A stretch of DNA of 64,000 bases from Verrucomicrobiota bacterium (lineage in GTDB: Bacteria > Verrucomicrobiota > Verrucomicrobiia > Limisphaerales > UBA9464). Under the pieces are notes generated by a model, which did no database searches, had not been told where the DNA came from, and worked only from the letters and a program-made list of their open reading frames with translations. The DNA lies in the NCBI GenBank assembly GCA_017309115.1, contig JAFLEF010000006.1, forward strand, positions 1 to 64,000. Direction: 5' to 3'. This document shows positions 1 to 64,000 of the stretch, in pieces. The position numbers were made by a program, and so were the translations under genes. The stretch's first letter is position 1. Every line of letters begins with the position of its first letter.

Positions 1-35
1 ACGGGCGAGGAAAAGGACAACATCAGGAACCTGAG

Positions 36-131
36 GCCCAACAAGATCACTGGACCGAACGCGGGCGGGCCACGCCAGTTTCCAATTCCAACGCCACTGG
101 CCGCCCACGTCGGTCAGTTCTGGCGTTGGGC
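36..131 (+). other. attC site 1 (integron cassette junction)
   Basis: Opens with the R'' box GCCCAAC (36-42) and closes with the R' core GTTGGGC (125-131). The inner arms around 49-67 (ACTGGACCGAACGCGGGC) and 103-118 (GCCCACGTCGGTCAGT) are imperfect reverse complements, as in the L''/L' arms of attC. It ends the cassette that enters from the left; one frame of that cassette stops at 32-34 just before the box, and another stays open to 150, so its coding frame is undecided. Confidence 0.75.
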
Positions 132-160
132 GGCGCTAGCTGTTTGGTGAAGTTGAAGCC

Positions 161-598
161 ATGGAGAAGACAAAGACGAGTAGCGGACTGCTCAAAATCC
201 TCTTTTGGATTGCCATAGCTTCAATCGTCGTAGGCTTGGCTCTCCCTGTTGTGTTCAATGGCGTTCCCATTGCAGAATTATTGATCGCGATACTTGCTCT
301 CGCTGTAGCCATCACGATTCCAATCCTTTTGTGGCTCAGACGGCCCATTTACACGGCAGTGTGGATTGCGGCATACGTCATTGTTTACGGCGTGTTGTCT
401 TGGTGTGGAGTCTACCTTGAAGGTAATTTTGGCGGGAGTGACAATCGACGGGTTTGGTATCCGGCCTATTGTGGCGAGACCTACTGGTCGCGAGGAGGCC
501 GACAGAAGTGCTCATTGCGCCCTTCCGCCTGGTTCTTCTTACCAGTTGTAATTCTTGATCGTGCGGTGATTCATCGGACACATTTTGATTCGTATTGA
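161..598 (+). CDS. Cassette A: small multi-pass membrane protein, unknown function
   Basis: I do not recognise this 145-aa protein. It is strongly hydrophobic: likely membrane segments lie near residues 10-33, 38-58 and 62-86, with a shorter hydrophobic stretch near 123-134. The loop between residues 87 and 120 is polar and holds three cysteines. The ATG at 161 lies 30 bp after the core of attC 1, and the stop at 596-598 lies 16 bp before the R'' box of attC 2, so the gene fills its cassette (126-701) in the usual cassette orientation. Membrane proteins of unknown function are common integron cargo. The gene is supported by the cassette framing and the coherent hydrophobic pattern, not by homology. 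Confidence 0.75.
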   Translation: MEKTKTSSGLLKILFWIAIASIVVGLALPVVFNGVPIAELLIAILALAVAITIPILLWLRRPIYTAVWIAAYVIVYGVLSWCGVYLEGNFGGSDNRRVWYPAYCGETYWSRGGRQKCSLRPSAWFFLPVVILDRAVIHRTHFDSY

Positions 599-614
599 GT
601 ATGCCGAAACCGGC

Positions 615-707
615 GCCCAACAAACCGACTGCACCGAACGCCGGGATCGCGTCTCGGTTGACAATCGAACACCATTGGCCCGGCGTCGGTGAGCCGGTGC
701 GTTGGGC
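615..707 (+). other. attC site 2
   Basis: R'' box GCCCAAC (615-621) and R' core GTTGGGC (701-707), 93 bp apart end to end. The R'' box is an exact complement of the box that opens cassette A (125-131). Its interior (AAACCGACTGCA, TTGACAATCGAA, CCGGCGTC) closely matches attC 8 and 9, which are also 93 bp long, so these three form one sequence subfamily. Confidence 0.8.
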
Positions 708-714
708 GAACAAC

Positions 715-1248
715 ATGCGCGTATTTTTGCCACTTGGCATTTCGCTAGAGCTTGCTGACGGCTGGCTTGATGTATCCGACGATCTTCCACCTGGCTCACC
801 CTTCACCTTGGCTAGAAGTGACGGCGTCGGCGCGTTTCAGCTCTCCGCCGCCATTTACCAGTGCGGGCGGATGCCAAATGCGGACATCGGTGAGCTTGTC
901 GAGATGCTGGCCCTGTTCGGAAAAGAAAAGGGTTTTGATCCGCCATCCAAGATGACGACCCGTCTTGGAGATGTGAGTTTTGCCGGCGGAAGCTTTGTGG
1001 GAGAAGATTTCATTCGCATCTGGTATGTCACCAACGGCCGCAGCTTTGTTTTCGCTTCTTATGTGGCAGCGACTCATGTGCCTGCCGAACTCGCTGATTG
1101 CGAGGCAATGGTTAGCTCCATCCGATTCAAGGAAGAGCCCAACAAGATCGCTACACACGAACCGCCGCAGCCCGATCCGAGCCCGGGCACATCGGTTCAT
1201 CGGACGCTGGATTCGCTGCCAGTGCCCGCTTACGGCGGCGGTCGGTGA
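715..1248 (+). CDS. Cassette B: unknown 177-aa protein, possible PsbP/DcrB-like fold
   Basis: The reading frame is open through attC 2, but the first ATG inside the cassette is at 715, eight bases after the R' core; I chose this start because cassette genes begin just after the core. The protein opens with PLGISLELADGW and ends its conserved part with DCEAMVSSIRF near residue 136. That layout, a short beta-rich domain closing with an acidic-Cys-Glu-SIRF helix, recalls DcrB/PsbP-like (DUF1795-type) proteins, but this is only a resemblance. The last 40 residues are translated from attC 3 itself, because the stop at 1246-1248 lies inside that site. The tail is therefore probably not a functional domain. 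Function unknown. Confidence 0.65.
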   Translation: MRVFLPLGISLELADGWLDVSDDLPPGSPFTLARSDGVGAFQLSAAIYQCGRMPNADIGELVEMLALFGKEKGFDPPSKMTTRLGDVSFAGGSFVGEDFIRIWYVTNGRSFVFASYVAATHVPAELADCEAMVSSIRFKEEPNKIATHEPPQPDPSPGTSVHRTLDSLPVPAYGGGR

Positions 1249-1263
1249 CCTCTGACGTTCGGC
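1137..1263 (+). other. attC site 3 (long type)
   Basis: R'' box GCCCAAC (1137-1143) complements the opening box of cassette B (GTTGGGC, 701-707). The R' core is GTTCGGC (1257-1263). The inner arms CACGAACCGCCGC (about 1157) and GCGGCGGTCGGTG (about 1234) pair. At 127 bp it is a long attC; its interior recurs in attC 6, including a near-identical segment from GAACGCTGGATTCGC-type sequence to GGCGGCGGTCGGTGA. Confidence 0.75.
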
Positions 1264-1277
1264 GACATCCCACGACG

Positions 1278-1610
1278 ATGGCAGCATCGCGTAAGCAGGA
1301 AATCTACCGGGAGTTCTTGTTCTGGTCGTTGCCTTGGATTCGCAACGTGCAGACTTGGCGGTGGTGGCATCCTCTCCGGCGAGGCAAGGCGTGCTATTAC
1401 GAGGCGGAGTTCATTCACAACCTGCCGCAGTCGATTCTGGAGCCGCAGTTTGTGGACCACGACGCTTACTTCCTGAACACGCAGGCTAGGATGTTCTGCG
1501 ACCATTGCAGGTCGTCGCCACACTACGAGAGTCATCTTGCCCTGATCCGCGAGTTGTTCACACTGTTGCCAGAGGAGCAGAGAGCACTTCTGACTTGGAG
1601 GGGACCATGA
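1278..1610 (+). CDS. Cassette C: unknown 110-aa soluble protein
   Basis: I do not recognise this protein. The frame is open from 1245, but that ATG lies inside attC 3; the ATG at 1278 is the first in the cassette and follows the core by 14 bases. The sequence is rich in Trp and Tyr (for example WSLPWIRN and WRWWHPLRRG near residues 17-37) and carries a CDHC motif near residue 76, which might bind a metal but could be chance. The C-terminal third is a predicted amphipathic helix (LIRELFTLLPEEQRALL). It has no signal peptide or membrane segment. The stop at 1608-1610 is 10 bp before the R'' box of attC 4, so the gene fills its cassette exactly. Confidence 0.65.
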   Translation: MAASRKQEIYREFLFWSLPWIRNVQTWRWWHPLRRGKACYYEAEFIHNLPQSILEPQFVDHDAYFLNTQARMFCDHCRSSPHYESHLALIRELFTLLPEEQRALLTWRGP

Positions 1611-1620
1611 CGCAGGCAAT

Positions 1621-1716
1621 GCCGAACCAGATCACTGGACCGAACGCGGACGGGCCGCGTCAGGTGGCAATTCGGACGCCACAGCCCACCCGTGTCGGTC
1701 AGCTCTGTCGTTCGCC
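1621..1716 (+). other. attC site 4
   Basis: R'' box GCCGAAC (1621-1627) deviates from RYYYAAC but exactly complements the atypical opening box GTTCGGC of the same cassette (1257-1263). The R' core is GTTCGCC (1710-1716). The interior (ATCACTGGACCGAACGCGG ... GTGTCGGTCAGCTCTG) is a close relative of attC 1. Confidence 0.75.
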
Positions 1717-1731
1717 AAGTCTCAACCGCGC

Positions 1732-2076
1732 GTGAACACAAACCAAATTAAGACGAACGGTTTTTCTTCAGCGGAGTCTGCTGCTCTATTCGATTCAAAT
1801 TTCGCGACGGACCCCGAGGCTCGTCGGGTGCACGAATCTGGCGGGCAGTGTGGTGGTTGCTCATTTTTCGGGCCCTTCAACGAGGACTACGGCCTTTGTT
1901 GCCACCCCGATTCCAGACACCGCACCGAAACCGTGTTCGAGCATTTCACCTGTCCGACCTATGTGGACGAAGGGTGGGGCGCTCACAGTTTCTCCCGGGA
2001 CAGTAACAGGCACTGCCGCTGCCAGGGGGAGTCACGGGAGCATTACGAGCGGCTTGTCGCGCTCTTGAGATCATGA
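1732..2076 (+). CDS. Cassette D: cysteine-rich protein, putative metal-binding
   Basis: A 114-aa protein starting at GTG 1732, 15 bases after the core of attC 4; no ATG is available upstream in the cassette. Residues 38-75 hold a compact Cys/His-rich block: CGGCSFFGPF, then GLCCHPDSRHR and FEHFTCPTY, with a further CRC near residue 97. The spacing CxxC...CCH...C looks like a small zinc- or iron-sulfur-binding module, and the conserved-looking FEHFTC element suggests a real family, but I cannot name it. It has no signal peptide or membrane segment. The stop (2074-2076) lies five bases before the R'' box of attC 5. The role is unknown; metal binding is an inference from cysteine spacing only. 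Confidence 0.7.
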   Translation: MNTNQIKTNGFSSAESAALFDSNFATDPEARRVHESGGQCGGCSFFGPFNEDYGLCCHPDSRHRTETVFEHFTCPTYVDEGWGAHSFSRDSNRHCRCQGESREHYERLVALLRS

Positions 2077-2080
2077 ATCC

Positions 2081-2152
2081 GGCGAACCAGACGCTGGAGA
2101 CGAATGCCGACTCCGCTTCGCTGCGTCGGCATCGCTCAGCTTATCGTTAGCC
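2081..2152 (+). other. attC site 5 (short type)
   Basis: R'' box GGCGAAC (2081-2087) is the exact complement of the opening box of cassette D (GTTCGCC, 1710-1716). The R' core is GTTAGCC (2146-2152). At 72 bp it is near the classic minimal attC size. The inner arms GCTGGAGACGAATGCCGAC and GTCGGCATCGCTCAGC pair with a few extra unpaired bases, as expected for a folded single-strand attC. Confidence 0.8.
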
Positions 2153-2172
2153 GGCACTGGAAGCTCGCATCA

Positions 2173-2415
2173 ATGTTACCCCGCATCACAGACAGGCAGG
2201 AACTGGTTGCAGTGGTTCAACGCGTCATGGACGTGGGATATACCGACGAGGAGATGGTCACGATCATGGACTTGCTGGTGAGGAGCACAGGATGTCCCCA
2301 TGTGTCCGATCTCATCTTCTGGCCGAAGCTGCCCATGACAGCCGAGCAGGTTGTTGACGCTGCGCTTGCCTATCGCCCGATCATTTTGGGAGCTGGTCAT
2401 GGCATCGACGGCTAA
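2173..2415 (+). CDS. Cassette E: unknown 80-aa protein
   Basis: The frame is open from 2104 through attC 5, but the first ATG after the R' core is at 2173, 20 bases downstream, giving 80 aa. The N-terminal 45 residues look helical (RQELVAVVQRVMDVG, then EEMVTIMDLLVRSTG), followed by a conserved-looking turn with FWPKLPMTAEQVVDAAL, in the style of the small helical immunity-like or hypothetical proteins often carried by cassettes. There is no membrane segment or signal peptide. The TAA stop (2413-2415) lies inside the R'' box of attC 6, so coding sequence and recombination site overlap. I do not recognise the family. Confidence 0.65.
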   Translation: MLPRITDRQELVAVVQRVMDVGYTDEEMVTIMDLLVRSTGCPHVSDLIFWPKLPMTAEQVVDAALAYRPIILGAGHGIDG

Positions 2416-2532
2416 GCGGATGCACACGAACCGCCGCCAAGCGTTTCAGTCTCGACGCGCAAGGTTTTTCGAACGCTGGATTCGCAGCCAGTGCCCGTTT
2501 ACGGCGGCGGTCGGTGATCCTGATCGTTGGAC
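2410..2532 (+). other. attC site 6 (long type)
   Basis: R'' box GGCTAAG (2410-2416) complements the opening box of cassette E (GTTAGCC) at six of seven positions. The R' core is GTTGGAC (2526-2532). The inner arms CACGAACCGCCGCC and GGCGGCGGTCGGTG pair. The interior is closely related to attC 3. The stop codon of cassette E sits in the R'' box and the likely GTG start of cassette F lies in its 3' arm. Confidence 0.7.
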
Positions 2533-2831
2533 GTAACCTCATACACACGAAGCGCTGGCCCGTCATTGCACTCGTTTTCGAGCTCTTGATCGCCGCAGTC
2601 CTAAGCCAAGTTGGCTTTCTGCGCCGACATGATTTCGATCGGGCATTTTTCGCCTCGCGGCAAAGCGCTACCCCCGAAGCAAAAGCAGAAATGGATCGGC
2701 AGAGGCGTTTGAACGAGTTGGTACGCTGGGAGTTTTCGATCATAGGATTTGGGGCCATGGCGGCTGTCACTCTGCTCGCATCCTTCGGTTACGAGCGCCT
2801 TCACCGCAGAAGCTCAGTAATTCCCGGATGA
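2514..2831 (+). CDS. Cassette F: small two-TM membrane protein, unknown
   Basis: A 105-aa protein with two likely membrane segments, near residues 17-34 (PVIALVFELLIAAVLSQVGF) and 76-93 (IIGFGAMAAVTLLASFGY). The stretch between them is charged and helical (ATPEAKAEMDRQRR), so the expected topology is a hairpin with a soluble loop. The start is uncertain: the cassette contains no ATG upstream of the first membrane segment, and the GTG at 2514 lies in the 3' arm of attC 6. Using it would mean translation begins before the cassette boundary. The stop (2829-2831) is 13 bases before the R'' box of attC 7. I do not recognise the family. Confidence 0.6.
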   Translation: MILIVGRNLIHTKRWPVIALVFELLIAAVLSQVGFLRRHDFDRAFFASRQSATPEAKAEMDRQRRLNELVRWEFSIIGFGAMAAVTLLASFGYERLHRRSSVIPG

Positions 2832-2844
2832 GCGCGCCAGGAAC

Positions 2845-2970
2845 GTCCAACAAGCCGCTGGAGGCGAACTGCCGCCCCGCCTCTCCGCTCGATCCGCGTT
2901 GGCAGTTCGGATGCGCCGTTCACGCGCTACCTTGCGTTTCCCGCGGCAGTCGATCAGCTTTTCGTTGGGT
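2845..2970 (+). other. attC site 7 (long type)
   Basis: R'' box GTCCAAC (2845-2851) is the exact complement of the opening box of cassette F (GTTGGAC, 2526-2532). The R' core is GTTGGGT (2964-2970). The inner arms AAGCCGCTGGAGGCGAACTG and GCGGCAGTCGATCAGCTT pair with bulges. Total length 126 bp. Confidence 0.8.
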
Positions 2971-2986
2971 AACAATCGAACGCGCT

Positions 2987-3415
2987 ATGAAAACTCAAGG
3001 CATCATTGCGATCGCATCCCTGTTCATCACAGTCGCGGGGGTACAGGCCAGGGACATTGAAATGGGCAAGCCAGCAGCCCCGCCGAACGCGAAGGCAGTT
3101 GCCGGCAGCTATTACTGCGGCGACGGTCTTGGCTACAACGTGACACTCACACTGAAGGAGAACGGCACGTACTCCGCCGAGTGGCACGGTTGCCTCGGCA
3201 AGTATGGAGATGCCTCGGGAAGCTGGAAGCTGTCCGACAAGCAGATAGCGCTTATACCGAAAACGGAACGAGACATGATGAAGGGCCACCTGAAAACGTT
3301 GGATGTTTTGGAGTACAAGGGCGGCTGGGTTTTCGTTCGCGCAGGCGATAGAGATTTTTACGACAAGCACGGTGTTTCCCGTTACTCGTGCTTCCAGAGA
3401 CGAGACCATCAATGA
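2987..3415 (+). CDS. Cassette G: exported lipocalin-like protein
   Basis: The frame is open through attC 7, but the ATG at 2987, 16 bases after the core, starts a clear signal peptide (residues 1-22, hydrophobic IIAIASLFITVAG, cleavage near VQA). The 142-aa product is then a small beta-rich domain: GSYYCGDGLGYNVTLTL, followed by NGTYSAEWHGC and a GSWKLSDKQIALIP turn. This strand order resembles lipocalin-like domains of the 'copper resistance NlpE or META-type' size, with a possible disulphide between the Cys of YYCGD and of WHGC. It would act in the periplasm or outside the cell. The stop (3413-3415) is 10 bases before the R'' box of attC 8. The fold call is inference; the export signal is clear. 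Confidence 0.7.
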   Translation: MKTQGIIAIASLFITVAGVQARDIEMGKPAAPPNAKAVAGSYYCGDGLGYNVTLTLKENGTYSAEWHGCLGKYGDASGSWKLSDKQIALIPKTERDMMKGHLKTLDVLEYKGGWVFVRAGDRDFYDKHGVSRYSCFQRRDHQ

Positions 3416-3425
3416 CAACAACACC

Positions 3426-3518
3426 GCCCAACAAGCAAGATGCAGTGAACCCGTCGATCGCACTCCGATTGACAATTGAGGATCAGAGGCGCCGGGTCAC
3501 TGATCTGGAGCGTTGGGC
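3426..3518 (+). other. attC site 8
   Basis: R'' box GCCCAAC (3426-3432) pairs with the opening box of cassette G (GTTGGGT) through one G:T wobble. The R' core is GTTGGGC (3512-3518). Length is 93 bp, and the interior (TTGACAATTGAGGATC, CGCCGGGTCACTGATC) matches attC 2 and attC 9. Confidence 0.8.
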
Positions 3519-3538
3519 TGAGCTTACGCCATGACACC

Positions 3539-3961
3539 GTGAAAGCGTTTTTCACCTTCTCAGCTTTGTTGTCGATCATGCTTGGCTTCTATTCCGTTTG
3601 GACCTCGGTAGCCGGAAGCGCGCACAACCACTACGCGACACGCTACTTTCTGCTTTATGACAGCGGATGGCGGGATATTTCCCCGTCATGGTGGGAGCTT
3701 AGCGAGGCTGACGTATCAGCGCAGCCGGAGAGGTTTGCGAAGGCATACCGAGAATCGGTTCTGGACGGTTACAGATTGGCGGGCGTGACCGGCAGGCTCC
3801 AGTCTCAGTGCCTTGTTTTGGCTGCGCTCCTATTCGCTGTCAGTTGCATCGGATGGTGGACAGCCCGGCGCCAGCAACTCCCCGTCCAACAAACCGGATG
3901 CAGAGAATCCGGCGGTGGCGCTCCCGTTGACAATCGAAAGCCTCTGGCGCCGGGTCTCTGA
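3539..3961 (+). CDS. Cassette H: two-TM membrane protein, unknown
   Basis: The frame is open from 3476 across attC 8; inside the cassette the first in-frame start is GTG 3539, 20 bases after the core (an ATG at 3531 is followed by a stop after three codons). The 140-aa product has a membrane segment near residues 4-25 and another near 93-111, enclosing an aromatic-rich, probably extracytoplasmic loop (RYFLLYDSGWRDISPSWWE). The last 26 residues come from attC 9, because the stop at 3959-3961 lies within that site, so the natural product may be functionally complete by residue 115. I do not recognise the family. Confidence 0.6.
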   Translation: MKAFFTFSALLSIMLGFYSVWTSVAGSAHNHYATRYFLLYDSGWRDISPSWWELSEADVSAQPERFAKAYRESVLDGYRLAGVTGRLQSQCLVLAALLFAVSCIGWWTARRQQLPVQQTGCRESGGGAPVDNRKPLAPGL

Positions 3962-3976
3962 TCCGGAGCGTTTCCG
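3884..3976 (+). other. attC site 9 (degenerate 3' core, end of recognisable array)
   Basis: R'' box GTCCAAC (3884-3890) pairs with the opening box of cassette H (GTTGGGC) with one wobble. The 3' core is GTTTCCG (3970-3976), which has lost the RRRY pattern. Length is 93 bp, and the interior belongs to the attC 2/8 subfamily. No R'' box complementary to GTTTCCG is seen downstream, so this is the last site I can support. Confidence 0.65.
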
Positions 3977-3986
3977 CACACCGCTC

Positions 3987-4340
3987 GTGAAAGCCAGGCG
4001 CAAACCAAAACAGAAACCGAAGCGCGACTTGCTTGTCGGCACTTGGCTGAACGGCAGTGAGTGGGCGAGCGAGGTCGAGTTCACAATCACTCGTTCCGGC
4101 GACTCTTATGCCATTCGGCTGCGCGACGGCTACGACGGTGAGGAGTCAGAGGTTTTCGACACCGCTTGGGATGGCGAGGTGTTGTCCTTCGCCACACATT
4201 GGAAGTCCACCGGACGGTTTGCGCGTTATCGTCTCTCGCTTTCGTCCACCAATCGCCTCGATGTCACCTACACCTACACCGACCATGAGATGTATCACCG
4301 CCAACGCGCCAAACGAAACGCCAACCCAGCACCGCCATGA
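3987..4340 (+). CDS. Unknown 117-aa beta-rich protein, last cassette-proximal gene
   Basis: The start is GTG 3987, ten bases after the decayed core of attC 9; the frame upstream of it is only attC sequence. The N terminus is a basic stretch (KARRKPKQKPKRD), followed by a compact beta domain that opens with GTWLNGSEW and contains GDSYAIRLRDGYDGEE, a strand pattern like that of small lipocalin-type cassette proteins. There is no signal peptide. The gene ends at an ATGA overlap (4337-4340) with the following VOC gene, so the two are probably translated together. Whether this pair is a two-gene cassette or chromosomal sequence next to the array cannot be decided, because no closing attC was found. 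Function unknown. Confidence 0.6.
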   Translation: MKARRKPKQKPKRDLLVGTWLNGSEWASEVEFTITRSGDSYAIRLRDGYDGEESEVFDTAWDGEVLSFATHWKSTGRFARYRLSLSSTNRLDVTYTYTDHEMYHRQRAKRNANPAPP

Positions 4341-4804
4341 AATGTTCCATCCGTACCTGCCTCTGGTTCCGCGACGGGCGCGGTCGGGAAGCTGCTGATT
4401 TCTACTGCTCCCTGATTCCAGAGAGTCGGATCGAGAGGACCTTTCAGGGCGACGCCGGATATGGCGCCTTCTCCGTGATCGACTTCTCGTTGGGCGGAGT
4501 GCCCTACCAAATTCTCGACGCCGGACCGATGTTCACACTGACCGAGGCGGTGTCGATTTCAGTTGCGACCGAAGATCAGGCCGAGACAGACCGCCTATGG
4601 GCGGCGCTGACGGCGAATGGCGGCGAGGAAAGCCATTGCGGATGGTTGAAGGACCGCTTCGGGGTATCGTGGCAGGTTTACCCAAAGCGTTTGACGGAGT
4701 TGACGACGAGCGCCGACCGGGATGTATCGACCAAGGCCATGGCCGCGATGATGAAGCAGATGAAGATCGACATCACCGTCATCGAGGCAGCGATTCGTGG
4801 CTAG
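4337..4804 (+). CDS. VOC-superfamily protein, PhnB-like
   Basis: A 155-aa single-domain protein of the vicinal-oxygen-chelate fold, in the PhnB / '3-demethylubiquinone-9 3-methyltransferase-like' group. The hallmarks are the opening CLWFRDGRGREAADFYCSL, where family members have a helix with an AxxFY motif, the central FSLGG-type strand (here DFSLGGVPYQILDAGP) and the closing WLKDRFGVSWQVYPKRL. Members are often assigned loosely as glyoxalase or resistance-like proteins; the actual substrate is not predictable. It starts in an ATGA overlap with the upstream small gene, which indicates translational coupling. VOC proteins are frequent integron cargo, so this may belong to the array, but I see no attC after it. 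Confidence 0.85.
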   Translation: MKCSIRTCLWFRDGRGREAADFYCSLIPESRIERTFQGDAGYGAFSVIDFSLGGVPYQILDAGPMFTLTEAVSISVATEDQAETDRLWAALTANGGEESHCGWLKDRFGVSWQVYPKRLTELTTSADRDVSTKAMAAMMKQMKIDITVIEAAIRG

Positions 4805-4927
4805 AAAAGTCAAAAAACCTAGCGCAAGGTTCGTCTGCCCATTGGGCATTTGGCACCGCCAGTGCTCGATCCCGGCGGAGGTCGGCGAACCGGGCCGTTC
4901 GTCGGACGTCGGACAACATTCCAAAGC

Positions 4928-5359
4928 ATGAAGCCGCCTAAAGTCCGAGGACTTTGCCCCCTGATCCAGGTGTTCGATATGCCGGCGTCCCTGGCCTTCT
5001 ATTGCGATTTGCTGGGATTCGAGATGGTCCAGCAGGCTCCGCCAGGAGATCGATGTGAATGGGCTTGGCTCGCTCGCGAAGGTGCTGAACTGATGCTGAA
5101 CACGATGTACGAGGCGGATGCGCGCCCTCAGACGCCAGACCCGGCGCGAATTACCGCCCACGGCGACACCACGCTGTATCTCGGAGCACCGGACGTCGAC
5201 GCCATGTATGAGTATCTTCGAACCTGCGAGATCGAGATCGATCCTCCGGTGGTGAGGCCCTACGGCATGAAACAATTGTCCCTCAAGGATCCTGACGGCT
5301 ACGGGGTCTGCTTCCAGTGGCCGTCAGTTCGGCCGGACAGTGAACCGACCAGGGTCTAG
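4928..5359 (+). CDS. VOC-family glyoxalase/bleomycin-resistance-like protein
   Basis: A 143-aa protein with the two beta-alpha-beta-beta-beta modules of the glyoxalase/VOC fold. The first module has LIQVFDMPASLAFYCDLLGF near residues 12-31, and the second ends with the typical LSLKDPDGYGVCFQWP near 117-132, where the Glu or Asp/Tyr context usually supplies metal ligands. The start at ATG 4928 was chosen because the longer frame upstream (from 4850) has no family sequence. It follows the PhnB-like gene by 123 bp that hold no recognisable attC. The ligand is unknown; bleomycin-type resistance proteins, glyoxalases and dioxygenases all share this fold. Confidence 0.85.
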   Translation: MKPPKVRGLCPLIQVFDMPASLAFYCDLLGFEMVQQAPPGDRCEWAWLAREGAELMLNTMYEADARPQTPDPARITAHGDTTLYLGAPDVDAMYEYLRTCEIEIDPPVVRPYGMKQLSLKDPDGYGVCFQWPSVRPDSEPTRV

Positions 5360-5785
5360 CCAACGCGATTCGGGCAGCGACCCCTGCGTTGAACGGGCCC
5401 GGAGTGAGGGGTATCCGCAGATTGGCGCCGATTCGCGCAGATTTCAGGGAGATCGGTAGCCCGTTTCGAGGCGAGTCGATGGACGCCAGGTATTCTGAAG
5501 CCCTTCGGCAGCCAGCCGCTCCACCGCCTGAAGGCGGGACTCCGAACAGTTTGAACCATCCCCTCCTCCACGTTCCCTGCGTCCTCCGCGGGAGCCACTT
5601 CCTGTCATGCGAAGGCGAGGCGAGTTTCGCACTTCCACTGACCAGCGAACGCCGAGTTCCTTCGCTCCGCTCGGAAGCTCGGGGACGGCCCAGCGGTCCA
5701 TCCCTACCCTCCTCCGCGTTCTCCGCGGGAGCCACTTCCCCAGTCTCGAGCTTGAGTACCAATGGGCTCCCGGTAACATTCCAAC
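5360..5785. repeat. Repeat-rich spacer without a gene
   Basis: This 426-bp spacer holds no credible gene. It carries an AATCTGCG-family unit in the reverse sense at 5411-5446, a 105-bp segment (5604-5708) repeated at 6118-6222 with about two mismatches, and two copies of a CTCCGCGGGAGCCACTTCC phrase (near 5583 and 5722). The last 70 bp of the 105-bp segment is the hairpin repeat listed separately. Confidence 0.7.
5638..5708 (+). repeat. Dispersed hairpin repeat, copy 1
   Basis: Runs from CTGACCAGCGAACGCC to GGTCCATCCCTACC. Its core is a stem with arms CCGAGTTCC and GGAAGCTCGG around a short loop. Copy 2 (6152-6222) is nearly identical; copy 3 (46815-46883) keeps the flanks but has a different, still complementary stem. 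Confidence 0.7.
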
Positions 5786-6001
5786 ATGAGCAGCATCCAA
5801 GAAATCGAGGCCGCAATTGACACACTGCCCCCGGAGCAGTTCCTGCTGCTGCGACAACACGTCCAGAAGCGCTTCGACGAGCAATGGGACACGCAATTCG
5901 AGGAAGATGCCGCTCGCGGAAGGCTGGATGCGATTGCGGCCAGCGCAATTGCGGAGCATCAAGCGGGTAGAAGCACCCCATTTCCTCCGAATGCGCAGTA
6001 G
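5786..6001 (+). CDS. Orphan antitoxin-like protein (addiction-module type)
   Basis: A 71-aa protein opening with MSSIQEIEAAIDTLPPEQF and continuing with a DEQWDTQFEEDAARGRLD segment and an AEHQAGRSTPFP tail. This order, an N-terminal helix with LPPEQ, a W-D-xx-I/F-EED-xxGRLD linker and a short GxxTP-like end, is that of the small antitoxins that sit before RelE/ParE-type toxins in planctomycete and verrucomicrobial genomes. No toxin gene follows: the next 400 bp are repeats and non-coding. It lies between two repeat blocks, so the toxin may have been lost by rearrangement. The family call rests on recognised sequence pattern; the orphan state is seen directly. Confidence 0.7.
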   Translation: MSSIQEIEAAIDTLPPEQFLLLRQHVQKRFDEQWDTQFEEDAARGRLDAIAASAIAEHQAGRSTPFPPNAQ

Positions 6002-6151
6002 AAGCAGACATTCGGATCAACGAGGCCCTCGTTCTTCCAAGAATCTGCGGGAATCGGCGTTAATCTGCGGATACCTGCGTTCTGCTTTTCCCCGCAAACC
6101 CGCGGGAACCACTCCCCGTCACGCGAAAGCGAGGCGAGTTTCGCACTTCCA

Positions 6152-6222
6152 CTGACCAGCGAACGCCGAGTTCCTTCGCTCCGCTCGGAAGCTCGGGGAC
6201 GGCCCAGCGGTCCATCCCTACC
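6152..6222 (+). repeat. Dispersed hairpin repeat, copy 2
   Basis: Same sequence and hairpin as the copy at 5638-5708, 514 bp away in direct orientation, as part of a 105-bp repeated segment (6118-6222). Confidence 0.7.
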
Positions 6223-6260
6223 GGTTCGACGCCTCTACCTCTCAGCTACCCACAAACCAG

Positions 6261-6297
6261 TTGAGAGCTGAGAGCTGAGAGCTGAGAGCTGAGAGGT
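6261..6297. repeat. Short tandem GAGAGCT repeat
   Basis: About five direct copies of the 7-mer GAGAGCT with no spacers, ending in GAGAGGTAAA. A shorter run of the same unit occurs near 58170 and its inverse near 58350. Confidence 0.8.
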
Positions 6298-6416
6298 AAA
6301 TCCTGGAAATCAGCACGTTAGAAGTGACGACCGGTTTGTGGACACCATGCAGATCCGGTTCACCGGTTTTCGCTCCTCTCAACTCTCAACCTTCAACTCT
6401 CAACTTAGATCCAGCA

Positions 6417-7877
6417 TCACGCCAACAAGCTCTTCACCACGTTGGCTTCCTCCACACCCGTCAGCCGCATATCGAGTCCCTGGTACTTGTAGCCGAACCG
6501 ATCGTGCTTGATGCCCAGTAGATGCAGGATCGTCGCGTGGAAGTCCCGGACGTGAACTGGGTTCTCCACAATGTTGTACGAGAAGTCGTCCGTCTCGCCA
6601 TACACCACGCCGCCCTTCGCGCCGCCACCCGCCATCCACATGGTGAAACAGCGCGGATGATGATCGCGTCCGTAGTTGTCCTTCGTGAGTCCGCCCTGAC
6701 TGTAGATCGTCCGGCCAAACTCCCCGCCCCAGATGATCAGCGTGTCGTCGAACATGCCGCGGGACTTCAAGTCCTGGATCAGGCCGTAGATCGGTTGGTC
6801 CACATCCTTGCACTGGGACGGCAAGCGACCGGCCACATTGCCGTGATGATCCCAGTTGTTGAGATACACCTGCACGAAGCGCACACCCCGCTCCACCAGA
6901 CGCCGCGCCAGCAGGGCGGAGTAACCGAAGCTCCCCGGCTTGCGGGCGGATTCCCCGTACAATTCATACGTGGACTCCGGCTCCTTGCTCACCTGCGTCA
7001 GCTCAGGAACGCTGGACTGCATGCGGAACGCCATCTCGTACTGCTGGATGCGCGTCTGCGTTTCCGGGTCGCCTAGTTGCTGGAAGTTCAGCTCGTTCAA
7101 CTGCCGCAAACCGTCGAGCTGATACCGGCGCAGGTCGGGCGTGATGCCGGCCGGATTGTTGATGAACAGGATGGGTTCGCCGCCGCTGCGGAAGGAAACT
7201 CCGGCATGTTCGCCGGGCAGGAATCCGCTGGACCACAACCGAGCACTGATGGCCTGAATCTGTTCCTTGTTGGTGGGCTCGGCGACCAACACCACAAACG
7301 TGGGCAGATTCTGATTCAGTGAACCGAGCCCGTAGCTCACCCAGGATCCGATACACGGACGACCGGTGTTCATGTTGCCGGTCTGCATGAAGCAGATCGC
7401 CGGCTCATGATTGATCGCCTCGGTGTGCATGGACTTGATCACGCACAGATCATCCACCACCCGGGCCGTGTAGGGCATCAGCTCGGTGTTCATCCAGAGC
7501 CCGTTGGAGCCGGCTTGGCTGAACTTGTATTTCGAAGGCGCGATCGGGAATCGGCTTTGTCCCGAAGTCATGGTCGTGAGCCGCTGGCCCTGGCGAATCG
7601 AGTCCGGCAGGTCCTTGTCGTACCACTCAGCCATCTTCGGCTTGTAGTCCCACAGATCCATCTGCGACGGACCGCCCACCATGTGCAGATAAATCACTCG
7701 CTTGGCCTTGGGAGCGAAATGCGGAAGGAGATTGGGCGCCGGTGCGCCTTCCTGTGCCCAGGCCTTAAGCCGTTCGCCGAGCAAGGTGGAAAGGGCAGCG
7801 GTGCCCAGGACGTGACGACCGCGACCAAAGAAGTGGCGGCGGGTCTCGAGTCGGGCGTATTCGGTGTACGGATTCAT
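6417..7877 (-). CDS. DUF1501 family exported protein
   Basis: A 486-aa protein of the DUF1501 family, whose members have an alkaline-phosphatase/sulfatase-like core and are paired with PSD1 proteins in planctomycetes and Verrucomicrobiota. Residues 12-42 form a twin-arginine-like export signal (TRRHFFGRG then a hydrophobic ALSTLLGERLKAWAQ). Family motifs are visible: VIYLHMVGGPSQMDLWDYKP near residue 59, HEPAICFMQTGN near 155, RPCIGSWVSYGLGS near 174, and near the end IIWGGEFGRTIYSQGG followed by GRDHHPRCFTMWMAGGG, which hold the conserved Asp/His/Glu residues. It is the last gene of a minus-strand run, 15 bp after the Uma2 gene. Its substrate is unknown; a role in degradation of sulfated or complex glycans is the usual inference for the pair. 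Confidence 0.92.
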   Translation of the reverse strand: MNPYTEYARLETRRHFFGRGRHVLGTAALSTLLGERLKAWAQEGAPAPNLLPHFAPKAKRVIYLHMVGGPSQMDLWDYKPKMAEWYDKDLPDSIRQGQRLTTMTSGQSRFPIAPSKYKFSQAGSNGLWMNTELMPYTARVVDDLCVIKSMHTEAINHEPAICFMQTGNMNTGRPCIGSWVSYGLGSLNQNLPTFVVLVAEPTNKEQIQAISARLWSSGFLPGEHAGVSFRSGGEPILFINNPAGITPDLRRYQLDGLRQLNELNFQQLGDPETQTRIQQYEMAFRMQSSVPELTQVSKEPESTYELYGESARKPGSFGYSALLARRLVERGVRFVQVYLNNWDHHGNVAGRLPSQCKDVDQPIYGLIQDLKSRGMFDDTLIIWGGEFGRTIYSQGGLTKDNYGRDHHPRCFTMWMAGGGAKGGVVYGETDDFSYNIVENPVHVRDFHATILHLLGIKHDRFGYKYQGLDMRLTGVEEANVVKSLLA

Positions 7878-7892
7878 CGGAGCCTCGGAACG

Positions 7893-8459
7893 TTAGGGAA
7901 CAAACACTTCATCAAGGTTCAATTGAAACTCGGGCAGGGCCTCGCAAACCAGCGTGCCGGAGCCCTCAAAACTCTGTTGAAACCCATATCGCCCATTCTC
8001 GGGGCGGCGAAAGACACTGATCCGCCGGACTTCAGGTTCCACCAACCAATACTCTCGGACCCCGCCCGAGGCATAGATCTCCGCCTTTCGCCGGTCCAAT
8101 TCCGCGGAACTGATCGTTACTTCCAAAACCCAAAGCGCCGAGCCGGGATGATGCTGAAAAAACTGATCTTCCCGCCCCTCCACCACAGCCAGGTCAGGCT
8201 CGGGCTCAGACCGTCCGATCGTCAGCGGGTCCTCCCGGAGCAAGAGATGACCCGGCTTGAGAACCGCCTCAATCATTCGGGCCAGTCGGCGAACCATGGA
8301 GGCATGCAACGGAGACTTGGACATTTTCTGAACAATCACCCCTTCCAAGAGTTCCACCGACCGATCGATCAGTCCCTGTCGTCCCAGTTCATGGTAAAAC
8401 TCGACGCTCACCGGAAACACGGCGCGGCGGACCGAGGGTTCTTCCAAGATAGAACTCAT
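7893..8459 (-). CDS. Uma2 family putative restriction-like endonuclease (DUF820)
   Basis: A 188-aa protein with the Uma2/DUF820 pattern: an N-terminal SVEFYHELGRQGLID helix and LLEGVIVQKM strand, then REDPLTIGRSEPEPDLAVV near residue 100 (the PD of a PD-(D/E)xK nuclease core), VLEVTISS (the ExK-region strand) and KAEIYASGGVREYWLVEPE. Uma2 proteins occur in many copies in Cyanobacteria and PVC genomes; their function is not established. The position is odd: it sits between the PSD1 gene (23 bp upstream) and the DUF1501 gene (15 bp downstream), which are normally adjacent, so it was probably inserted into a pre-existing operon. It may be co-transcribed with them. Confidence 0.88.
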   Translation of the reverse strand: MSSILEEPSVRRAVFPVSVEFYHELGRQGLIDRSVELLEGVIVQKMSKSPLHASMVRRLARMIEAVLKPGHLLLREDPLTIGRSEPEPDLAVVEGREDQFFQHHPGSALWVLEVTISSAELDRRKAEIYASGGVREYWLVEPEVRRISVFRRPENGRYGFQQSFEGSGTLVCEALPEFQLNLDEVFVP

Positions 8460-8482
8460 TAGGCAAATCTACGGTTTCTGGC

Positions 8483-11400
8483 TCACTTGTTCAAAACTTC
8501 ATCCAGATTCATCAACTGATTGGCCACCAGAGTCAGCGCCGCCAACTGGGTGGGCGGAATGTCGGACGCCGGTTTGGAGTCTCCCAGGGAGATTAGGCGG
8601 GTGGCTTCCTCCGGCTGACGGCCGTAGAAGCCAGTGAACTCCTGCAGCGACTGTTGCACGATGGCCCGTTCATCCGCGCGCAACGGACGCGCCAACAACC
8701 GCTCGGCGACCACCTCGATCGCCTCGGGCGACTTCCCGCCGGATTGTTTCCAGGCCATCTCCGCCAGGTGCCGAGCCGCTTCGATAAACTGCAGATCATT
8801 CAACGTCGCCAGCGCTTGTAGCGGCGTGTTGGTGCGTTCCCGGCGGGTGCAGGACACTTCGCGGCTCGGGGCATTAAAGATGTCCATTGACGCCGGCGGC
8901 GCCGCCCGTTTCCAAAACGTGTACAGCGAACGCCGGTACAGGGATTCCCCGGAATCACGCTGATACTTCTTGGTGTTGCTCTCCGGCATGGCGACTGCCT
9001 CCCACACGCCGTCCGGCTGATACGGCTTCACGCTCGGGCCTCCCAGCTTGGGCGCCAGCAGTCCGCTCGCCGCGAGCGCATAATCGCGGACCATCTCGGC
9101 ATCCATGCGGAAGCGCGGCCCCCGGCTGAGCAGGCGGTTGGCCGGATCCTTCTCCAACTTCTCGGGCGTGACCCGCGCATCCTGCCGATACGCCTGGGAC
9201 GTCACCATCAGCCGGAACAGGTGCTTCACATCCCAGCCGCTCTCGCGAAACTCCACCGCCAACCAATCGAGCAAGTCCTGATTCACCGGCGTCTCGCCCA
9301 TGATCCCGAAATCCTCCGTGGTCTTGACCAGGCCGGTTCCGAACAACTCCTGCCAGAACCGGTTCACCGTCACCCGGGCCATGAGCGGGTTGTCCGCCGC
9401 CACGAGCCACTGGGCGAGTCCCAACCGATTGCGCGGGGCTCCGGGCGGCAACGGGTTCAAGGCGACCGGAACGTTGGCCTCCACCTTGTCCTTGGGCTGA
9501 TCGTACTGACCGCGGAACAGGATCGCCGCCATCGGAGGCGAATTGGTCTTCTCCCGTTGGATGTGCGTCACGGGATACTTTTGCCGCAGGGATTCCCGTT
9601 CTGACTCGAGCTTGGCCACGGCGGCCTGAGCCGCTTGGAACGGTTGATCCCGGGTGGCCAGGTAGCTTTCGAAGGCATCTTTGCGGGCGTCCGGCGGCCA
9701 CTGCGCCTGCGGCACCCCGACCATTGTTCGCAGCAGGGAATTCTGAGCCAAGGCCCGCACTTCTTCCGGGGTCAGCACCCGGGAATACAACCGAACGTCC
9801 TGCAATCCCACGCCATCGAGGTGACTGCCGCCCGACCGCTGCGCCAACGTGAAGGGAGCCTCCGCGCGAATACTGCCGGTGACGCCTTTGCCATTCTCGA
9901 CCTCGGTCGCGGCGGCTTCGCCATCGACAAACAGCTTCACGCCCTCGGGCTTGCCGGACCCGTCATAGGTCACCCAGACATGCTGCCACTGGCCCTTCTT
10001 CGCCATCCGCTTTTGGGTGCGAACCTTGAGGGCGTTGTCCGGCCACTGGTTCACGATGTGCGTGGCAAACTGACCCTGCTGAATCCACAAGTCCCAACCC
10101 CGGTAACTCGCCGACTCCGGATCCATCCGGGCAAAAATGGCTGCGGTGGGATCCGCATTCGGCACGAACACCCAGCCGCCAAAGGAGAACGGCTGACCGT
10201 GCTCGAAGGCCCCCACCTCGGGAAACTGAGCGGTGGCTCCCTTGCCGAACACCGGCGCGGGTCCGAAGTAGGCGTTGGTGGTCACGGTGATGCCCGCCGT
10301 GGGAACCGCTTGGGCGGAACCGTTCCCCACCGTCACCGTCCACGAATTGGTCTGGCCGTCGTTCAGCGGCGCGCGAAACACCTGCCCCGGCAACGCCAGT
10401 TCCCGATCCAAGGTCGCGGCATCCAGACTGGAGACCCAGTTCACAAACGCCTGATCGGCTTCCGTTCGCCGCTGCTGCATCGCCTGTTTGGCGGCGTCCA
10501 CGGCTCCCGGCAACGCCTTCCATCGACTCAAGTCCTGCGCGTCACTGATCACCACCATGCTGGCGTTGGCGCCGTCCTTGACGTTGCCATCGAATCCGGA
10601 CTGCTGGGTGTTCCGGAAGAACGCCGCCATCGAATAGAAGTCCCGCATCGAGAACGGGTCGAACTTGTGATCGTGGCACGCGCTGCAGTTGGTGGTCAGC
10701 CCCAGAAACACCCAACCCGTGGTCGTGACCCGGTCGTTCGCGTAGATCGCCAGGTTCTCTTCCTCGATCGTGCCGCCTTCGTTGGTGGTCACGTTGCAGC
10801 GCTGAAAGCCGGTCGCGACCATTTGATCCTGCGTCGGATCCGGCAGCAGATCCCCAGCAAGCTGCTCCACGACGAACTGGTCGAACGGCTGATTCCGGTT
10901 GAAGGCCTGGATCACCCAGTCCCGGTACGGCCACATTTCCCGGTAGTTGTCGAAGTGCAGACCATGAGTGTCGGCATAGCGGGCGGCATCCAGCCAGTAC
11001 CGGCCGCGATGCTCCCCCCACTGCGGCGAATCCATCAAGCGGCGAACATACTTCTCGAAATAGTCCGGCGCGGTATCCGCCACGAAGGCTTCCACGTCGC
11101 CCGGCAGCGGCGGCAGACCGGTGAGATCCAGCGACAACCGTCGCGCGAGGGTTCGTCGATCCGCCTCGGGATTCATCGTGAGTCCCTTCTGAGCCAGCTT
11201 CGCCGAGACGAAGGCATCAATCGGATTCCGTTTGGCGGCCCCCGGCTGATCCGCGCCCGGGACCGGCGCCCGCTCGGGCTTCAGAAAAGACCAGTGCGGC
11301 TGCCAGGGAGCGCCCTGAAGGATCCACTGACGAATCAGTTCCTTCTGCTCGGACTTCAGTTCCTTGTGCGACTCCGGCGGCGGCATGAGCTCATCCGGAT

Positions 11401-11695
11401 CGGTGTGCACGAGGCGCTTCCACAAGGCGCTGTCCTCCGGCTTACCGGGCACCACCACCTGACCTTCCTTCTTGGTGCCCCCGAACAGACTCTCGCGCGT
11501 ATCGAGCCGCAGCCCGGCCTTGCGCGACCCAGGATCGGGCCCGTGACACGCCAGACAGTTGTCGGAAAGCAGGGGGCGGATGTCGCGATTGAACTGCAGC
11601 TCGGCCGCGGTGACCGGACCGGCCACCACCGCGGAGGCGAGGATCAAGGCAGCCCGTTGGGAAAGATGGCGGGCAAGGAAGATCGGCACAGGCAT
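8483..11695 (-). CDS. PSD1-type protein: cytochrome c + DUF1549 + LamG + DUF1553
   Basis: A 1070-aa exported protein. I start it at the ATG at 11695 because that begins a signal peptide (LSQRAALILASAVVAG, cleavage near TAA); the frame is open further upstream to 11839 without family sequence. In order: planctomycete-type cytochrome c (NCLACHGPDPGSRKAGLRLD near residue 43), DUF1549 with RRLSLDLTGLPPLPGDVEAF, a second haem motif NCSACHDHKFDPFS near 335, a LamG-like insertion (about 490-640, SFGGWVFVPNAD ... WQHVWVTYDG), and DUF1553 (NPLMARVTVNRFWQELFGTG near 775, ending LQALATLNDLQFIEAAR near 1000). Such proteins are thought to be periplasmic oxidoreductases acting with DUF1501 partners on complex polymers. 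It leads the minus-strand run containing Uma2 and DUF1501. Confidence 0.93.
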   Translation of the reverse strand: MPVPIFLARHLSQRAALILASAVVAGPVTAAELQFNRDIRPLLSDNCLACHGPDPGSRKAGLRLDTRESLFGGTKKEGQVVVPGKPEDSALWKRLVHTDPDELMPPPESHKELKSEQKELIRQWILQGAPWQPHWSFLKPERAPVPGADQPGAAKRNPIDAFVSAKLAQKGLTMNPEADRRTLARRLSLDLTGLPPLPGDVEAFVADTAPDYFEKYVRRLMDSPQWGEHRGRYWLDAARYADTHGLHFDNYREMWPYRDWVIQAFNRNQPFDQFVVEQLAGDLLPDPTQDQMVATGFQRCNVTTNEGGTIEEENLAIYANDRVTTTGWVFLGLTTNCSACHDHKFDPFSMRDFYSMAAFFRNTQQSGFDGNVKDGANASMVVISDAQDLSRWKALPGAVDAAKQAMQQRRTEADQAFVNWVSSLDAATLDRELALPGQVFRAPLNDGQTNSWTVTVGNGSAQAVPTAGITVTTNAYFGPAPVFGKGATAQFPEVGAFEHGQPFSFGGWVFVPNADPTAAIFARMDPESASYRGWDLWIQQGQFATHIVNQWPDNALKVRTQKRMAKKGQWQHVWVTYDGSGKPEGVKLFVDGEAAATEVENGKGVTGSIRAEAPFTLAQRSGGSHLDGVGLQDVRLYSRVLTPEEVRALAQNSLLRTMVGVPQAQWPPDARKDAFESYLATRDQPFQAAQAAVAKLESERESLRQKYPVTHIQREKTNSPPMAAILFRGQYDQPKDKVEANVPVALNPLPPGAPRNRLGLAQWLVAADNPLMARVTVNRFWQELFGTGLVKTTEDFGIMGETPVNQDLLDWLAVEFRESGWDVKHLFRLMVTSQAYRQDARVTPEKLEKDPANRLLSRGPRFRMDAEMVRDYALAASGLLAPKLGGPSVKPYQPDGVWEAVAMPESNTKKYQRDSGESLYRRSLYTFWKRAAPPASMDIFNAPSREVSCTRRERTNTPLQALATLNDLQFIEAARHLAEMAWKQSGGKSPEAIEVVAERLLARPLRADERAIVQQSLQEFTGFYGRQPEEATRLISLGDSKPASDIPPTQLAALTLVANQLMNLDEVLNK

Positions 11696-11858
11696 GGAAA
11701 CGGAGAGTGTACGAAAACGAGTATGCCGAGGGTTCACCAAGTGTCCACGGCCGACCCGAAGTGTCGGACGAAAGATTGGGGATTCCCCATCAATGAATTC
11801 GGCCCGGATTTTGGCGGAAACCCACCGCATCTTGGCCACCCCGCCGACTCACCCACGG

Positions 11859-14800
11859 TCACGGTGGCGTGTTCTCGGGACTGCGAACCCGAAACAACGC
11901 GGAATCCTCAACGCCTGGCAAAAGCACATTCTGGTTCACCGTGGCGGGTCCCACCGGCAACCAATCGCTGGTCCCCAGATGAGGTCGGCTTTCAATCACG
12001 TAGGGTCCCTCGCCATCGACCCAATCCAACCGCCACCTTCCGTCCGGCAGCGATCCCAAGTGAGTGATCACCGGGCCGGCCGCGGGCAGATCCAGCGGCC
12101 CAAAGCGCGCATTGGGAGCCGCCACAGCATAGTGCCCCACTCGGCCGTTCACTCCCGCCAACTCCGGTACAGTCCAGGTCACCAAATTGGTTCCGGCATG
12201 GTTCACCTCGAGAACCAACTCACTTGTCCGCAAATTCAAGACCACCTCGTAGTCCCGCCCCGCGATCCAGGGAATGGCATTGGTGCGCCAAATCGTGGCG
12301 CGCGAGGGATCCGGCGTGGCGCCCAAATCGGCGCCGACAACCGCCTCGCCTTCCGGTAGGTGCACGGTCCGCAACGTCATTCCCGGCCCGAGGGGACCCA
12401 GGACCGGATCGTTGGTCGCCACCGCGCGCCAATCCAGGAGCTGGAACCAGCCGGCATCCTGCTGACCAAAGACCACCCCAAAAGTGCCGTCGCCCGGGGC
12501 CGGACGCACATGAGTGCGGACAACTTGATTGGATATTCCGGGACCGGTCAGCAGGAGCGACGGCCCGGTCACTTGGTTCGGAATCGCCTCACGGTTGGCC
12601 GCATCCAGTTTCCACGCCGCGCCGGCCACCGGTGGAACTGCCAGGGAAAGCAGATCCGACTGCGACAGGTCCCGACTTCCCGGGGGAACAAACGGGGCCA
12701 ACGCCGCCCGCTGGCGCAGGTACTCTTCCACTTCGAAACGTTCGGCCGGAGTCAACACCCGATCGTACACAATCCACTCCGTCAGATCCCCCGTGAACCC
12801 AAAGGTCGCAGTGACGTATTTGCCGAGCACCACATTGGTCGCCACGGCCGAGTAAGCCCGACCCACGGTCGTTCGCGATTCAATCACCGTGCGACCATCC
12901 ACGGCCAATCGGTGGCGGTCCGGACCGTCCTCGCCGAAAACCTGTGAGAACACGCGGAATCCGGTCCCCGGAATCGTGCCCGGCGCCGATCGCTCGGCGG
13001 CGCCATCATAGTGATAGGTATCATCGCCCCCAACGCGACCCAGGGTCATCATTAGCCCGGAAAAATTGATGGTGCCAAAGGCATAGATGTAGCGACCGCC
13101 ACTGCTGTTGTTGAGGTAGCGGGCCAGGGTGAAGATCGTGGCATTGGTCAGCGTGCGACCGAGGTTACCGTGGAGGCGCGGTGTGCTGGAGCTATTGAAG
13201 CGCAAGGCCGGGACGCCCGAGGTGGAGTTAGCCACCCACGCGGGCCGGGTCGTCACCGCCGAGGGACGAAAGACAAATCTGTTCGGCGACTGGTCGGTCC
13301 AGGAGACCACATTGGTGCCGTCCAATTCCAAGCCGGCGTCGGCCCGCAGCCAGACCAGCAGATTCTCCCGGGCGGGCAACGCCCCCGGGACCTTCGCCGA
13401 CTCCGTCACCCCGGCAAGGAACAGCACCATGGCACCGGCCTCCTGTCCGTTCTGCAACGGTCGGCTCAACGTGAACGGGAATATGCTGGCCACACTGGCA
13501 AACTCCTCCGCCGGGCCACCCGGATCGATCACCACGCGATCGCCCACCGCGAAGATCGGTTGGCCAGCCGGCCAGCCGACGTCGGAAGCAGGCAAGACGG
13601 GCAGGACGGCCATGCCGGCGGCCACATCGTTGGTGAGGTAAGTGTAGGGCGAGAGCTTGAGACTCTTGCCCGTCGGACCGCCGTGGAGCTCGTCCACCGT
13701 CGCCGGGCGCCACCGCCCCCCGGAGGCACCCGTAGTTCCCGGTTCCCGCGCGTTGACCCAACCGGCTTCGACCAAGCCGTCCAAAATGCCGAGAAGTTCG
13801 TCCTCCACCGTTTCCGAAGCTGGACGCACCGAATTTCCCGGAAACACGGACCCCGTTCGGCGATGGGAAGACAAGACCGACGGCGACGGCGAATTCCCGT
13901 CCGGTTGCTCGTCGTAGATTTCCGGCTGCCCATCCGGCCCCAGGCGCACGGCCTGGCCGCCATTGCGCGCTGCTTCCGCCTTCAATTCCTCACCCAGACG
14001 CTCCAGAGCGCTGACCGTGACCAAGGGAGCCACATCGTTTCGAAGCGCCTGCGGCAGGGCGTCCGACGCCGCGCGCTCCAGCGTATTGACCTCCGACATC
14101 GCGCCATCGAGGAATGCGAACTCGCCCTTCCCCACTTTCAGCGCGGCATTGGGACCGCCTTCGATCACGGAAAGCTGATCCCGAAACTGGGTGGTCAGCA
14201 GTTCACCATACGGCGTGGCCGCCAGCATCTTCTCGCCTTCGCCGCCGCTGGCCGTGGGAGTGCAGCAGCGCAGAAACTTCTCGCGAAGATCCTTCGCAAA
14301 GAACGTGAAGGACTCCCCGTGCTGCATACCCAGGGCAATCATCTTGCGATAAACCCGAATACGCTTCAGCAGACTGGGCTGCGAGCCGTCCGGGTTAAAG
14401 ATGCCCAGGAAATCCACATCACCCGTGATGGCTTTGAACGAGCCGGCCCCATCATCCATGAGCAGGCGGTAGGCGACCCGCGGCTGGCCGGTGTAAGGGT
14501 CAGTGAAGTGATGCGGCTCCAGACGCGCGGCGCGTTTGGCTTCCTTGTTCGGCAGCAGGAATTTTCCAAAGCCCAGGTTTTGCTTTTGCGCATGGAAGTT
14601 CACGTCGATTCCTTCCCGGCTGTACTTGAGGAAGTTTCCGGCCTGCTTCGGATACTCCTCCATTTGGAATTTCAGGCGTTCATACACCTGGGCCCGCAGC
14701 GCCTGAGCCTGTTCAGTACCGGTGTTCAGCTCCGGATACCGCGAGAGATAGTTGTTGGCGAGAGCGTCGAAATCCGGGTTGACCACGCCGTTCTTCTTGT

Positions 14801-17675
14801 CCGCCCAGGGATTCACCCAGTCGAAGGGCGGTTCCACCAAGGCGCATTCCGCTTCGAGTTGGGGCGGATAGTTCAGGTATTTGACGTCAATTTCGCTGAC
14901 CGTCTTGATCGAGACGCCATGGGGTTTCAGCAGGTGTTTGAGCGGAACCGCGTCCAGCAACGCCGCGGCCCGGGGCGAACGCGACCGAAAGGCGAGAATG
15001 ACCCCTTCTTCCTTGGCGACCTGAAGGAAACCTTTCACATCTTCAGTCCGGGCTCCGTATGCATCGCGGTACACGCGGGGCTCGTTGACCACGTTGAGGC
15101 CGGTGGGCAGATCGTCACTATCCGGTAATTTGGCAAGGTCACCTCGGGCGGCATAATCATCAACCGTGGTGCCGAGTTCCCGAGCCTGACGCTCAAAGCT
15201 TTCCTCCAACGCCTGCTTGGCGGCCGATTCCGCACCTTCGCGCACCAGCATGGCCTTGCGCAGGGCCCGGGCGGCCACCAACGCTTCCAGGGGCAAATCA
15301 ATGTTCTCACCTGTGACGCGGGCCAAGCCGCCAGCGATCTGCTTGAGGTCGCCTGATTCCAGCGTACGACCGGTGTCGATGATTGCCCGCTCAATGGCCG
15401 GACCAATTCCCGCCGCCGCCAGCTGGATGCCTTGCAGCGACTCCACTCCGACGTCCTGAAGCGCCTGCAGATCAATCGCCACCTCCGCGGCCAGGCGGGC
15501 CCGAGCCGCCGGATCCTTCAGACCATCCAACGTCTGCTCCATCGCCCAGAGACTCCACCCAATCAACCGCACCGATCCCAGGCCGATTTCCTTCAGTCCA
15601 CTGCCGGTCAACAAGGCCAGACCCACCAACCCCCCGCCAGCATTACCCAACCCCTCGGTGAACCGACAGGAAACGAACCCGGCAAACGAAAGGTCCGTGG
15701 GACAGATCAGCCACGGGTCGGTGGTTTCCACGACCGCCGCCAAGTCCACCTGATGTCGCGCCGACCACCCTTCGGTGACCCGTTCCACCACTTCAATCTC
15801 ACTCGGGCGAGCGCGGCGGGGTTTGGATCCTTCGCCGTGAACGAACCCAGCCACCTGATAGGTAATCGCCACCGTGGAATTGGTGTTCACCTCGGCCGTC
15901 GGAATGATGGCACCAATCTCAATCTCTTCATCGGGTGCCAATAAAAAGGCCGTGGGACCTTCCGGAGTCCGCCCACCGGAATCCTTCACGAAGGGATAGC
16001 CCCCAATTCCGTTTCCTTCCGTAGTGGGATAAACGACGACGCCCACGGTCTTGCCCTCGTCAATCACCTCGCCCCGGCTGTTCTTAAAGCGAGAGACGTT
16101 CTTGATCTTGCCGAAGACCCGGACCACCTGACCCGACCGGTACTCGCGATCCTCCAAATCGAAGCGCGCTTCAATGAGCGTTTCACCGCCGATATCCACC
16201 AAACCTTCGCCCCGGGTTTGGACGCCAGCCTCGCCCACCTTGCCCTGAACGACGATGGACGCCTCGGCATACGTCCGGTCGGTGGCTTCGTACACGTTGG
16301 TCCGCAGGACGGCATTGGCCGCCCCCGGTCGGATCGTGCCAAACTCACCCAACGGCACCTCCCGCGGCTCCAGCCAGATATTCAGATCTTCGGCAAGACT
16401 GGTCAGTTGAATGGGATCCTCAACGATCAGCGCACGGACGCCCGTGACGTCCTGTTGCGACACGTTGGTGATGCCCACGATGAGTTCGACGCGGCGGTCC
16501 AGCGAATTGGTCTCGCCGTCCTGATTGTTGTCTCCTCCGAGGACCACCTTCGCGGGACGTTGAACGATGCCGATGATCAGCGAGGTCACTTCGCCACGGG
16601 TCGAGGCCGGGGCGGCGGAGACCAACCGACCAATGGCGTCCTTGCCGAAAACTCCGGACGCTGTGAGGGCAAACTCCCCGGCCCGGTCGGCCCGGAGGGT
16701 CCAGAAAAATTCCCGACGCTCGCCCGGCTGCAGTGTGCCGATCTCGGTCTGCGCAGGTGCGCTCACCACTGTGAAGATTTCGGGAATCGACAACGGGGCT
16801 GCGGCAAAGGCGAGCCCCGTCAACTCACCCACTCCAGTCGTGCCAGCCTCCACCCCGACCCGCACCCGAAACTCCTCACCCAGTTCGAGCCGATTCCGGG
16901 AATGCTTGTTGAGGAGTTGGATCGACACCGAGGGTTTGGGCGCCGGCACCGTGATCGTCCGCTGGGTCCGATTGGTAAGGGCATCGGTGTCCGTCACGGT
17001 CAGGGAAACCAAGAACGGACCCGGCTTGGTAAAGCGATGGACCGGACTAACTCCAGCCCCGGAGGATCCGTCACCGAAGTTCCAACTCTCGACCACGGAC
17101 TCGCCCTCGGGATCCGTGGAGTTCGACTTGAATTCGAACTGGCCGGGATCCGGAGGGAGCGTCCGCGAGCTAAAGTTGGCGCTGGGACCACGGCGCTGAA
17201 CCTCCACATACCAATCGGGCAGACTCTCACCGATCTTGTCCGGACACACCGAGTCATTAAACGGCGTGGAGATCCCATTGAAGTAACAGTAGAAGCGAAA
17301 GCGCCCGCCGGGTTCGACGAAAGCCTGGGGACCCGGGATGGATTGGAGTCCCGGAGTGAAAATGCGGTAGGAAGACCGGTTGGTGTAGTTGCGATAGGCG
17401 GTCCATTCCCCATACAACCGTACGCCGCAACTCTTGCCGGTACCGTCTTCGGCAGGATGGTAGTAATGCTCCCGCACCTTCTCGATGGGGATCGTTACGA
17501 TCGGCCCGAGCGTTTGAGCACGCCCACTGAACCACCCGACTACCCCCAGCAACAGCAGTAAGCGGCTCCAACGAACGCAAACGGAAGAAACCACCGACCC
17601 CGCAACCGAAGTCGAACGGTTGACGGCACAGCGTCGAACCCGGGCGCCGGACTCAAAAGTAAAGAGGGCAGTCAT
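11859..17675 (-). CDS. Large secreted protein: PKD, beta-repeats, EF/CyaA-like cyclase-toxin domain, LamG
   Basis: A 1938-aa protein. A basic stretch then WSRLLLLLGVVGWFSG near residues 36-52 looks like a late signal peptide, so the true start may be an internal GTG. A PKD domain (SWNFGDGSS) spans about 175-245, followed by CARDB-like beta-repeats to about 620 and a helical region (650-870). Residues about 870-1130 resemble the anthrax edema factor / CyaA / ExoY cyclase fold: GFLQVAKEEGVILAFRSRSP, then LLKPHGVSIKTVSEID (cf. the KxxxxxK motif), AYRLLMDDGAGSFKAITGDV followed by DFLGIF (cf. TADIDMFAI, metal-binding Asp pair), then LGMQHGESF (cf. NHGxE). The usual catalytic His after the first Lys is Ser here. 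A LamG-like domain (about 1437-1660, LLVWLRADAG) and a beta C terminus follow. It is divergent from the sigma-factor gene. The cyclase assignment is inference. Confidence 0.75.
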   Translation of the reverse strand: MTALFTFESGARVRRCAVNRSTSVAGSVVSSVCVRWSRLLLLLGVVGWFSGRAQTLGPIVTIPIEKVREHYYHPAEDGTGKSCGVRLYGEWTAYRNYTNRSSYRIFTPGLQSIPGPQAFVEPGGRFRFYCYFNGISTPFNDSVCPDKIGESLPDWYVEVQRRGPSANFSSRTLPPDPGQFEFKSNSTDPEGESVVESWNFGDGSSGAGVSPVHRFTKPGPFLVSLTVTDTDALTNRTQRTITVPAPKPSVSIQLLNKHSRNRLELGEEFRVRVGVEAGTTGVGELTGLAFAAAPLSIPEIFTVVSAPAQTEIGTLQPGERREFFWTLRADRAGEFALTASGVFGKDAIGRLVSAAPASTRGEVTSLIIGIVQRPAKVVLGGDNNQDGETNSLDRRVELIVGITNVSQQDVTGVRALIVEDPIQLTSLAEDLNIWLEPREVPLGEFGTIRPGAANAVLRTNVYEATDRTYAEASIVVQGKVGEAGVQTRGEGLVDIGGETLIEARFDLEDREYRSGQVVRVFGKIKNVSRFKNSRGEVIDEGKTVGVVVYPTTEGNGIGGYPFVKDSGGRTPEGPTAFLLAPDEEIEIGAIIPTAEVNTNSTVAITYQVAGFVHGEGSKPRRARPSEIEVVERVTEGWSARHQVDLAAVVETTDPWLICPTDLSFAGFVSCRFTEGLGNAGGGLVGLALLTGSGLKEIGLGSVRLIGWSLWAMEQTLDGLKDPAARARLAAEVAIDLQALQDVGVESLQGIQLAAAGIGPAIERAIIDTGRTLESGDLKQIAGGLARVTGENIDLPLEALVAARALRKAMLVREGAESAAKQALEESFERQARELGTTVDDYAARGDLAKLPDSDDLPTGLNVVNEPRVYRDAYGARTEDVKGFLQVAKEEGVILAFRSRSPRAAALLDAVPLKHLLKPHGVSIKTVSEIDVKYLNYPPQLEAECALVEPPFDWVNPWADKKNGVVNPDFDALANNYLSRYPELNTGTEQAQALRAQVYERLKFQMEEYPKQAGNFLKYSREGIDVNFHAQKQNLGFGKFLLPNKEAKRAARLEPHHFTDPYTGQPRVAYRLLMDDGAGSFKAITGDVDFLGIFNPDGSQPSLLKRIRVYRKMIALGMQHGESFTFFAKDLREKFLRCCTPTASGGEGEKMLAATPYGELLTTQFRDQLSVIEGGPNAALKVGKGEFAFLDGAMSEVNTLERAASDALPQALRNDVAPLVTVSALERLGEELKAEAARNGGQAVRLGPDGQPEIYDEQPDGNSPSPSVLSSHRRTGSVFPGNSVRPASETVEDELLGILDGLVEAGWVNAREPGTTGASGGRWRPATVDELHGGPTGKSLKLSPYTYLTNDVAAGMAVLPVLPASDVGWPAGQPIFAVGDRVVIDPGGPAEEFASVASIFPFTLSRPLQNGQEAGAMVLFLAGVTESAKVPGALPARENLLVWLRADAGLELDGTNVVSWTDQSPNRFVFRPSAVTTRPAWVANSTSGVPALRFNSSSTPRLHGNLGRTLTNATIFTLARYLNNSSGGRYIYAFGTINFSGLMMTLGRVGGDDTYHYDGAAERSAPGTIPGTGFRVFSQVFGEDGPDRHRLAVDGRTVIESRTTVGRAYSAVATNVVLGKYVTATFGFTGDLTEWIVYDRVLTPAERFEVEEYLRQRAALAPFVPPGSRDLSQSDLLSLAVPPVAGAAWKLDAANREAIPNQVTGPSLLLTGPGISNQVVRTHVRPAPGDGTFGVVFGQQDAGWFQLLDWRAVATNDPVLGPLGPGMTLRTVHLPEGEAVVGADLGATPDPSRATIWRTNAIPWIAGRDYEVVLNLRTSELVLEVNHAGTNLVTWTVPELAGVNGRVGHYAVAAPNARFGPLDLPAAGPVITHLGSLPDGRWRLDWVDGEGPYVIESRPHLGTSDWLPVGPATVNQNVLLPGVEDSALFRVRSPENTPP

Positions 17676-17975
17676 GGACTTGAGTACCAGTGTGCATGGA
17701 GATCCGGAAGAAGATCCGAATTATGAACCTCTCCTCCGAAACTCCCCACTATCCAGCAACCTCTCAAGGCGAATCTTCCGCGGCTGGCGACCACTGAATC
17801 CATGGTCCCTTACTTCCGGTGAAATCCCACCCCACCGGTCTAATCCATAGCGGTTTACCCCCATCTTCAACCTGCGGGCAGAAGTGATCTGGGGCGGTTC
17901 CCTGACGCGTCACCCGCACGGTCCCGACTCGTGACTTTTCAGACCGACCGAATCGCGTAGCGTCCGTCCGTAGCT
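17676..17975. promoter_or_regulatory. Divergent intergenic region, presumed promoters
   Basis: This 300-bp spacer separates the divergent starts of the 1938-aa secreted protein and the sigma-factor gene, so it must hold promoters in both directions. I see no convincing -10/-35 pair, riboswitch or strong inverted repeat in it. The short frames here are unsupported. Confidence 0.4.
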
Positions 17976-18731
17976 GTGGACCCCACCAATCCCAACGTTC
18001 GGAATATTCCCGATGATCCGGCTTTGTTTCGGACGACGCATTGGAGCGTGGTCCTGGCAGCCGGGGACGCCGCGTCGCCCGCCGCCACGGCCTCCCTCGG
18101 AACCCTCTGCCAGACCTACTGGTTTCCGCTCTACTGCTGCGTCCGACGCCACGGATACCCCCCGGAGGAGGCGCAGGATCTAACCCAGGCCTTCTTTGCG
18201 AAGATGCTGTCGGGAAACCAGGTGTCCCGGGCCGACCCCGAACGAGGCCGGTTCCGCACCTTCCTGTTGCGATCCCTGGAAAACTTCCTGCGCAATCAGC
18301 ATCGGGATCAGCAAGCCCTCAAACGAGGTGGCGGCCGGGAACGGGTTTCGTTCGAGGTGATCCAGGCCGAGGAACGTTATGCGGAAGAGCCCGCAGAACA
18401 GCTGTCTCCGGCCGCGGTTTTCGAGCGACAGTGGGCCTGCACCTTGTTGGAACGGGTTCTGGAACGGTTGCGGGTGGAATTCACCACTAGCGGTCGTCTG
18501 GAGTTGTTTCAACAACTGGAACCCCACCTGTGGGGCGACGAAGCCAGCACCGCTCACGGCGCGATCGCGCAGTCCCTAGGAATGACGGTGGTCGCGGTGC
18601 GCGTGACCTTGCACCGCTTGCGGCAGCGGTTCCACGACCTGTTGCTGACAGAGATTGCCGAGACGGTGGGTGATCCCCGCGACGCCAACGACGAACTGCG
18701 GCATCTCCGCCAGGTACTCGCATCGGTTTGA
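17976..18731 (+). CDS. ECF-like RNA polymerase sigma factor
   Basis: A 251-aa sigma-70-family protein of the ECF type found next to Ser/Thr kinases in planctomycetes and Verrucomicrobiota. Region 2 spans roughly residues 40-110 with TYWFPLYCCVRRHGYPPEEA, then DLTQAFFAKML and RFRTFLLRSLENFLRNQHRD. Region 4 (about 190-235) has HGAIAQSLGMTVVAVRVTLH followed by RLRQRF, a helix-turn-helix. The GTG start at 17976 precedes the conserved N terminus (FRTTHWSVV). The next gene, a protein kinase, begins four bases after its stop, so the two are surely co-transcribed; the kinase or its WD40 sensor is the likely controller of this factor. Its targets are probably local (see neighbouring exported proteins), but that is inference. 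Confidence 0.92.
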   Translation: MDPTNPNVRNIPDDPALFRTTHWSVVLAAGDAASPAATASLGTLCQTYWFPLYCCVRRHGYPPEEAQDLTQAFFAKMLSGNQVSRADPERGRFRTFLLRSLENFLRNQHRDQQALKRGGGRERVSFEVIQAEERYAEEPAEQLSPAAVFERQWACTLLERVLERLRVEFTTSGRLELFQQLEPHLWGDEASTAHGAIAQSLGMTVVAVRVTLHRLRQRFHDLLLTEIAETVGDPRDANDELRHLRQVLASV

Positions 18732-18735
18732 ACGC

Positions 18736-21700
18736 ATGAGTCAAGCGCCCACCACAGGATCCACCCGCCGTGCCTGCGGAAAGTGCGGGGCGCCCCTGCG
18801 AACCGGTTTCCCCGGCAGTGCGTGTCCCCGGTGCATGTTGAACTTGGCCGCGGTTCCGGATTCTCCCCTCAATTCCCGGGAAACCAGTCCCGCGCTAGCC
18901 GATGACCCCGTGGATCTGCGCCTGGGAAACTATCAACTCGAGGAAAAGCTCGGACATGGCGGCATGGGCGTGGTCTATCGTGCCCGCCAACTCAACCTGG
19001 GCCGAACGGTAGCGGTGAAGCTGTTGCTGCTGGGACGTCATTCGAGCCCCGAAAGCATTCGGCGATTTCAACGAGAAGCCCGGGCGGTGGCCTCCCTCCG
19101 ACATCCCAACATTGTCTCCATTTTCGAAGTGGGCGAGGCCGACGGTCAGCACTACTTCTCGATGGAGTACATTGAAGGAGAGGATCTCGCCCAGCGCCTC
19201 CGCCGGGGTCCACTGGCAGCCCGACCCGCCGCCGAATGCCTTCAGACTGTCGCCCAAGCAGTGGAATTCGCCCATTCCCAAGGCATCCTGCACCGGGATC
19301 TCAAGCCCTCCAATGTGCTGATCGACGCCTTCGGTCAGCCCCGACTCACCGACTTCGGCTTGGCCAAGCCGTTGGATGGCAGTGCTGACCTCACCGAGAC
19401 CGGACGCCTGATCGGCTCCCCGAATTACCTCGCCCCGGAATGCGTGTCCGCCGGCCAGGAAGCCGCCAGTCCCGCCAGCGACGTCTATTCGCTGGGAGCG
19501 ATGCTTTACGAACTGCTCACAGGCCGTCCGCCGTTCCTCGCCCAATCCCTTCAGGATACTCTGGTCCGCATCCGGGATTCCGAACCCGTAAGCCTCCGTC
19601 GGCTGAATCCGGCGCTCCCGCCCGATCTCGAAACCATCTGTTTGCGCTGCCTCGAGAAGTCTCCCTCGGCCCGTTATCCCAGCGCCCGGGACTTGGCCGA
19701 TGATCTTGGCCGTTGGTTGCGCCACGAACCCATTCACGCCCGCCCGGTGTCGGTCCCGGAACGAGTCTGGAAATGGAGTCGCCGGAATCCACGTGTCACT
19801 GTTCTCCTGCTGGCCACGGTCGTGGCCGTGTTGGGATTGCTGACCACGCTGGCCGTGGCCAACGTACGGATTCGTCGGGCCAACGAGCGCACGGCCCAAG
19901 AAGCCGAAGCCAGCCGACAACGGTTGGTGCGACTCAACGTCCAAAGTGGCAATCGCTTGGTAAGCGACCACGACCCCTTGGCCGCCTTCGGGTGGTTTGT
20001 GGAGGCACTGGCCCTGGAGCGCCGGGATCAGTTCCAGGAGGAAACTCACCGACGCCGCTTAGGTATCCTGCTGCGGCAGGCTCCGCGTCTGGAACAACTC
20101 TGGTCCCAGGGCACCGCCGTCTGGGACGCCCAACTCAGTCCGGACGAAAGCCGCGTCGCCACCATCGCGGACGAGAAGCCTGGATTTCTCTGGGACGTTA
20201 AGGAAGGCCTTGCAGTCGCCCAACTGCCCGTGTCGCACGTAATCGACTTCAGCGCTGATTCGCGATTCCTCCGCACCTTCAGTCTGCGGCAGGGGAATCA
20301 ACTTTGGAATCAGCAAGGCGTCCTCCTCCCGGGTTGGCCCTCCATGCGCAATGTCCCGGCCGTGTTCAACAGCGACGGAAACCTCCTCGCCCACGTTGAT
20401 CGGAGCGGGGTCACTCAATATGACCTTTCCACCCGGCAGGCCAGACCACCCCTGACCTCGCTCGAATCCATCAGCGCCCTGCGCTATTCCCCCGGAAACC
20501 AATGGCTGATCGGCTTCAGCCCTCGGTCCAATGTCTTCGTGGGTTGGGAGCCGCAGAAATCGACTAGCCCCAGATGGGTCGTCCCGGCGGGCGGCCCGGT
20601 TTTTGTTTTCCGGATGAGTCGGGACGGGCGCCGATTCGCCGCCGTGGTGGATCGTTACCAAGTCCGACAATGGGAGGTCGCCACCGGCGCTCCGGCCGCC
20701 CCGGTTCATCACTCGGAATCCCAAGTCTATGACTTCGACTACAGTCCGGACGGACGCCGACTGGCGACGGCGGAATGGGCGGGAACGGCGAGTCAGTGGG
20801 ATTCCCAAACTCTCCTCCGTCTGGGTCCACCCTTGCCCCACGGAGGCGGGGTACGGGCCGTGCGATACCTGCCGGAGGGGCAGACCCTGGTGTCCTGCAG
20901 TTGGGACACCACAGTTCGATTTTGGGAGACCGCCTCGGGACGCCCTCACGGTTCGACCCTGCGTCATGGTAGCTTCGTGATCAGCATGGAGGTCGGCACC
21001 TCGGGGAAGCGGGTGGTAACCGGCTGCCAGGATTCACTCGTGCGACTTTGGCAACTGCCTCCGGCTTCACCGTTCCGACGCACCTTCGACCACAGCCAAT
21101 GGATCCACCATCCCCGGTTCAGCCCGGATTCCCGCTGGGTCGCGATCGCCGGCGGCGATGGTACTCTCAGCATAAGGGATCGGGCCACCGGGGCGATCCG
21201 ACTGACCCGAAAGCATCAACACGGGCTGAACGACGCCCGATTCAGCCCCGACGGCCACTGGGTGCTCGCCGGCGGTGATGATAGTACCGCTGGCCTGTGG
21301 GAGGTCGCCACCGGCGAACCTCGGTTTCCGCCGGTTAACCACGGAAGTCCCGTAGTCGGGATCGACTTTCACCCCTCCGGCCAACAGTTCGCCACTTGGG
21401 GCGGAACCACGGTGCGAATCTGGAGCTCCGAATCCGGCCAACCCGTTCTCCCGGAACTCAACGCAGGCAGCCAAATCACCCAGGTCTCCTTCCGCCCCCA
21501 GGGCGACCGCGTCCTGGTGGGCAACCTTACCGGCCAAGTTCAAGAATGGGACCTCGCCACCGGATCCCCCCGCCCCCTGCGTTTGGAAATCGGAATGCCG
21601 GTCCGCGCCGCGCGGTATAGCCCCGATGGTCGCCGAATTGTGACCGCCGGAGCCGATACCGGACAGCAGCCCACCGCCGCCCAGATTTGGGACGCCGAGT

Positions 21701-22248
21701 CCGGCGAGCGGGTCGTGAATCCGCTCACTCATCTGGATGGTGTGACTTGGGCCGAATTCAGTCCCGACGGCCGCCGAGTCGTAACGGCGGCCGAAGACAA
21801 TTCCGCCCGGGTCTGGGATGCGACCACCGGAGAACCGTTAACTCCGCCATTGCGCCATCGGTCGCTGGTCTTGGTGGCTAGGTTCAGTCCCGACGGACAG
21901 ATGGTAGCGACCGCGGGCGAGGATCAGACCGTCCGGATCTGGGAAGCCGAGACCGGAGAACCTCTGGCCCCTCCGTTGGAACATTCCGACGCGGTAGACT
22001 GGATCGATTGGAGTCCGGACGGCCGCGAGATCATCACCGGAGGCTGGTCCAATCCGGCCCGCATTTTTGATGTGTCACCGACCGGGGAATCCATCGAACG
22101 CCTGCGCCTCCAGGCTGAACTTCTGTCCTCGCAGAAACTCAATCCCAACTCTGGAGCCTCGACACTGAGCGCTCCCGAACTGCTCGAGCGCTGGCACCTG
22201 TGGAGGGCTGGGGAGACCCGCGCAAAAAATAGTTCGCACCCTCGGTAA
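18736..22248 (+). CDS. Transmembrane Ser/Thr protein kinase with zinc ribbon and WD40 repeats
   Basis: An 1170-aa receptor-like kinase. Residues 14-33 form a zinc ribbon (CGKC ... CPRC). The kinase domain covers about 65-325 with all key motifs: glycine loop GHGGMGVVYRA (73), VAVKLLL with the ATP-binding Lys (95), catalytic HRDLKPSNVLI (186), DFGLAKP (208) and the APE-equivalent APECVSAG. A single membrane segment (VTVLLLATVVAVLGLLTTLA, about 353-375) is followed by a short coiled linker and about 14 WD40-type repeats (about 450-1120; units such as FSPDGRRVVTAAEDNSARVW), which form one or two beta-propellers on the far side of the membrane. The ATG at 18736, four bases after the sigma-factor stop, was chosen over an upstream in-frame start inside that gene. 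It probably senses a signal or partner and phosphorylates proteins such as the adjacent sigma factor. Confidence 0.95.
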   Translation: MSQAPTTGSTRRACGKCGAPLRTGFPGSACPRCMLNLAAVPDSPLNSRETSPALADDPVDLRLGNYQLEEKLGHGGMGVVYRARQLNLGRTVAVKLLLLGRHSSPESIRRFQREARAVASLRHPNIVSIFEVGEADGQHYFSMEYIEGEDLAQRLRRGPLAARPAAECLQTVAQAVEFAHSQGILHRDLKPSNVLIDAFGQPRLTDFGLAKPLDGSADLTETGRLIGSPNYLAPECVSAGQEAASPASDVYSLGAMLYELLTGRPPFLAQSLQDTLVRIRDSEPVSLRRLNPALPPDLETICLRCLEKSPSARYPSARDLADDLGRWLRHEPIHARPVSVPERVWKWSRRNPRVTVLLLATVVAVLGLLTTLAVANVRIRRANERTAQEAEASRQRLVRLNVQSGNRLVSDHDPLAAFGWFVEALALERRDQFQEETHRRRLGILLRQAPRLEQLWSQGTAVWDAQLSPDESRVATIADEKPGFLWDVKEGLAVAQLPVSHVIDFSADSRFLRTFSLRQGNQLWNQQGVLLPGWPSMRNVPAVFNSDGNLLAHVDRSGVTQYDLSTRQARPPLTSLESISALRYSPGNQWLIGFSPRSNVFVGWEPQKSTSPRWVVPAGGPVFVFRMSRDGRRFAAVVDRYQVRQWEVATGAPAAPVHHSESQVYDFDYSPDGRRLATAEWAGTASQWDSQTLLRLGPPLPHGGGVRAVRYLPEGQTLVSCSWDTTVRFWETASGRPHGSTLRHGSFVISMEVGTSGKRVVTGCQDSLVRLWQLPPASPFRRTFDHSQWIHHPRFSPDSRWVAIAGGDGTLSIRDRATGAIRLTRKHQHGLNDARFSPDGHWVLAGGDDSTAGLWEVATGEPRFPPVNHGSPVVGIDFHPSGQQFATWGGTTVRIWSSESGQPVLPELNAGSQITQVSFRPQGDRVLVGNLTGQVQEWDLATGSPRPLRLEIGMPVRAARYSPDGRRIVTAGADTGQQPTAAQIWDAESGERVVNPLTHLDGVTWAEFSPDGRRVVTAAEDNSARVWDATTGEPLTPPLRHRSLVLVARFSPDGQMVATAGEDQTVRIWEAETGEPLAPPLEHSDAVDWIDWSPDGREIITGGWSNPARIFDVSPTGESIERLRLQAELLSSQKLNPNSGASTLSAPELLERWHLWRAGETRAKNSSHPR

Positions 22249-22306
22249 CGTTTCGCGGATTTCCGGGTAGGGCTGGTTGACGACGCCTTGGGCGCGTCCG
22301 CCACAC

Positions 22307-23260
22307 ATGCTCACTCCAACCTCCCTCAGGAACGGACACCGCCTCGCCCGGTCGGTCTGCCAGTCCGCATGCACGGCGCTGCTGAGTTGTGGGTTGCTGA
22401 CCTCCTGCCAGCCGGCGAAACGGGACCTGACCGCCGAGGCCCCGTCCGACCAGGAACTGGCCCGCGTCGGCTCCCAAATCATTACCGCGGACGCCTTCCT
22501 CGCCGAACGCGCCCGGGCGAGCACGACCGAATCGAATTCGGAATTACTGGACCGACTCCTTCAACGGGAACTGCTCTTCGCAGAAGCGAGCCGAACCGGT
22601 TTCGATCAGTCCCCGGAGCTAAAGGCGGCTTGGAAGAATCTGGTCTCGCAGCGGTATCGGGAGTCCCTTGAAGCGCGGGACGACATCACGCCGCTCAGCG
22701 AGGATGAAATCCGATCGGAGTATGCGAACCATCCCGAACGTTACACCTCGGCCCCTCAACGGCGGATCGCTCTGATTCAACTTCCAGCCACTCTCCCCGG
22801 CGCCCGAGTTCAGGAAATTCGCACCGAGGCGATCCGCACGGCGGCGGACACCGTCCACTTTGGACCGCTCGCGACCCATTCGTTCCATCCCAGCAGTCGT
22901 CAGAACGGCGGGGACCTCGGTTGGCTGACCCTAGCTCAGGCGGATCTGGCCTTTCCCTCGGAGGTAGTGACGGCGCTCTTCGCCTTGAACACCCCAGGCG
23001 AGGTGAGTGCCCCGATCCCGACTTCGGAAGGAATCTTCGTGCTGAAGCTGATGGAAGTCCGGCCGGGAAACCCCAAGCCATACGACGCCGTTCGCGACGC
23101 CATTGCCTACTCCCTGCGCCGTCAGCAGCGCCAGTTGGCGGAACAGCAACGCGTGGCGCACTTGCGCTCCCTTCATCCGATCCAAGTCCATCCCGAGCGT
23201 CTGGCCGAACTGACTCCTCCGGCTCCGGCAGTCGCCGTTCGACCTCCGCGATTGCCCTAA
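22307..23260 (+). CDS. PpiC/SurA-type peptidyl-prolyl isomerase lipoprotein
   Basis: A 317-aa protein with a lipoprotein signal: a hydrophobic stretch ending in the lipobox LTSC at residues 31-34. The N-terminal part (about 45-130) is the helical SurA/PrsA-like chaperone segment (LLDRLLQRELLFAEASRTGF), and residues about 145-245 are the parvulin domain, marked by GGDLGWL and then EVSAPIPTSEGIFVLKL. Such proteins help fold exported proteins in the periplasm. It begins 58 bp after the kinase gene and is followed 23 bp later by the first of four exported proteins, so it is probably their dedicated chaperone. An in-frame TTG at 22277 is an alternative start, but the ATG at 22307 gives the better signal peptide. 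Confidence 0.88.
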   Translation: MLTPTSLRNGHRLARSVCQSACTALLSCGLLTSCQPAKRDLTAEAPSDQELARVGSQIITADAFLAERARASTTESNSELLDRLLQRELLFAEASRTGFDQSPELKAAWKNLVSQRYRESLEARDDITPLSEDEIRSEYANHPERYTSAPQRRIALIQLPATLPGARVQEIRTEAIRTAADTVHFGPLATHSFHPSSRQNGGDLGWLTLAQADLAFPSEVVTALFALNTPGEVSAPIPTSEGIFVLKLMEVRPGNPKPYDAVRDAIAYSLRRQQRQLAEQQRVAHLRSLHPIQVHPERLAELTPPAPAVAVRPPRLP

Positions 23261-23283
23261 GGCTGTTCCTTCCCTTCTCCGCC

Positions 23284-25011
23284 ATGTTTCGACTCCCCCT
23301 TGTCCTACGCTGGTTTGCCCGCTGGTCGTTCCCCGGTCTCTTGCTGGGCGTCTGGCTGGGAATCAGTCACGCGCAATCGCTCACCCAGACCTTCGACCTC
23401 CAACCCGGCTGGAATGCGGTCTGGCTGGAAGTGGATCCTCCGGATCGCGATCCAGCGGTCGTTTTTGCCCAGTTGCCGCTCCACAGTGTGTGGACCTTCT
23501 CCGAGCGAATCAGCGCCACCGATTTCATTCAGAGTCCGGAGACCAGCGGCTGGAACCGGGCATTATGGCTGGGCTACTTCCCTCCCGACAGCCCGGAAGC
23601 GCGGCTGGCCAATCTCTTCGCCATTCTACCCCAGCGGGCCTACCTGCTTCGACTGGCCGGAACCAACACAGTGCGCTGGACGTTGTCGGGGCGACCCACC
23701 TGGGTGACGCCCGGCTGGGTTCCCGACCGATTTAACCTTCGCGGATTTCCCGTGGACCCAACTCTTCCTCCGACGTTTCAACAGTTCTTTCGATCTTCGC
23801 CGGCCCATTTCGAACCTCGCTCCGCCACGCTCCAGACCATTTATCGACTGAATGCCGACGGGCAGTGGACGAAGGCGTCCGGCGGCGATCGGATGCGAAG
23901 GGGAGAAGCGTACTGGGTCTACACGAAGGGAGCCTCCGATTTCGTGGCCCCCTTTCAACTTTCGCTGAACTCGGGGGAGACCATCAACTTTGACCGGTCG
24001 GATCGCCGGGTAGATCTCACCCTCCATAACCGCCATTCGCTGGCCAAGAGTGTGCAACTCACCCCACTCACCGACGATGGCTCTTCCCTGTTACTGCTCC
24101 CCACCAATCCGGCGCTGTCAACCAACGGCCCTCGTTCCCTCGCCGGACATGTTCAAACCGTTCCGGCCGGTTCCTCCGTTCGCCTGCGTCTCGGTTTGGA
24201 CCGAACCCGACTCCCGTCCTCGGCGGGAACCGATCCGGCGACCGGACGTCACGCTACCCTGTGGTCGGTGTCCGATGGTGAAGGGACGTTGTTTCAAGTG
24301 GGCGTGGACGCGGAAGTGGGAGATCCACTGGATTACACGGGGCTATGGCTCGGAACGGTCGTGGTCACCAACGTCTCTTCCGTCCTGCCGTCCACCAACG
24401 CGGCCCCGGCTCCCGGCCCAGTGGCGGTGGGTTTCCCTCTGCGACTGCTGCTCCACGTCGATTCCGCAGGACAGGCTTCCCTGCTGCGCGAAGTCACCCT
24501 CGTTTACACCCAGACCAATTCCGTGGCGGTGACCAATGGCGCCTCGGTTCTGGGGATTCGGCAACTGACCCAACTGGTGACGGATCCCGCCTGGCTGATC
24601 CGCTACTCTGCCGCCGATCTCCAAAACGGACTGGTCAGCGGTCGGCGAATCACCGCGCCCCACTTCGATTTCGCCCGGTCCAACGGCCAGTTCACGCTGC
24701 CGCTCCAGGGCGTCTTCGCCGCCGGCAACACGGTGACGGGAACTCTCAGCATCCCGCCAGACCTCCCGACCAACCCGTTCCTGCATCGGTATCATCCGGA
24801 CCACGGCACCAACGCCTACGGCCTCACTCGGGACCTGACCCTGTCTCTGGAGACCGGAGGAACCTCCGGCAACGACACACTTGATGACGTGCTGACCGGC
24901 ACCTTTCAGGAAACGATCACCGGCCTTCACAAGCTGCCCCTCCTCGCCTCCGGCTCGGTGCAACTCCAACGCATCTCCACACTGGGCCAACTGAATGCCG
25001 CCAACCCCTGA
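23284..25011 (+). CDS. Exported beta-rich protein, unknown function
   Basis: A 575-aa protein with a clear signal peptide (residues 1-31, FPGLLLGVWLGISHAQS) at the ATG 23284. The mature N terminus carries FDLQPGWNAVWLEVDP, and later MRRGEAYWVYTKG near 205, two phrases typical of a PVC family of secreted proteins that I know only as hypothetical. The rest is beta-strand rich, with many Asn/Thr-rich turns, fitting a surface or extracellular location. It lies 23 bp after the PpiC lipoprotein gene and 13 bp before the 3915-aa gene. The tight spacing implies co-expression and a common export or assembly path with that protein. No enzyme motif is visible. Confidence 0.8.
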   Translation: MFRLPLVLRWFARWSFPGLLLGVWLGISHAQSLTQTFDLQPGWNAVWLEVDPPDRDPAVVFAQLPLHSVWTFSERISATDFIQSPETSGWNRALWLGYFPPDSPEARLANLFAILPQRAYLLRLAGTNTVRWTLSGRPTWVTPGWVPDRFNLRGFPVDPTLPPTFQQFFRSSPAHFEPRSATLQTIYRLNADGQWTKASGGDRMRRGEAYWVYTKGASDFVAPFQLSLNSGETINFDRSDRRVDLTLHNRHSLAKSVQLTPLTDDGSSLLLLPTNPALSTNGPRSLAGHVQTVPAGSSVRLRLGLDRTRLPSSAGTDPATGRHATLWSVSDGEGTLFQVGVDAEVGDPLDYTGLWLGTVVVTNVSSVLPSTNAAPAPGPVAVGFPLRLLLHVDSAGQASLLREVTLVYTQTNSVAVTNGASVLGIRQLTQLVTDPAWLIRYSAADLQNGLVSGRRITAPHFDFARSNGQFTLPLQGVFAAGNTVTGTLSIPPDLPTNPFLHRYHPDHGTNAYGLTRDLTLSLETGGTSGNDTLDDVLTGTFQETITGLHKLPLLASGSVQLQRISTLGQLNAANP

Positions 25012-25024
25012 CCCCACTTCTCCC

Positions 25025-28000
25025 ATGACTGGCCGCCTTCTTCTCTCACAACGACACCTTCCGTCCTGGACGATCCTGTGGATGGCCTGGATCTCCGTCC
25101 GCGTCCTGGCCCTCGAATTTTCCTCGCCCACCGGTGGAGTGCCCCCCAACGCCCGAATCCTTCCCCCGCTGACTGTGGACACCCTGGATGGGAGCTATGC
25201 CCTGTCCAACGCGACGAACGGAGTGGTGATCTTTGATTTTCCCGACTCAACTCGCCCCGCCCAGCCGGTTCCAGAGTTTCTCGCCAAGTACCAGTTCGGA
25301 CTGGTGTCGGGCGGAGCGGACAACCGAACCTCGCTCACCTTCCATTACGGAAACCCCCTCGCCGGCGACGGAACCAACGCCACCAGCGAAGGGTTGCGCG
25401 TGGTCATCAGCCGACAACGCTCGATCCTCTCCGACCAGAAGCAGCTGCAGGTCCTCTGGAACAATCAGGTGTTGGTTTCGTCCAATTTCCCTGCCGCCTC
25501 CGACCTCGTGTTCAGCGGCTGGTGTCAGGTGACCGTCTCCAACCAAGTTCTAAACGTCGTCCTTTCTCCGCTCAACGAGTCCACCAACATCACCGCGGTC
25601 CAGGACCTGCCGCTGACATGGCTTCCCGATGCCTCCTGGAGATTCGGCCTGTCCTTTGCGTCTGGCATGCTTGATGGGAGTGTCGACGCGGCCGAGGTGG
25701 AGATCACCGGCTACACCGCGCCGTTCATCTCCAGCCCCCTGGGAGATCGCGCGATTTGGCAGGATTCCTTCGATGACGTGCCCTTGACGGTCGACTCGTT
25801 GGAAAACGTTTCACCTGCCAACATCGCGGTGACCTTGGAGTCTTCGGATCCCGACCTGCTTCCCCCGGGCAACCTTTCAGTCCAAACCGACTCCGCCAAC
25901 TCCCGAACTCTCCTGGTCGCTCCGGCCCCGGGGAAAACCGGAGTCGCCACCCTCACTGTCCGATTGGAATCCGGCGGGGGACTACCCACGGGTACCGTTT
26001 CCTACGCGCTCACCGTCAAACCCAACACGCCGCCGTCCGTCTCGTCTCTGGGCGGTCCGTTCACTCAGCCTTTTGGCATCACCCGGGTCATTCCGTTTAC
26101 GATCGGCAGTGAGCAGTGGAGTTCGGAACATCTGCGGCTGAACCTGTCCGCGGACCCCGGCCTGATTCAGTCCTACAGTCTGTTTGCCGAACCGCTGGAC
26201 GCTTCCGGAAACAACTACAATCTGGTCTTCACCCCGAACTCGAGTTCGGCCTCGGGAACGGTGTCGGTCCAGGTCATCGATGGGGCGGGCCTCACCGCCA
26301 CCAGCAGCTTCACCCTCACCAATGCGCCGGTGCCGTTGCCTCCCGTCACCCTGGGCGCCGGATCCGCGCTGGCGGTGAATCTGTTTCCCGTGTTCAGCAC
26401 CTTCCCGCTCGACCTTCCCGTTCCCGACCAATACGTCGCCGAGGCAGGCGCCTCGGACGTCGTGGGAGGAACCGTCACCGTCGAAGCGTGGGTCTGGGCG
26501 ACCCAGTTTTTCAATTCCTCGTTCAACGCCCTGGTGTGTCTGGGAGCCCCAGGCACGGGCATCAACCTGGGTTTCACCGGGAACGGAACCCCGGCGCTCT
26601 TCGGCGGCGCAAACAACTTCGTCCCCGACGATCCGGCCTACCGAATCCGGACGAACGAATGGCATCATGTCGCCGCCGTGGTTTCCGGCCAGGCGGTCAC
26701 CCTCTTCGTGGACGGCCAAGTCTCGGCCTCGGGAACCCTCCCCGCCCCCCTGAATATGGAATCCGGATCCATCTATATCGGGGACCTCGACCCGAATGGA
26801 ATCCGCCGGCCGTTTTCCGGATTCATCGACAATGTGCGGATCTGGAGTGAGGCCCGGTCCAATGGGGAGATTCTCGCGAACTACCAATCCCCAGTCGCTT
26901 CCGACGCTCCCAACCTGCTTCGCTATTACCGCTTCGAGGAGGGATTCTCTCACTTCGACGGGGCCAATCCGGATTTCTGGAAAGGTCAGGTCCTGGGCGG
27001 CGACGTCATCGTGGATTCCAGCATCCATTCCCGGTCAGCGCGTCTGGTCGGACATCCTTCTTTCGTCCCGGGCGCTTCGGAGGTCTCAACCGTCAACCTT
27101 CCGGAAGACCAAACCACCCGTCTGGGACTGGGCGCCCTGGTCAACGGAAACACGGTATCCGGCACTGCCGGCCTCACCCGGGAACTCTTCTTCGGTCCCC
27201 TGAGCAGCCTGATCAGTTCGGGTCTCCTGCGGAGTCCAGGCTGGCCCGACCGACCGGACGTCGTCCTCGCCCTCGGAACCGGGCTGGAGATGCCCGTCCA
27301 GCTTCAAGCCAGCGTCGGACAACGGTACAAGGGCTTCCTGTTGCCTCCGGAGACCGGCTCCTATCAGTTCGCCATCGCCAGCGCCCAGGAAGGTCAGCTG
27401 TGGATCAGCACGGATGAGTCCACCAACAACCTGGTGGCCGTGGCGAGTTCGCCCGCGAACGGTGTGGGCTTCCGCCGCTTTGACGTGAATCCCAGCCTGC
27501 AGCAGGGCAGCCGGAATCTGATCGCCGGACAGCGCTACTACTTCGAAGTCCGTCACCAAGCCGACAGTGGCGTCAACGGGCGTCCGCACTTGTCCGTCCG
27601 TTGGACCCTGCCCAGCGGGTTAGTCGAACTCCCGATTCCAGCCTACCGCATTCAACCCGTCGGGACTCCAAGCCCGGGCCAGCCCCTCGCCATCCAGACC
27701 CTCATCAACCCCCGGAACGGATCGGGAACCGTCTCCAACGGTTTCCTCCTCTACCAACCAAGCGCCAATCTGGTGGGAACCGACACCTATGGCTATTTCG
27801 CCACCAACGGACCGCTCGTCTCCGCCCCAGTCCTGCTGAACCTGAACATCGTCAACAAGGATGATGCTCCGGTCGCCGGTTCGCAGTTTGGCCTCGAACT
27901 TGACGGCAGCTCCGCGGGCGTCGTTTCGCAGGACAACTTCAACCTCACAGGTCAGTCCTTCACCGTGGAACTCTGGGCCCGACGAGCCTCCTCTACGCCT

Positions 28001-31000
28001 CCGGTCAGCAACCAAACCCAAACCCTCTGGTCCCTCCAGGATTCCGCTCCCTCCGCCAGCATCCAACTGGCGTGGCAACCCGACGGACGAGTTGGGGTCG
28101 TGCTCACCGGTCAGGGCGGCGACCAGCCCAGTCCGCCGCCGCTGATCAGCCAGGTACCCCTGCTTGATACCAACTGGCATCATTGGGCCGTCACGTTCGA
28201 TGCCCGGAGCAATCGCGTGGAACTCTTCCGCGACGCCACCAGCCTCAGTGCCACCAATTACGGTCCCGGAACCTTCGGTGTCACCAACGTCAAATTCTTC
28301 CTGGGTTCGCTGGCCGGTGCCGCCGGCTCCCAGTTCACCGGCACCGTGGATGAAGTGCGGCTCTGGAAGCGCGTGGTCAGTCCGGAAGATCTCGCCGCCA
28401 ACAACGGCGTGCCCCTGACCGGAACCGAGGATGACCTGCTGATCTACTACCGGCTCGACGAAGGCAACGGCCTGGTCGCCTACGACTCCAGTGCCCCCAA
28501 GACCGGCAATGTGTCGCTGGACGCCACACTCTTGGACCCCGTCGCCTGGGTCCCGGGAATCACCAACTTCCTCCAGATCCCGATTCCGCGAAACAGTCCG
28601 GGAACCACCGTGTACCTGCCCGGATTCGATTTCGAACGGGACCCGTTGACCTATCAGATCATTTCGCCCACCCCGCAAAACGGACGCCTGATTGCCACCG
28701 GGATCGGCCGCTACACCTACATTCCGAACACCAATTTCACGGGTGCCGATCCGGTGACCTATACCGTGACGGCCGGAGGCAAGGTATCCCAGCCGTACAC
28801 CATCACACTGAACGTGGACAAAGGGTTCATCCCTCCCACGATCAGCAGCATTCGGGATCTCGAACTGGAGGAAGAGGACCCTTCCCCCACCGTTAACTTC
28901 ACCGTGGGCGACGTGGACGATCCCTCGGGAAACAGCCTGACCGTGGTTGTCCGTTCCTCCAACGAATCCCTGCTGCCGCTCTCCAGCATCGTTCTCAGCG
29001 GTTCCGGCACTCAGCGGACGGTAACGTTGAACCCGGTGGACGGAGAGATCGGGACCAGCTCCGTGGAACTGGAGGTCAGCAACGGCAGCCTCAGTGCCAA
29101 GTCCCAATTCAACGTTCGCGTCAATCCCCGGCTGATCTATGTGGCGGTCAACGTGGGCGAAACCACCGACCAACCGTCCAGCTTCGCCACCTCGCTGAAC
29201 GACCAGGGTCAACTGGCGGGTTGGGTGGCCGGTGTCGCCAGCGCGACCAACAGCCAGCCTTTCTTCTACTCCGGCTACAACGATTCCTCCGCCACCTTCA
29301 TCACCTTGAATCTGGGCGGTTCCATCGGTGGCGCCTTCGATCTCAACAATTCCGGAATCATGGTCGGCGCCGCCGCAGACGCCCAAGGGAACCTTCACGC
29401 GTTTCAGATCCAACCCGGTCAGGACACCCAACCCACCGATCTGGGGACGCTCCTCGGTGGAACCGAAAGCGTGGCCACCGCCATCAACGATTCCGGACAG
29501 ATTGTCGGTTACGCCCAGGCCCCCGACGGCACGTATCGGGCGTTCACCGCCGGCACCGGTCCCATGACGGCGCTTCCCTTGGGGACCAACGTCGTCAGCC
29601 AATGGGCCACGACCGTCAATTCATCTGGCCAGATTGCCGGATACAATCTTGATGCTGCGGGAACCACGAATGCCTTCCTCTATTCGCTGGGTGAGTTCGT
29701 GGACCTGGGCCAACCCACCAACGCGCTGCACGTCGTGGCCACCACCCTCACCGATGAGGGAACCGTGTATGGTCAGGCCGTATTTGCCGATTCAGTTACC
29801 CGCGCGGTGAAATGGGACTCCGGGCAATGGACTGTCCTCGGCGACTTTCTCAACGGGGGAAAGACCGAGGTCTTGGGCGCCAATCGGTACGGGCAGGTGG
29901 TGGGACGCTCCCTCACGAACGGAGTCTGGCACGCGGTCCTGTACACCGAAGGTCAGGCCTACGACCTCAACGCCCGTCAAGCCAGTGACAGTCCCTGGAC
30001 GTTGATCAACGCCGTGGCGATTAACGATCTGAGCCAGATCGCCGCCACCGGTAGCATTTCGAATGGACCGCCCCAAGCTCTGCTGCTGTTCCCGGCCACG
30101 GAAATCGGCCGCCGCGTCTTCCGGCCCGAGGGCACCCTGCCACTGCTCCCCGACATCACCATCCTCAAGGGCAATGGCGGCGACGACAAAAAGAACTCCT
30201 TCCACTGGAGCACGGTGGACCAAAAGTTGTTCGCCCTCCGTCCTGTGGTCGCCGAGATCCGCTGGCGAACGGGCACCTACGTCGTCATTACGAATCTGAC
30301 GGAGTTTGGGGACAACGTGATCCGCCAGAAGGCCACCAATGAGGTGTTGATCTCCACGCTGTCGTTCAATGTCTGGCCCACCACTCCAGATCTTCATGTG
30401 GTTGATACCCCGGTCCAACTCCAACCCAACGAACCCGGCTTCGAATACGGCTTTGTGGAGATCGCCTACACCACGGCCGACCGGGCCCAGGTGGAGCCGT
30501 CCACCAAAACCTTCACCAGCACCGGGACCGGATTCAGCGTGCTGCACTACCTGAAGACCGGAGGACAACCCCTCAATCCCCAACTGCAATCGGACGCCTT
30601 CCAAGTAACCCGATCGGTTCGGTGGAACGATCCCCTCGTTCTGGTGAGCAATGTGAGCTGGACCATCGGGGTTCCGCTGACCAACGCGCTGCACGACGAT
30701 TATCCCGGACTCAACGGATACGTGCTCTTCACCAATGCGCCCTATGACGGCGCCGGACCGAATGCCGCCTATGACCGCACCACCCGCCAGGGAACAATTC
30801 TGGCGGTCAACACCAACTCGGCACCCAGCAACTTCGTGGTGGTTTGGTACCGTCAGAATCGCCTGGGGGTCTCCTGGTCGGGTTACCCGTATCAATACCT
30901 CCCGCAGTGGCCCACCAACGCTCCCACCATTGTCATCGCCAGCGGGCAAGGCTCCGGTCTGCTCCCGGCCAATCGGGGCAATCAGACGATGGTTTACGAA

Positions 31001-34000
31001 CAGTCCGACCCCACCTTGCCCGGCTTCAACCCCAATGAGGAACACGCCCTGATCTCCGGTGGGGTGCTCTACGCCCTGCGCAGCGACCTCAACCACAAGA
31101 TTTCGCCCCAGGCCTCGGAGCCCTTCTCCCTGCTCAAGTATCTGGATCCGGTGAGCGGCGAATGGCGAATGCAGGTGTATGCCGTCGTGGCCCAGACTCC
31201 AGAGTTACCGTTTCGTTATTCCGCCCTCGCGGGGAATCTAATCCAGCCTCCGGCACCCATCTCCCTCCTGCCGCTGTCGGCCCGCAATCGCTTCCTGTCC
31301 GGCCCCGCCTGGACGAATGTGACCGGCCAGATCTACGCCCGAGCAGCCGGCGCGGATGGTGGCTCGGACACCGTGGTCATGCAGTACTACTACCCCCTGC
31401 AACCCGGATTCTACTACGACCTCACTCGAAATGGACAACCCGCGTATCAAGTTGGCGACGCCGTGCCCTGGCTCGACCAGTTGCCCGGTCAGGTCGCCGG
31501 CACACCCATCCAAGTCCTCTACAAAGTGGAGTGGCCGGTGCAATCCCCTGCCCTCCAGGTCGGCCAAAGCTTGACCACTGCCACGGGAGGACTTCCGGAC
31601 ATTCTGGATATGGCCGCCGCTCAGATCATTTTCGACAGTCAGGATCCTCGCGGAGATTCCCCGATCACGGCCGCGGCCCGGCTCTATGACCCCCTTAGCC
31701 CCCGCGTGATTGCCCTCGATCCATCCTTCCAGTTCCCGACTTCCATTCAACGAACTGTCGATCCCGCCACGGGGTTCGAGGTTTTCACTGATCTCCCCTA
31801 CTTCCTCCGCGTCCGCCTGTTTCATGACCCCCGAAATCGCCAACTCGGATTCCGCGGATTCATCCACACGCCCGCTGACGGAGGCGCCCCCATCACACTC
31901 CTCAACGTCATGAACAAACGGGAGCAGCAGGTTATTCTCAACCTGGACACCACCGGCAGCGCCTCCTACCAGAACGCTCTCCGCCAACTCTATCAAAAGA
32001 CGCGCAACCCGAACGACATTGATCAGGACGCCAATGGTCTGCCCGACGACGGCCTCCTGATTGGATTGACCACCCAGACCGTCACCAACCTCAACGGAGT
32101 GACCAACCTCATTGTCGCCGAGACTCTGCAGGGACCAAAGGCGCTCACCGTGGGGCAGCCCCTTTCGCCATTAATCGCACCGCCCTCGGCGGCCGTAACT
32201 TTGAACGGAACCACGGGAGGCCTGGAGATCGGCGCCATTTTCTCCGCCGTCACGAATGACTTTACGATTGAGTTCTGGGTTCGACCGGAGGCAGCCCGCC
32301 TCGAAACCGTCGAGTCCGATGTGGTGGTTAACGGCCTTTCCGGACAGCTCTTTGCCATCTACCCCACCCAGGGCTCGGCGAACTATGGGAGCGGACATTT
32401 GGGGACCGGTGTGTCCGTCGGAACCAATGGCGTCTCTGTGTTCTTTCATGGGGACAATATCCTGACTTCCGCGCTCGTGTACGCCACCAATCTGACGGGG
32501 TGGCATCACCTCGCCGTGGTGGTGGAGGGCGCCCGCCCGGTGCTGTACGTGGATGGCTCGCTCGCGCGGGTCGGTCTGGGAATGACTGAAATTCTTCATC
32601 CGTCCGCCGATGTCTCCACCAGCAACTCCAACAGCGGGAATTACGGTCCCTTCCCGGGGAGCATTTCCGACCTCCGGATTTGGAATTACAACCGGTCGGC
32701 CGACGACATCGCCGCCAACCGATTCCGCCGTCTCACGGGCGCCGAAGCGGGCCTCGCGGGTCTCTGGCGAATCGATGACGGCGAAGGCAATACCGCGAGC
32801 AATGCCACGGTGGAATCGCAGCCCGGCACGCTGGTGGGCGGCTACACGTGGACCACCAACGCCCCGCCCCACGACCCCGGGGACCATTTCGTGGTCATCG
32901 CCGAAAACAATGACGCTTCCCTCGCCGGCCTGCCGGTGGACTTGCACGTGATCCGCATCGACGAATCCCTTGCCCGGGGCGCGCTGGCGGTGATCGAGTC
33001 GGACGATGTGTTGGATCAGCGGGTCACCCTGCGGCATTCCGCTGATTTCGCCGGTCAGCCGGAGAGTTTCGTTTTCGAATGGTACTACCAAGCGGATAGC
33101 CCCGGGTTTGATGCCACTCTGTTGCCCTCCATCGCTCCGGATGGTTCGGTCACCAATGTGGGGTTTTGGATTTCGTATCCGGATCAAGGAGCAGGCATTA
33201 ACGACGTCACCCTCGGATCCCAGGATCAATCCGGCCTGCTGGTCTTGTCGGATACCTGGTGGATTATGCGCTACGGCTTCACCCAAAAGGACGGCACGAC
33301 CCTGTGGAGTGGATGGGTGGGAGATCCTTCCGGAACCGCCAGTGCACCCCGGGCAATGTTGGTGCCGGGATGGATCAAACGGGTCCTGGAGGGAATCAAT
33401 TTGTTCGCCCAGCGCACCAGTGACTTCGAGGACAACACGGTCAATGTGTTGGCCAGCACCATTGCCGAAGCCGGCCCCCGGTACATCGGCGATGTCGCCC
33501 TCAACCCCAACGTTCTCGACAACTTCGGTCTGATCGCCATTTACCAGACCATTCTGAATCGCGGCCGATCGCTCAGCATCGACGGTACCCCGGCCGTGGA
33601 CTATCCGCCGGCCAATTCCGCTCTGCTCCTGGCGGCCGGCAACATTGCCGAACTGTACCTGCTCCACGCCAACGAAGCCTTTGCCGACGCCGCGGATCCC
33701 ACCATCGGATTGACCACGGATTCCACCGAGATGGGTAGCATCGCCTCCTCCGTGTTTGCCTTCCAGAACCAGGTTGGTTCGCTGCTCGAGGAAGAACTGG
33801 CCATGTTGCGCGGACGCGACGACAGCAGCGCCGGCGTAGGAGCCGACCCGGTCTACAACCGCCTGTACTGGAATTTCACCGGCGGTGACGGGGAGACAGC
33901 TTACGTCGCCAAGTACGGCATTCCTGATCAAAACGGGGACGGCTTCATTACGGCTGTGGATGCCAAGCTCCTGTATCCGCAGGGACACGGCGATGCCTGG

Positions 34001-36772
34001 GGTCACTACCTCACCGCCCTCACCACGTATTACGATCTGCTGCGGCATCCCAACTTCACCTGGACCAACAACACGCAATCCACCCTGGTCGCGGGCGTTC
34101 CGGTACAAGTGAACTATCAGGACGAACGGCGGTTCGCCTCCGCCGCCGCGGCGAAAGCCCGGACCGGCGCGGAGATCATGGATCGAACCTGGCGCCTGAA
34201 TTACTCCGGAGACCCCGTGGTGCAGTTTCGTGGCGATTTCGATGTCAATCCGACGCGGGCCTGGAGCACTACCGACTGGGGTCGCCGAGCCGCGCAGGGC
34301 GCCTACTTCGACTGGGTCGCGGGCAACGCCATCCTGCCTCCGGTCGACACCGTCAACACCGGCATCCAGCGCGTCGACCGAACGACCGTGGTCGAACTCG
34401 CCCAAATCGTGACCGAGACGGCGGCCGTTACCACGGTGCTCGATCAAGCCGACACCGGGCTCAATCCCTCCGGACTCGCCCGCGGCGTGGTGACCTTCGA
34501 CCTCGATCCCGACCTGCTGCGCACCGGATTCAGTCGCGAGACCCATTTCGAACAGATCTACGATCGCGCAGTAAGAGCCCTGCAAAACGCCGAGACGGTC
34601 TTCAATCGGGCCACGCAACTCAGCAGTGAACTGCGCCAGCAACAAAACTCCGTCTCGGACTATTCCGTGGCGGTGGCCAATCAGGAGAGCGACTACCGCA
34701 ATCAATTGATTCAGCTCTTCGGTACGCCGTACTCCGGAACCATCGGCGCCGGCCAGCCCTACCCGAGCGGCTACGACGGTCCCGATCTCCTCTATTGGAA
34801 CTATGTGGACACATTGGATGTGACGTCGTCCAACAACCCTCGCGGGGCCGACTTCCTCGACCTGTGGTCCAACTTCACCACGCTCAAGACCGACTGGGGA
34901 GCGCAGTTCTCCGCAGGCACCTGGGACCTGCTCGACTCCTCCACCAACCGGATGATGGCGGTGACCTATCCGATTTATGCCGGCGACTACGCCTTTCAGG
35001 CGCCTCCCACCTGGGGCACGCGTCGGACCGAAGGGGACCTTCAGGCCAACGTTCGCGCCCTCGTTCTCGCCCAGGCCCAACTTCGGGAGAACTTGCAGGC
35101 GTACCAGACCTTTGTGACCGATCTGGCCGCCCAGGCTGATTTCCTGGCCGTGCGCTATCAACTCAAGCAGGACCAACTGAACCTGCTCCTCGATCACAAG
35201 GTCGTCGTCGGCACCTTCGACGGGCTCATTCAAGCGCTGAAAATCGCCTCCACCGCCGCCAGTGGAGTCAAGGATGACATCGACGAAGCGACCTTCGCCC
35301 TGATGGCCGCGGTCCCGGGAGTGGAGGGGCTTTCCGATGACGGCTTCGCATTCATTCGCGGACTGCTCTACCTCGCCGGCAACTACGGTGCCGGAGTGCC
35401 GGAAGCAATCGTCGGAGTTTCGGACATCTCCCAAACCATTCTCGAATTCGCCAAGAGCGAGACCGAACTCGGGCTCGACTATCAGACCGAGGTCAATTCC
35501 CAGACCTACGACGTCCGGGAACAGGTTAAGGATCTGGAGGTGAATCTGCGCCAGGAACCCGGGCTTCGACTCATTCTGTTCCAGGCCCAGCAGAGTCTCG
35601 TGCAGGCGGCCCGCACCCTGGAGGCGTCGTTGGCCGAGGGACAGCGCATCCTGACCCAGCGAACCGCCTTCCGCCAGGCGACGGCTGGCACGGTCCAAGC
35701 CGACCGTTACCGCGACCTGGGGTTGCGCATCTTCCGCAACGACGCGCTCGAGAAGTATGACACCCAGTTCCAACTGGCCGCCCGCTACGTGCACCTCGCC
35801 GCCGCCGCCTATGATTACGAGCTCAACCTGGGCGATCAGTCCGGAGCCGGCAGCGTGCTGGGAGCGCAAATCGTACGGGAGCGCAACCTCGGCGAACTCG
35901 CGGAAGGCGAGCCCATCGTGGGACGAGTGGGCCTGGCCAGCATCCTGGGTCAGATGCGCCAGAACTTCGCCGTCCTCAAGGGTCAACTGGGCCTGAACAA
36001 TGATCGGCCGGAGAACTCTCGGTTCTCCCTGCGCACGGAAGCCTTCCGCATTCTGCCGGTCAGCACCAACGCCGATCCCAACCTCCCCTGGCGAGCGTTC
36101 CTGCAACAGTCGACGGTCTCGAACCTGTGGGATGTCCCGGAGTTCCGCCGCTACTGCCGCTCCTTCGCTCCGGAATCCGCCGGGCCTCAGCCGGGAATTG
36201 TCCTGCGCTTCAGCACCACCATCGCCGCCGGCCAGAACTTTTTCGGCTGGCCACTGCTTCCCTTGGATTCCAGCTACGATCCCTCGGAATATTCGACGCG
36301 CATTAAATCCGTGGCCGTTTGGTTGAGTGACTATGACGCCGCTGGACTCGCCTCGAAGCCGCGCGTGTATCTCGTACCCGCCGGCGCCGACCGACTGCGC
36401 GCCTCCGCCGCTGACGACTTCACCATCCATAACTGGCAGGTCCTGGATCAGCGCATTCCCGTACCCTTTCCCATCACGGAAGCTGACCTCGACTCCGTCA
36501 GTGCGCTCCCCACGGTCCCGGCCTTGGATGGCAGCTTCTCCGACATTCGCCGGCACTCCGCGTTTCGTGCCTATCAGGACGCGACATTCGATCTCAACGA
36601 GTTCAACGAAAGCAGCCGGTTGGTCGGACGGTCGGTCTGGAACACCGAATGGGTACTGATCATCCCGGGCGCCTATCTGCTCGGTGATTCCAATCTGGGA
36701 CTCACCCGCTTCATCGATTCCGTCACCGACATCAAACTGTATTTCCAAACCACCAGTGCCAGCGGGAACTAA
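25025..36772 (+). CDS. Giant exported multidomain protein: 3 LamG, PA14, HAF repeats, TcA-like C terminus
   Basis: A 3915-aa protein; the ATG at 25025 starts a signal peptide (SWTILWMAWISVRVLAL). Domains by rough residue: Ig/cadherin-like (150-460), LamG 1 (480-620, NEWHHVAAVVSGQAVTLFVD), PA14-like (718-872, VGQRYKGFLLPPETGSYQFA), LamG 2 (978-1158, HHWAVTFDARSNRVELF), Ig-like (1190-1270), HAF repeats (1378-1688, AINDSGQIVGYAQAPDGTYR), unassigned beta region, LamG 3 (2412-2568, GWHHLAVVVEGARPVLYVDG), a calcium-loop segment (2967, DQNGDGFITAVDAKLL), long coiled coils (about 3170-3560), and a closing domain (3718-3915). The stretch QLAARYVHLAAAAYDYELNL, then RIKSVAVWLSDYD and a DIKLYF ending, recalls the coil and TcB-binding end of Tc-toxin TcA; that is inference. 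It lies in one run with the kinase, PpiC and neighbours and is probably a surface or secreted adhesin/toxin scaffold. Confidence 0.88.
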   Translation: MTGRLLLSQRHLPSWTILWMAWISVRVLALEFSSPTGGVPPNARILPPLTVDTLDGSYALSNATNGVVIFDFPDSTRPAQPVPEFLAKYQFGLVSGGADNRTSLTFHYGNPLAGDGTNATSEGLRVVISRQRSILSDQKQLQVLWNNQVLVSSNFPAASDLVFSGWCQVTVSNQVLNVVLSPLNESTNITAVQDLPLTWLPDASWRFGLSFASGMLDGSVDAAEVEITGYTAPFISSPLGDRAIWQDSFDDVPLTVDSLENVSPANIAVTLESSDPDLLPPGNLSVQTDSANSRTLLVAPAPGKTGVATLTVRLESGGGLPTGTVSYALTVKPNTPPSVSSLGGPFTQPFGITRVIPFTIGSEQWSSEHLRLNLSADPGLIQSYSLFAEPLDASGNNYNLVFTPNSSSASGTVSVQVIDGAGLTATSSFTLTNAPVPLPPVTLGAGSALAVNLFPVFSTFPLDLPVPDQYVAEAGASDVVGGTVTVEAWVWATQFFNSSFNALVCLGAPGTGINLGFTGNGTPALFGGANNFVPDDPAYRIRTNEWHHVAAVVSGQAVTLFVDGQVSASGTLPAPLNMESGSIYIGDLDPNGIRRPFSGFIDNVRIWSEARSNGEILANYQSPVASDAPNLLRYYRFEEGFSHFDGANPDFWKGQVLGGDVIVDSSIHSRSARLVGHPSFVPGASEVSTVNLPEDQTTRLGLGALVNGNTVSGTAGLTRELFFGPLSSLISSGLLRSPGWPDRPDVVLALGTGLEMPVQLQASVGQRYKGFLLPPETGSYQFAIASAQEGQLWISTDESTNNLVAVASSPANGVGFRRFDVNPSLQQGSRNLIAGQRYYFEVRHQADSGVNGRPHLSVRWTLPSGLVELPIPAYRIQPVGTPSPGQPLAIQTLINPRNGSGTVSNGFLLYQPSANLVGTDTYGYFATNGPLVSAPVLLNLNIVNKDDAPVAGSQFGLELDGSSAGVVSQDNFNLTGQSFTVELWARRASSTPPVSNQTQTLWSLQDSAPSASIQLAWQPDGRVGVVLTGQGGDQPSPPPLISQVPLLDTNWHHWAVTFDARSNRVELFRDATSLSATNYGPGTFGVTNVKFFLGSLAGAAGSQFTGTVDEVRLWKRVVSPEDLAANNGVPLTGTEDDLLIYYRLDEGNGLVAYDSSAPKTGNVSLDATLLDPVAWVPGITNFLQIPIPRNSPGTTVYLPGFDFERDPLTYQIISPTPQNGRLIATGIGRYTYIPNTNFTGADPVTYTVTAGGKVSQPYTITLNVDKGFIPPTISSIRDLELEEEDPSPTVNFTVGDVDDPSGNSLTVVVRSSNESLLPLSSIVLSGSGTQRTVTLNPVDGEIGTSSVELEVSNGSLSAKSQFNVRVNPRLIYVAVNVGETTDQPSSFATSLNDQGQLAGWVAGVASATNSQPFFYSGYNDSSATFITLNLGGSIGGAFDLNNSGIMVGAAADAQGNLHAFQIQPGQDTQPTDLGTLLGGTESVATAINDSGQIVGYAQAPDGTYRAFTAGTGPMTALPLGTNVVSQWATTVNSSGQIAGYNLDAAGTTNAFLYSLGEFVDLGQPTNALHVVATTLTDEGTVYGQAVFADSVTRAVKWDSGQWTVLGDFLNGGKTEVLGANRYGQVVGRSLTNGVWHAVLYTEGQAYDLNARQASDSPWTLINAVAINDLSQIAATGSISNGPPQALLLFPATEIGRRVFRPEGTLPLLPDITILKGNGGDDKKNSFHWSTVDQKLFALRPVVAEIRWRTGTYVVITNLTEFGDNVIRQKATNEVLISTLSFNVWPTTPDLHVVDTPVQLQPNEPGFEYGFVEIAYTTADRAQVEPSTKTFTSTGTGFSVLHYLKTGGQPLNPQLQSDAFQVTRSVRWNDPLVLVSNVSWTIGVPLTNALHDDYPGLNGYVLFTNAPYDGAGPNAAYDRTTRQGTILAVNTNSAPSNFVVVWYRQNRLGVSWSGYPYQYLPQWPTNAPTIVIASGQGSGLLPANRGNQTMVYEQSDPTLPGFNPNEEHALISGGVLYALRSDLNHKISPQASEPFSLLKYLDPVSGEWRMQVYAVVAQTPELPFRYSALAGNLIQPPAPISLLPLSARNRFLSGPAWTNVTGQIYARAAGADGGSDTVVMQYYYPLQPGFYYDLTRNGQPAYQVGDAVPWLDQLPGQVAGTPIQVLYKVEWPVQSPALQVGQSLTTATGGLPDILDMAAAQIIFDSQDPRGDSPITAAARLYDPLSPRVIALDPSFQFPTSIQRTVDPATGFEVFTDLPYFLRVRLFHDPRNRQLGFRGFIHTPADGGAPITLLNVMNKREQQVILNLDTTGSASYQNALRQLYQKTRNPNDIDQDANGLPDDGLLIGLTTQTVTNLNGVTNLIVAETLQGPKALTVGQPLSPLIAPPSAAVTLNGTTGGLEIGAIFSAVTNDFTIEFWVRPEAARLETVESDVVVNGLSGQLFAIYPTQGSANYGSGHLGTGVSVGTNGVSVFFHGDNILTSALVYATNLTGWHHLAVVVEGARPVLYVDGSLARVGLGMTEILHPSADVSTSNSNSGNYGPFPGSISDLRIWNYNRSADDIAANRFRRLTGAEAGLAGLWRIDDGEGNTASNATVESQPGTLVGGYTWTTNAPPHDPGDHFVVIAENNDASLAGLPVDLHVIRIDESLARGALAVIESDDVLDQRVTLRHSADFAGQPESFVFEWYYQADSPGFDATLLPSIAPDGSVTNVGFWISYPDQGAGINDVTLGSQDQSGLLVLSDTWWIMRYGFTQKDGTTLWSGWVGDPSGTASAPRAMLVPGWIKRVLEGINLFAQRTSDFEDNTVNVLASTIAEAGPRYIGDVALNPNVLDNFGLIAIYQTILNRGRSLSIDGTPAVDYPPANSALLLAAGNIAELYLLHANEAFADAADPTIGLTTDSTEMGSIASSVFAFQNQVGSLLEEELAMLRGRDDSSAGVGADPVYNRLYWNFTGGDGETAYVAKYGIPDQNGDGFITAVDAKLLYPQGHGDAWGHYLTALTTYYDLLRHPNFTWTNNTQSTLVAGVPVQVNYQDERRFASAAAAKARTGAEIMDRTWRLNYSGDPVVQFRGDFDVNPTRAWSTTDWGRRAAQGAYFDWVAGNAILPPVDTVNTGIQRVDRTTVVELAQIVTETAAVTTVLDQADTGLNPSGLARGVVTFDLDPDLLRTGFSRETHFEQIYDRAVRALQNAETVFNRATQLSSELRQQQNSVSDYSVAVANQESDYRNQLIQLFGTPYSGTIGAGQPYPSGYDGPDLLYWNYVDTLDVTSSNNPRGADFLDLWSNFTTLKTDWGAQFSAGTWDLLDSSTNRMMAVTYPIYAGDYAFQAPPTWGTRRTEGDLQANVRALVLAQAQLRENLQAYQTFVTDLAAQADFLAVRYQLKQDQLNLLLDHKVVVGTFDGLIQALKIASTAASGVKDDIDEATFALMAAVPGVEGLSDDGFAFIRGLLYLAGNYGAGVPEAIVGVSDISQTILEFAKSETELGLDYQTEVNSQTYDVREQVKDLEVNLRQEPGLRLILFQAQQSLVQAARTLEASLAEGQRILTQRTAFRQATAGTVQADRYRDLGLRIFRNDALEKYDTQFQLAARYVHLAAAAYDYELNLGDQSGAGSVLGAQIVRERNLGELAEGEPIVGRVGLASILGQMRQNFAVLKGQLGLNNDRPENSRFSLRTEAFRILPVSTNADPNLPWRAFLQQSTVSNLWDVPEFRRYCRSFAPESAGPQPGIVLRFSTTIAAGQNFFGWPLLPLDSSYDPSEYSTRIKSVAVWLSDYDAAGLASKPRVYLVPAGADRLRASAADDFTIHNWQVLDQRIPVPFPITEADLDSVSALPTVPALDGSFSDIRRHSAFRAYQDATFDLNEFNESSRLVGRSVWNTEWVLIIPGAYLLGDSNLGLTRFIDSVTDIKLYFQTTSASGN

Positions 36773-36806
36773 AAATCCTCCCGCCTCCGGGACCTCCATT
36801 AATTCC

Positions 36807-37610
36807 ATGAACCTCTCCTCCTTGTTCCGGCTTCTGGCCTGGCTGCCGCTCACCCTCAGCGCCGGTCTGCCTCTTCCAGACCACGTTCTCTACGGAACCA
36901 TCTCCCAGAAAAACTTGGCCGTGACTCGTCAACGAACCGACGTGACGGTGGAAGCCCGCCGATCGCTCAACGGCCCCGCACTGGCGACCTATCGCATGGG
37001 ATCGGCAGCGCGCCTGGGCGACTTCTTCTACGAACTGCGCATTCCCTTGCAGGACACTCCCCGAAACTCCGACGCGCTGGCGGAACCCGGCGAAACGCTC
37101 TTCATCCTGGTCAAGGACTCCAGCGGCGAACTGTATCGAACCATCCATCGACTCAACGAACCCGGCGTCGCGCTTCGTCTCGACTTCGGGATCAGCGTGG
37201 ACACCGAAGGAGACGGAATTCCGGATGGTTGGGAGCAAACCTTTCTGGGCGGTCTCAGCGCCAATCTGAAATCGGACTCGGACGGAGACGGCGCCAGTGA
37301 CGGCGACGAATACCTCGCGGGCACGCATCCCTTGCAGTCGGCGGATGTCTTTCGCTTGGCCGTGCAGAACCCGGAGCCAGGCAAGATCCGCGTCGGGTTC
37401 CGCGCGCTGAGTCCAGTGGGCCCGGGATACGAAGGGCGCCGTCGCTTCTATGTTCTCGAGTCCCGGACCAACCTGGTCGAGGGCTCCTGGCAACCGTTGG
37501 TAAACTTCAGCCGCATTCCCGGAAACAATCAGTGGGTCGAACTGGAGCAGTCGGCCGACGAAACCCAGCCCCCGTACTTCCGCGCCCGCGTTTGGCTGGA
37601 AGGTCCCTGA
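36807..37610 (+). CDS. Exported protein with thrombospondin-type-3-like calcium loops
   Basis: A 267-aa protein with a signal peptide (residues 1-19, LFRLLAWLPLTLSAG). A beta domain of about 110 residues is followed by calcium-loop motifs: DTEGDGIPDGWE near 133, and SDSDGDGASDGDEYLAGTHP near 157, the D-x-D-x-D-G pattern of thrombospondin type 3 repeats. The C terminus (RFYVLESRTNLVEGSWQPL) resembles the 'rhamnogalacturonan-lyase-like / LVTNLS' tail domain often seen at the ends of verrucomicrobial exported proteins. The start ATG 36807 follows the giant gene by 34 bp; the longer upstream frame overlaps that gene and has no signal. It is presumably a small partner of the giant protein. Confidence 0.82.
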   Translation: MNLSSLFRLLAWLPLTLSAGLPLPDHVLYGTISQKNLAVTRQRTDVTVEARRSLNGPALATYRMGSAARLGDFFYELRIPLQDTPRNSDALAEPGETLFILVKDSSGELYRTIHRLNEPGVALRLDFGISVDTEGDGIPDGWEQTFLGGLSANLKSDSDGDGASDGDEYLAGTHPLQSADVFRLAVQNPEPGKIRVGFRALSPVGPGYEGRRRFYVLESRTNLVEGSWQPLVNFSRIPGNNQWVELEQSADETQPPYFRARVWLEGP

Positions 37611-37715
37611 CACTCCCGACTCAAAACCATCTGACAAAACACCCTGGCTCGTTCAGTTTTTCCTGGGCGTTCAAGGTCTCACCGCCACCCCTTTTTGACC
37701 ATCCCTCGTTCCCTC

Positions 37716-40700
37716 ATGAAGATTCACGACGCATTCAACTATCGTCTGCTCCTCGGGTGTTTCCTGAGCTCTCTCCTTCGCCTGACCGCCCAGGAGACTC
37801 CCCTCGCCTCTCAAATCTCCCTCAACCCCGCCGGCCAAATTGCCATTCGCGTCGCCGCCACGCCCAACACGTACTCCGTGTTGTATCGCGGCAACGATTT
37901 GCTCTCGGTGCAGACTCCGGTCGCGGTGGAGATCGAGGGCAACAGTCCCGGGGAATTTCCCCTCGAATTGCTCGACCCCGAGTCGCCTGCCGGCCGCGAA
38001 TTCCGCTTCTACCGCGTCACCCAGCATCCCGTCAGCGCGCCACGGGACCACGACCACGATGGTGTGGACGACGTGTATGAACTGGTGCGCCGACCGACCT
38101 TGAATCCCTTGACTGCCACCGATGCCGCGTTGGATCCGGATGGGGATCGCCGAGTAACCTTGGACGAGTACCGCTCCGGGACGGATCCGCTGGTCTTTGA
38201 CGTGGCCCCGGGAACCGTCGCGGTACCGATGCCCACCGTGAACACCCCGTTTGATCCCAATCCGACCAATCCGGCGGTTTCCCTTGTTCAAAAGCTGATG
38301 ATGTACGCCTTCGACATCGATGGAAACGCCATCCCGCTCAAGACCATTTCCATCAAGAACAACGCCCCCTTCACCGTCTATCCCGTGATGCGCGACGGCA
38401 ACGAAGCCGCCACGAAGACGAACGCCGCCGTGGGTCTCTACGATCCCTACGACCCCGTGGAGACCGAGTATCGCGGCTACATCGGCTACCAGGGAACCGA
38501 TGGCCAATACTACTTCGGATTGCAGAGCGGACAGACGGTCACGGTCCGGGTTCCCTTGGTCTTCTGGAACGGCGCCCGCATGGGGATCGTCACGGACGGC
38601 CAGTATTTGGTCCCTCCGACCGGTCAGCCCAATCCGCTCGAGTATGATCCCAATGCCCAACGGGTCATCGCCGCCGCGGAATCCACCGGCCCGAACACGC
38701 CCAATGCCCTAACCAACGGCGTGGTCATGTGGTATCGCGCCGCGCTGGTAGCACCGGCCTTGGATTCACCCGACCAGCTCCTCGAATGGACCATTCGGGA
38801 TCGGGACTACCTGAGCAATGCGGACATCAACCGGCGCACCAATGGCGAAATTCCCGACAGCGAGAAGAACACGTTGATCAACTACGACGTGTCGTACGTG
38901 GACAACATGTTTCTCCCGGTGGCCATGGAGGCCCTCGACGTTCCCGTGCCCGCGCCGCCCGTTCCGTTCAATCAGAATCGCGGTCCGTACGGATGGATCG
39001 GTTCCACCAACCCACCGAGTCTGCTGCAGAGCCAGATCCTCGCCTTCACCAGCCCGAGTAATTCCCTACTGGGTTCCTACTTCGGCACCAATGGTTGGCC
39101 GGTTTACAACATGCCGCCCGACCCCGCGGGCGAACGAAAGATTCCCGCCGGCCAGAACATCTTTGCCCAGAGTCCGCTGGCTGGCGCGTTGTCCAGCTAT
39201 GACGTCCTGAACAATCACTTCATGCTGTCGAGCGGTGGCACCGGACCCATCAAGGTCAACATCGGCGGCCAGGGCACTGCTTCGAGCGGCACCGTTCTGA
39301 CCCTCAGTCCCAACGAACCCCTTGCGAAAATCCTCGAGTTGGGCCCCGGATTCACCGTGGTGGGCTATCCGCCCGCCGGGCAGCAGAATCCGATCCAGCC
39401 CGGGACCCAGATCACCCAGATCCTTCATGTCAGCACCGGCCCCGGCGATCCGAGTCAGATCGAGTTGAGCCTGCCGCTGATTGCCACCCAGGACGGCTGC
39501 AACTTCGACTTCTTCCGGCCGGTGTCCGACTACGCCTCAGAGGCCATGATCCGACTCTGGTACTCGTGGGCGCAACGGTACCTGGACCTCACTCAGAGCG
39601 TCCCCTCCCAGACAGTGGTGGGTGCGGTGGAGACCAATAGCGCCACGCTGCGCTTCGCCAGTCCGATTGCGGGTCTGGTGGAAGGCATGAGGGTGACCGG
39701 CCCAGGACTCGACGCTCCGGACCCAACCCGCGAAAAGGGAGGCGTCATTATCCTCTCCATCGCCGCCAATCAGCGGTCGGTCATTCTCAGCCAACTGGCC
39801 CGCGAAAACCACCCGTTGAGTGAGGGGCAACAATACACCTTGGTCCCGCCCCAGCCCCTTCCCGTAACCCCCACGAACCTCTACACCTTCGACTTCTCGC
39901 AGGATCCGGTGGAAGCGGGACGCGATCCGGCGGAGTTCGCCAAGAAGGTGTATCTGGCTATGGGCTCCATGGCGCAAATTCCCAAGAATCCCGATCCCAA
40001 AGTCGTCACCCCGCACGTGTTGGAACTCATGAACAACATCATCGGCGGCAACATGGGATTCATTTTCGACACCGATGACCGGCGATTCTCGGTGGACGGT
40101 CTGGCCATCTCCGCGCGCATTCGGGACATCATCAAGTCCATCCTGCGCGGCGTGACCGACTTCACCCAGTATCCGGAGTTCAGCGCCGACGGTACACGGA
40201 ATTGGTATCCGACGCCCAGTGCCCCGCGGGGAGGCCTGACCTTCAACGCCTACAACCTCGATCCCTTCGTCTGGTTTGTGCACGTGCCCCTGGGCTTCTC
40301 CGGATACGGCTTCTCGCTGGACGACGACACGGCCGACGTGGGCGCTGGCGAGGCGACCCAACTGCAAGTAACGATCGGCGATTACAGCGGACTTCTGAAC
40401 ACCAACGAGTGGACCATCCAGGCAGTGTACGGTCCGGTCACGGGAAGCGGCGTCTGGGATCCCACCAAGACGGTGAGCTTCTACGATGTGGTCACCAATG
40501 CTTCGAACACCGCGCCGATAGTTATCACCGCGCCGAAGCATGATCTGGCCAATGGCGAAACGGTTTACATTGATCAGGTGGAGGGCAACACGGCGGCCAA
40601 TGGAACCTGGGTTGTGGCCAACGCCACCCCGGACACCTTCGAACTGGTGGGATCCACCGGCAATGGAGACTACACCAGCGGCGGCCGCTGGTCGCGCGGT

Positions 40701-40946
40701 CCCCTGCCGTACATCTCCGGCGTGGATGCCCTGAACGTGTATTGGAAACTGAAGGGCGATGACCGTCAGGCGGGCTTCACCGGAGCTCTGGTGTCAGGCC
40801 CGGGAGTGCTCGCCAAGGGCACCGTCCGGGTGGCTCAATTGGGCGACAATCAACTCGGCATCCTGGCGCTGAACACCTATCTGACCAACTCCACCGGCGG
40901 CCTGCTTCCGGCCGGCACCTACACCTGGACGTTCTCTGGGAAGTAG
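37716..40946 (+). CDS. Exported calcium-loop protein with thaumatin/GH64-like and FCCH-like segments
   Basis: A 1076-aa protein with a signal peptide (residues 1-26, YRLLLGCFLSSLLRLTAQ). Calcium loops DHDHDGVDDVYE and DPDGDRRVTLDEY lie near residues 110-155. Residues about 205-300 read like the first strands of a thaumatin-like or GH64 beta-1,3-glucanase-type fold (KTISIKNNAPFTVYPVM ... TVRVPLVFWNGARMGIVTDG). A second part of this fold may follow near 760-900 (FSADGTRNWYPT, FVWFVHVPLGFSGYGF). Residues about 928-990 match an FCCH-like beta unit (VYIDQVEGNTAANGTWVV ... TSGGRW). The glucanase-like reading is inference, and I did not identify catalytic acids. It is last in the run that begins with the sigma factor, 105 bp after the 267-aa gene. 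A TTG at 37695 is an alternative start. Confidence 0.82.
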   Translation: MKIHDAFNYRLLLGCFLSSLLRLTAQETPLASQISLNPAGQIAIRVAATPNTYSVLYRGNDLLSVQTPVAVEIEGNSPGEFPLELLDPESPAGREFRFYRVTQHPVSAPRDHDHDGVDDVYELVRRPTLNPLTATDAALDPDGDRRVTLDEYRSGTDPLVFDVAPGTVAVPMPTVNTPFDPNPTNPAVSLVQKLMMYAFDIDGNAIPLKTISIKNNAPFTVYPVMRDGNEAATKTNAAVGLYDPYDPVETEYRGYIGYQGTDGQYYFGLQSGQTVTVRVPLVFWNGARMGIVTDGQYLVPPTGQPNPLEYDPNAQRVIAAAESTGPNTPNALTNGVVMWYRAALVAPALDSPDQLLEWTIRDRDYLSNADINRRTNGEIPDSEKNTLINYDVSYVDNMFLPVAMEALDVPVPAPPVPFNQNRGPYGWIGSTNPPSLLQSQILAFTSPSNSLLGSYFGTNGWPVYNMPPDPAGERKIPAGQNIFAQSPLAGALSSYDVLNNHFMLSSGGTGPIKVNIGGQGTASSGTVLTLSPNEPLAKILELGPGFTVVGYPPAGQQNPIQPGTQITQILHVSTGPGDPSQIELSLPLIATQDGCNFDFFRPVSDYASEAMIRLWYSWAQRYLDLTQSVPSQTVVGAVETNSATLRFASPIAGLVEGMRVTGPGLDAPDPTREKGGVIILSIAANQRSVILSQLARENHPLSEGQQYTLVPPQPLPVTPTNLYTFDFSQDPVEAGRDPAEFAKKVYLAMGSMAQIPKNPDPKVVTPHVLELMNNIIGGNMGFIFDTDDRRFSVDGLAISARIRDIIKSILRGVTDFTQYPEFSADGTRNWYPTPSAPRGGLTFNAYNLDPFVWFVHVPLGFSGYGFSLDDDTADVGAGEATQLQVTIGDYSGLLNTNEWTIQAVYGPVTGSGVWDPTKTVSFYDVVTNASNTAPIVITAPKHDLANGETVYIDQVEGNTAANGTWVVANATPDTFELVGSTGNGDYTSGGRWSRGPLPYISGVDALNVYWKLKGDDRQAGFTGALVSGPGVLAKGTVRVAQLGDNQLGILALNTYLTNSTGGLLPAGTYTWTFSGK

Positions 40947-41219
40947 CCGAATAGCCCCCGGGAAGTCCTGCCGTCGAGCAGCGGTTCCCAGGCGGGTTAT
41001 CCGCAGATTCATACCGATTCTCACAGATTCATCTCTGGGAAGTAGAGCCACAAGACCGACCCGGCGATAGGCGACCGCTCCCGTCCTCGGAGACACCCGC
41101 CCGTTCGAACCGTCTTCTCCCGAAATCTGCGTCAATCTGTGTGAATCTGCGGATACCCTCTCCCCTCAATTTACGTCGATCCTCGACACCACGTTGTTGG
41201 TAAAAGCCCCCCCGAAACG
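40947..41219. repeat. Spacer with an inverted pair of AATCTGCG-family repeats
   Basis: The 273 bp between convergent genes hold no gene. A unit reading ATCCGCAGATT ... CACAGATT (40997-41032) faces its inverse, AATCTGCGTCAATCTGTGTG continuing to ATCTGCGG (41123-41157). The second unit is three tandem copies of a 10-bp AATCTGNGTN motif. Confidence 0.75.
41123..41157 (+). repeat. AATCTGCG-family repeat, best-preserved unit
   Basis: Three tandem copies of a 10-bp motif (AATCTGCGTC, AATCTGTGTG, AATCTGCGGA) followed by TACC. The same element occurs, in one or the other orientation, at 5411-5446, 6041-6075, 40997-41032, 44062-44097, 46534-46568 and 46654-46688, always between genes. Confidence 0.75.
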
Positions 41220-42551
41220 TTATTCCACCACGAAGGTGTAGTCCCAACCGGCTGGCTTTTTCTGAGGCTCCTGCCCTCGGTCATCCGTTCCATCTTCGCC
41301 AACGCCGTAAACCACATAGCCCTCACCTCGGATCAAGTACTTCAATGGCTCGCCGGTCATTGGATCCTCCGGAACCGATTCGAGGAACTCCGGCACCAAG
41401 GCGTCCAAAGTGGTCGGCAGTTTCTGATGCTTCAGCTGATACCGTTCCACGGCGCAGGCGGTCTGGGCGCAGCGCATGACCGTGACGTGCCGGAATTCCT
41501 TGGCGGCCGCCTTGTAGAGACTCGGTAGGGTCATGCGGGACAGCATACGACCCCACGGGAAACGATCCTGGCGCAATTCGTTTTCGAGGTCGCCGACCGT
41601 CTTCACGCTCGCCGGACCGACGTGGTTCAGGGACTGAATCAAGCGTTCCATCTGGGAAAGGTAATGGCGTTGATCGGAGTTCCGCAGAAACACTTGGTAC
41701 ACCGTCATGGCCAGATCCTGACCGGTGGAAGAGGGGGTGGCAGTGCCTGGTGGCAGACCGGCGGCGGCGTTGGCAGCACTGGCCAGTTGGGCCAGCGACA
41801 TCTGGAACTGCGACAAGGCAAAGGCTCGTTCGGCAATGAGACTGCGGGCTAGCGCATTGGTGCCTTCAGCCGCTCGGAAGCCGCGTTGCAACTCGGCCAG
41901 GGTCGCGTCGTCCAACGACACTGTCGTGAAGACAAACTCCGCCGAACGCGCCGCAATGGCGTCACACGCGACCCGCACCAGGTAATCCATGAGAACCCCC
42001 GACTCCACTAGGCGTCCGACCCGGACCCCTTCGTTCAGCGCGGCTCCCGCCCGGGCCGAATCGCCAAAAATCGCTGCCGCGATCGCTTCCGTTTGCAGCG
42101 CGTTGGCCAGCCCTTTCACGCCCGACAAACCCGTGAGGCTCCCCTTGAACAGACCCCCGGTGTAATCGGCAAAACACCACGGCCCCTTCTTCAGTTCCGC
42201 ATGCAGTTGTTCCCAAGCGGCACGTCGCTCTCCCCCCAGGTTGGCCTCCGCCCAGGCCCGGTCGTCCGCCTCGACGGTCTTGGACCGACTCGGCACCGGC
42301 CGTGAGCGGTCAAGCCGGATATTCTCGCCGGCTTGGATCAGACGCAGTCCGTTCTTTCGCCCCTGGGCCGCGTCCGGACCCAGCCTCCGTTCCAGATCCT
42401 CCAGACTCACCGGATGTCCTTGAGCCCGCAGTCGAGCCAACTGGGAATCCGGACTGCGGCGGAGGAACAGCAACCCGATGCCGACAGCCGCCACCAACGT
42501 CAGCAACACCCACGGCCACCAACGAACCCGCGGTCGATCTGAAGTGTTCAT
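41220..42551 (-). CDS. Membrane-anchored protein, paralogue of the next gene, unknown
   Basis: A 443-aa protein with one N-terminal membrane segment (WWPWVLLTLVAAVGIGLLFL, residues 11-30) followed by a large soluble part. The start ATG 42551 gives this anchor directly; a longer frame to 42608 adds only 19 residues. The mature part opens with LARLRAQGHPVSLEDLERRL and ends with AVERYQLKHQKLPTTLDALV followed by EPLKYLIRGEGYVVYGVGED. That last module is the C-terminal segment shared with many PVC prepilin-like and 'type II secretion-like' proteins, but the prepilin N terminus is absent. It is a tandem paralogue of the 417-aa gene at 42676-43929. The molecular function is not known. Confidence 0.82.
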   Translation of the reverse strand: MNTSDRPRVRWWPWVLLTLVAAVGIGLLFLRRSPDSQLARLRAQGHPVSLEDLERRLGPDAAQGRKNGLRLIQAGENIRLDRSRPVPSRSKTVEADDRAWAEANLGGERRAAWEQLHAELKKGPWCFADYTGGLFKGSLTGLSGVKGLANALQTEAIAAAIFGDSARAGAALNEGVRVGRLVESGVLMDYLVRVACDAIAARSAEFVFTTVSLDDATLAELQRGFRAAEGTNALARSLIAERAFALSQFQMSLAQLASAANAAAGLPPGTATPSSTGQDLAMTVYQVFLRNSDQRHYLSQMERLIQSLNHVGPASVKTVGDLENELRQDRFPWGRMLSRMTLPSLYKAAAKEFRHVTVMRCAQTACAVERYQLKHQKLPTTLDALVPEFLESVPEDPMTGEPLKYLIRGEGYVVYGVGEDGTDDRGQEPQKKPAGWDYTFVVE

Positions 42552-42675
42552 GAACGAAGTCTTACCGGCAGACTTAGACCACGTCGATCCCGACTGCTCA
42601 CGGCTCATTTAGTTTTCCGTGATCTGAAGAGCGCATGGCACCAGCCTGAGAATCACGAGAGCCCGCGTCGATCCT

Positions 42676-43929
42676 TCATCGGTCCACCACGAAGGTATGA
42701 TCCCACGACGCGTTGGCCGGGGGCGAACCCCGTGGCTTTTCCGCCCCACCCTGATCCTCGCCGTCCTCACCGACTCCGTAAACCACGTAGCCCTTGTCTC
42801 GAATCCGATACTTCAGTGGCTGGCCGCTCACTGCATCCAAGGGAACGGTGCTCATAAACTCCGGCACCAAGTCTTCGAGTCGTTCCGGCAATCGCTGGTG
42901 CTTCAGCCGAAATCGCTCTACCGCACAGGCCGTCTGGGCACTGCGCAGGAGATTCAGGAGACGTGAGTCGATGGCCACGGCGGAAACGAATGTCACAAAC
43001 TGGCCCCGGGCGACCCGATGAGCCCAGGCCAACCGATCCTGGGTGAAACGTTCCTCCACCGCGCCGACCCCTTGAATCCGGCCCGGTCCCTCCTGACGCG
43101 CCGCCAAAATGAGACGTTCCATCTGATCGAGATAGAATCGCTGATCCATGCCCCGCAGCAGAACCCAGTAAAGTTGGACCGACCAATTCACGAGTCCGGG
43201 GTTCGGAGCGAAGCTGTTCACGGCGAGTCCTGACGACGCCATCTGATCCGGCGACATGCGAAACGTCTCCAATCCGAGAGCTCGGTCCCGAATCAGGACG
43301 TCCGCCAGCACATTGGTTCCTTCCACCGCCCGAAAGGTCTGCTGCAAGGTGGCATAATTGGAATCACTCAGTGGGATCAGGGAAAACACGGTTTCCGCGG
43401 TCGCGATGGCCACCCGTTCGCAGGCCACACCCATCAAAAAATCAATCAACACGCCTCCCCCTCCGACCATCGGACCCACGCGCGCCGCAGTGTTGAGCGC
43501 GGTCCCTGCCCGCGCGGAATCCCTGCGAATCGCTGCCGCCACTGACTCCGTAGCCAAAGCCAAGGTCAAGTCCTCGATCCCGACGAGAAACTTCGCCGAG
43601 CCGTCATTCTCCCCACCCAGCACCGCTTCCGCCCAGGCCTGATCGTTTAGGGTGTCCGGAGCGGATCGCTGCGAAATGTCCCGTTCTCGATCCAGGCGAA
43701 GGTCACCCACTGCCGCCATCAATTGCAGCGCATTCGAACGTCCTCGTTCCGCCTCGGGTCCGAGTCCGCGCTCGAGATCTTCCGGAGTCACCGGATGTCC
43801 CTGAGCCCGCAGTGTGGCCACCTGGGATTCCGGCCACCGCCACCACCCCGCAACGACAACCAGAAGCAGGATAACCAGCCCAAGCCCTATCCATTTCGCC
43901 CGGGAACCGCGTCGATCTGAGGACGACAT
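42676..43929 (-). CDS. Membrane-anchored protein, paralogue of the previous gene, unknown
   Basis: A 417-aa protein with the same plan as its downstream neighbour: a membrane anchor (WIGLGLVILLLVVVAGWWRW, residues 13-32), the signature LRAQGHPVTPEDLERGLGPE, a helical middle section, and the C-terminal module AVERFRLKHQRLPERLEDLV ... PLKYRIRDKGYVVYGVGED. Relative to the paralogue it lacks about 30 residues after AWAEAVLGGEN, the part that in the other copy contains WCFADYTGG, so the two have diverged by a deletion as well as substitutions. The two genes lie 124 bp apart in the same direction, indicating tandem duplication. Function unknown. Confidence 0.82.
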   Translation of the reverse strand: MSSSDRRGSRAKWIGLGLVILLLVVVAGWWRWPESQVATLRAQGHPVTPEDLERGLGPEAERGRSNALQLMAAVGDLRLDRERDISQRSAPDTLNDQAWAEAVLGGENDGSAKFLVGIEDLTLALATESVAAAIRRDSARAGTALNTAARVGPMVGGGGVLIDFLMGVACERVAIATAETVFSLIPLSDSNYATLQQTFRAVEGTNVLADVLIRDRALGLETFRMSPDQMASSGLAVNSFAPNPGLVNWSVQLYWVLLRGMDQRFYLDQMERLILAARQEGPGRIQGVGAVEERFTQDRLAWAHRVARGQFVTFVSAVAIDSRLLNLLRSAQTACAVERFRLKHQRLPERLEDLVPEFMSTVPLDAVSGQPLKYRIRDKGYVVYGVGEDGEDQGGAEKPRGSPPANASWDHTFVVDR

Positions 43930-44112
43930 GGCAACAGGCTAGAGCGGTCTTCCGAGCGACGTCGATCCCGATTCCCGGCAGAGCGGCCGACCTTCGCCCT
44001 CCCTCGTAAACACCAAGTCTGCCCAATCTGCGGCTCGGGAGAGTCCACCGCCTCACTCCCCAAAATCTGCGTTCATCTGCGCCCATCTGCGGATGAACCT
44101 CCGCGGTCGGCC
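43930..44112. repeat. Spacer with AATCTGCG-family repeat
   Basis: The 183-bp spacer holds no gene. A full three-unit element (AAATCTGCGTTCATCTGCGC then CCATCTGCGG) lies at 44062-44097, and an isolated CCAATCTGCGG lies about 40 bp before it (near 44024). Confidence 0.7.
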
Positions 44113-44718
44113 TCACTCCTCCTCCAGCGCCGCCAACTCGTCCTGAATGAACTTCAGCAATTCGATTCGACCGGCACCGGTCTCGGACGACGTCAGGAAC
44201 ATCCGAGGCGGCGAGATGCCCAACTCGGCGAAGGTGTCCGTGAACAACTGAACGTTCTTCTTCACTTCACTCGCCGACGGCTTGTCCGTCTTGGTGAAGA
44301 CCAGCACAAAGGGCACATCCTCCATCAGCAGCCAGCGCGTGAATTCCAGATCCAGCTTCTGAGGCGGATGCCGGGAATCGATCAGCACGAAGACCGAGAC
44401 CAAATTCTCGCGCCCTCCCAGATAATCGAGAATCAGCTGCTGGAACCGTTCCCGGTCGGCCAGATCCTTTTGGGCGAATCCATAGCCGGGCAGATCGACC
44501 AGACTCCATTCGCCGTTGATCGTGTAGAAGTTGATCATCTTGGTGTGCCCGGGAGTGGCGGACACCTTGGCCAGCGGTCCCTTGCCGGCGATCCGGTTCA
44601 GCAAGGACGACTTGCCCACGTTGGATCGCCCGATGAACGCGAACTCGGGAAGCTCCGATTCCGGACACTGGGCAAAGGTGTGGGCACTGATCGCAAAGGT
44701 GGCGGAACGGATAGTCAT
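44113..44718 (-). CDS. yihA: Ribosome biogenesis GTP-binding protein YihA/YsxC (EngB)
   Basis: A 201-aa TRAFAC GTPase of the EngB family, which acts in assembly of the large ribosomal subunit and is usually essential. The diagnostic G motifs are present: P-loop GRSNVGKSSLLN (residues 31-42), a T in SATPGHTKMINFY (G2), DLPGYGFA (G3, near 74), and TKTDKPS (G4, near 142), with the family's SSETGAGRIELL (G5) near the end. The length is typical. The gene stands alone on the minus strand, upstream of the two paralogues and downstream of the PIN toxin gene, 74 bp from it. There is nothing unusual in the sequence. Confidence 0.97.
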   Translation of the reverse strand: MTIRSATFAISAHTFAQCPESELPEFAFIGRSNVGKSSLLNRIAGKGPLAKVSATPGHTKMINFYTINGEWSLVDLPGYGFAQKDLADRERFQQLILDYLGGRENLVSVFVLIDSRHPPQKLDLEFTRWLLMEDVPFVLVFTKTDKPSASEVKKNVQLFTDTFAELGISPPRMFLTSSETGAGRIELLKFIQDELAALEEE

Positions 44719-44792
44719 GACGGCAACGAAAAGCCAACCGTATCAGAGCTTCGCAAACTTGCCCACTGCCACCCGTCGCCGAAGCACGGCCG

Positions 44793-45239
44793 TTAATGAT
44801 TAGCGGAACGCTTCGCCAAAGGATTAACCCAACGCAGCCCAGGGAAGCGCGCAAAGTCGGCGTCCGTGGAGGCCAATCGAGCCTGATGCTCGATGGCGAG
44901 TGCGGCTAAGTGCGCATCGGTCGTGAGATTGCCGGCCACCCCAACCTGCCTCAACAGACGGAATAGAATTTCAGGGTGACGCGGCCCCGGTTCGATTAGG
45001 TCAACCGTGGGAAACTCAAGCCAAGACTCCACAGAAGACACAGCTTCTCCAACCGTCATTGGATTCGGCATTGCCCGGGGATTGGTCATGATACGAATGA
45101 ATCCAAGAATGGTCACCCAGGCGAGTCCGATGGGTTCCTGCCCATTCACCACTCCTTCCCACCACCCGCGCGTAACCACATGATCTGGGAAATCGCGGTT
45201 GTACGCATTCAACAGCAGGTTGACGTCGACAAGAATCAT
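44793..45239 (-). CDS. PIN-domain toxin (VapC family)
   Basis: A 148-aa PIN-domain ribonuclease of the VapC class. The catalytic acidic residues are visible: the first Asp in MILVDVNLLLNAYN (residue 5), a central Glu/Asp region, then TTDAHLAALAIEH and the closing STDADFARFPGLRWVNP, which is typical of the VapC subgroup with the DVNLLL opening. VapC toxins cleave RNA (often initiator tRNA or rRNA) when their antitoxin is degraded. It overlaps the preceding antitoxin gene by four bases (ATGA at 45236-45239), so the pair is translationally coupled, antitoxin first. Confidence 0.92.
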   Translation of the reverse strand: MILVDVNLLLNAYNRDFPDHVVTRGWWEGVVNGQEPIGLAWVTILGFIRIMTNPRAMPNPMTVGEAVSSVESWLEFPTVDLIEPGPRHPEILFRLLRQVGVAGNLTTDAHLAALAIEHQARLASTDADFARFPGLRWVNPLAKRSANH

Positions 45240-45499
45240 CGACGTTTGATCCGGGCCAAGACGGCTTCATCCTCCAGTTCGCCCGCTAACTGGTTGAGTT
45301 TGTGCGGATCTATCCCAGGCGCGAACCCGCCATTGTGCGGCTTAACGACGAAGGCGGGTCGCGACCCACGGGCAACTCCCATTCCGAGCCCGACCCGCAA
45401 GGCCTCGTTCACCGCCTCCTTGAGAGTTACTCGCCGGCGGCGAACCGTGACCTTCAACGTCCGGGCGACATCAGCATCCAGCGTCAACGTTGTTCTCAC
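45236..45499 (-). CDS. Ribbon-helix-helix antitoxin (VapB-like)
   Basis: An 87-aa antitoxin. The first 42 residues form a ribbon-helix-helix DNA-binding unit: the strand MRTTLTLDADVART followed by the helix VTLKEAVNEALRVGLG. The C-terminal half (AFVVKPHNGGFAPGIDPHKL and an acidic ELEDEAVLARIKRR end) is the part that binds and blocks the toxin. It precedes the PIN toxin with a four-base overlap; the complex is expected to repress its own promoter, which would lie in the 105-bp gap before dcd's end (45500-45604), but I see no clear operator there. Confidence 0.9.
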   Translation of the reverse strand: MRTTLTLDADVARTLKVTVRRRRVTLKEAVNEALRVGLGMGVARGSRPAFVVKPHNGGFAPGIDPHKLNQLAGELEDEAVLARIKRR

Positions 45500-45604
45500 G
45501 GTTGAAGCCTGGTGCTCGTCGTTTTTGATGTCAACGCATCAGACCTCGGAGAAGGTCTGCTGTCGGAGGCGGATGACCTCGATCGGCGATGACCTGACTC
45601 CGTA

Positions 45605-46189
45605 TCACCGCTTCGGCAACGTGATGCGTTGGCGTTGGTCCTGATACTTCCCGCGGCGCGTGGCGTAGGACGTGGTGCAGGGCTCGCCCTCCAGGAACAC
45701 GATCTGCACAATGCCTTCGTCGGCGTACAACCGGCAATCGGCGGCGCTGCTGTTGCTGAACTCCAGGGTCAAGTGCCCCCGCCAGCCCGCTTCCGCCGGC
45801 GTCACGTTGGCAATGATCCCGCAGCGCGCATAGGTGCTCTTGCCGAGACAGATGGCCGTCAGGTTCCCGGGGAGGTGCAGTCGTTCCACCGCGACGCCCA
45901 GACCATAACTTCGGGCCGGCAGGATGAAGAAACGTCCGTGGGCATCTTCGTGCAACGGTGCGGACTCCAGATTGCGCGGACTGATGGCCTTAGGGTCCAG
46001 CACGGTTCCCGGGACGTGGCGAAAGATCCGGAATTCCCGGGCCGACAACCGGAGATCGTAGCCAAAACTGGAGAGTCCGTAGGACAGCACCGGGCGGTCC
46101 GCCTCGGTCTGCCGGATCAGGTCGGGAACAAACGGCTTGATGAGACCCTTCTTCGCCAATTCGGTGATCTGCCGGTCGTTCAGAATCAT
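45605..46189 (-). CDS. dcd: dCTP deaminase
   Basis: A 194-aa enzyme of the dCTP deaminase/dUTPase fold. It converts dCTP to dUTP for thymidylate synthesis. Family blocks are intact: YGLSSFGYDLRLS near residue 37, RSYGLGVAVERLHLP near 93, LGKSTYARCGIIANVTPAEA near 112 (containing the conserved Ser-Arg region), GWRGHLTLEFSNSS with the catalytic Glu, and EGIVQIVFLEG. The length fits the family. It is the first gene of a minus-strand stretch and is not obviously linked to its neighbours. Confidence 0.95.
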   Translation of the reverse strand: MILNDRQITELAKKGLIKPFVPDLIRQTEADRPVLSYGLSSFGYDLRLSAREFRIFRHVPGTVLDPKAISPRNLESAPLHEDAHGRFFILPARSYGLGVAVERLHLPGNLTAICLGKSTYARCGIIANVTPAEAGWRGHLTLEFSNSSAADCRLYADEGIVQIVFLEGEPCTTSYATRRGKYQDQRQRITLPKR

Positions 46190-46272
46190 GGGCGAGAAAA
46201 ACCGAAACGGCAGCGGTCGGCGAGGGAAAGCTGTGGATCCCGCAGGGAACGCTGCGGGGGCAGGTTGGGTGA

Positions 46273-46515
46273 TTGATCGTAGGTGGCACTTCCTCCACGC
46301 TGTTCGAAGTGAAGGTGAGCTCGCGAAATTTCCAAAGGAGCTTCGCCCGCATGAAGGCCAAGGCCAAAGCGGGAGAGACCATCATTGTCACTTCAGGGAC
46401 GGAAGAGTTTGTCTTCCTAGTCGCGAAGCCCCGGACCTGGCAGAAGGCGTTGCCAGGCAAGGCCGCCATCAAGGGTAGCCTTTTCAGCACTGGGCTTGCG
46501 TGGGAGACCTCTTAA
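46273..46515 (+). CDS. Possible Phd/YefM-type antitoxin, orphan
   Basis: An 80-aa frame starting at TTG 46273. Its centre, SSRNFQRSFARMKAKAKAGE followed by TIIVTSGTEEFVFL, resembles Phd/YefM antitoxins, in which a strand-helix-strand unit contains an xxFxxxFxxxxxxAxAGETIIVT pattern. The first 12 residues do not fit that family, so the true start may be downstream (for example GTG 46312). No toxin follows: the next 420 bp are repeats and non-coding. I regard it as a probable orphan or decayed antitoxin, with limited confidence. Confidence 0.4.
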   Translation: MIVGGTSSTLFEVKVSSRNFQRSFARMKAKAKAGETIIVTSGTEEFVFLVAKPRTWQKALPGKAAIKGSLFSTGLAWETS

Positions 46516-46938
46516 CCGGAACGAGGCAATTGGAACCGCAGATTGGACGCCGATTAACGCAGATTTCTTGTTTTGGTTTTGGTGAGTTTGGGGTCGTAGC
46601 GAAGTGCTCGCTGAGCGGTTGGGGGACAAAATGGGACGGTCTTTCTGCCGGAAAAAATCTGCGTTCATCTGTGCTTAATCTGCGGTTTACGTCTGATGCA
46701 CTCGGCCACACCGAACGATGCGTCTTCAAATCCGCTAATCTCTTCGAATTCCTCCCGTTTCCTGTTGGCGACCATTCGTGTCCCTTCGCGATGAGTCTGA
46801 ATCGTTCCGGCACCCTGACCAGCAAATGCCGGTGGCCGAACTTCGTTGGGCCACCGGGGACGGTCCGGCGGTCCGGCCCTACCGTCACTTGGCTTCTCCC
46901 TTGCCGCTTGGAACCAGTGGCCCAATGGTTCCCTCACG
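46516..46938. repeat. Repeat-bearing spacer without a gene
   Basis: An inverted pair of AATCTGCG-family units (46534-46568 and 46654-46688) lies here, with an 85-bp loop. The third copy of the hairpin repeat (46815-46883) lies just before the decarboxylase gene. No gene is supported. Confidence 0.7.
46815..46883 (+). repeat. Dispersed hairpin repeat, copy 3 (alternative stem)
   Basis: It keeps the outer frame of copies 1 and 2 (CTGACCAGC at the start, GGGGACGGTCCGGCGGTCC and CCCTACC at the end), but the stem arms are CCGGTGGCC and GGGCCACCGG, still complementary. It lies 56 bp before the start of the decarboxylase gene. Confidence 0.65.
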
Positions 46939-48621
46939 ATGAACCCGGCCTCCAGTTCTTCTCCCGGTCCGGCCCCGACCCCCAGCGGACTCACCCTCGC
47001 CCAGTACCTCATCCGCCGGCTCCAGGACTACGGCATTCGCCATGTGTTCGGCATTCCCGGGGATTACATCCTGGGATTTTACACTCAGCTGGAGCGGAGC
47101 CCGATTCAGACGATTGGTTGCACCCGGGAAGACTGCGCCGGATTTGCCGCCGACGCCTATGCCCGCTGCAACGGCATGGGCGCGGTCTGCGTGACCTACT
47201 GCGTGGGCGGACTGAGCGTGTGCAATTCCATCGCCGGAGCCTTCGCCGAGAAATCGCCGGTGGTGGTGATCACCGGGTCACCCGGACTTCGCGAACGCGT
47301 GAACAGCCCGCTGCTCCATCACAAGGTCCGGGACTTCCGCACCCAACTCGAAGTGTTCGAGAAGATCTGCGTCGCGGCCACTGAGCTCACCGATCCTTCC
47401 ACCGCCTTCCGGGAAATCGACCGGGTACTCGATGCCGTGGCGCGGTTCAAACGCCCCGGCTACATCGATCTGCCGCGCGACCTGGTGAACGTCGTGCCGA
47501 CCGTGTCCTACAGCTATCAGAAGCCCGACACCACCAGTGATCCCCTCGTCCTCCAGGAAGCCGGCGAGGAAGCGGAGAGACTGCTCACCCAAGCCCGCAA
47601 ACCGATCATTCTCGCCGGGGTGGAAATTCATCGGTTCGGGTTGCAGGACCGTTTGCTGGCTCTGGCGGAGCAGTCCGGAATTCCGATCGTTTCGACGCTG
47701 CTCGGGAAGAGCGTCATCCGGGAGACGCATCCGCTCTATGCCGGGCTCTACGAAGGCGCGATGGGCCACGCCGCCGTGACCCAGTTCGTCGAGGAGAGCG
47801 ATTGCGTGCTCGTTCTGGGTGCGTTCATGACCGACATCAATCTCGGCATTTACACGGCCAATCTGGACCCGGGTCGTTGCCTGTACGCCACCAGCGAACA
47901 ACTACGGATCCGTCATCATCATTTTCAAGGCGTGATTCTCAGTGACTTCCTCGAAGAATTGATCCGCCGCCAACCCGCCACGGCGCCGCGTCCCTTGCCC
48001 GCCGGACTCCCGCCGCGCAATCCGCCCTATGTGCTCCAATCCGAGGCGCCCCTGACCATTTCCCGGCTCATGGCCCGGTTGAACGAGCAACTGGACGACA
48101 CTTGCGTGGTGATTGCCGACGTGGGCGATTCGCTGTTCGCCGCCACCGATTTGGTGATGAGTCGTCGGACCGAATTTCTGAGTCCCGCCTACTACACTTC
48201 GATGGGCTTCTCGGTCCCGGCCGCCTTGGGCGTGCATTTTGCCCAACCCAGCCGCCGCGCGGTGGTGATCTGCGGCGACGGCGCGTTTCAAATGACCGGG
48301 CAGGAGTTTTCCTCGCTCGTTCGCCATGGCTTCGCCCCGATCGTCATCGTCAATGATAACAGCGGCTACGGCACCGAACGCGCGTTGCATCCGGGCGACT
48401 GGAAGTTCAACGAGATTCATGGCTGGAACTACAGCCGTCTGACCGAGGTCTATCGCGGAGGAACCGGCTACGAAGTGCGGACTGAAGGGGAATTCGACCG
48501 CGCTTTGACGAAGGCCTGGGCCGACACCTCCGGGCCGAGTCTGATTCATGTTCACACGTCCCGCGAGGACGGCAGCGAGACCCTGCGGAGGCTGGGCCAA
48601 CGCATGAGTCAGCGGATCTAA
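46939..48621 (+). CDS. Thiamine-diphosphate-dependent 2-keto-acid decarboxylase (pyruvate/indolepyruvate type)
   Basis: A 560-aa ThDP enzyme of the pyruvate/indolepyruvate decarboxylase group. The three expected domains are visible: an N-terminal PYR domain with [20 protein letters not shown] and the activating Glu in [14 protein letters not shown] near residue 67, an active-site HH pair in LLHHKVRDF near 123, a central domain, and a C-terminal PP domain with the Mg-ThDP motif [20 protein letters not shown] ... IVNDNSGYG (about 443-475). It decarboxylates a 2-keto acid to an aldehyde; whether pyruvate, indolepyruvate or phenylpyruvate is not decided here. The ATG at 46939 gives the family's N terminus; the upstream open frame overlaps a repeat. 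It is a single gene with no partner. Confidence 0.9.
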
Positions 48622-48707
48622 TCCCTGGCAACAGATTCCTTCGCTCAGCACGCGAGATTCTGCCCGCGTCCGCTTCAGCGTTCGGCGGCCGAATTCACCT
48701 CGCTTGA

Positions 48708-50507
48708 ATGTTCCGTGTAACCCGGCCGTCGGGCGGGCCGTCACCACAGTGTTGCGTGTTGAAGGATTACCAAAATCAGGACTCTTCCCGGCCCGGGGCC
48801 GGACACTCCAGTCTGGTGCGGCTGGGGACGGTTTTGCTGGCGATGATTATCGCGGGCTGTTCGGCGGCCCACTATCGTCGCACCGCCGACCGGGACGTGT
48901 ACGGCATCATTCAGCAAACGGAGGCGCAAATTTTTGGCCGTACGAATACGTTTACCATCAATACACCCTACTCCGATCGGAAGCCCTCGGAGATCCGGCC
49001 CGGCGAACTCATTTCCAACCGACTGGAACACGCTGAACTCCGACTCACTCTCGACGAAGTTCTGGCTTTGGCGGTGACCAACAGCCGCACCTACCAGACT
49101 CAGAAGGAACAACTGTACCTGACGGCCCTCACCCTCACCGGACAACGACAGGAGTTCAGTCCGAACTTCTTTGGTGTGCTGGATGGCGGCGTCAGTCGGA
49201 ATAGCAACGGCGAATCCTTCAGCACGGGCGGGGCCCAGTTTGGGGTCGCCCAGCTTCTGAAGACCGGCGGTTCCCTCGGTCTGACCCTCGCGAACGACTT
49301 CCTGCGGTACTACACAGGCGACCCACGACAGTCCGTGGTGTCCGTCATTTCGGTCAACATCGCACAGCCGTTGCTCCGGGGATTGGGCAAAAACAATCCC
49401 GCAGTCGAGGCCCTCACCCAAGCCGAGCGCAACGTCGTGTACGCCCTGCGCAGCTACTCCTTTTTCCAAAATCAGTTCGCCTTGGAAATCGTGCGGGACT
49501 ACTTCGGGCTGCTCGCCCAAAAGGAGATCATCCGCAATCGGTATACCAACTATCTCGGCCGGGTACAGTCCACCGAACGTCTTGAGGCCCGCGCCATGGA
49601 CCGGGAACGACTGGCTGATGTGGATACCGCCCGCCAGGCGCAACTGACCTCCGAAAACAATTACATCAACGCTCTCGCCCTCTACAAAAACACGCTCGAC
49701 GAATTCAAAATCAAACTAGGCCTGACCATCGGCGACGATCTCGCTCTGGATGACGACGAACTCCGTGCCGTAGAACAGGTCGGACTGGTGCCCGTTTCCC
49801 TCGACCCGATCGCGGCCTATCAACTGGGCGTGAAACAATACCTTCCGCTGCTCAACGACATTGACCAGTTTGAGGACAGTCAACGGGACGTCCGAATCGC
49901 CGCCGACCGACTCCGCCCCGGCTTGGACATCTTCGCCGACGTGTCACTCGATTCCGAGCGACCGACGGACTACCTCAACTTCAATCCCAACGATTATCAG
50001 GCCGGGGTGGGTATTGAGTTGGACCTCCCACTCAACCGGGTTCGGGAGCGAAACAACTATCGGGCAAGTCTGATCGCCTTCGAATCAGAACTGCGCAGTC
50101 TCACGCTGGCCTTGGATCAACTGCGCGAGGAGATCAACCGCGGCATGCGAACGCTCGAACAGCGCCGCCAAAACTACGAGATTCAGAAGAACGCGCTTGC
50201 TCTGGCCAATCGGCGGGTGGAGAGCACCGAATTATTGTTGCAGGCGGGTCGGGCCGAGGTGCGGGACCTGGTGGACGCCCAGGATTCCCAGATCGCCTCG
50301 CAAAACGCCGTGACCGTGGCCTTGGTGGACTACCAGGAAGTTCGACTGCAATTGATGCTGAATTTGGGCATCCTCAACACGAGTCAAAGTCAATTCTGGC
50401 TCCGAGACCATTTGACCGACTACCTGCCCGCCGTGCCCATGACCAACATTTTTATCTCTGCGACCAACCAGCCGGTTCCGGCACCGGCCGTCTTCTTCAA
50501 GGAATGA
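48708..50507 (+). CDS. TolC-family outer-membrane efflux lipoprotein
   Basis: A 599-aa outer-membrane channel of the TolC/OprM kind. A hydrophobic segment (LVRLGTVLLAMIIAG) ending in a Cys near residue 51 (AGCSAAHYRR) is a lipobox, as in NodT-type lipoproteins. The long predicted helices and repeated layout (for example NNYINALALYKNTLDEFKIK and QRRQNYEIQKNALALANRRV) form the alpha-barrel. The ATG 48708 puts about 36 residues before the lipobox, so a later start is possible. The gene is first in a four-gene run (TolC, HlyD, ATPase, permease) and overlaps the HlyD gene by four bases (50504-50507). Confidence 0.88.
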   Translation: MFRVTRPSGGPSPQCCVLKDYQNQDSSRPGAGHSSLVRLGTVLLAMIIAGCSAAHYRRTADRDVYGIIQQTEAQIFGRTNTFTINTPYSDRKPSEIRPGELISNRLEHAELRLTLDEVLALAVTNSRTYQTQKEQLYLTALTLTGQRQEFSPNFFGVLDGGVSRNSNGESFSTGGAQFGVAQLLKTGGSLGLTLANDFLRYYTGDPRQSVVSVISVNIAQPLLRGLGKNNPAVEALTQAERNVVYALRSYSFFQNQFALEIVRDYFGLLAQKEIIRNRYTNYLGRVQSTERLEARAMDRERLADVDTARQAQLTSENNYINALALYKNTLDEFKIKLGLTIGDDLALDDDELRAVEQVGLVPVSLDPIAAYQLGVKQYLPLLNDIDQFEDSQRDVRIAADRLRPGLDIFADVSLDSERPTDYLNFNPNDYQAGVGIELDLPLNRVRERNNYRASLIAFESELRSLTLALDQLREEINRGMRTLEQRRQNYEIQKNALALANRRVESTELLLQAGRAEVRDLVDAQDSQIASQNAVTVALVDYQEVRLQLMLNLGILNTSQSQFWLRDHLTDYLPAVPMTNIFISATNQPVPAPAVFFKE

Positions 50508-52324
50508 ATCCGTTCGTCCAACACATCACCCGCCGGTGGGTTTATTTCCGGCAGAACCCGCGCCTCGCCATGGCCGGCGGGGCTGTCACCTTGATCCTGT
50601 TGGTCGGACTGCTCCTTCGTCCATCCGGCGAAACGAAGGAACTGTCCTTCTACGAGGTGAAGCGGGGCGATTTCCTGATTTCCCTCGTCGAAGGAGGAAC
50701 CGTGGAGGCTTTGAACGAAGTGGTGATCCGCAGCGAAGTCGAGGGCACGGCCCGGATTATTTACATCATTCCCGAGGGCAGTTACGTGAAGAAAGGGGAA
50801 CTGCTGGTCGAACTCGATTCCTCCGCGGCTCAGGACAGCGTGAATCAGCAGCTCATTGCCGTGGAAAAGGCCCAGTTTGCACTGGTCCAGGCCGAACAAC
50901 AACTGGCCATCCAAAAGAGCACCGTGGAGAGCGAGGTTCAGGCGGCTGAACTCAAAGTCGAATTCGCCCAAACCGATTTGGATAAGTACGAGAAGGGCGA
51001 GGCCCGGCAACTGCTCCGAAACGCGCAGATGCAGACCAATACGGTCTTTGAGAACCTGAAGATCTCGGAGGAACGCCTGGAGTGGTCAAAGAAGCTTTTC
51101 GAGAAGGGATTCGAAACCAAAGGCAACCTGGATCGGGACAGCCTTGCAGTGACCCAGGCCCGCATGAATCTCGAACAGGCCCAGGAAGAGCTCCGCATGC
51201 TGGAGGTCTTCGATCATCCAAAAAAGCTGCGAACCCTTCAGGCCGCCCTGCAAGAGGCCAAGGACAACCTCGATCGGGTAAAGCTCCAGGGCGAGCGGCG
51301 CCTCTCCCAGTTCACCGCTGATGTCGCCTCCCAGAAACGCACACTAGAGCTGAGTCAGAAGAAACTGGAGCGGGATCAAAAGCAGCTCCTGGCCGCCAAG
51401 ATTCTCGCTCCCCAGGGTGGCTTGGTCGTCTACGCCACCGGCGGCAACCGGTTTAGCAACGAATCACTCATCGAAGAAGGTGCGGTGGTCCGAAATCGAC
51501 AGGAACTCATTAAGCTTCCGGACATCTCCGCCATGAAGCTCCAGGTGAAGATCCACGAATCCCACATCAACAACGTGCGCCGAGGTCAGGCGGCATTCGT
51601 GGTGCTGGATTCCCTGCCGGACCGGCGGTTCGCGGGCCATGTGTCCAAGGTGGCGCCGCTACCCGACAGCAGTAGCCGTTGGGGGAATCCCAACCTCAAG
51701 GTCTATGCCACCGAAATCCTCATTACCGATCCCCTGCCCGACACCAAACCCGGCGTCTCCGCCCGCGCCGAAATCATTGTCACCAATCTTCCCTCGGTCG
51801 TGACCGTTCCCATCCAGTCAGTGACCACTCGAAAGGGCAAACAAGTCGTCTTTTTGGCGTCCAATCCCACGCAACCCGTGCCCGTGGAGGTGGGCCTGTA
51901 CAACACCAAGTTCATCGAAGTCACCCGCGGCCTAGATCCCGGCGACCGGGTGTTGCTATCTCCACCCTTCGACACCGAGGAAAAGGATCTGGGCGGAGGA
52001 ATCATCGGCCAGGGGGATCCCATCCCGACTAATCGACCCGCCCCCGTCACTCCCAACGAGGAACGTCGCTCCAATCCGCGGCCCACAACTCCCGCCGGGC
52101 GGGACGGCTCCGAGCGCTCTCCCCGAAGCGAATCCACCGGTACCGAGTCCGGATCACCCAGTAGCCCAGTCGGTGCATCCGCGACGGGAAATGGAGTCCC
52201 ACAATTCGACACGGACAACGGCAGCCCGCTCGGCGAACCGAAACGCGCCCCCCAAAGCAACCGTCCCGGACGGGAACGACGAAACACCGCGCCCTCCAAG
52301 TCGGAAGCCGACCCCGAACGTTGA
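50504..52324 (+). CDS. HlyD/MacA-type membrane fusion protein with long low-complexity tail
   Basis: A 606-aa periplasmic adaptor. Residues 20-40 are the membrane anchor (AVTLILLVGLLL). A lipoyl-like half (RSEVEGTARIIYIIPEGSYV near 82, ending at VELDSS) leads into a long coiled-coil hairpin (about 110-290, QAEQQLAIQKSTVESEVQAA and later helices), the second lipoyl half (LAPQGGLVVYATGG), and a beta-barrel (VPIQSVTTRKGKQVVFLAS near 427). The last 110 residues are proline-, serine- and arginine-rich low-complexity, absent from standard MacA proteins. It is translationally coupled to the TolC gene by an ATGA overlap and lies 22 bp before the ATPase gene, completing a MacAB-TolC-like tripartite pump. 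The exported substrate cannot be predicted. Confidence 0.9.
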   Translation: MNPFVQHITRRWVYFRQNPRLAMAGGAVTLILLVGLLLRPSGETKELSFYEVKRGDFLISLVEGGTVEALNEVVIRSEVEGTARIIYIIPEGSYVKKGELLVELDSSAAQDSVNQQLIAVEKAQFALVQAEQQLAIQKSTVESEVQAAELKVEFAQTDLDKYEKGEARQLLRNAQMQTNTVFENLKISEERLEWSKKLFEKGFETKGNLDRDSLAVTQARMNLEQAQEELRMLEVFDHPKKLRTLQAALQEAKDNLDRVKLQGERRLSQFTADVASQKRTLELSQKKLERDQKQLLAAKILAPQGGLVVYATGGNRFSNESLIEEGAVVRNRQELIKLPDISAMKLQVKIHESHINNVRRGQAAFVVLDSLPDRRFAGHVSKVAPLPDSSSRWGNPNLKVYATEILITDPLPDTKPGVSARAEIIVTNLPSVVTVPIQSVTTRKGKQVVFLASNPTQPVPVEVGLYNTKFIEVTRGLDPGDRVLLSPPFDTEEKDLGGGIIGQGDPIPTNRPAPVTPNEERRSNPRPTTPAGRDGSERSPRSESTGTESGSPSSPVGASATGNGVPQFDTDNGSPLGEPKRAPQSNRPGRERRNTAPSKSEADPER

Positions 52325-52345
52325 CGCTTCCTTCCGCTCCGGTTC

Positions 52346-53080
52346 ATGGCGACGCCCGAAGTCATCATCCAACTTGTCGGCATCGAGAAGCGTTACACGC
52401 TCGGCGAGGAAGTTGTGGTGCGCGCGTTGCGGGGCGTGGATCTATCCATCTATCGCGGCGACTACGTGGCGATCATGGGACCCTCCGGGTCGGGCAAATC
52501 GACCATGCTCAACATCCTGGGTTGCCTCGATCGACCCACCGCCGGGGACTACTTCCTGGGCGGAACCAATGTGGCCGTGATGCCCGACGACGACCTATCC
52601 GCGGCCCGAGGGAAAATGATCGGATTCATTTTCCAGTCCTACAACCTGATCGCGCAACTAACCGTCATAGAGAACATCCAGGTTCCCCTGCTCTACCAGG
52701 GACACGACGTCCGCCATTTTCACGATCATTGCGTCAGACTGGCCTCCTTGGTCGGTCTCGCCCAGCGCCTGACCCACCGGCCCAATCAGCTTTCCGGCGG
52801 TCAACAACAACGCGTCGCGATCGCTCGGTCGCTGGTGAATGACCCGCTGATGATCCTCGCCGACGAACCCACCGGAAACCTCGATTCCCGCACCGGCCTG
52901 GAAGTGCTGGACCTCATCGACAAGCTAAATTCCGAGGGCAAAACCATCGTGCTCGTCACCCATGACGAAAAGGTGGCCGCCCGGGCTCAACGGGTCATTC
53001 ACATGCGCGACGGCCAAATCGAACGGGAAGTGGTCAATCGGGTTCGACAATCCCCGCCTCCCGAACCTCTGCCCGCATGA
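52346..53080 (+). CDS. ABC transporter ATPase, MacB/LolD type
   Basis: A 244-aa nucleotide-binding subunit of the MacB/LolD/FtsE group. Walker A is GPSGSGKST near residue 47, the Q-loop is [12 protein letters not shown] near 91, the signature is [17 protein letters not shown] near 149, Walker B is [13 protein letters not shown] near 170, and the H-loop is VLVTHDEK near 205. It powers the FtsX-like permease encoded by the next gene, with which it overlaps by four bases (53077-53080, ATGA). The gene is a separate polypeptide from the permease, unlike Escherichia coli MacB. Confidence 0.95.
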
Positions 53081-54378
53081 AGCTCTTCAGCTTTCAGTTT
53101 CTGAGCACGCTGCGGTTGGGAGTAAAGAGCCTGCTGCTGCACAAGCTGCGTTCGGCGCTGACCATGCTGGGCATCATTTTCGGTGTCTGCTCGGTCATTG
53201 CGATGCTGGCCATTGGCGAAGGTGCGTCGTACGAGGCCCAGGAATCCATCAAACGCCTGGGCAGCGACAACATAATCCTGCGCAGCCTGAAACCGCCCGA
53301 GGACACCCGGGCCCAAGGTGCCGGTGGCAGCGGCCGTCCCTCGGCCATTGAGTACGGACTGACCTACGACGATGGCGCCCGCGTTCAGTCCACCATTCCC
53401 GGCGTTCGCCGGGTGCTGCCCATCCGAATCATTCGGGAAAACGTCCGCTTCGCCCAAAATGAAGTAGCCTGCCAGATCCTCGGCACGTTGCCCCTCTACT
53501 CCGAAATGGCGGGACTCGACCTGCCTCGCGGGCGCTTCCTGACCGAAACGGACGAACGAAATCAGGCAAATGTCTGCGTGCTGACGGTTGGCCTCGCCCA
53601 ACGCCTGTTCCCTTATCAGGACCCGCTGTCGCACTCAGTGAAGATCGATTCGTTCTATTATCAGGTGGTGGGATTGGTCCGGGAGAAAAGTCAGGCGGAA
53701 CAACGCCCGCAGTCCGGTCGAATGGAAGGCGAACCGCTCGACAACAATGTCTATGTGCCCTTAAGCACGGCCCGCGCCCGCTTCGGCGAAGTCCTGATTC
53801 GCCGCTCCGCCGGCAGCTTCGAAATGGAGCAGGTGGAACTTCACCAACTGACGATTCAGATGGAGGACACGGCGGCAGTGGAGAGCGCTGATCCCCAGAT
53901 CAAGGCGCTGCTAAACCGGTTTCACTCCCGCAACGACTACGAGGTCATTGTGCCGCTCCAATTGCTGCGGCAGGCCGAGGAGACCAAGCGCATCTTCAAT
54001 ATTGTTCTGGGTTCGATCGCCGCGATCTCCCTGCTCGTCGGCGGCATTGGCATCATGAACATCATGCTCGCTACGGTTACCGAACGAACCCGGGAAATCG
54101 GGGTTCGTCGTGCCTTGGGCGCCAAGCGCAAGGACATCACCCTGCAATTCCTGGTGGAGACCGTGGTTTTGTCGTTTGGCGGAGGGCTGATCGGGGTCGT
54201 GGTCGGAGTCATCACACCAATGGTGGTTTCTCAACTCACCACCATGAAGACGATCGTCACGCCCTGGTCCGTGCTCTTGGCGTTCGGAATCTCCGGCGCC
54301 ATCGGCGTGATCTTTGGATTGTACCCGGCCAAGTCAGCGGCCCAATTGGATCCAATCGAGGCTCTGCGCCACGAGTGA
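53077..54378 (+). CDS. ABC transporter permease, MacB/FtsX type
   Basis: A 433-aa MacB-like permease with the four-membrane-segment plan of the family: TM1 near residues 24-48 (LRSALTMLGIIFGVCSVIAM), a large periplasmic domain (about 50-300), and TM2-4 near 305-425 (IVLGSIAAISLLVGGIGIMN with a following ATVTERTREIGVRRALGAK loop, then VVLSFGGGLIGVVVGVITPM and the last SVLLAFGISGAIGVIFGLYP). It couples ATP hydrolysis to the fusion protein and TolC channel to expel substrates. It is the last gene of the efflux operon. Confidence 0.94.
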   Translation: MKLFSFQFLSTLRLGVKSLLLHKLRSALTMLGIIFGVCSVIAMLAIGEGASYEAQESIKRLGSDNIILRSLKPPEDTRAQGAGGSGRPSAIEYGLTYDDGARVQSTIPGVRRVLPIRIIRENVRFAQNEVACQILGTLPLYSEMAGLDLPRGRFLTETDERNQANVCVLTVGLAQRLFPYQDPLSHSVKIDSFYYQVVGLVREKSQAEQRPQSGRMEGEPLDNNVYVPLSTARARFGEVLIRRSAGSFEMEQVELHQLTIQMEDTAAVESADPQIKALLNRFHSRNDYEVIVPLQLLRQAEETKRIFNIVLGSIAAISLLVGGIGIMNIMLATVTERTREIGVRRALGAKRKDITLQFLVETVVLSFGGGLIGVVVGVITPMVVSQLTTMKTIVTPWSVLLAFGISGAIGVIFGLYPAKSAAQLDPIEALRHE

Positions 54379-54453
54379 CCAAGGGTGCGCGAATGCCTCA
54401 CCGATGGCCGTTCCGACAATTGCCCGGAGCGGACCGCGAGCGGGCCAACGTGG

Positions 54454-55428
54454 TCACGCGGCGGGGGAACGGCGGACGCGTTTCCTAAGACTCTGGAAGG
54501 CGGGAATGAGCACGTGGTTGGTCAGCGGATCAACCACCGCGCCGACGAGCAGTCCGAGCACTCCGGCGATGCTCGCGCCGACCAGCCATGCAAGAAAGGA
54601 CTTCACCGACGGAATCAGGCCCGCGACCCGCTCCGCAGCGTGATGAACGAGTGCTTCCGGGGCGTGGACACCGAGTTCATGAAGGCCGTGCAGGAGAATG
54701 CCACCCCCCACCCAGAGCATGGCCAGCATGCCCACCAGGCTGAGTACCTTGAGAAAGATGGGCATGCCTAGGACGATCCCACGACCAAAAGCGCGCACGG
54801 CGCCTTGGGAGGACCGGGCCAGAGCCATTCCGGCGTCATCCGCCTTCACGATGAGGGCCACTGCACCGTACACGAGTACCGACATGGCCACGCCTACGAT
54901 GGCGAGCACCACGGTCTGCAACCAGACCGGCGACGTGGCCACCGAGGCCAGAGTGATGGCCATGATCTCCGCCGAGAGAATGAAGTCTGTTCGGATAGCG
55001 CTGGTCACCCGCTGCTGTTCCAACTCCGCTGCCGATTGTGCCACTGGAGCTGTTTGGGAATCGCCGTGCCCGGGACGCACGAGGTCCATCACCTTGTGGT
55101 ATCCTTCCAAGCACAGGAAGGCGCCACCGATCATGAGCAACGGGGTGATGGCCCAAGGTACAAAATAGCTCAGCACCAAGGCGCCAGGCAGGAGGAAGAG
55201 CAGTTTGTTCTTCAGCGACCCAACCGCGATCTTGGCGATAATCGGCAATTCGCGGTCCGCCGCGAGGCCAACGACATAGCGGGGCGTGACGGCGGCATCG
55301 TCAATCACGATCCCAGCTGCCTTACTGCCCGCCTTGGCCGCCTGCCCGGCGGCGTCGTCCAGCGAGGAGGCGGCCACCTTGGTCAGGCTGGCCAAATCAT
55401 CCAGCAACGCGAGCCAGCCCGAGGTCAC
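54454..55428 (-). CDS. DUF808 family integral membrane protein
   Basis: A 324-aa multi-pass membrane protein of the DUF808 (YedI-like) family. It opens with the family's SGWLALLDDLASLTKVAASS and DDAAGQAAKAGSKAAGIVID; further signatures are ELPIIAKIAVGSLKNKLLFL near 79, APLLMIGGAFLCLEGYHKVM (about 113-132, with T for A at the first position) and IRTDFILSAEIMAITLASVA near 163. Around six to eight membrane segments are visible. The function of the family is not known. The gene is convergent with the efflux operon, whose stop is 75 bp away, and points away from the prepilin-like gene upstream. Confidence 0.92.
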   Translation of the reverse strand: MTSGWLALLDDLASLTKVAASSLDDAAGQAAKAGSKAAGIVIDDAAVTPRYVVGLAADRELPIIAKIAVGSLKNKLLFLLPGALVLSYFVPWAITPLLMIGGAFLCLEGYHKVMDLVRPGHGDSQTAPVAQSAAELEQQRVTSAIRTDFILSAEIMAITLASVATSPVWLQTVVLAIVGVAMSVLVYGAVALIVKADDAGMALARSSQGAVRAFGRGIVLGMPIFLKVLSLVGMLAMLWVGGGILLHGLHELGVHAPEALVHHAAERVAGLIPSVKSFLAWLVGASIAGVLGLLVGAVVDPLTNHVLIPAFQSLRKRVRRSPAA

Positions 55429-55506
55429 AGGGAGACTCCTGGTGAAGGTCGGGAGGCGGTGGTGAACGTGAACGCCATGGAGATGCCCTTGATCTACCGG
55501 TTCTGA

Positions 55507-55527
55507 AAAAGTCCCGCGGGGTGACTT
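55507..55527 (-). terminator. Possible rho-independent terminator of the prepilin-like gene
   Basis: On the minus strand the sequence overlapping the stop codon reads AAGTCACCCCGCGGGACTT followed by TTT. The arms AAGTC and GACTT pair around CC/GG with a small bulge, and a T-run follows. The position immediately at the end of the coding sequence fits intrinsic termination. Confidence 0.5.
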
Positions 55528-56365
55528 AATTCCTCACTGAGGTCCGCTCGGCCAACCAGACCATGTCCTGATTGTTGGGGGAGGCCACGTTGAGGGCCAT
55601 GTCGGTTTTTCTTACGGGCTTTACGGTCCGAGGATCCACCCATTTGCGAATCTCGGCGTGACCATCGGCAAAGGAGATGCCGGCCGCCCGATTGTGGTAG
55701 CTGGCCGGATAATCAATGATCCGCACCTGTCCCGGATTCTCCGCCATCATGTTGGCAAAGCCGCCCGCGTTAATGCTATCCGGGTGTTCATCGAGTAGCA
55801 CCCAGAGGCGGCTGGCCCCCACCGCCGCGATGTCGGAATACTTGTAGAACGTTTTGTACTTCTTTTGGCCGGGCGTCATGGATGCGTTTTCAGGTAGCCA
55901 CTCCCCGGGACCGCCCATCGCCTGGCTCATGCCCATACTGCGAACGCGCGGAAAACTTCCCGTGCCCAACTTGATCAGCGTGATATCGGCCGGGCACTTG
56001 TACACGCCAGCCGAACCCAGGTAGGGAGCGAACTTGGAGTTCCGGGAGTCCATGATCATCTGGACGTTGGTGTTGTCGCTGGGAAACGGCCCCGGCCAGC
56101 CCAGCCAGCCCCCAACCCATTGATGCGGCTCGTCTCGGGAATTGCCGGGAGCGGTCAGGCGGTCGTTGTTGTCGTTGGGATACATCAGGTGCGCCAACTG
56201 CAACTGCTTCAGGTTACTCAGGCAGGCAATTCCCTGCGCCTTGGTCTTGGCCTTGCCCAACGCCGGCAGAAGCATGCCCGCCAAGATGGCGATGATGGCG
56301 ATCACGACCAGCAGTTCGATCAACGTAAACCCGCGGCGGGTCAGGGTGGACGTGGGGGACATCAT
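55526..56365 (-). CDS. Type IV prepilin-like protein (prepilin-type N-terminal cleavage/methylation domain)
   Basis: A 279-aa protein with a textbook prepilin N terminus: [20 protein letters not shown] (residues 9-28), with the G-F cleavage site and the Glu at +5, then a hydrophobic helix reaching [13 protein letters not shown]. The rest is the globular domain of the PVC family with the H-x9-DG carboxy-terminal motif, visible here as [17 protein letters not shown] near residue 230. PVC genomes carry many of these 'G-motif/DUF1559-type' pseudopilins; they are processed by prepilin peptidase and exported by a type II/IV system. No pilus genes are next to it. Confidence 0.94.
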
Positions 56366-56503
56366 GGCGAAGGTGATAGGACGAGAACCGGGCTCCGGGA
56401 TTCAACTCCAAATCCCTCCGAGTTCAACTGTTCACCTTTCACCTAGGCTTCAGCGCCTTCCCCCTTGCCTCGGCCCAGGGCACCCGCTCTACGGTTCCCG
56501 CCA

Positions 56504-58162
56504 ATGACCCCACGGTGGCTTTGGTTGCTTCTTGCTGTCTGCGGTACTTGGTGCCGGGCGGACTCGCCCCCGGCTGATTCCCTGAACCGGGGCCGGATCC
56601 TGTACCTGGCCAACTGCTCCATGTGTCATCAGGTCACCGGACGCGGCGTTCCCGGGACCTATCCTCCGCTGGCGGGATCCGACTTCCTGAAGGATCACCG
56701 CTCCGAATCGATTCGGGCGCTGCTCGAAGGCCTAAACCGGGAGATCACCGTCAACGGCCAGAAGTATCGGGGCCAGATGCCCGCCGTGGTACTGAACGAC
56801 ACCCAGGTCGCTGACGTGATGAACTTCGTGCTCAACTCCTGGAACAATCCGGGAGGCGTGGTCACGCCCGAGGAAGTGAAGCAGCTCCGTTCCCGTTCGG
56901 CCTTTCCCACCTTCGAAGCGCTTTCCGCGGCGAACGCCTACAAACCATTGCCCCCGGCTCCGGAGGGATTTCAGCTCCGGGAATTGGTTCGCCTGACCGA
57001 ATTCGCTACCCGTCTGACCGGCGACGGCCGCAGCGACCGAATCTACGTGCTGGGCCAAGGCGGGTCGGTGTCCCGCCTGGATCTCAACCTGCGCAAACTG
57101 ACCCCGCTCTTCAGCGCTGCCGACTATCCCGACCTGGCCTCCGGCGACGTGGGCACACTGGGGTTCACGCTGGGCCCGGATCAACACCTGTGGATCACCA
57201 TGAACCAGCGCGTGGAAGGCGGCCCGCTGGTCTCCAACGTGGTCTCGATTTACCGGACCTCGGCCCATTCCACCAACCGGGATCCGATCGCCCCGCGCTT
57301 GTGGTTTCGCACCAGTTATCCGTACGGCATTGGACCGTACAATCACGGCATCTCGGAAATCCGGTTCGGCCCGGATGGGCTTCTCTATGTCAGCAGCGGC
57401 TCCCGGACCGACGGCGGGGAACGCGGCACCGATCCGAACCTGGGAACCATGGGGGAAACTGAACTGACCGCCGCCCTCTGGCGGCTGGATCCCAAGTCCT
57501 CCCAGCCGACGATCGAAGTGATTGCCCGGGGAATTCGCAATGCCTACAGCTTCAACTGGGATCGCGCCGGCCGCCTGTTCACCGTGAGCAACGGGCCGGA
57601 TGCCCACGCCGGCGAAGAAATGGACGTGATTCTGCCGCCTGAACCCGGCCAACCACCGCGACATCATGGCTTCCCGTATCAGCTGGGACTGCGGCCGGCT
57701 GCGGAGAAGTGGTATCCGCACACACCCGACGCGCCGGCCGGACTGAGCTTTGTTCAGCCGGTGGCCAATCTGGGCCCGGACGGCTGGGCCGGGACGAAGC
57801 CGGGTTCAACGTTTGATCCGCACAGTTCCCCGGCGGGCTTGGTCTGGCTCGGCGACGAATTCCCGGAGTGGGCTCGTCAGTCGTTCGTGGTGGGTCGGTT
57901 TGGCAATCTCATCAAGACCGACGGCGCCGCCGATGCCGGGTTTGATTTGCTGCTCGTCCGTCCGCAGGCCCGTCCCGACGGCACCTGGGAAGCAACCGTC
58001 AAAACCCTGCTGGCCCCGTTGGCGCGACCCTTGGACGTGTATCAATCCGGCCCCGGCAAACTGCTCGTGTTGGAATACACCCGTCCCACCAACTTCAAGG
58101 ACCAGGTGGGTTGGCTGCCCGGGCGCATTTTGGAATTGTCGGTTCGGCCGAGCACGAAATAG
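56504..58162 (+). CDS. Cytochrome c fused to PQQ-type glucose/sorbosone dehydrogenase
   Basis: A 552-aa exported enzyme. Residues 1-19 are a signal peptide (WLWLLLAVCGTWCRA). A c-type cytochrome domain follows, with haem motif CSMCH at 38-42 and a probable axial Met in RGQMPAV near 100. From about residue 175 the sequence is a six-bladed propeller of the soluble glucose dehydrogenase/sorbosone dehydrogenase class: GTLGFTLGPDQHLWITMNQR, NHGISEIRFGPDGLLYVSSG, ARGIRNAYSFNWDRAGRLFT and GLVWLGDEFPEW, which carry residues that usually bind PQQ and calcium. It probably oxidises a sugar or alcohol in the periplasm and passes electrons to its own haem. The ATG 56504 was preferred to an upstream in-frame start because it begins the signal peptide. 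Confidence 0.9.
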   Translation: MTPRWLWLLLAVCGTWCRADSPPADSLNRGRILYLANCSMCHQVTGRGVPGTYPPLAGSDFLKDHRSESIRALLEGLNREITVNGQKYRGQMPAVVLNDTQVADVMNFVLNSWNNPGGVVTPEEVKQLRSRSAFPTFEALSAANAYKPLPPAPEGFQLRELVRLTEFATRLTGDGRSDRIYVLGQGGSVSRLDLNLRKLTPLFSAADYPDLASGDVGTLGFTLGPDQHLWITMNQRVEGGPLVSNVVSIYRTSAHSTNRDPIAPRLWFRTSYPYGIGPYNHGISEIRFGPDGLLYVSSGSRTDGGERGTDPNLGTMGETELTAALWRLDPKSSQPTIEVIARGIRNAYSFNWDRAGRLFTVSNGPDAHAGEEMDVILPPEPGQPPRHHGFPYQLGLRPAAEKWYPHTPDAPAGLSFVQPVANLGPDGWAGTKPGSTFDPHSSPAGLVWLGDEFPEWARQSFVVGRFGNLIKTDGAADAGFDLLLVRPQARPDGTWEATVKTLLAPLARPLDVYQSGPGKLLVLEYTRPTNFKDQVGWLPGRILELSVRPSTK

Positions 58163-58451
58163 CCCGGCGATCAGCTGAGAGCTGAGAGGTAAGCGGTAAG
58201 CGGTAAGCGGTAAGACGGGGTGCGCGAAGCGTTTGGAGTACGGCAGCCCTCTGCCGTTTTTGGGCCCGTTGAGAGAAGCCAAAGCTGTGGAAACGGATGT
58301 ACCTTTGGACCGCAAACCCGCCCGCACTTCTTACGTTCTGATTCCCAGGATTTACCTCTCAGCTCTCAGCTGGTTCGCGGGTAGCAGGAGGGCACCAAAC
58401 TAAAGAACCGCGCCCTTGGCGATTGCGGGTTTGACCATAAGCTGGAAGGGC
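58163..58451. repeat. Spacer with tandem repeats and a hairpin repeat
   Basis: No gene is supported. It holds AGCTGAGAGCTGAGAGG near 58172, followed by four tandem GGTAAGC copies (58186-58213), a hairpin (58241-58256), and ACCTCTCAGCTCTCAGCTGG near 58350, which is an inverse partner of the first run. Confidence 0.7.
58241..58261 (+). terminator. Probable rho-independent terminator
   Basis: CGGCAG (58241-58246), a CCCT loop and CTGCCG (58251-58256), followed by five T (58257-58261). It lies 79 bp after the stop of the dehydrogenase gene on the same strand. The surrounding GCGAAGCGTTTGGAGTA sequence looks like a dispersed PVC repeat, so the hairpin may be a mobile unit that also acts as a terminator. 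Confidence 0.6.
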
Positions 58452-59090
58452 ATGGAACGCCTCACCGAGGTCTTTCGCATCGACTACCACAATGGCTGGC
58501 TGGTCGCCGCCTACCTTGTGCTCGTGGGCGGCTTCGTCTACGGCCTCCTGCAACCGCGAAGCCGGCGGGAATGGCGCTCCCTCGGACTGGCGCAGGCCTT
58601 TGTTGTCGCGTTGTACGCTGAAATGTATGGGCTCCCACTCACCGCCTATGGTTTGGCGCTCTTCACGGGCCAGTCAGAATGGAGCCAGGATCACTTTCGC
58701 GGCCACGCCTGGGCCTACATTTTCGGTTGGGGCGAGACCGGCGCCATCGTCCTGACGATCGTCGGCAACGCCGCCATCGTTCTCGGGGCGGTGCTGGCGG
58801 TACTGGGGTGGCGACAGGTCCATGCGGCGCGCGGCGGGTTGGTCCGCGACGGACTGTACCGATCCATCCGTCACCCCCAGTACACCGGGTTTTTCTGCTT
58901 CCTGATCGGCAGCCTGATTAACTGGCCCACCGCCCTCACCCTCTTGATGTTTCCGCTACTGCTCTTCGTTTACATTCGCCTGGCCCGAGCGGAAGAAGCG
59001 GACGCCGAGCGCCAGTTTGGAACTGAGTATGAGGAGTACCGCCAACGCACCGGCCGATTTCTCCCCCGTTGGAACCGGAGCCTAGCGTAA
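58452..59090 (+). CDS. Isoprenylcysteine carboxyl methyltransferase-like membrane protein
   Basis: A 212-aa integral membrane protein. Five to six hydrophobic segments are visible, and the C-terminal signature VRDGLYRSIRHPQYTGFFCF (about 135-154) followed by RAEEADAERQFGTEYEEYRQ is that of the isoprenylcysteine carboxyl methyltransferase / phospholipid methyltransferase fold, where it binds S-adenosylmethionine and the substrate. The ATG at 58452 has an upstream GGAAGG (58443-58448) as a ribosome-binding site and was preferred to an upstream in-frame TTG. The substrate is unknown; many bacterial members methylate small lipids or other compounds. It stands alone between a repeat region and the toxin-antitoxin pair. 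Confidence 0.88.
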   Translation: MERLTEVFRIDYHNGWLVAAYLVLVGGFVYGLLQPRSRREWRSLGLAQAFVVALYAEMYGLPLTAYGLALFTGQSEWSQDHFRGHAWAYIFGWGETGAIVLTIVGNAAIVLGAVLAVLGWRQVHAARGGLVRDGLYRSIRHPQYTGFFCFLIGSLINWPTALTLLMFPLLLFVYIRLARAEEADAERQFGTEYEEYRQRTGRFLPRWNRSLA

Positions 59091-59145
59091 ACGTTTGTCC
59101 GGCCCGGCAAGAGTTGGCGATTGATTCGCCGGACCCCCTCGCCAA

Positions 59146-59532
59146 TCACCAAAGCAACGGGATTCCGTACGCTCCAAATTGCCCATCGTTTGTGACGAGT
59201 GTCATGCGCTCGGATTTCGCCTGAGCCAACAGCACACGGTCGAACGGATCGCGATGATGAAACGGTAGAGTCAGTAACGTGGCGCAATGCGTGGGAGTGA
59301 GGGGCAGCAAGGCGAAACCGTTAAGCTCAAGCTGGCGTGGGAAGATGTCTGCGAAGGGTGCAGGCAACTTCAACTTCCCCAGTGAGAGTTTGATCGCAAC
59401 TTCCCAAAGGTTGGCGGCACTCACGAACGTCACATTGGCTTGATCTTCAACCGAACGACGTGCCCGCTCGCTGAGGCTTGGATCGTTGGTAAGGAACCAC
59501 AGCAGCGCGTGGGTATCCAGCAACAGCGTCAT
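59146..59532 (-). CDS. PIN-domain toxin (VapC family)
   Basis: A 128-aa VapC-type ribonuclease with the common opening MTLLLDTHALLWFLTNDPSL (catalytic Asp at residue 6), a conserved Glu in ANLWEVAIKLSLGKL near 44, and HHRDPFDRVLLAQAKSERM followed by LVTNDGQFGAYG at the end, supplying the remaining acidic residues. It overlaps the antitoxin gene by four bases (59529-59532). The pair is an intact type II toxin-antitoxin module. Confidence 0.94.
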   Translation of the reverse strand: MTLLLDTHALLWFLTNDPSLSERARRSVEDQANVTFVSAANLWEVAIKLSLGKLKLPAPFADIFPRQLELNGFALLPLTPTHCATLLTLPFHHRDPFDRVLLAQAKSERMTLVTNDGQFGAYGIPLLW

Positions 59533-59756
59533 TCAGTGTAGTCCTGAAAGTCCTCCGCCGGAGCGTGGAAGTCGGGCGCCAGTTCAATCCGACCAGACAA
59601 CGTGCCGGCTCGAGGTCGCGCCGGAGTAGTCGTTGGATGATTCGGCGGAGACAACACGACCACGGCTTCCACCTTTCCGGGAGCGGTACCAGGAGGTGCG
59701 GGCACGTGGATGTTCAGCCATCCTTGGGCGTCTACTTCCGCTTCAGTAGTCAACAT
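59529..59756 (-). CDS. Antitoxin of the VapC module
   Basis: A 75-aa antitoxin starting at ATG 59756; the frame extends upstream to 59846, but those residues are not family-like. The N-terminal strand pattern (VDAQGWLNIHVPAPPGTAPG, KVEAVVVLSP) and the acidic tail (GRIELAPDFHAPAEDFQDYT), which binds the toxin, fit the DUF2281-type antitoxins partnered with this VapC class. The four-base overlap with the toxin gene indicates coupled translation. Any operator would lie just upstream, in the 200 bp before the next gene (59757-59971), but I see no clear palindrome. Confidence 0.85.
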   Translation of the reverse strand: MLTTEAEVDAQGWLNIHVPAPPGTAPGKVEAVVVLSPPNHPTTTPARPRAGTLSGRIELAPDFHAPAEDFQDYTE

Positions 59757-59867
59757 CTTCACTGCGGAAAGAAAACAGAACCGCACGCTTTGCGGAAGGG
59801 CGAAGTCTCTCCAGGCGACTCCGCCCGCCCCGTCAATCGGAGCCAAAGATCAATGTCCGATTCCACA

Positions 59868-60752
59868 GCTCCTACTAATCTCGATTTTCCCGGCACTCGA
59901 CTTTGGAATTGCAACACCGCACCAGACTTCCAGCAATGTTGCCCTCAGCGACAGGGCTTTTGCGCCTTTCCATGAACACTTCTGACTTCACAGAATACGA
60001 AGAGGGATTTGCCGTACGGTATTATCGGTGGGCGCAACTGGAATACATCAACCTGGTTAAGTCTAACTGCGCTGATTTGGAGTCATTCAAGAGCGGCAAC
60101 GGATGGCGGTTTCGAGCGTTCATGCGGACATTGACTGAGAAAGAGCAGTTGCTCTTAGGAGAGTCTTTACTGGCTCGATTTCACCCTGAAGCCCGTCGCG
60201 TGCTGAACCTGAAGCCATCCCCGGAATCACTCGCGTTGGACCGACGTCGTGAAGTGTTCCGGTCTTCCACGTTCTCGGAATATGATGAGCATCCGGAGAA
60301 GTTTAGCAGAACGCTTTTCGTCTCGAGGCGAGACCTTCGAAACACCATCACAACCCAGTTCAAGGCGGCATTGGGGAATAATAGCTATCCAATTCGAGTC
60401 AATGACCGATCCGGCGATCTCTTGTACGAAACTCCCTGCGGCCAGTTCTTCATTTGGACCTGGTTTGACTTTGGATCGCCCGACCGCGTTCTGAGTTATC
60501 GGCACGGAGTCTTTAGGTTTTCCGCCAGGGCAGAACTACCGGTTAACCGGCCGATTTTCGGCAGTAGCCGTTTCTCGTTTCTTTCGTGGTTGGGAATCAG
60601 CAGTGAAACGACCTGGAGTTACCTGACCCACGAAGAATGCGTGCAAACGGGCTGCACCGTTGTCGGCTTGTGTCGGAGATTCATCGATGCAGCTCCTGAG
60701 TTACTGCGAGCCGAGTCCGACTAAACCCAACTCCGCCCTCGAAGTTGCCAAG
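59868..60752 (+). repeat. Long direct repeat, left copy (gene plus flanks)
   Basis: This 0.9-kb segment recurs at about 62632-63516. It begins at CTACTAATCTCGAT and ends at about CTCGAAGTTGC-type sequence after the stop. The coding part is about 93% identical in protein between the copies; the short stretch just before each start codon is less conserved. Confidence 0.85.
59972..60724 (+). CDS. Unknown 250-aa protein, copy 1 of a duplicated gene
   Basis: I do not recognise this family. The ATG 59972 is supported by the second copy, where the same residues (NTSDFTEYEEGFAVRYYRW) follow a GTG at the equivalent place. Notable features are an aromatic N terminus, a basic LNLKPSPESLALDRR stretch, a central PIRVNDRSGDLLYETPCGQF and an aromatic-rich FFIWTWFDFGSPDR near 155-170, and three late cysteines (EECVQTGCTVVGLCRRF). 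There is no signal peptide or membrane segment. By eye its base composition is less GC-rich than that of the housekeeping genes in this window, suggesting a different history. It lies beside a VapC module. The paralogue at 62736-63488 differs at about 18 of 250 residues. Confidence 0.75.
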   Translation: MNTSDFTEYEEGFAVRYYRWAQLEYINLVKSNCADLESFKSGNGWRFRAFMRTLTEKEQLLLGESLLARFHPEARRVLNLKPSPESLALDRRREVFRSSTFSEYDEHPEKFSRTLFVSRRDLRNTITTQFKAALGNNSYPIRVNDRSGDLLYETPCGQFFIWTWFDFGSPDRVLSYRHGVFRFSARAELPVNRPIFGSSRFSFLSWLGISSETTWSYLTHEECVQTGCTVVGLCRRFIDAAPELLRAESD

Positions 60753-60806
60753 GCTCAGGTAAAGGACCAGTTCGGTAACTTGGACCAAAGCGGCACTACC
60801 AAGAGT

Positions 60807-61964
60807 CTATGAAGAACAGGCTGCCAAATAGTCCTCGAGGCTGGTTACCCAGCGGTCACCCGTGGTGACCGATTGCGCCACGCGACAGAGTAGCACCTGG
60901 CGGGTGCCCTTGATGAGTTCCGCGACCTTGCCCAAACGGGATAAATCCTCGGGCGAAGGTCCGGAGGTCAGCTTGATCTCGATCACTTCGCGGCGGCGGC
61001 CAAAATCCAACACGAGGTCGGCCTCAAACCCATCATGACTGCGGAAGAAGTAGGCGTCGAACGACTCGCCCCGCGCTTGTCGGACGGAGAGGATCTGCTC
61101 AATGACAAACCCTTCCCAGCTCGCGCCGACCCACGGCTGAGCGAACAGATCGTCGTCCGAGGGGAAGCGCAACAAGGCGTGCAACAGGCCGGAATCGCGC
61201 CAATACATTCGGGGCGACTTCACCAGTCGCTTGCGCAGATTCGCCTCAAAGGGAGGCAAGCGTCGGATCAGAAAAGCGCCTTCAAGATACTCCAGGTAAC
61301 TCTGCACTGTCGGATGCGACAGTCCGAGGCTCTGGCCGAGTTTCGAAAGGTTTAGAATCGCGCCTTGTTCGGCTGCGAGCATTCGGAAGAGCCGTTGGGT
61401 GAGCACGGGCGCTGCCGGCAGTCCCCAGGTAGGCAAGTCCCGTTCTGCCATGACGCGGAGGTAGCTTTCCTGCCACGCCGGATAAACCGGCTGGCCCAGC
61501 ACGCCGCCGTCCGGAAACCCACCCAACTGCCAAAGCCGTTCGAGGTCCGGCACCTCCCCAAGCTGAAACGGCGTCAAGTCCAGCACCGCCATTCGCCCGG
61601 CGAGCGATTCGCTGACCTTCCGCATCAGCGCGGGCGACACGGACCCCAGCAGGAGAAACCGTCCGTTGCGCTTGCGGTCCGCGTCGATCACCCCTCGCAG
61701 CCGATTGAAAAGCTCCGGCCAGTTCTGGGCCTCATCGAAGACCACTGGCGACGGGTCGGCCACCACTTCGTTCCACCGAGCGTCCAGACGCGTGCGGGTT
61801 TCCGCGTCTTCCAGGTTGAAGTAACGTCGTGCCAGCGAACTGGCGAGGGTCGTCTTGCCGCATTGCCGAGGCCCAACCAGCGTCAGCGCCGGAAACAAGG
61901 CGAGCCGGCTTTGAACCAAGGCTGTGAGCGTACGAGCAATCACGTTTTGAAGATTGAAAATCAA
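60807..61964 (-). CDS. AAA-family ATPase with DUF4143 domain
   Basis: A 385-aa protein of the widespread ATPase-plus-DUF4143 family. It has Walker A (VGPRQCGKTTLASSLARR near residue 30), Walker B (DPSPVVFDEAQNW near 72), a sensor-like FLLLGSVSPAL, and a C-terminal DUF4143 region with PRMYWRDSGLLHALL near 252, then FFRSHDGFEADLVLDFGRRR and EVIEIKLT, a PD-(D/E)xK-like nuclease pattern (D-x-D, E-x-K). The ATPase is intact. The function of the family is not settled; members are common in accessory regions and are sometimes linked to toxin-antitoxin or defence genes. It lies alone between the two copies of the 250-aa gene. Confidence 0.9.
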   Translation of the reverse strand: MIFNLQNVIARTLTALVQSRLALFPALTLVGPRQCGKTTLASSLARRYFNLEDAETRTRLDARWNEVVADPSPVVFDEAQNWPELFNRLRGVIDADRKRNGRFLLLGSVSPALMRKVSESLAGRMAVLDLTPFQLGEVPDLERLWQLGGFPDGGVLGQPVYPAWQESYLRVMAERDLPTWGLPAAPVLTQRLFRMLAAEQGAILNLSKLGQSLGLSHPTVQSYLEYLEGAFLIRRLPPFEANLRKRLVKSPRMYWRDSGLLHALLRFPSDDDLFAQPWVGASWEGFVIEQILSVRQARGESFDAYFFRSHDGFEADLVLDFGRRREVIEIKLTSGPSPEDLSRLGKVAELIKGTRQVLLCRVAQSVTTGDRWVTSLEDYLAACSS

Positions 61965-61983
61965 TTTTCAATTTTCAATCTTC
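61949..61983. repeat. AT-rich palindrome
   Basis: GAAGATTGAAAAT (61949-61961) and ATTTTCAATCTTC (61971-61983) are exact inverse partners around a nine-base loop. It overlaps the start codon region of the ATPase gene (start 61964). It could be an operator for that gene or a dispersed repeat; no T-run on the relevant side supports a terminator. Confidence 0.7.
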
Positions 61984-62066
61984 GATTTTCAACCCAAGGG
62001 AGTGCTGGAGGTGAAATCCGGGACCACTGGCAATGAAGTCGGGGGGGTTGTGGGTTGGCGCGTTGG

Positions 62067-62291
62067 TCATTTCAACCAGCGGATTTTGATTTCCTTCTCG
62101 AGTGGCTTGAACTCGGGGTCGCCGGTGATGAGTTCAGCCTTCCGTTCCTTGGCCAACGCGGCGGCGAAGGCGGCGGCAAGGCTCATCTTGTGCGCGGCCT
62201 TGTAGCGGGCGGCCTGATCGGCCAGCGCGCGGGTGACGGGATGAAATTCAATCGGCAGCGCGTGGCTATCGAGAACCTGTGCTGCGGGCAT
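62067..62291 (-). pseudogene. VapC-like PIN toxin with internal deletion
   Basis: A 74-aa frame from ATG 62291. Residues 5-10 (QVLDSHA) match the first strand of a PIN toxin with its catalytic Asp, and from LPIEFHPVTRALADQAARY onward the sequence matches the C-terminal half of a VapC (AHKMSLAAAFAAALAKERKA then ELITGDPEFKPLEKEIKIRW). The roughly 50 residues that normally lie between are missing, in frame. The product keeps the first and last acidic residues but lacks the central fold, so it is very probably inactive. It starts inside the end of the AbrB antitoxin gene. Confidence 0.75.
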
Positions 62292-62565
62292 ATTTGGCCT
62301 CCTCCAGTTCGATTTCCTCGCGCTTGTGCTCGGCCCATTCCTCGGCAAACGACTTGTCGCCCGGCTTGCGCTCGCGCTTCAGCAAACCGTGACCCTTCTC
62401 AATGGCCCAGCGAGTAACCGGCTTGAGGTGAATCCCCTCGGGCGTGGTCTCGACGATGGCCTTGGTGCCGTCCTCGAGGTGGAACTGCTTCCGGAGCCAC
62501 ATGGGAATAACGACCTGCCCCTTGGTGGTGAACCAGACGGTGTCGGACTTTCGGGCAGTGCTCAT
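62266..62565 (-). CDS. AbrB/MazE-type (SpoVT-AbrB) antitoxin
   Basis: A 99-aa antitoxin starting at ATG 62565. Residues 12-50 form a SpoVT/AbrB swapped-hairpin DNA-binding domain: FTTKGQVVIPMWLRKQFHLE, then GTKAIVETTPEGIHLKPVT. The helical, charged C terminus (EEWAEHKREEIELEEAKYAR) should wrap the partner toxin. It overlaps the start of the remnant PIN toxin by 26 bases. The antitoxin appears intact although its toxin is deleted, so it could still act on promoters or on related toxins. Confidence 0.85.
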   Translation of the reverse strand: MSTARKSDTVWFTTKGQVVIPMWLRKQFHLEDGTKAIVETTPEGIHLKPVTRWAIEKGHGLLKRERKPGDKSFAEEWAEHKREEIELEEAKYARSTGSR

Positions 62566-62631
62566 TACTGAAATCCTACTCCAGGCACAAATCCCGGCTA
62601 GATTCACTTTTGCGGATCGTCCGGTTCCGCA

Positions 62632-63516
62632 GCCGCTACTAATCTCGATCTCCCCGTCACTCGACTTTGGAATTGCAACAACGCACCGGACTTACTGCAG
62701 TACTGACGTCAGCGGCTAGGTTTTAACGCATTAACGTGAACACTTCTGACTTCACAGAATACGAGGAGGGATTTGCCGTCCGGTATTATCGGTGGGCGCA
62801 ATTGGAATACATCAAGCTGGTTAAGTCTAACTGCGCTGATCTGGAGTCATTCAAGAGTGACAACGGATGGCTATTTCGAGCGTTCATGCGGACATTGACT
62901 GAGAAAGAGCAGTTACTTTTAGGGGAGTCTTTGCTGGCTCGATTTCATCCTGAAGCCCGTCGCGTACTGAACCTGAAGCCTTCCCCAGAGTCACTTGCGT
63001 TGGACCGACGTTGTGCAGTGTTCCGGTCTTCCACGTTCTCGGAGTATGATGAGCATCCGGAGAAGTTTAGCAGATCGCTATTTGTCTCGAGGCGAAATCT
63101 TCGAAACACCATCATGACTCAGTTCAAGGCGGCATTGGGGAATAATAGCTATCCAATCCGATTGAATGACCGATCCGGGGATCTCTTGTACGAAACCCCC
63201 TGCGGCCAGTTTTTCATTTGGACATGGTTTGACTTTGGATCGCCCGACCGCGCTCTCAGTTATACGCATGGAGTCTTTAGGTTTTCCGCCATGGCAGGAT
63301 TGCCGGTTAACCGGCCAATTTTCGGCAGTAGCCATTTTTCATTTCTTTCGTGGTTGGGAATCAGCAGTGACACGACCTGGAGTTACCTGACCCACGAAGA
63401 ATGCGTGCAAACGGGCTGCACCGTTGTCGGCTTGTGTCGGAGATTCATCGATGCGGCTCCTGGATTGCTACAAGCCAAGTCCGACTAAACGCAACTCCGC
63501 CGTCGAAGTTCCGAGG
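62632..63516 (+). repeat. Long direct repeat, right copy (gene plus flanks)
   Basis: Second copy of the segment at 59868-60752, in the same orientation, starting again at CTACTAATCTCGAT. The sequence between the copies is the ATPase gene and the AbrB/PIN-remnant pair. Confidence 0.85.
62736..63488 (+). CDS. Unknown 250-aa protein, copy 2 of a duplicated gene
   Basis: A full-length copy of the gene at 59972-60724, with the same length and order and about 18 amino-acid differences by eye (for example SCADLESFKSD- versus -SG-, and FSAMAGLP versus FSARAELP). It starts at GTG 62736 rather than ATG. Changes are scattered and no frame is broken, so both copies have probably remained under selection. 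The C terminus is 63486-63488 followed by 28 bp of shared flank. Function unknown. Confidence 0.75.
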   Translation: MNTSDFTEYEEGFAVRYYRWAQLEYIKLVKSNCADLESFKSDNGWLFRAFMRTLTEKEQLLLGESLLARFHPEARRVLNLKPSPESLALDRRCAVFRSSTFSEYDEHPEKFSRSLFVSRRNLRNTIMTQFKAALGNNSYPIRLNDRSGDLLYETPCGQFFIWTWFDFGSPDRALSYTHGVFRFSAMAGLPVNRPIFGSSHFSFLSWLGISSDTTWSYLTHEECVQTGCTVVGLCRRFIDAAPGLLQAKSD

Positions 63517-63598
63517 GCACGAGCTATGGCGTCCTCCCTCCTCCGCGAACTCGGCGTCCTCCGCGGGAAACCTTTCTGGAGGTTCACGTACGCGACCA

Positions 63599-64000
63599 TC
63601 AGTCTCGACGCACTTCGCGAATCACTTCCAAGAATCCACGGCTCCCTGTCACCGGAAGTTCAACCGTACGCTCGAAACCATCGCCCTCCAGAGTCTCCAC
63701 CGGAACACTCGGGGCGCCGTTCAAGGCGGGCCTCGATTGGATCCGGTATCGGGTGCCGGTTTGGGTGGCCAGCGAACCTCTCAACACTCCGTTCTCAACC
63801 GTTGGATTCCGGAGTTGGCGATCCGGATCGAGAACCAATCGCTGAATGACCGCCCGGGAGGTCACGTCGTCGCTTTCGGTCCTGCCCACAAGCAGCGACC
63901 CCTCCGGCATCATCACCACCGCCGAAATCTGGTGACTTCTAAAACTCGGCTGCGAAGGCGGTGGCGATTGGAAGCCAAGATCGACGCGGCCATCACCCAA
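63599..64000 (-). CDS. Delta-60 repeat protein, C-terminal part (runs off right edge)
   Basis: The last 133 residues of a protein entering from the right; the true start lies outside the window. It begins in a typical delta-60 repeat end (GDGRVDLGFQ), followed by another repeat-like unit (ISAVVMMPEGSLLVGR, then a QRLVLDPDRQL end). The final part (SRGFLEVIREVRRD) is a beta tail like that of other exported verrucomicrobial proteins (here RYRIQSRPALNGAPSVPVET). Delta-60 repeats probably form a beta-propeller on secreted proteins. The stop codon at 63599-63601 is clear. Confidence 0.75.
   Translation of the reverse strand: MGDGRVDLGFQSPPPSQPSFRSHQISAVVMMPEGSLLVGRTESDDVTSRAVIQRLVLDPDRQLRNPTVENGVLRGSLATQTGTRYRIQSRPALNGAPSVPVETLEGDGFERTVELPVTGSRGFLEVIREVRRD

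Follow-up and report, generated by a model that had tools for sequence, protein, structure and literature searches.

What is the array of small genes at the left end of this verrucomicrobial contig, and, if it is an integron cassette array, where is the integrase that would have built it? The window, meaning the whole 64,000-nucleotide stretch analysed here, begins with contig C68 itself, so that only 35 bases lie to the left of the first attC. Among the matches listed in a profile search of that contig, no integrase exceeded its family cut-off. A first-pass annotation had read the array as belonging to an integron in a verrucomicrobial chromosome and had placed the integrase to the left of the window. 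The row's own attI and its left neighbour lie past the end of the contig; an integrase may or may not have stood directly to the left, since many rows of this assembly have no intI. As far as names go, the host assignment is borne out by three other genomes of this family, in which the intI locus is identical to a record that bears the name Verrucomicrobia, and integrons in this phylum are already in print (PMC8618304, excerpt).

The cassette row of the window

Two covariance models were used in the search for attC. R1 was built from attC-like sites that other organisms carry in loci with intI, 25 of the 29 picked (the other four, L079 twice, L058:29-89 and L086, were dropped beforehand), and R2 from 21 of 28 R1-matched sites on other contigs of the assembly, with none from the window. 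A box-and-stem finder, which separated sites poorly from background, served only to pick training sites. R2 recovered all nine sites at the starts claimed for them (Table 1), with E values of 1.1e-22 to 1.1e-4 and all in one orientation; its next best match (E 0.18) was site 615 read on the opposite strand, and the remainder had E values of 1.2 or more. The independent model R1 found five of the nine, three of them (36, 615 and 3426) at E < 5e-4, missed the four at 1621, 2410, 2845 and 3884, and gave no further match at E <= 10 in the 64-kb window. Rfam at gathering thresholds gave no match in the window. As bottom-strand DNA, sites 36, 615, 3426 and 3884 fold better than shuffled sequences (z -2.6 to -4.7) and sites 1621 and 2081 moderately so (z -2.1 and -1.8), and three long sites fold no better than shuffles (1137, z -0.5; 2845, z -0.1; and 2416-2532, which is attC 6 minus its first six bases, z -1.0).

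Table 1. Features at the left end of the window (GTT, position of the core GTT)
Feature	Position	Strand	Remarks
attC 1	36..131	+	R'' GCCCAAC, R' GTTGGGC; GTT 125; R1 E 2.3e-5; R2 E 4.6e-18; fold z -4.7
Cassette 1 gene, 145 aa	161..598	+	hydrophobic stretches; no family over cut-off
attC 2	615..707	+	GTT 701; R1 E 5.3e-5; R2 E 8.9e-15
Cassette 2 gene, 177 aa	715..1248	+	ATG 715; stop within attC 3
attC 3	1137..1263	+	GTT 1257; R1 E 0.11; R2 E 1.1e-22
Cassette 3 gene, 110 aa	1278..1610	+	ATG 1278
attC 4	1621..1716	+	GTT 1710; R1 miss; R2 E 1.5e-14; R'' fully complementary to attC 3 R'
Cassette 4 gene, 114 aa	1732..2076	+	GTG start; cysteine-rich
attC 5, short	2081..2152	+	GTT 2146; R1 E 0.16; R2 E 2.5e-8; R'' fully complementary to attC 4 R'
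Cassette 5 gene, 80 aa	2173..2415	+	ATG 2173; body 97% identical to stretch at distal end of C17 row
attC 6	2410..2532	+	R'' GGCTAAG, AAC mutated; GTT 2526; R1 miss; R2 E 1.5e-16
Cassette 6 gene, 105 aa	2514..2831	+	start in attC 6 or further downstream; body 81% identical to cassette in C3 intI row
attC 7	2845..2970	+	GTT 2964; R1 miss; R2 E 2.5e-15; R'' fully complementary to attC 6 R'
Cassette 7 gene, 142 aa	2987..3415	+	signal-peptide-like start; body 96% identical to cassette in C75 row
attC 8	3426..3518	+	GTT 3512; R1 E 4.5e-4; R2 E 2.6e-8
Cassette 8 gene, 140 aa	3539..3961	+	GTG 3539; stop within attC 9
attC 9, weakest of nine	3884..3974	+	R' GTTTCCG; GTT 3968; R1 miss; R2 E 1.1e-4
Cassette 9	3969..4334	+	ORF 3978-4340; after last recognised attC
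Gene with domain PF06983	4337..4804	+	cassette or flank
Possible decayed tenth attC	4812..4903	+	R2 E 1.3, alone at chance level; by eye resembles 3' half of long attC class

The eight complete cassettes of 380-576 bp counted earlier are borne out, with core-to-core lengths of 576, 556, 453, 436, 380, 438, 548 and 456 bp. Their genes had been described as plus-strand ORFs that start 8-30 bases past a core, and this holds for seven of the eight; the sixth departs from it, its listed GTG at 2514 lying inside the preceding attC. None of the eight proteins passes a Pfam cut-off (best E 0.021), in keeping with the earlier remark that no function is recognisable. A ninth cassette, absent from that annotation, follows the last recognised attC. 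Its own attC was not found in the window. Two further genomes of this family carry the cassette at 90-92% identity, directly after an attC both times and in one of them with a weak attC next.

The boundaries between cassettes were examined over all rows of the assembly (125 neighbouring pairs of sites, 105 of them with a gap of <= 700 bp, and 83 scorable). In 52 of the 83 scored pairs the R' of one site matches the R'' of the next perfectly over four variable bases, against 10.7 expected by shuffling and a maximum of 23 in 10,000; inside one site R' and R'' match perfectly in only 16 of 97, and among pairs with rare R' boxes 10 of 32 are perfect with the next R''. Such a match between R' and the next site's R'' is what circular cassettes leave behind when they are inserted at G^TT. 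Each cassette was once a circle, which its attC closed in folded form, and an IntI integrase inserted it by a cut between G and TT, so that the cassette now begins with the R' half and ends with the R'' half. The junctions at G^TT, with their exchange of R' and R'', are those of an integron, and the sequence shows this history of insertion.

The stems of this genome's own attC sites covary: 16 cells carry a two-sided change where shuffles give 5.9, and none of 500 shuffles reaches 16; stem pairs with a two-sided change number 5 against 3.0, a value reached by 40 of the 500. The longest ORF lies on the attC strand in 101 of 114 cassettes of the assembly's rows. Like dispersed repeats, the attC sites group into a small number of sequence classes, but the attC models, the covariation, the boundary pattern, the gene orientation and the IntI described below all speak against the nine spacers being some other repeat family, a reading to which we give a negligible probability. 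Models and boundary pattern agree with the original call of an integron cassette array, and the window opens with the distal part of one, 4 to 5 kb in length.

Scattered rows, attI-like copies and the integrase locus

The assembly has attC-like sites at 31 places, no fewer than 156 in all; 21 places are rows of three or more and ten hold a single attC. Because candidates were scored only in part, these counts are lower bounds: a loose first look with R1 gave one site with 150 of 3,960 candidates scored, and R2 gave 125 sites at E <= 1 with 150 of 8,128 scored. The total includes the 21 training sites of R2 and excludes seven weaker or doubled R2 matches (5 of 104 and 2 of 50).

Two attI-like sequences occur at 14 places, type 1 at eight and type 2 at six (the motif from contig C3 gave 17 matches at <= two mismatches, of which nine, each with two mismatches, are not among these eight). 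An attC lies within 450 bp on the same strand of 12 of the 14 copies, at a distance of no more than 420 bp in all 12, where random placement gives 1.2 and at most 5 in 2000 trials; the other two have no attC after them. Eleven of the 12 stand without an intact intI. Remnants of intI adjoin rows on C108 and C46, and an intI fragment lies on C29. Together the orphan attI copies and the intI remnants single out some rows as probable former integrons. Both attI motifs are absent from 95 intI loci of other genomes, and in 50 other genomes of the family the C3 motif has five one-mismatch matches, one each in five genomes, which is about chance by arithmetic. In a narrow search of the literature we met no description of orphan attI copies.

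The sole integrase found over the family cut-off in the assembly is an intact IntI at C3:5670-6764 (TIGR02249, 417 bits against a cut-off of 265), with a stretch that we take to be the IntI-specific extra domain. Over residues 44-363 it aligns to IntI4 of PDB 2a3v with E 5e-86. A conserved attI that ends at G^TT lies 280 bp from the intI start and 343 bp ahead of the first attC, and the row beside intI has 11 attC sites, above the more than ten by which sedentary chromosomal integrons are recognised, before it is cut 119 bp from the left end of this 8,956-bp contig.

An integrase of the right kind is present, but on another contig than the window's, and the composition of C3 leaves the place of that contig in this genome unconfirmed. 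The right flank of C3 correlates with r 0.66 against a 5% mark of 0.74 for equal-size pieces of the genome itself, and the whole contig with 0.88 against 0.92. C3 is tied to other contigs only through attI, cassettes and intI remnants. This poorer fit with the window, and the 3.69% contamination at which the assembly is listed, would accord with a bin that mixes several organisms, the rows then lying in another genome than the one integrase; we judge such mixing improbable. In composition the flanks of the remaining rows (28 flank sets) match the window at r 0.93-0.985, whereas eight control loci of other genomes reach 0.69-0.90. The attI region of C3 recurs on C81 (236 bp, 94%) and C108 (504 bp, 88%), a cassette body of C3 is found at 100% identity on C81, where the attC differs, and intI remnants link C3 to C108 and C29.

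Two other tyrosine recombinases lack the IntI stretch. A Xer-like ORF on C46 was considered as the integrase of its row and rejected, its next two genes being of IS91 type (PF14319, PF04986). The one on C44 is truncated; its C-terminal part follows after about 2.6 kb, with a serine recombinase gene in the interval, and we tentatively read it as an element of the same sort.

Origin of the scattered rows

Among 115 cassette bodies, eight pairs recur between rows, with identities of 96-100% in three pairs and of 80-91% in the other five. Two of the window's own cassettes (5 and 7) have 96-97% copies in other rows, the C17 copy of cassette 5 being without a recognised attC. Near-identical cassettes in separate rows suggest traffic between the rows, although segmental duplication or integrases now lost could be another source. 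The window array is one of many in the assembly, and we think it probable that several of the rows are former integrons and that one IntI moves cassettes among them in trans. Several rows would have begun as integrons and lost intI later, and the remaining IntI would shift cassettes between rows, as we infer from the shared cassettes and the conserved attI copies. A more specific form of this reading, in which the whole is a distributed integron with one IntI acting in trans on 14 dispersed attI platforms of two types, each at the head of its own row, and rows exchange cassettes between chromosomal neighbourhoods, we hold only tentatively, at somewhat less than an even chance. If it is true, cassettes circulate among many chromosomal neighbourhoods and not in one array.

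A single large integron split by the assembly, with the window and the other rows as pieces of the C3 array, is an unlikely alternative on present evidence. Similar attC sites do complicate assembly (PMC9024848, excerpt), the C3 array is cut near its contig end, and eight rows of at least three sites have a contig end no more than 750 bp away on their integrase-near side (C68, which is the window's contig, C92, C75, C57, C54, C72, C17 and C20; C67, on which an attI copy is present, was left out). But two rows on C46 (235 kb) and rows on C36, C90, C33 and C16 lie deep inside long contigs, the 14 attI-like copies stand at the head of separate rows or beside them, and far-side contig ends occur in at least five pieces (C3, C108, C81, C86 and C80). 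It is possible that the window row alone joins to C3; among the matches listed for window bases 1-1000 against other contigs there are attC-length copies at <= 95% identity and no contig-end join.

Alternatively, cassettes inserted off target, at attG-like sites and not at attI copies, might have given rise to the scattered rows. Insertion at attG is reported (Loot 2024, as cited in excerpts of PMC12444791 and PMC12901181), a single attC stands at ten places, and the R' of distal sites differs from row to row. Against this, 12 attC sites or rows come after one of the two conserved attI-like sequences, two of them with intI remnants beside them. We consider this origin rather doubtful as a general account, and it may apply to rows without a located start.

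The window array is itself ordinary in kind; what is unusual is the scattered layout of rows. Sedentary chromosomal integrons (Vibrio, Xanthomonas) likewise combine IntI and attI with rows of small genes closed by attC and with cassette boundaries at G^TT, but here cassettes lie over many places, and attC sites of about 93, 96 and 126 nt are mixed in one row. Vibrio arrays are single and more uniform. Clusters of attC lacking an integron integrase (CALINs; Cury et al., as cited in excerpts of PMC8618304 and PMC9024848) resemble the window row, as far as its contig reaches (35 bases to the left of the first site), and most others here, which have attC and no intI nearby in assembled sequence; they differ in that 11 attC sites or rows without intact intI here follow an attI-like copy, with intI remnants beside two. 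In archaeal MAGs up to 107 attC have been reported over >18 contigs of one MAG (PMC9668308, excerpt), and the present assembly is similar in its many attC on many contigs; its own tally is 156 sites or more, with several copies of attI and with cassettes that recur in different rows. Xanthomonas, with one intI locus and CALINs elsewhere on the chromosome, offers the same combination, and there seven distinct CALIN loci are given over well-sampled species (PMC12444791, excerpt), where here a single assembly has 21 rows of at least three sites. The assembly is a case in which the origin of integrase-less arrays becomes testable.

Among 104 cassette proteins scanned, 19 Pfam families were found, all but one of them in one protein each, and several are immunity-protein families. 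The presence of these families suggests that the arrays may store protection from rivals' toxins, along with many small proteins of no recognised function.

attC sites and cassette boundaries in the window

Two covariance models of attC were run over the window, R1, trained on 25 attC-like sites from intI-bearing loci of other organisms (mostly proteobacterial), and R2, whose 21 training sites lie on other contigs of this assembly, none of them in the window. R2 recovers all nine sites at exactly the starts listed in the first-pass annotation (E 1.1e-22 to 1.1e-4); after these, its best match in the 64 kb falls on the reverse strand of site 615 (E 0.18). R1 matches five of the nine, all on the plus strand, misses four, and has no other match in the 64-kb window at E up to 10. 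In the stems of the R2 training sites, 16 cells are changed on both sides versus 5.9 after shuffling (reached in 0 of 500 shuffles) and five base pairs have two-sided change versus 3.0 (reached in 40 of 500), the shuffles ignoring the relatedness of the sites. DNA folding of the nine bottom strands gives strong support for four sites and moderate support for two; for the three long sites the folds do not surpass those of shuffled sequences.

If cassettes enter as circles at the crossover point G^TT, the box at the 3′ end of one attC (R′) and that at the 5′ end of the next (R″) would come from the same circle and so should match, and the two boxes within one attC would come from two different cassettes. 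Seven of the eight neighbouring pairs in the window can be scored (R″ of site 6 is without the AAC demanded by our script); five match at 7 of 7 bases and two at 6 of 7. All rows, that is, runs of attC sites and cassettes, together give 125 neighbouring pairs; 105 are no more than 700 bp apart, and both boxes are recognised in 83 of these. At the four variable bases, 52 of the 83 match perfectly versus 10.7 in shuffled data (maximum 23 in 10,000 shuffles); pairs with a rare R′ are perfect in 10 of 32 cases, and R″ and R′ of one site in 16 of 97. Such matching is the trace that integrase-type recombination leaves, and it argues strongly against an unrelated repeat family. Judged from the sequence, the attC sites are real and the insertion of circles at G^TT can be traced.

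Coordinates of features in the window, on other contigs and in extracted stretches (L-numbers, own coordinates)
Feature	Sequence	Position	Remark
attC sites (starts)	window	36, 615, 1137, 1621, 2081, 2410, 2845, 3426, 3884	plus strand
Last cassette	window	3969-4334	no recognised attC
Direct repeats	window	5556-5740	short, GC-rich, spacing 137-146 bp; just right of array region
Single open frame	window	24995-36769	3,925 codons
intI	C3	5670-6764	364 aa
Cassette body	L017 (C3)	746-1213
Cassette body	L129 (C81)	1123-1590
Weak attC	L176 (G050)	1420-1516	E 0.0023
IS91-type element	L019 (C46)	3026-5184	tyrosine recombinase; inside the row
Split recombinase similar to that of C46	L126 (C44)	14200-17867	690-codon serine recombinase between its parts

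Cassette genes and shared cassettes

Eight plus-strand ORFs occupy the eight cassettes, as had been proposed; the first listed start of the sixth falls within the attC. The cassette genes had also been described as without recognised function, and none of the eight proteins reaches a Pfam cut-off; the one PHROGs match is weak (E 0.039) and to a family of unknown function. As a control, 10 non-cassette proteins of the window were chosen, and Pfam (E up to 0.001) matches 6 of them. With 96 plus-strand ORFs from examined cassettes added (104 proteins), 19 Pfam families give 20 family-by-protein matches, among them the immunity families SUKH-1 (two proteins), barstar, Imm35, Imm32 and Tdi1, and PADLOC assigns four models, one protein each. 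We also note matches to TatA and to an HtrA-like protease, one apiece. The attC strand carries the longest ORF in 101 of 114 cassettes examined.

Among 115 cassette bodies, eight pairs recur between rows; identity is 96-100% in three of them and 80-91% in the other five. Window cassette 7 and a cassette on contig C75 share 96% identity from the R′ core through most of the former's own attC, and a pair on C46 and C108 (97.8%) is alike in extent. Window cassette 6 has an 81% counterpart in the intI row of C3, and cassette 5 a 97% counterpart on C17 that is not followed by any recognised attC. Cassette bodies on C3 and C81 are identical over 464 bases and are followed by different attC sites. The last window cassette has copies at 90-92% in two other genomes of the family (L175 and L176), each directly after an attC; the G050 copy has a weak attC immediately behind it, and none was found behind the G016 copy.

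attC rows and attI-like copies across the assembly

The R2 search covered 34 stretches besides the window, with matches kept down to 21.5 bits and clusters allowing gaps up to 4 kb. At least 156 attC-like sites in at least 31 clusters lie on the window and 29 of the 34 stretches; at least 21 clusters have three or more sites, and at least 140 sites score 30 bits or more (these genome counts are lower bounds, 150 of 8,128 R2 candidates having been scored).

At the sequence level, conserved attI-like copies precede some attC sites that have no intact intI, intI remnants occur, and cassettes are shared between rows. The attI search looked upstream of each cluster for sequence completing the R box of its first attC. 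This was found ahead of six clusters, in five at a conserved site: type 1 is common to C108, C81 and C86, type 2 to C46 (minus-strand row) and C80, and the sixth, ahead of a single attC on C95, matches neither. On C3, the interval from intI to the first attC also contains type 1. In all there are eight type 1 copies, of which seven are exact and one has a single mismatch, and six type 2 copies with up to three mismatches; the patterns read backwards were found nowhere. An attC lies within 450 bp on the same strand for 12 of these 14 copies, versus 1.2 by random placement on the same stretches, the copies of C26 and C10 being the exceptions. The sequence that two type 1 copies have in common is short in some pairs, only about 52-76 bp ending at the crossover point, and 129-504 bp in others; for C3 and C81 it is 236 bp. 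Because two attI copies lie within it, the plus-strand cluster of C46 is probably more than one row.

The C108 copy is adjoined by two pieces of the intI start (residues 1-80), the remainder being lost, and the minus-strand type 2 copy of C46 by pieces that look like a decayed and distant intI, at identities of 29-36% (E 7e-8 to 0.004). At the start of C29 lies a fragment of 79 residues that has 75% identity to the intact intI product. With these remnants, some rows look like former integrons.

The integrase and its contig

The assembly that holds the rows also holds an intact IntI gene, on C3, with its natural stop at the gene end; its product is the sole protein over the TIGR02249 cut-off (417 bits versus 265). 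Residues 44-363 align to IntI4 of PDB entry 2a3v, with conservation of the R, H-x-x-R and Y motifs; their roles, and the placement of the IntI-specific stretch in the protein, are presumed here. The integrase had been placed to the left of the window. None of the 20 TIGR02249 matches listed is on C68 (210,992 bp), whose bases 1-64000 are the window; the assembly (7.53 Mb, 111 contigs, listed completeness 95.3% and contamination 3.69%) holds no left flank of the array. For the window’s left neighbour there are at least five candidates, among them the C3 intI row. We infer that the C3 integrase has probably moved cassettes between the rows in trans and may still do so.

The row flanks on 28 stretches resemble the window in tetranucleotide composition (r 0.93-0.985, versus 0.69-0.90 for eight control loci). 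C3, with its short flank, was tested apart and fits the genome less well than the contigs of the other rows: r is 0.66 for its right flank (own pieces of equal length 0.74-0.94, controls 0.54-0.85), 0.82 for intI plus flank (own 0.81-0.95, controls 0.64-0.87) and 0.88 for the whole contig (own 0.92-0.98, controls 0.67-0.89). Right flank and whole contig are below the range of own pieces. Although attI, cassettes and intI remnants connect C3 with the other contigs, composition leaves room for it to derive from a close relative in the same sample.

One article lists Verrucomicrobiota among phyla with integrons and gives three proposed origins for CALINs (clusters of attC lacking an integron integrase): off-target insertion, loss of intI and rearrangement (PMC8618304). 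Another describes an archaeal MAG with 107 attC (PMC9668308). By these published cases the window array is of a kind already known; what is unusual is that attI copies are repeated.

IntI over the cut-off is found in 14 of 51 genomes of the family UBA9464 and attC matches at E up to 1e-4 in 32; comparison of the lists places all 14 within the 32, and 18 genomes have attC without such an IntI. Two genomes (G048 and G042) have twenty attC matches each, yet neither has an IntI match at a threshold of E 1e-60. In a sample of the phylum, 80 of 288 genomes have IntI over the cut-off, and three loci from genomes of the family have identical counterparts in records named Verrucomicrobia.
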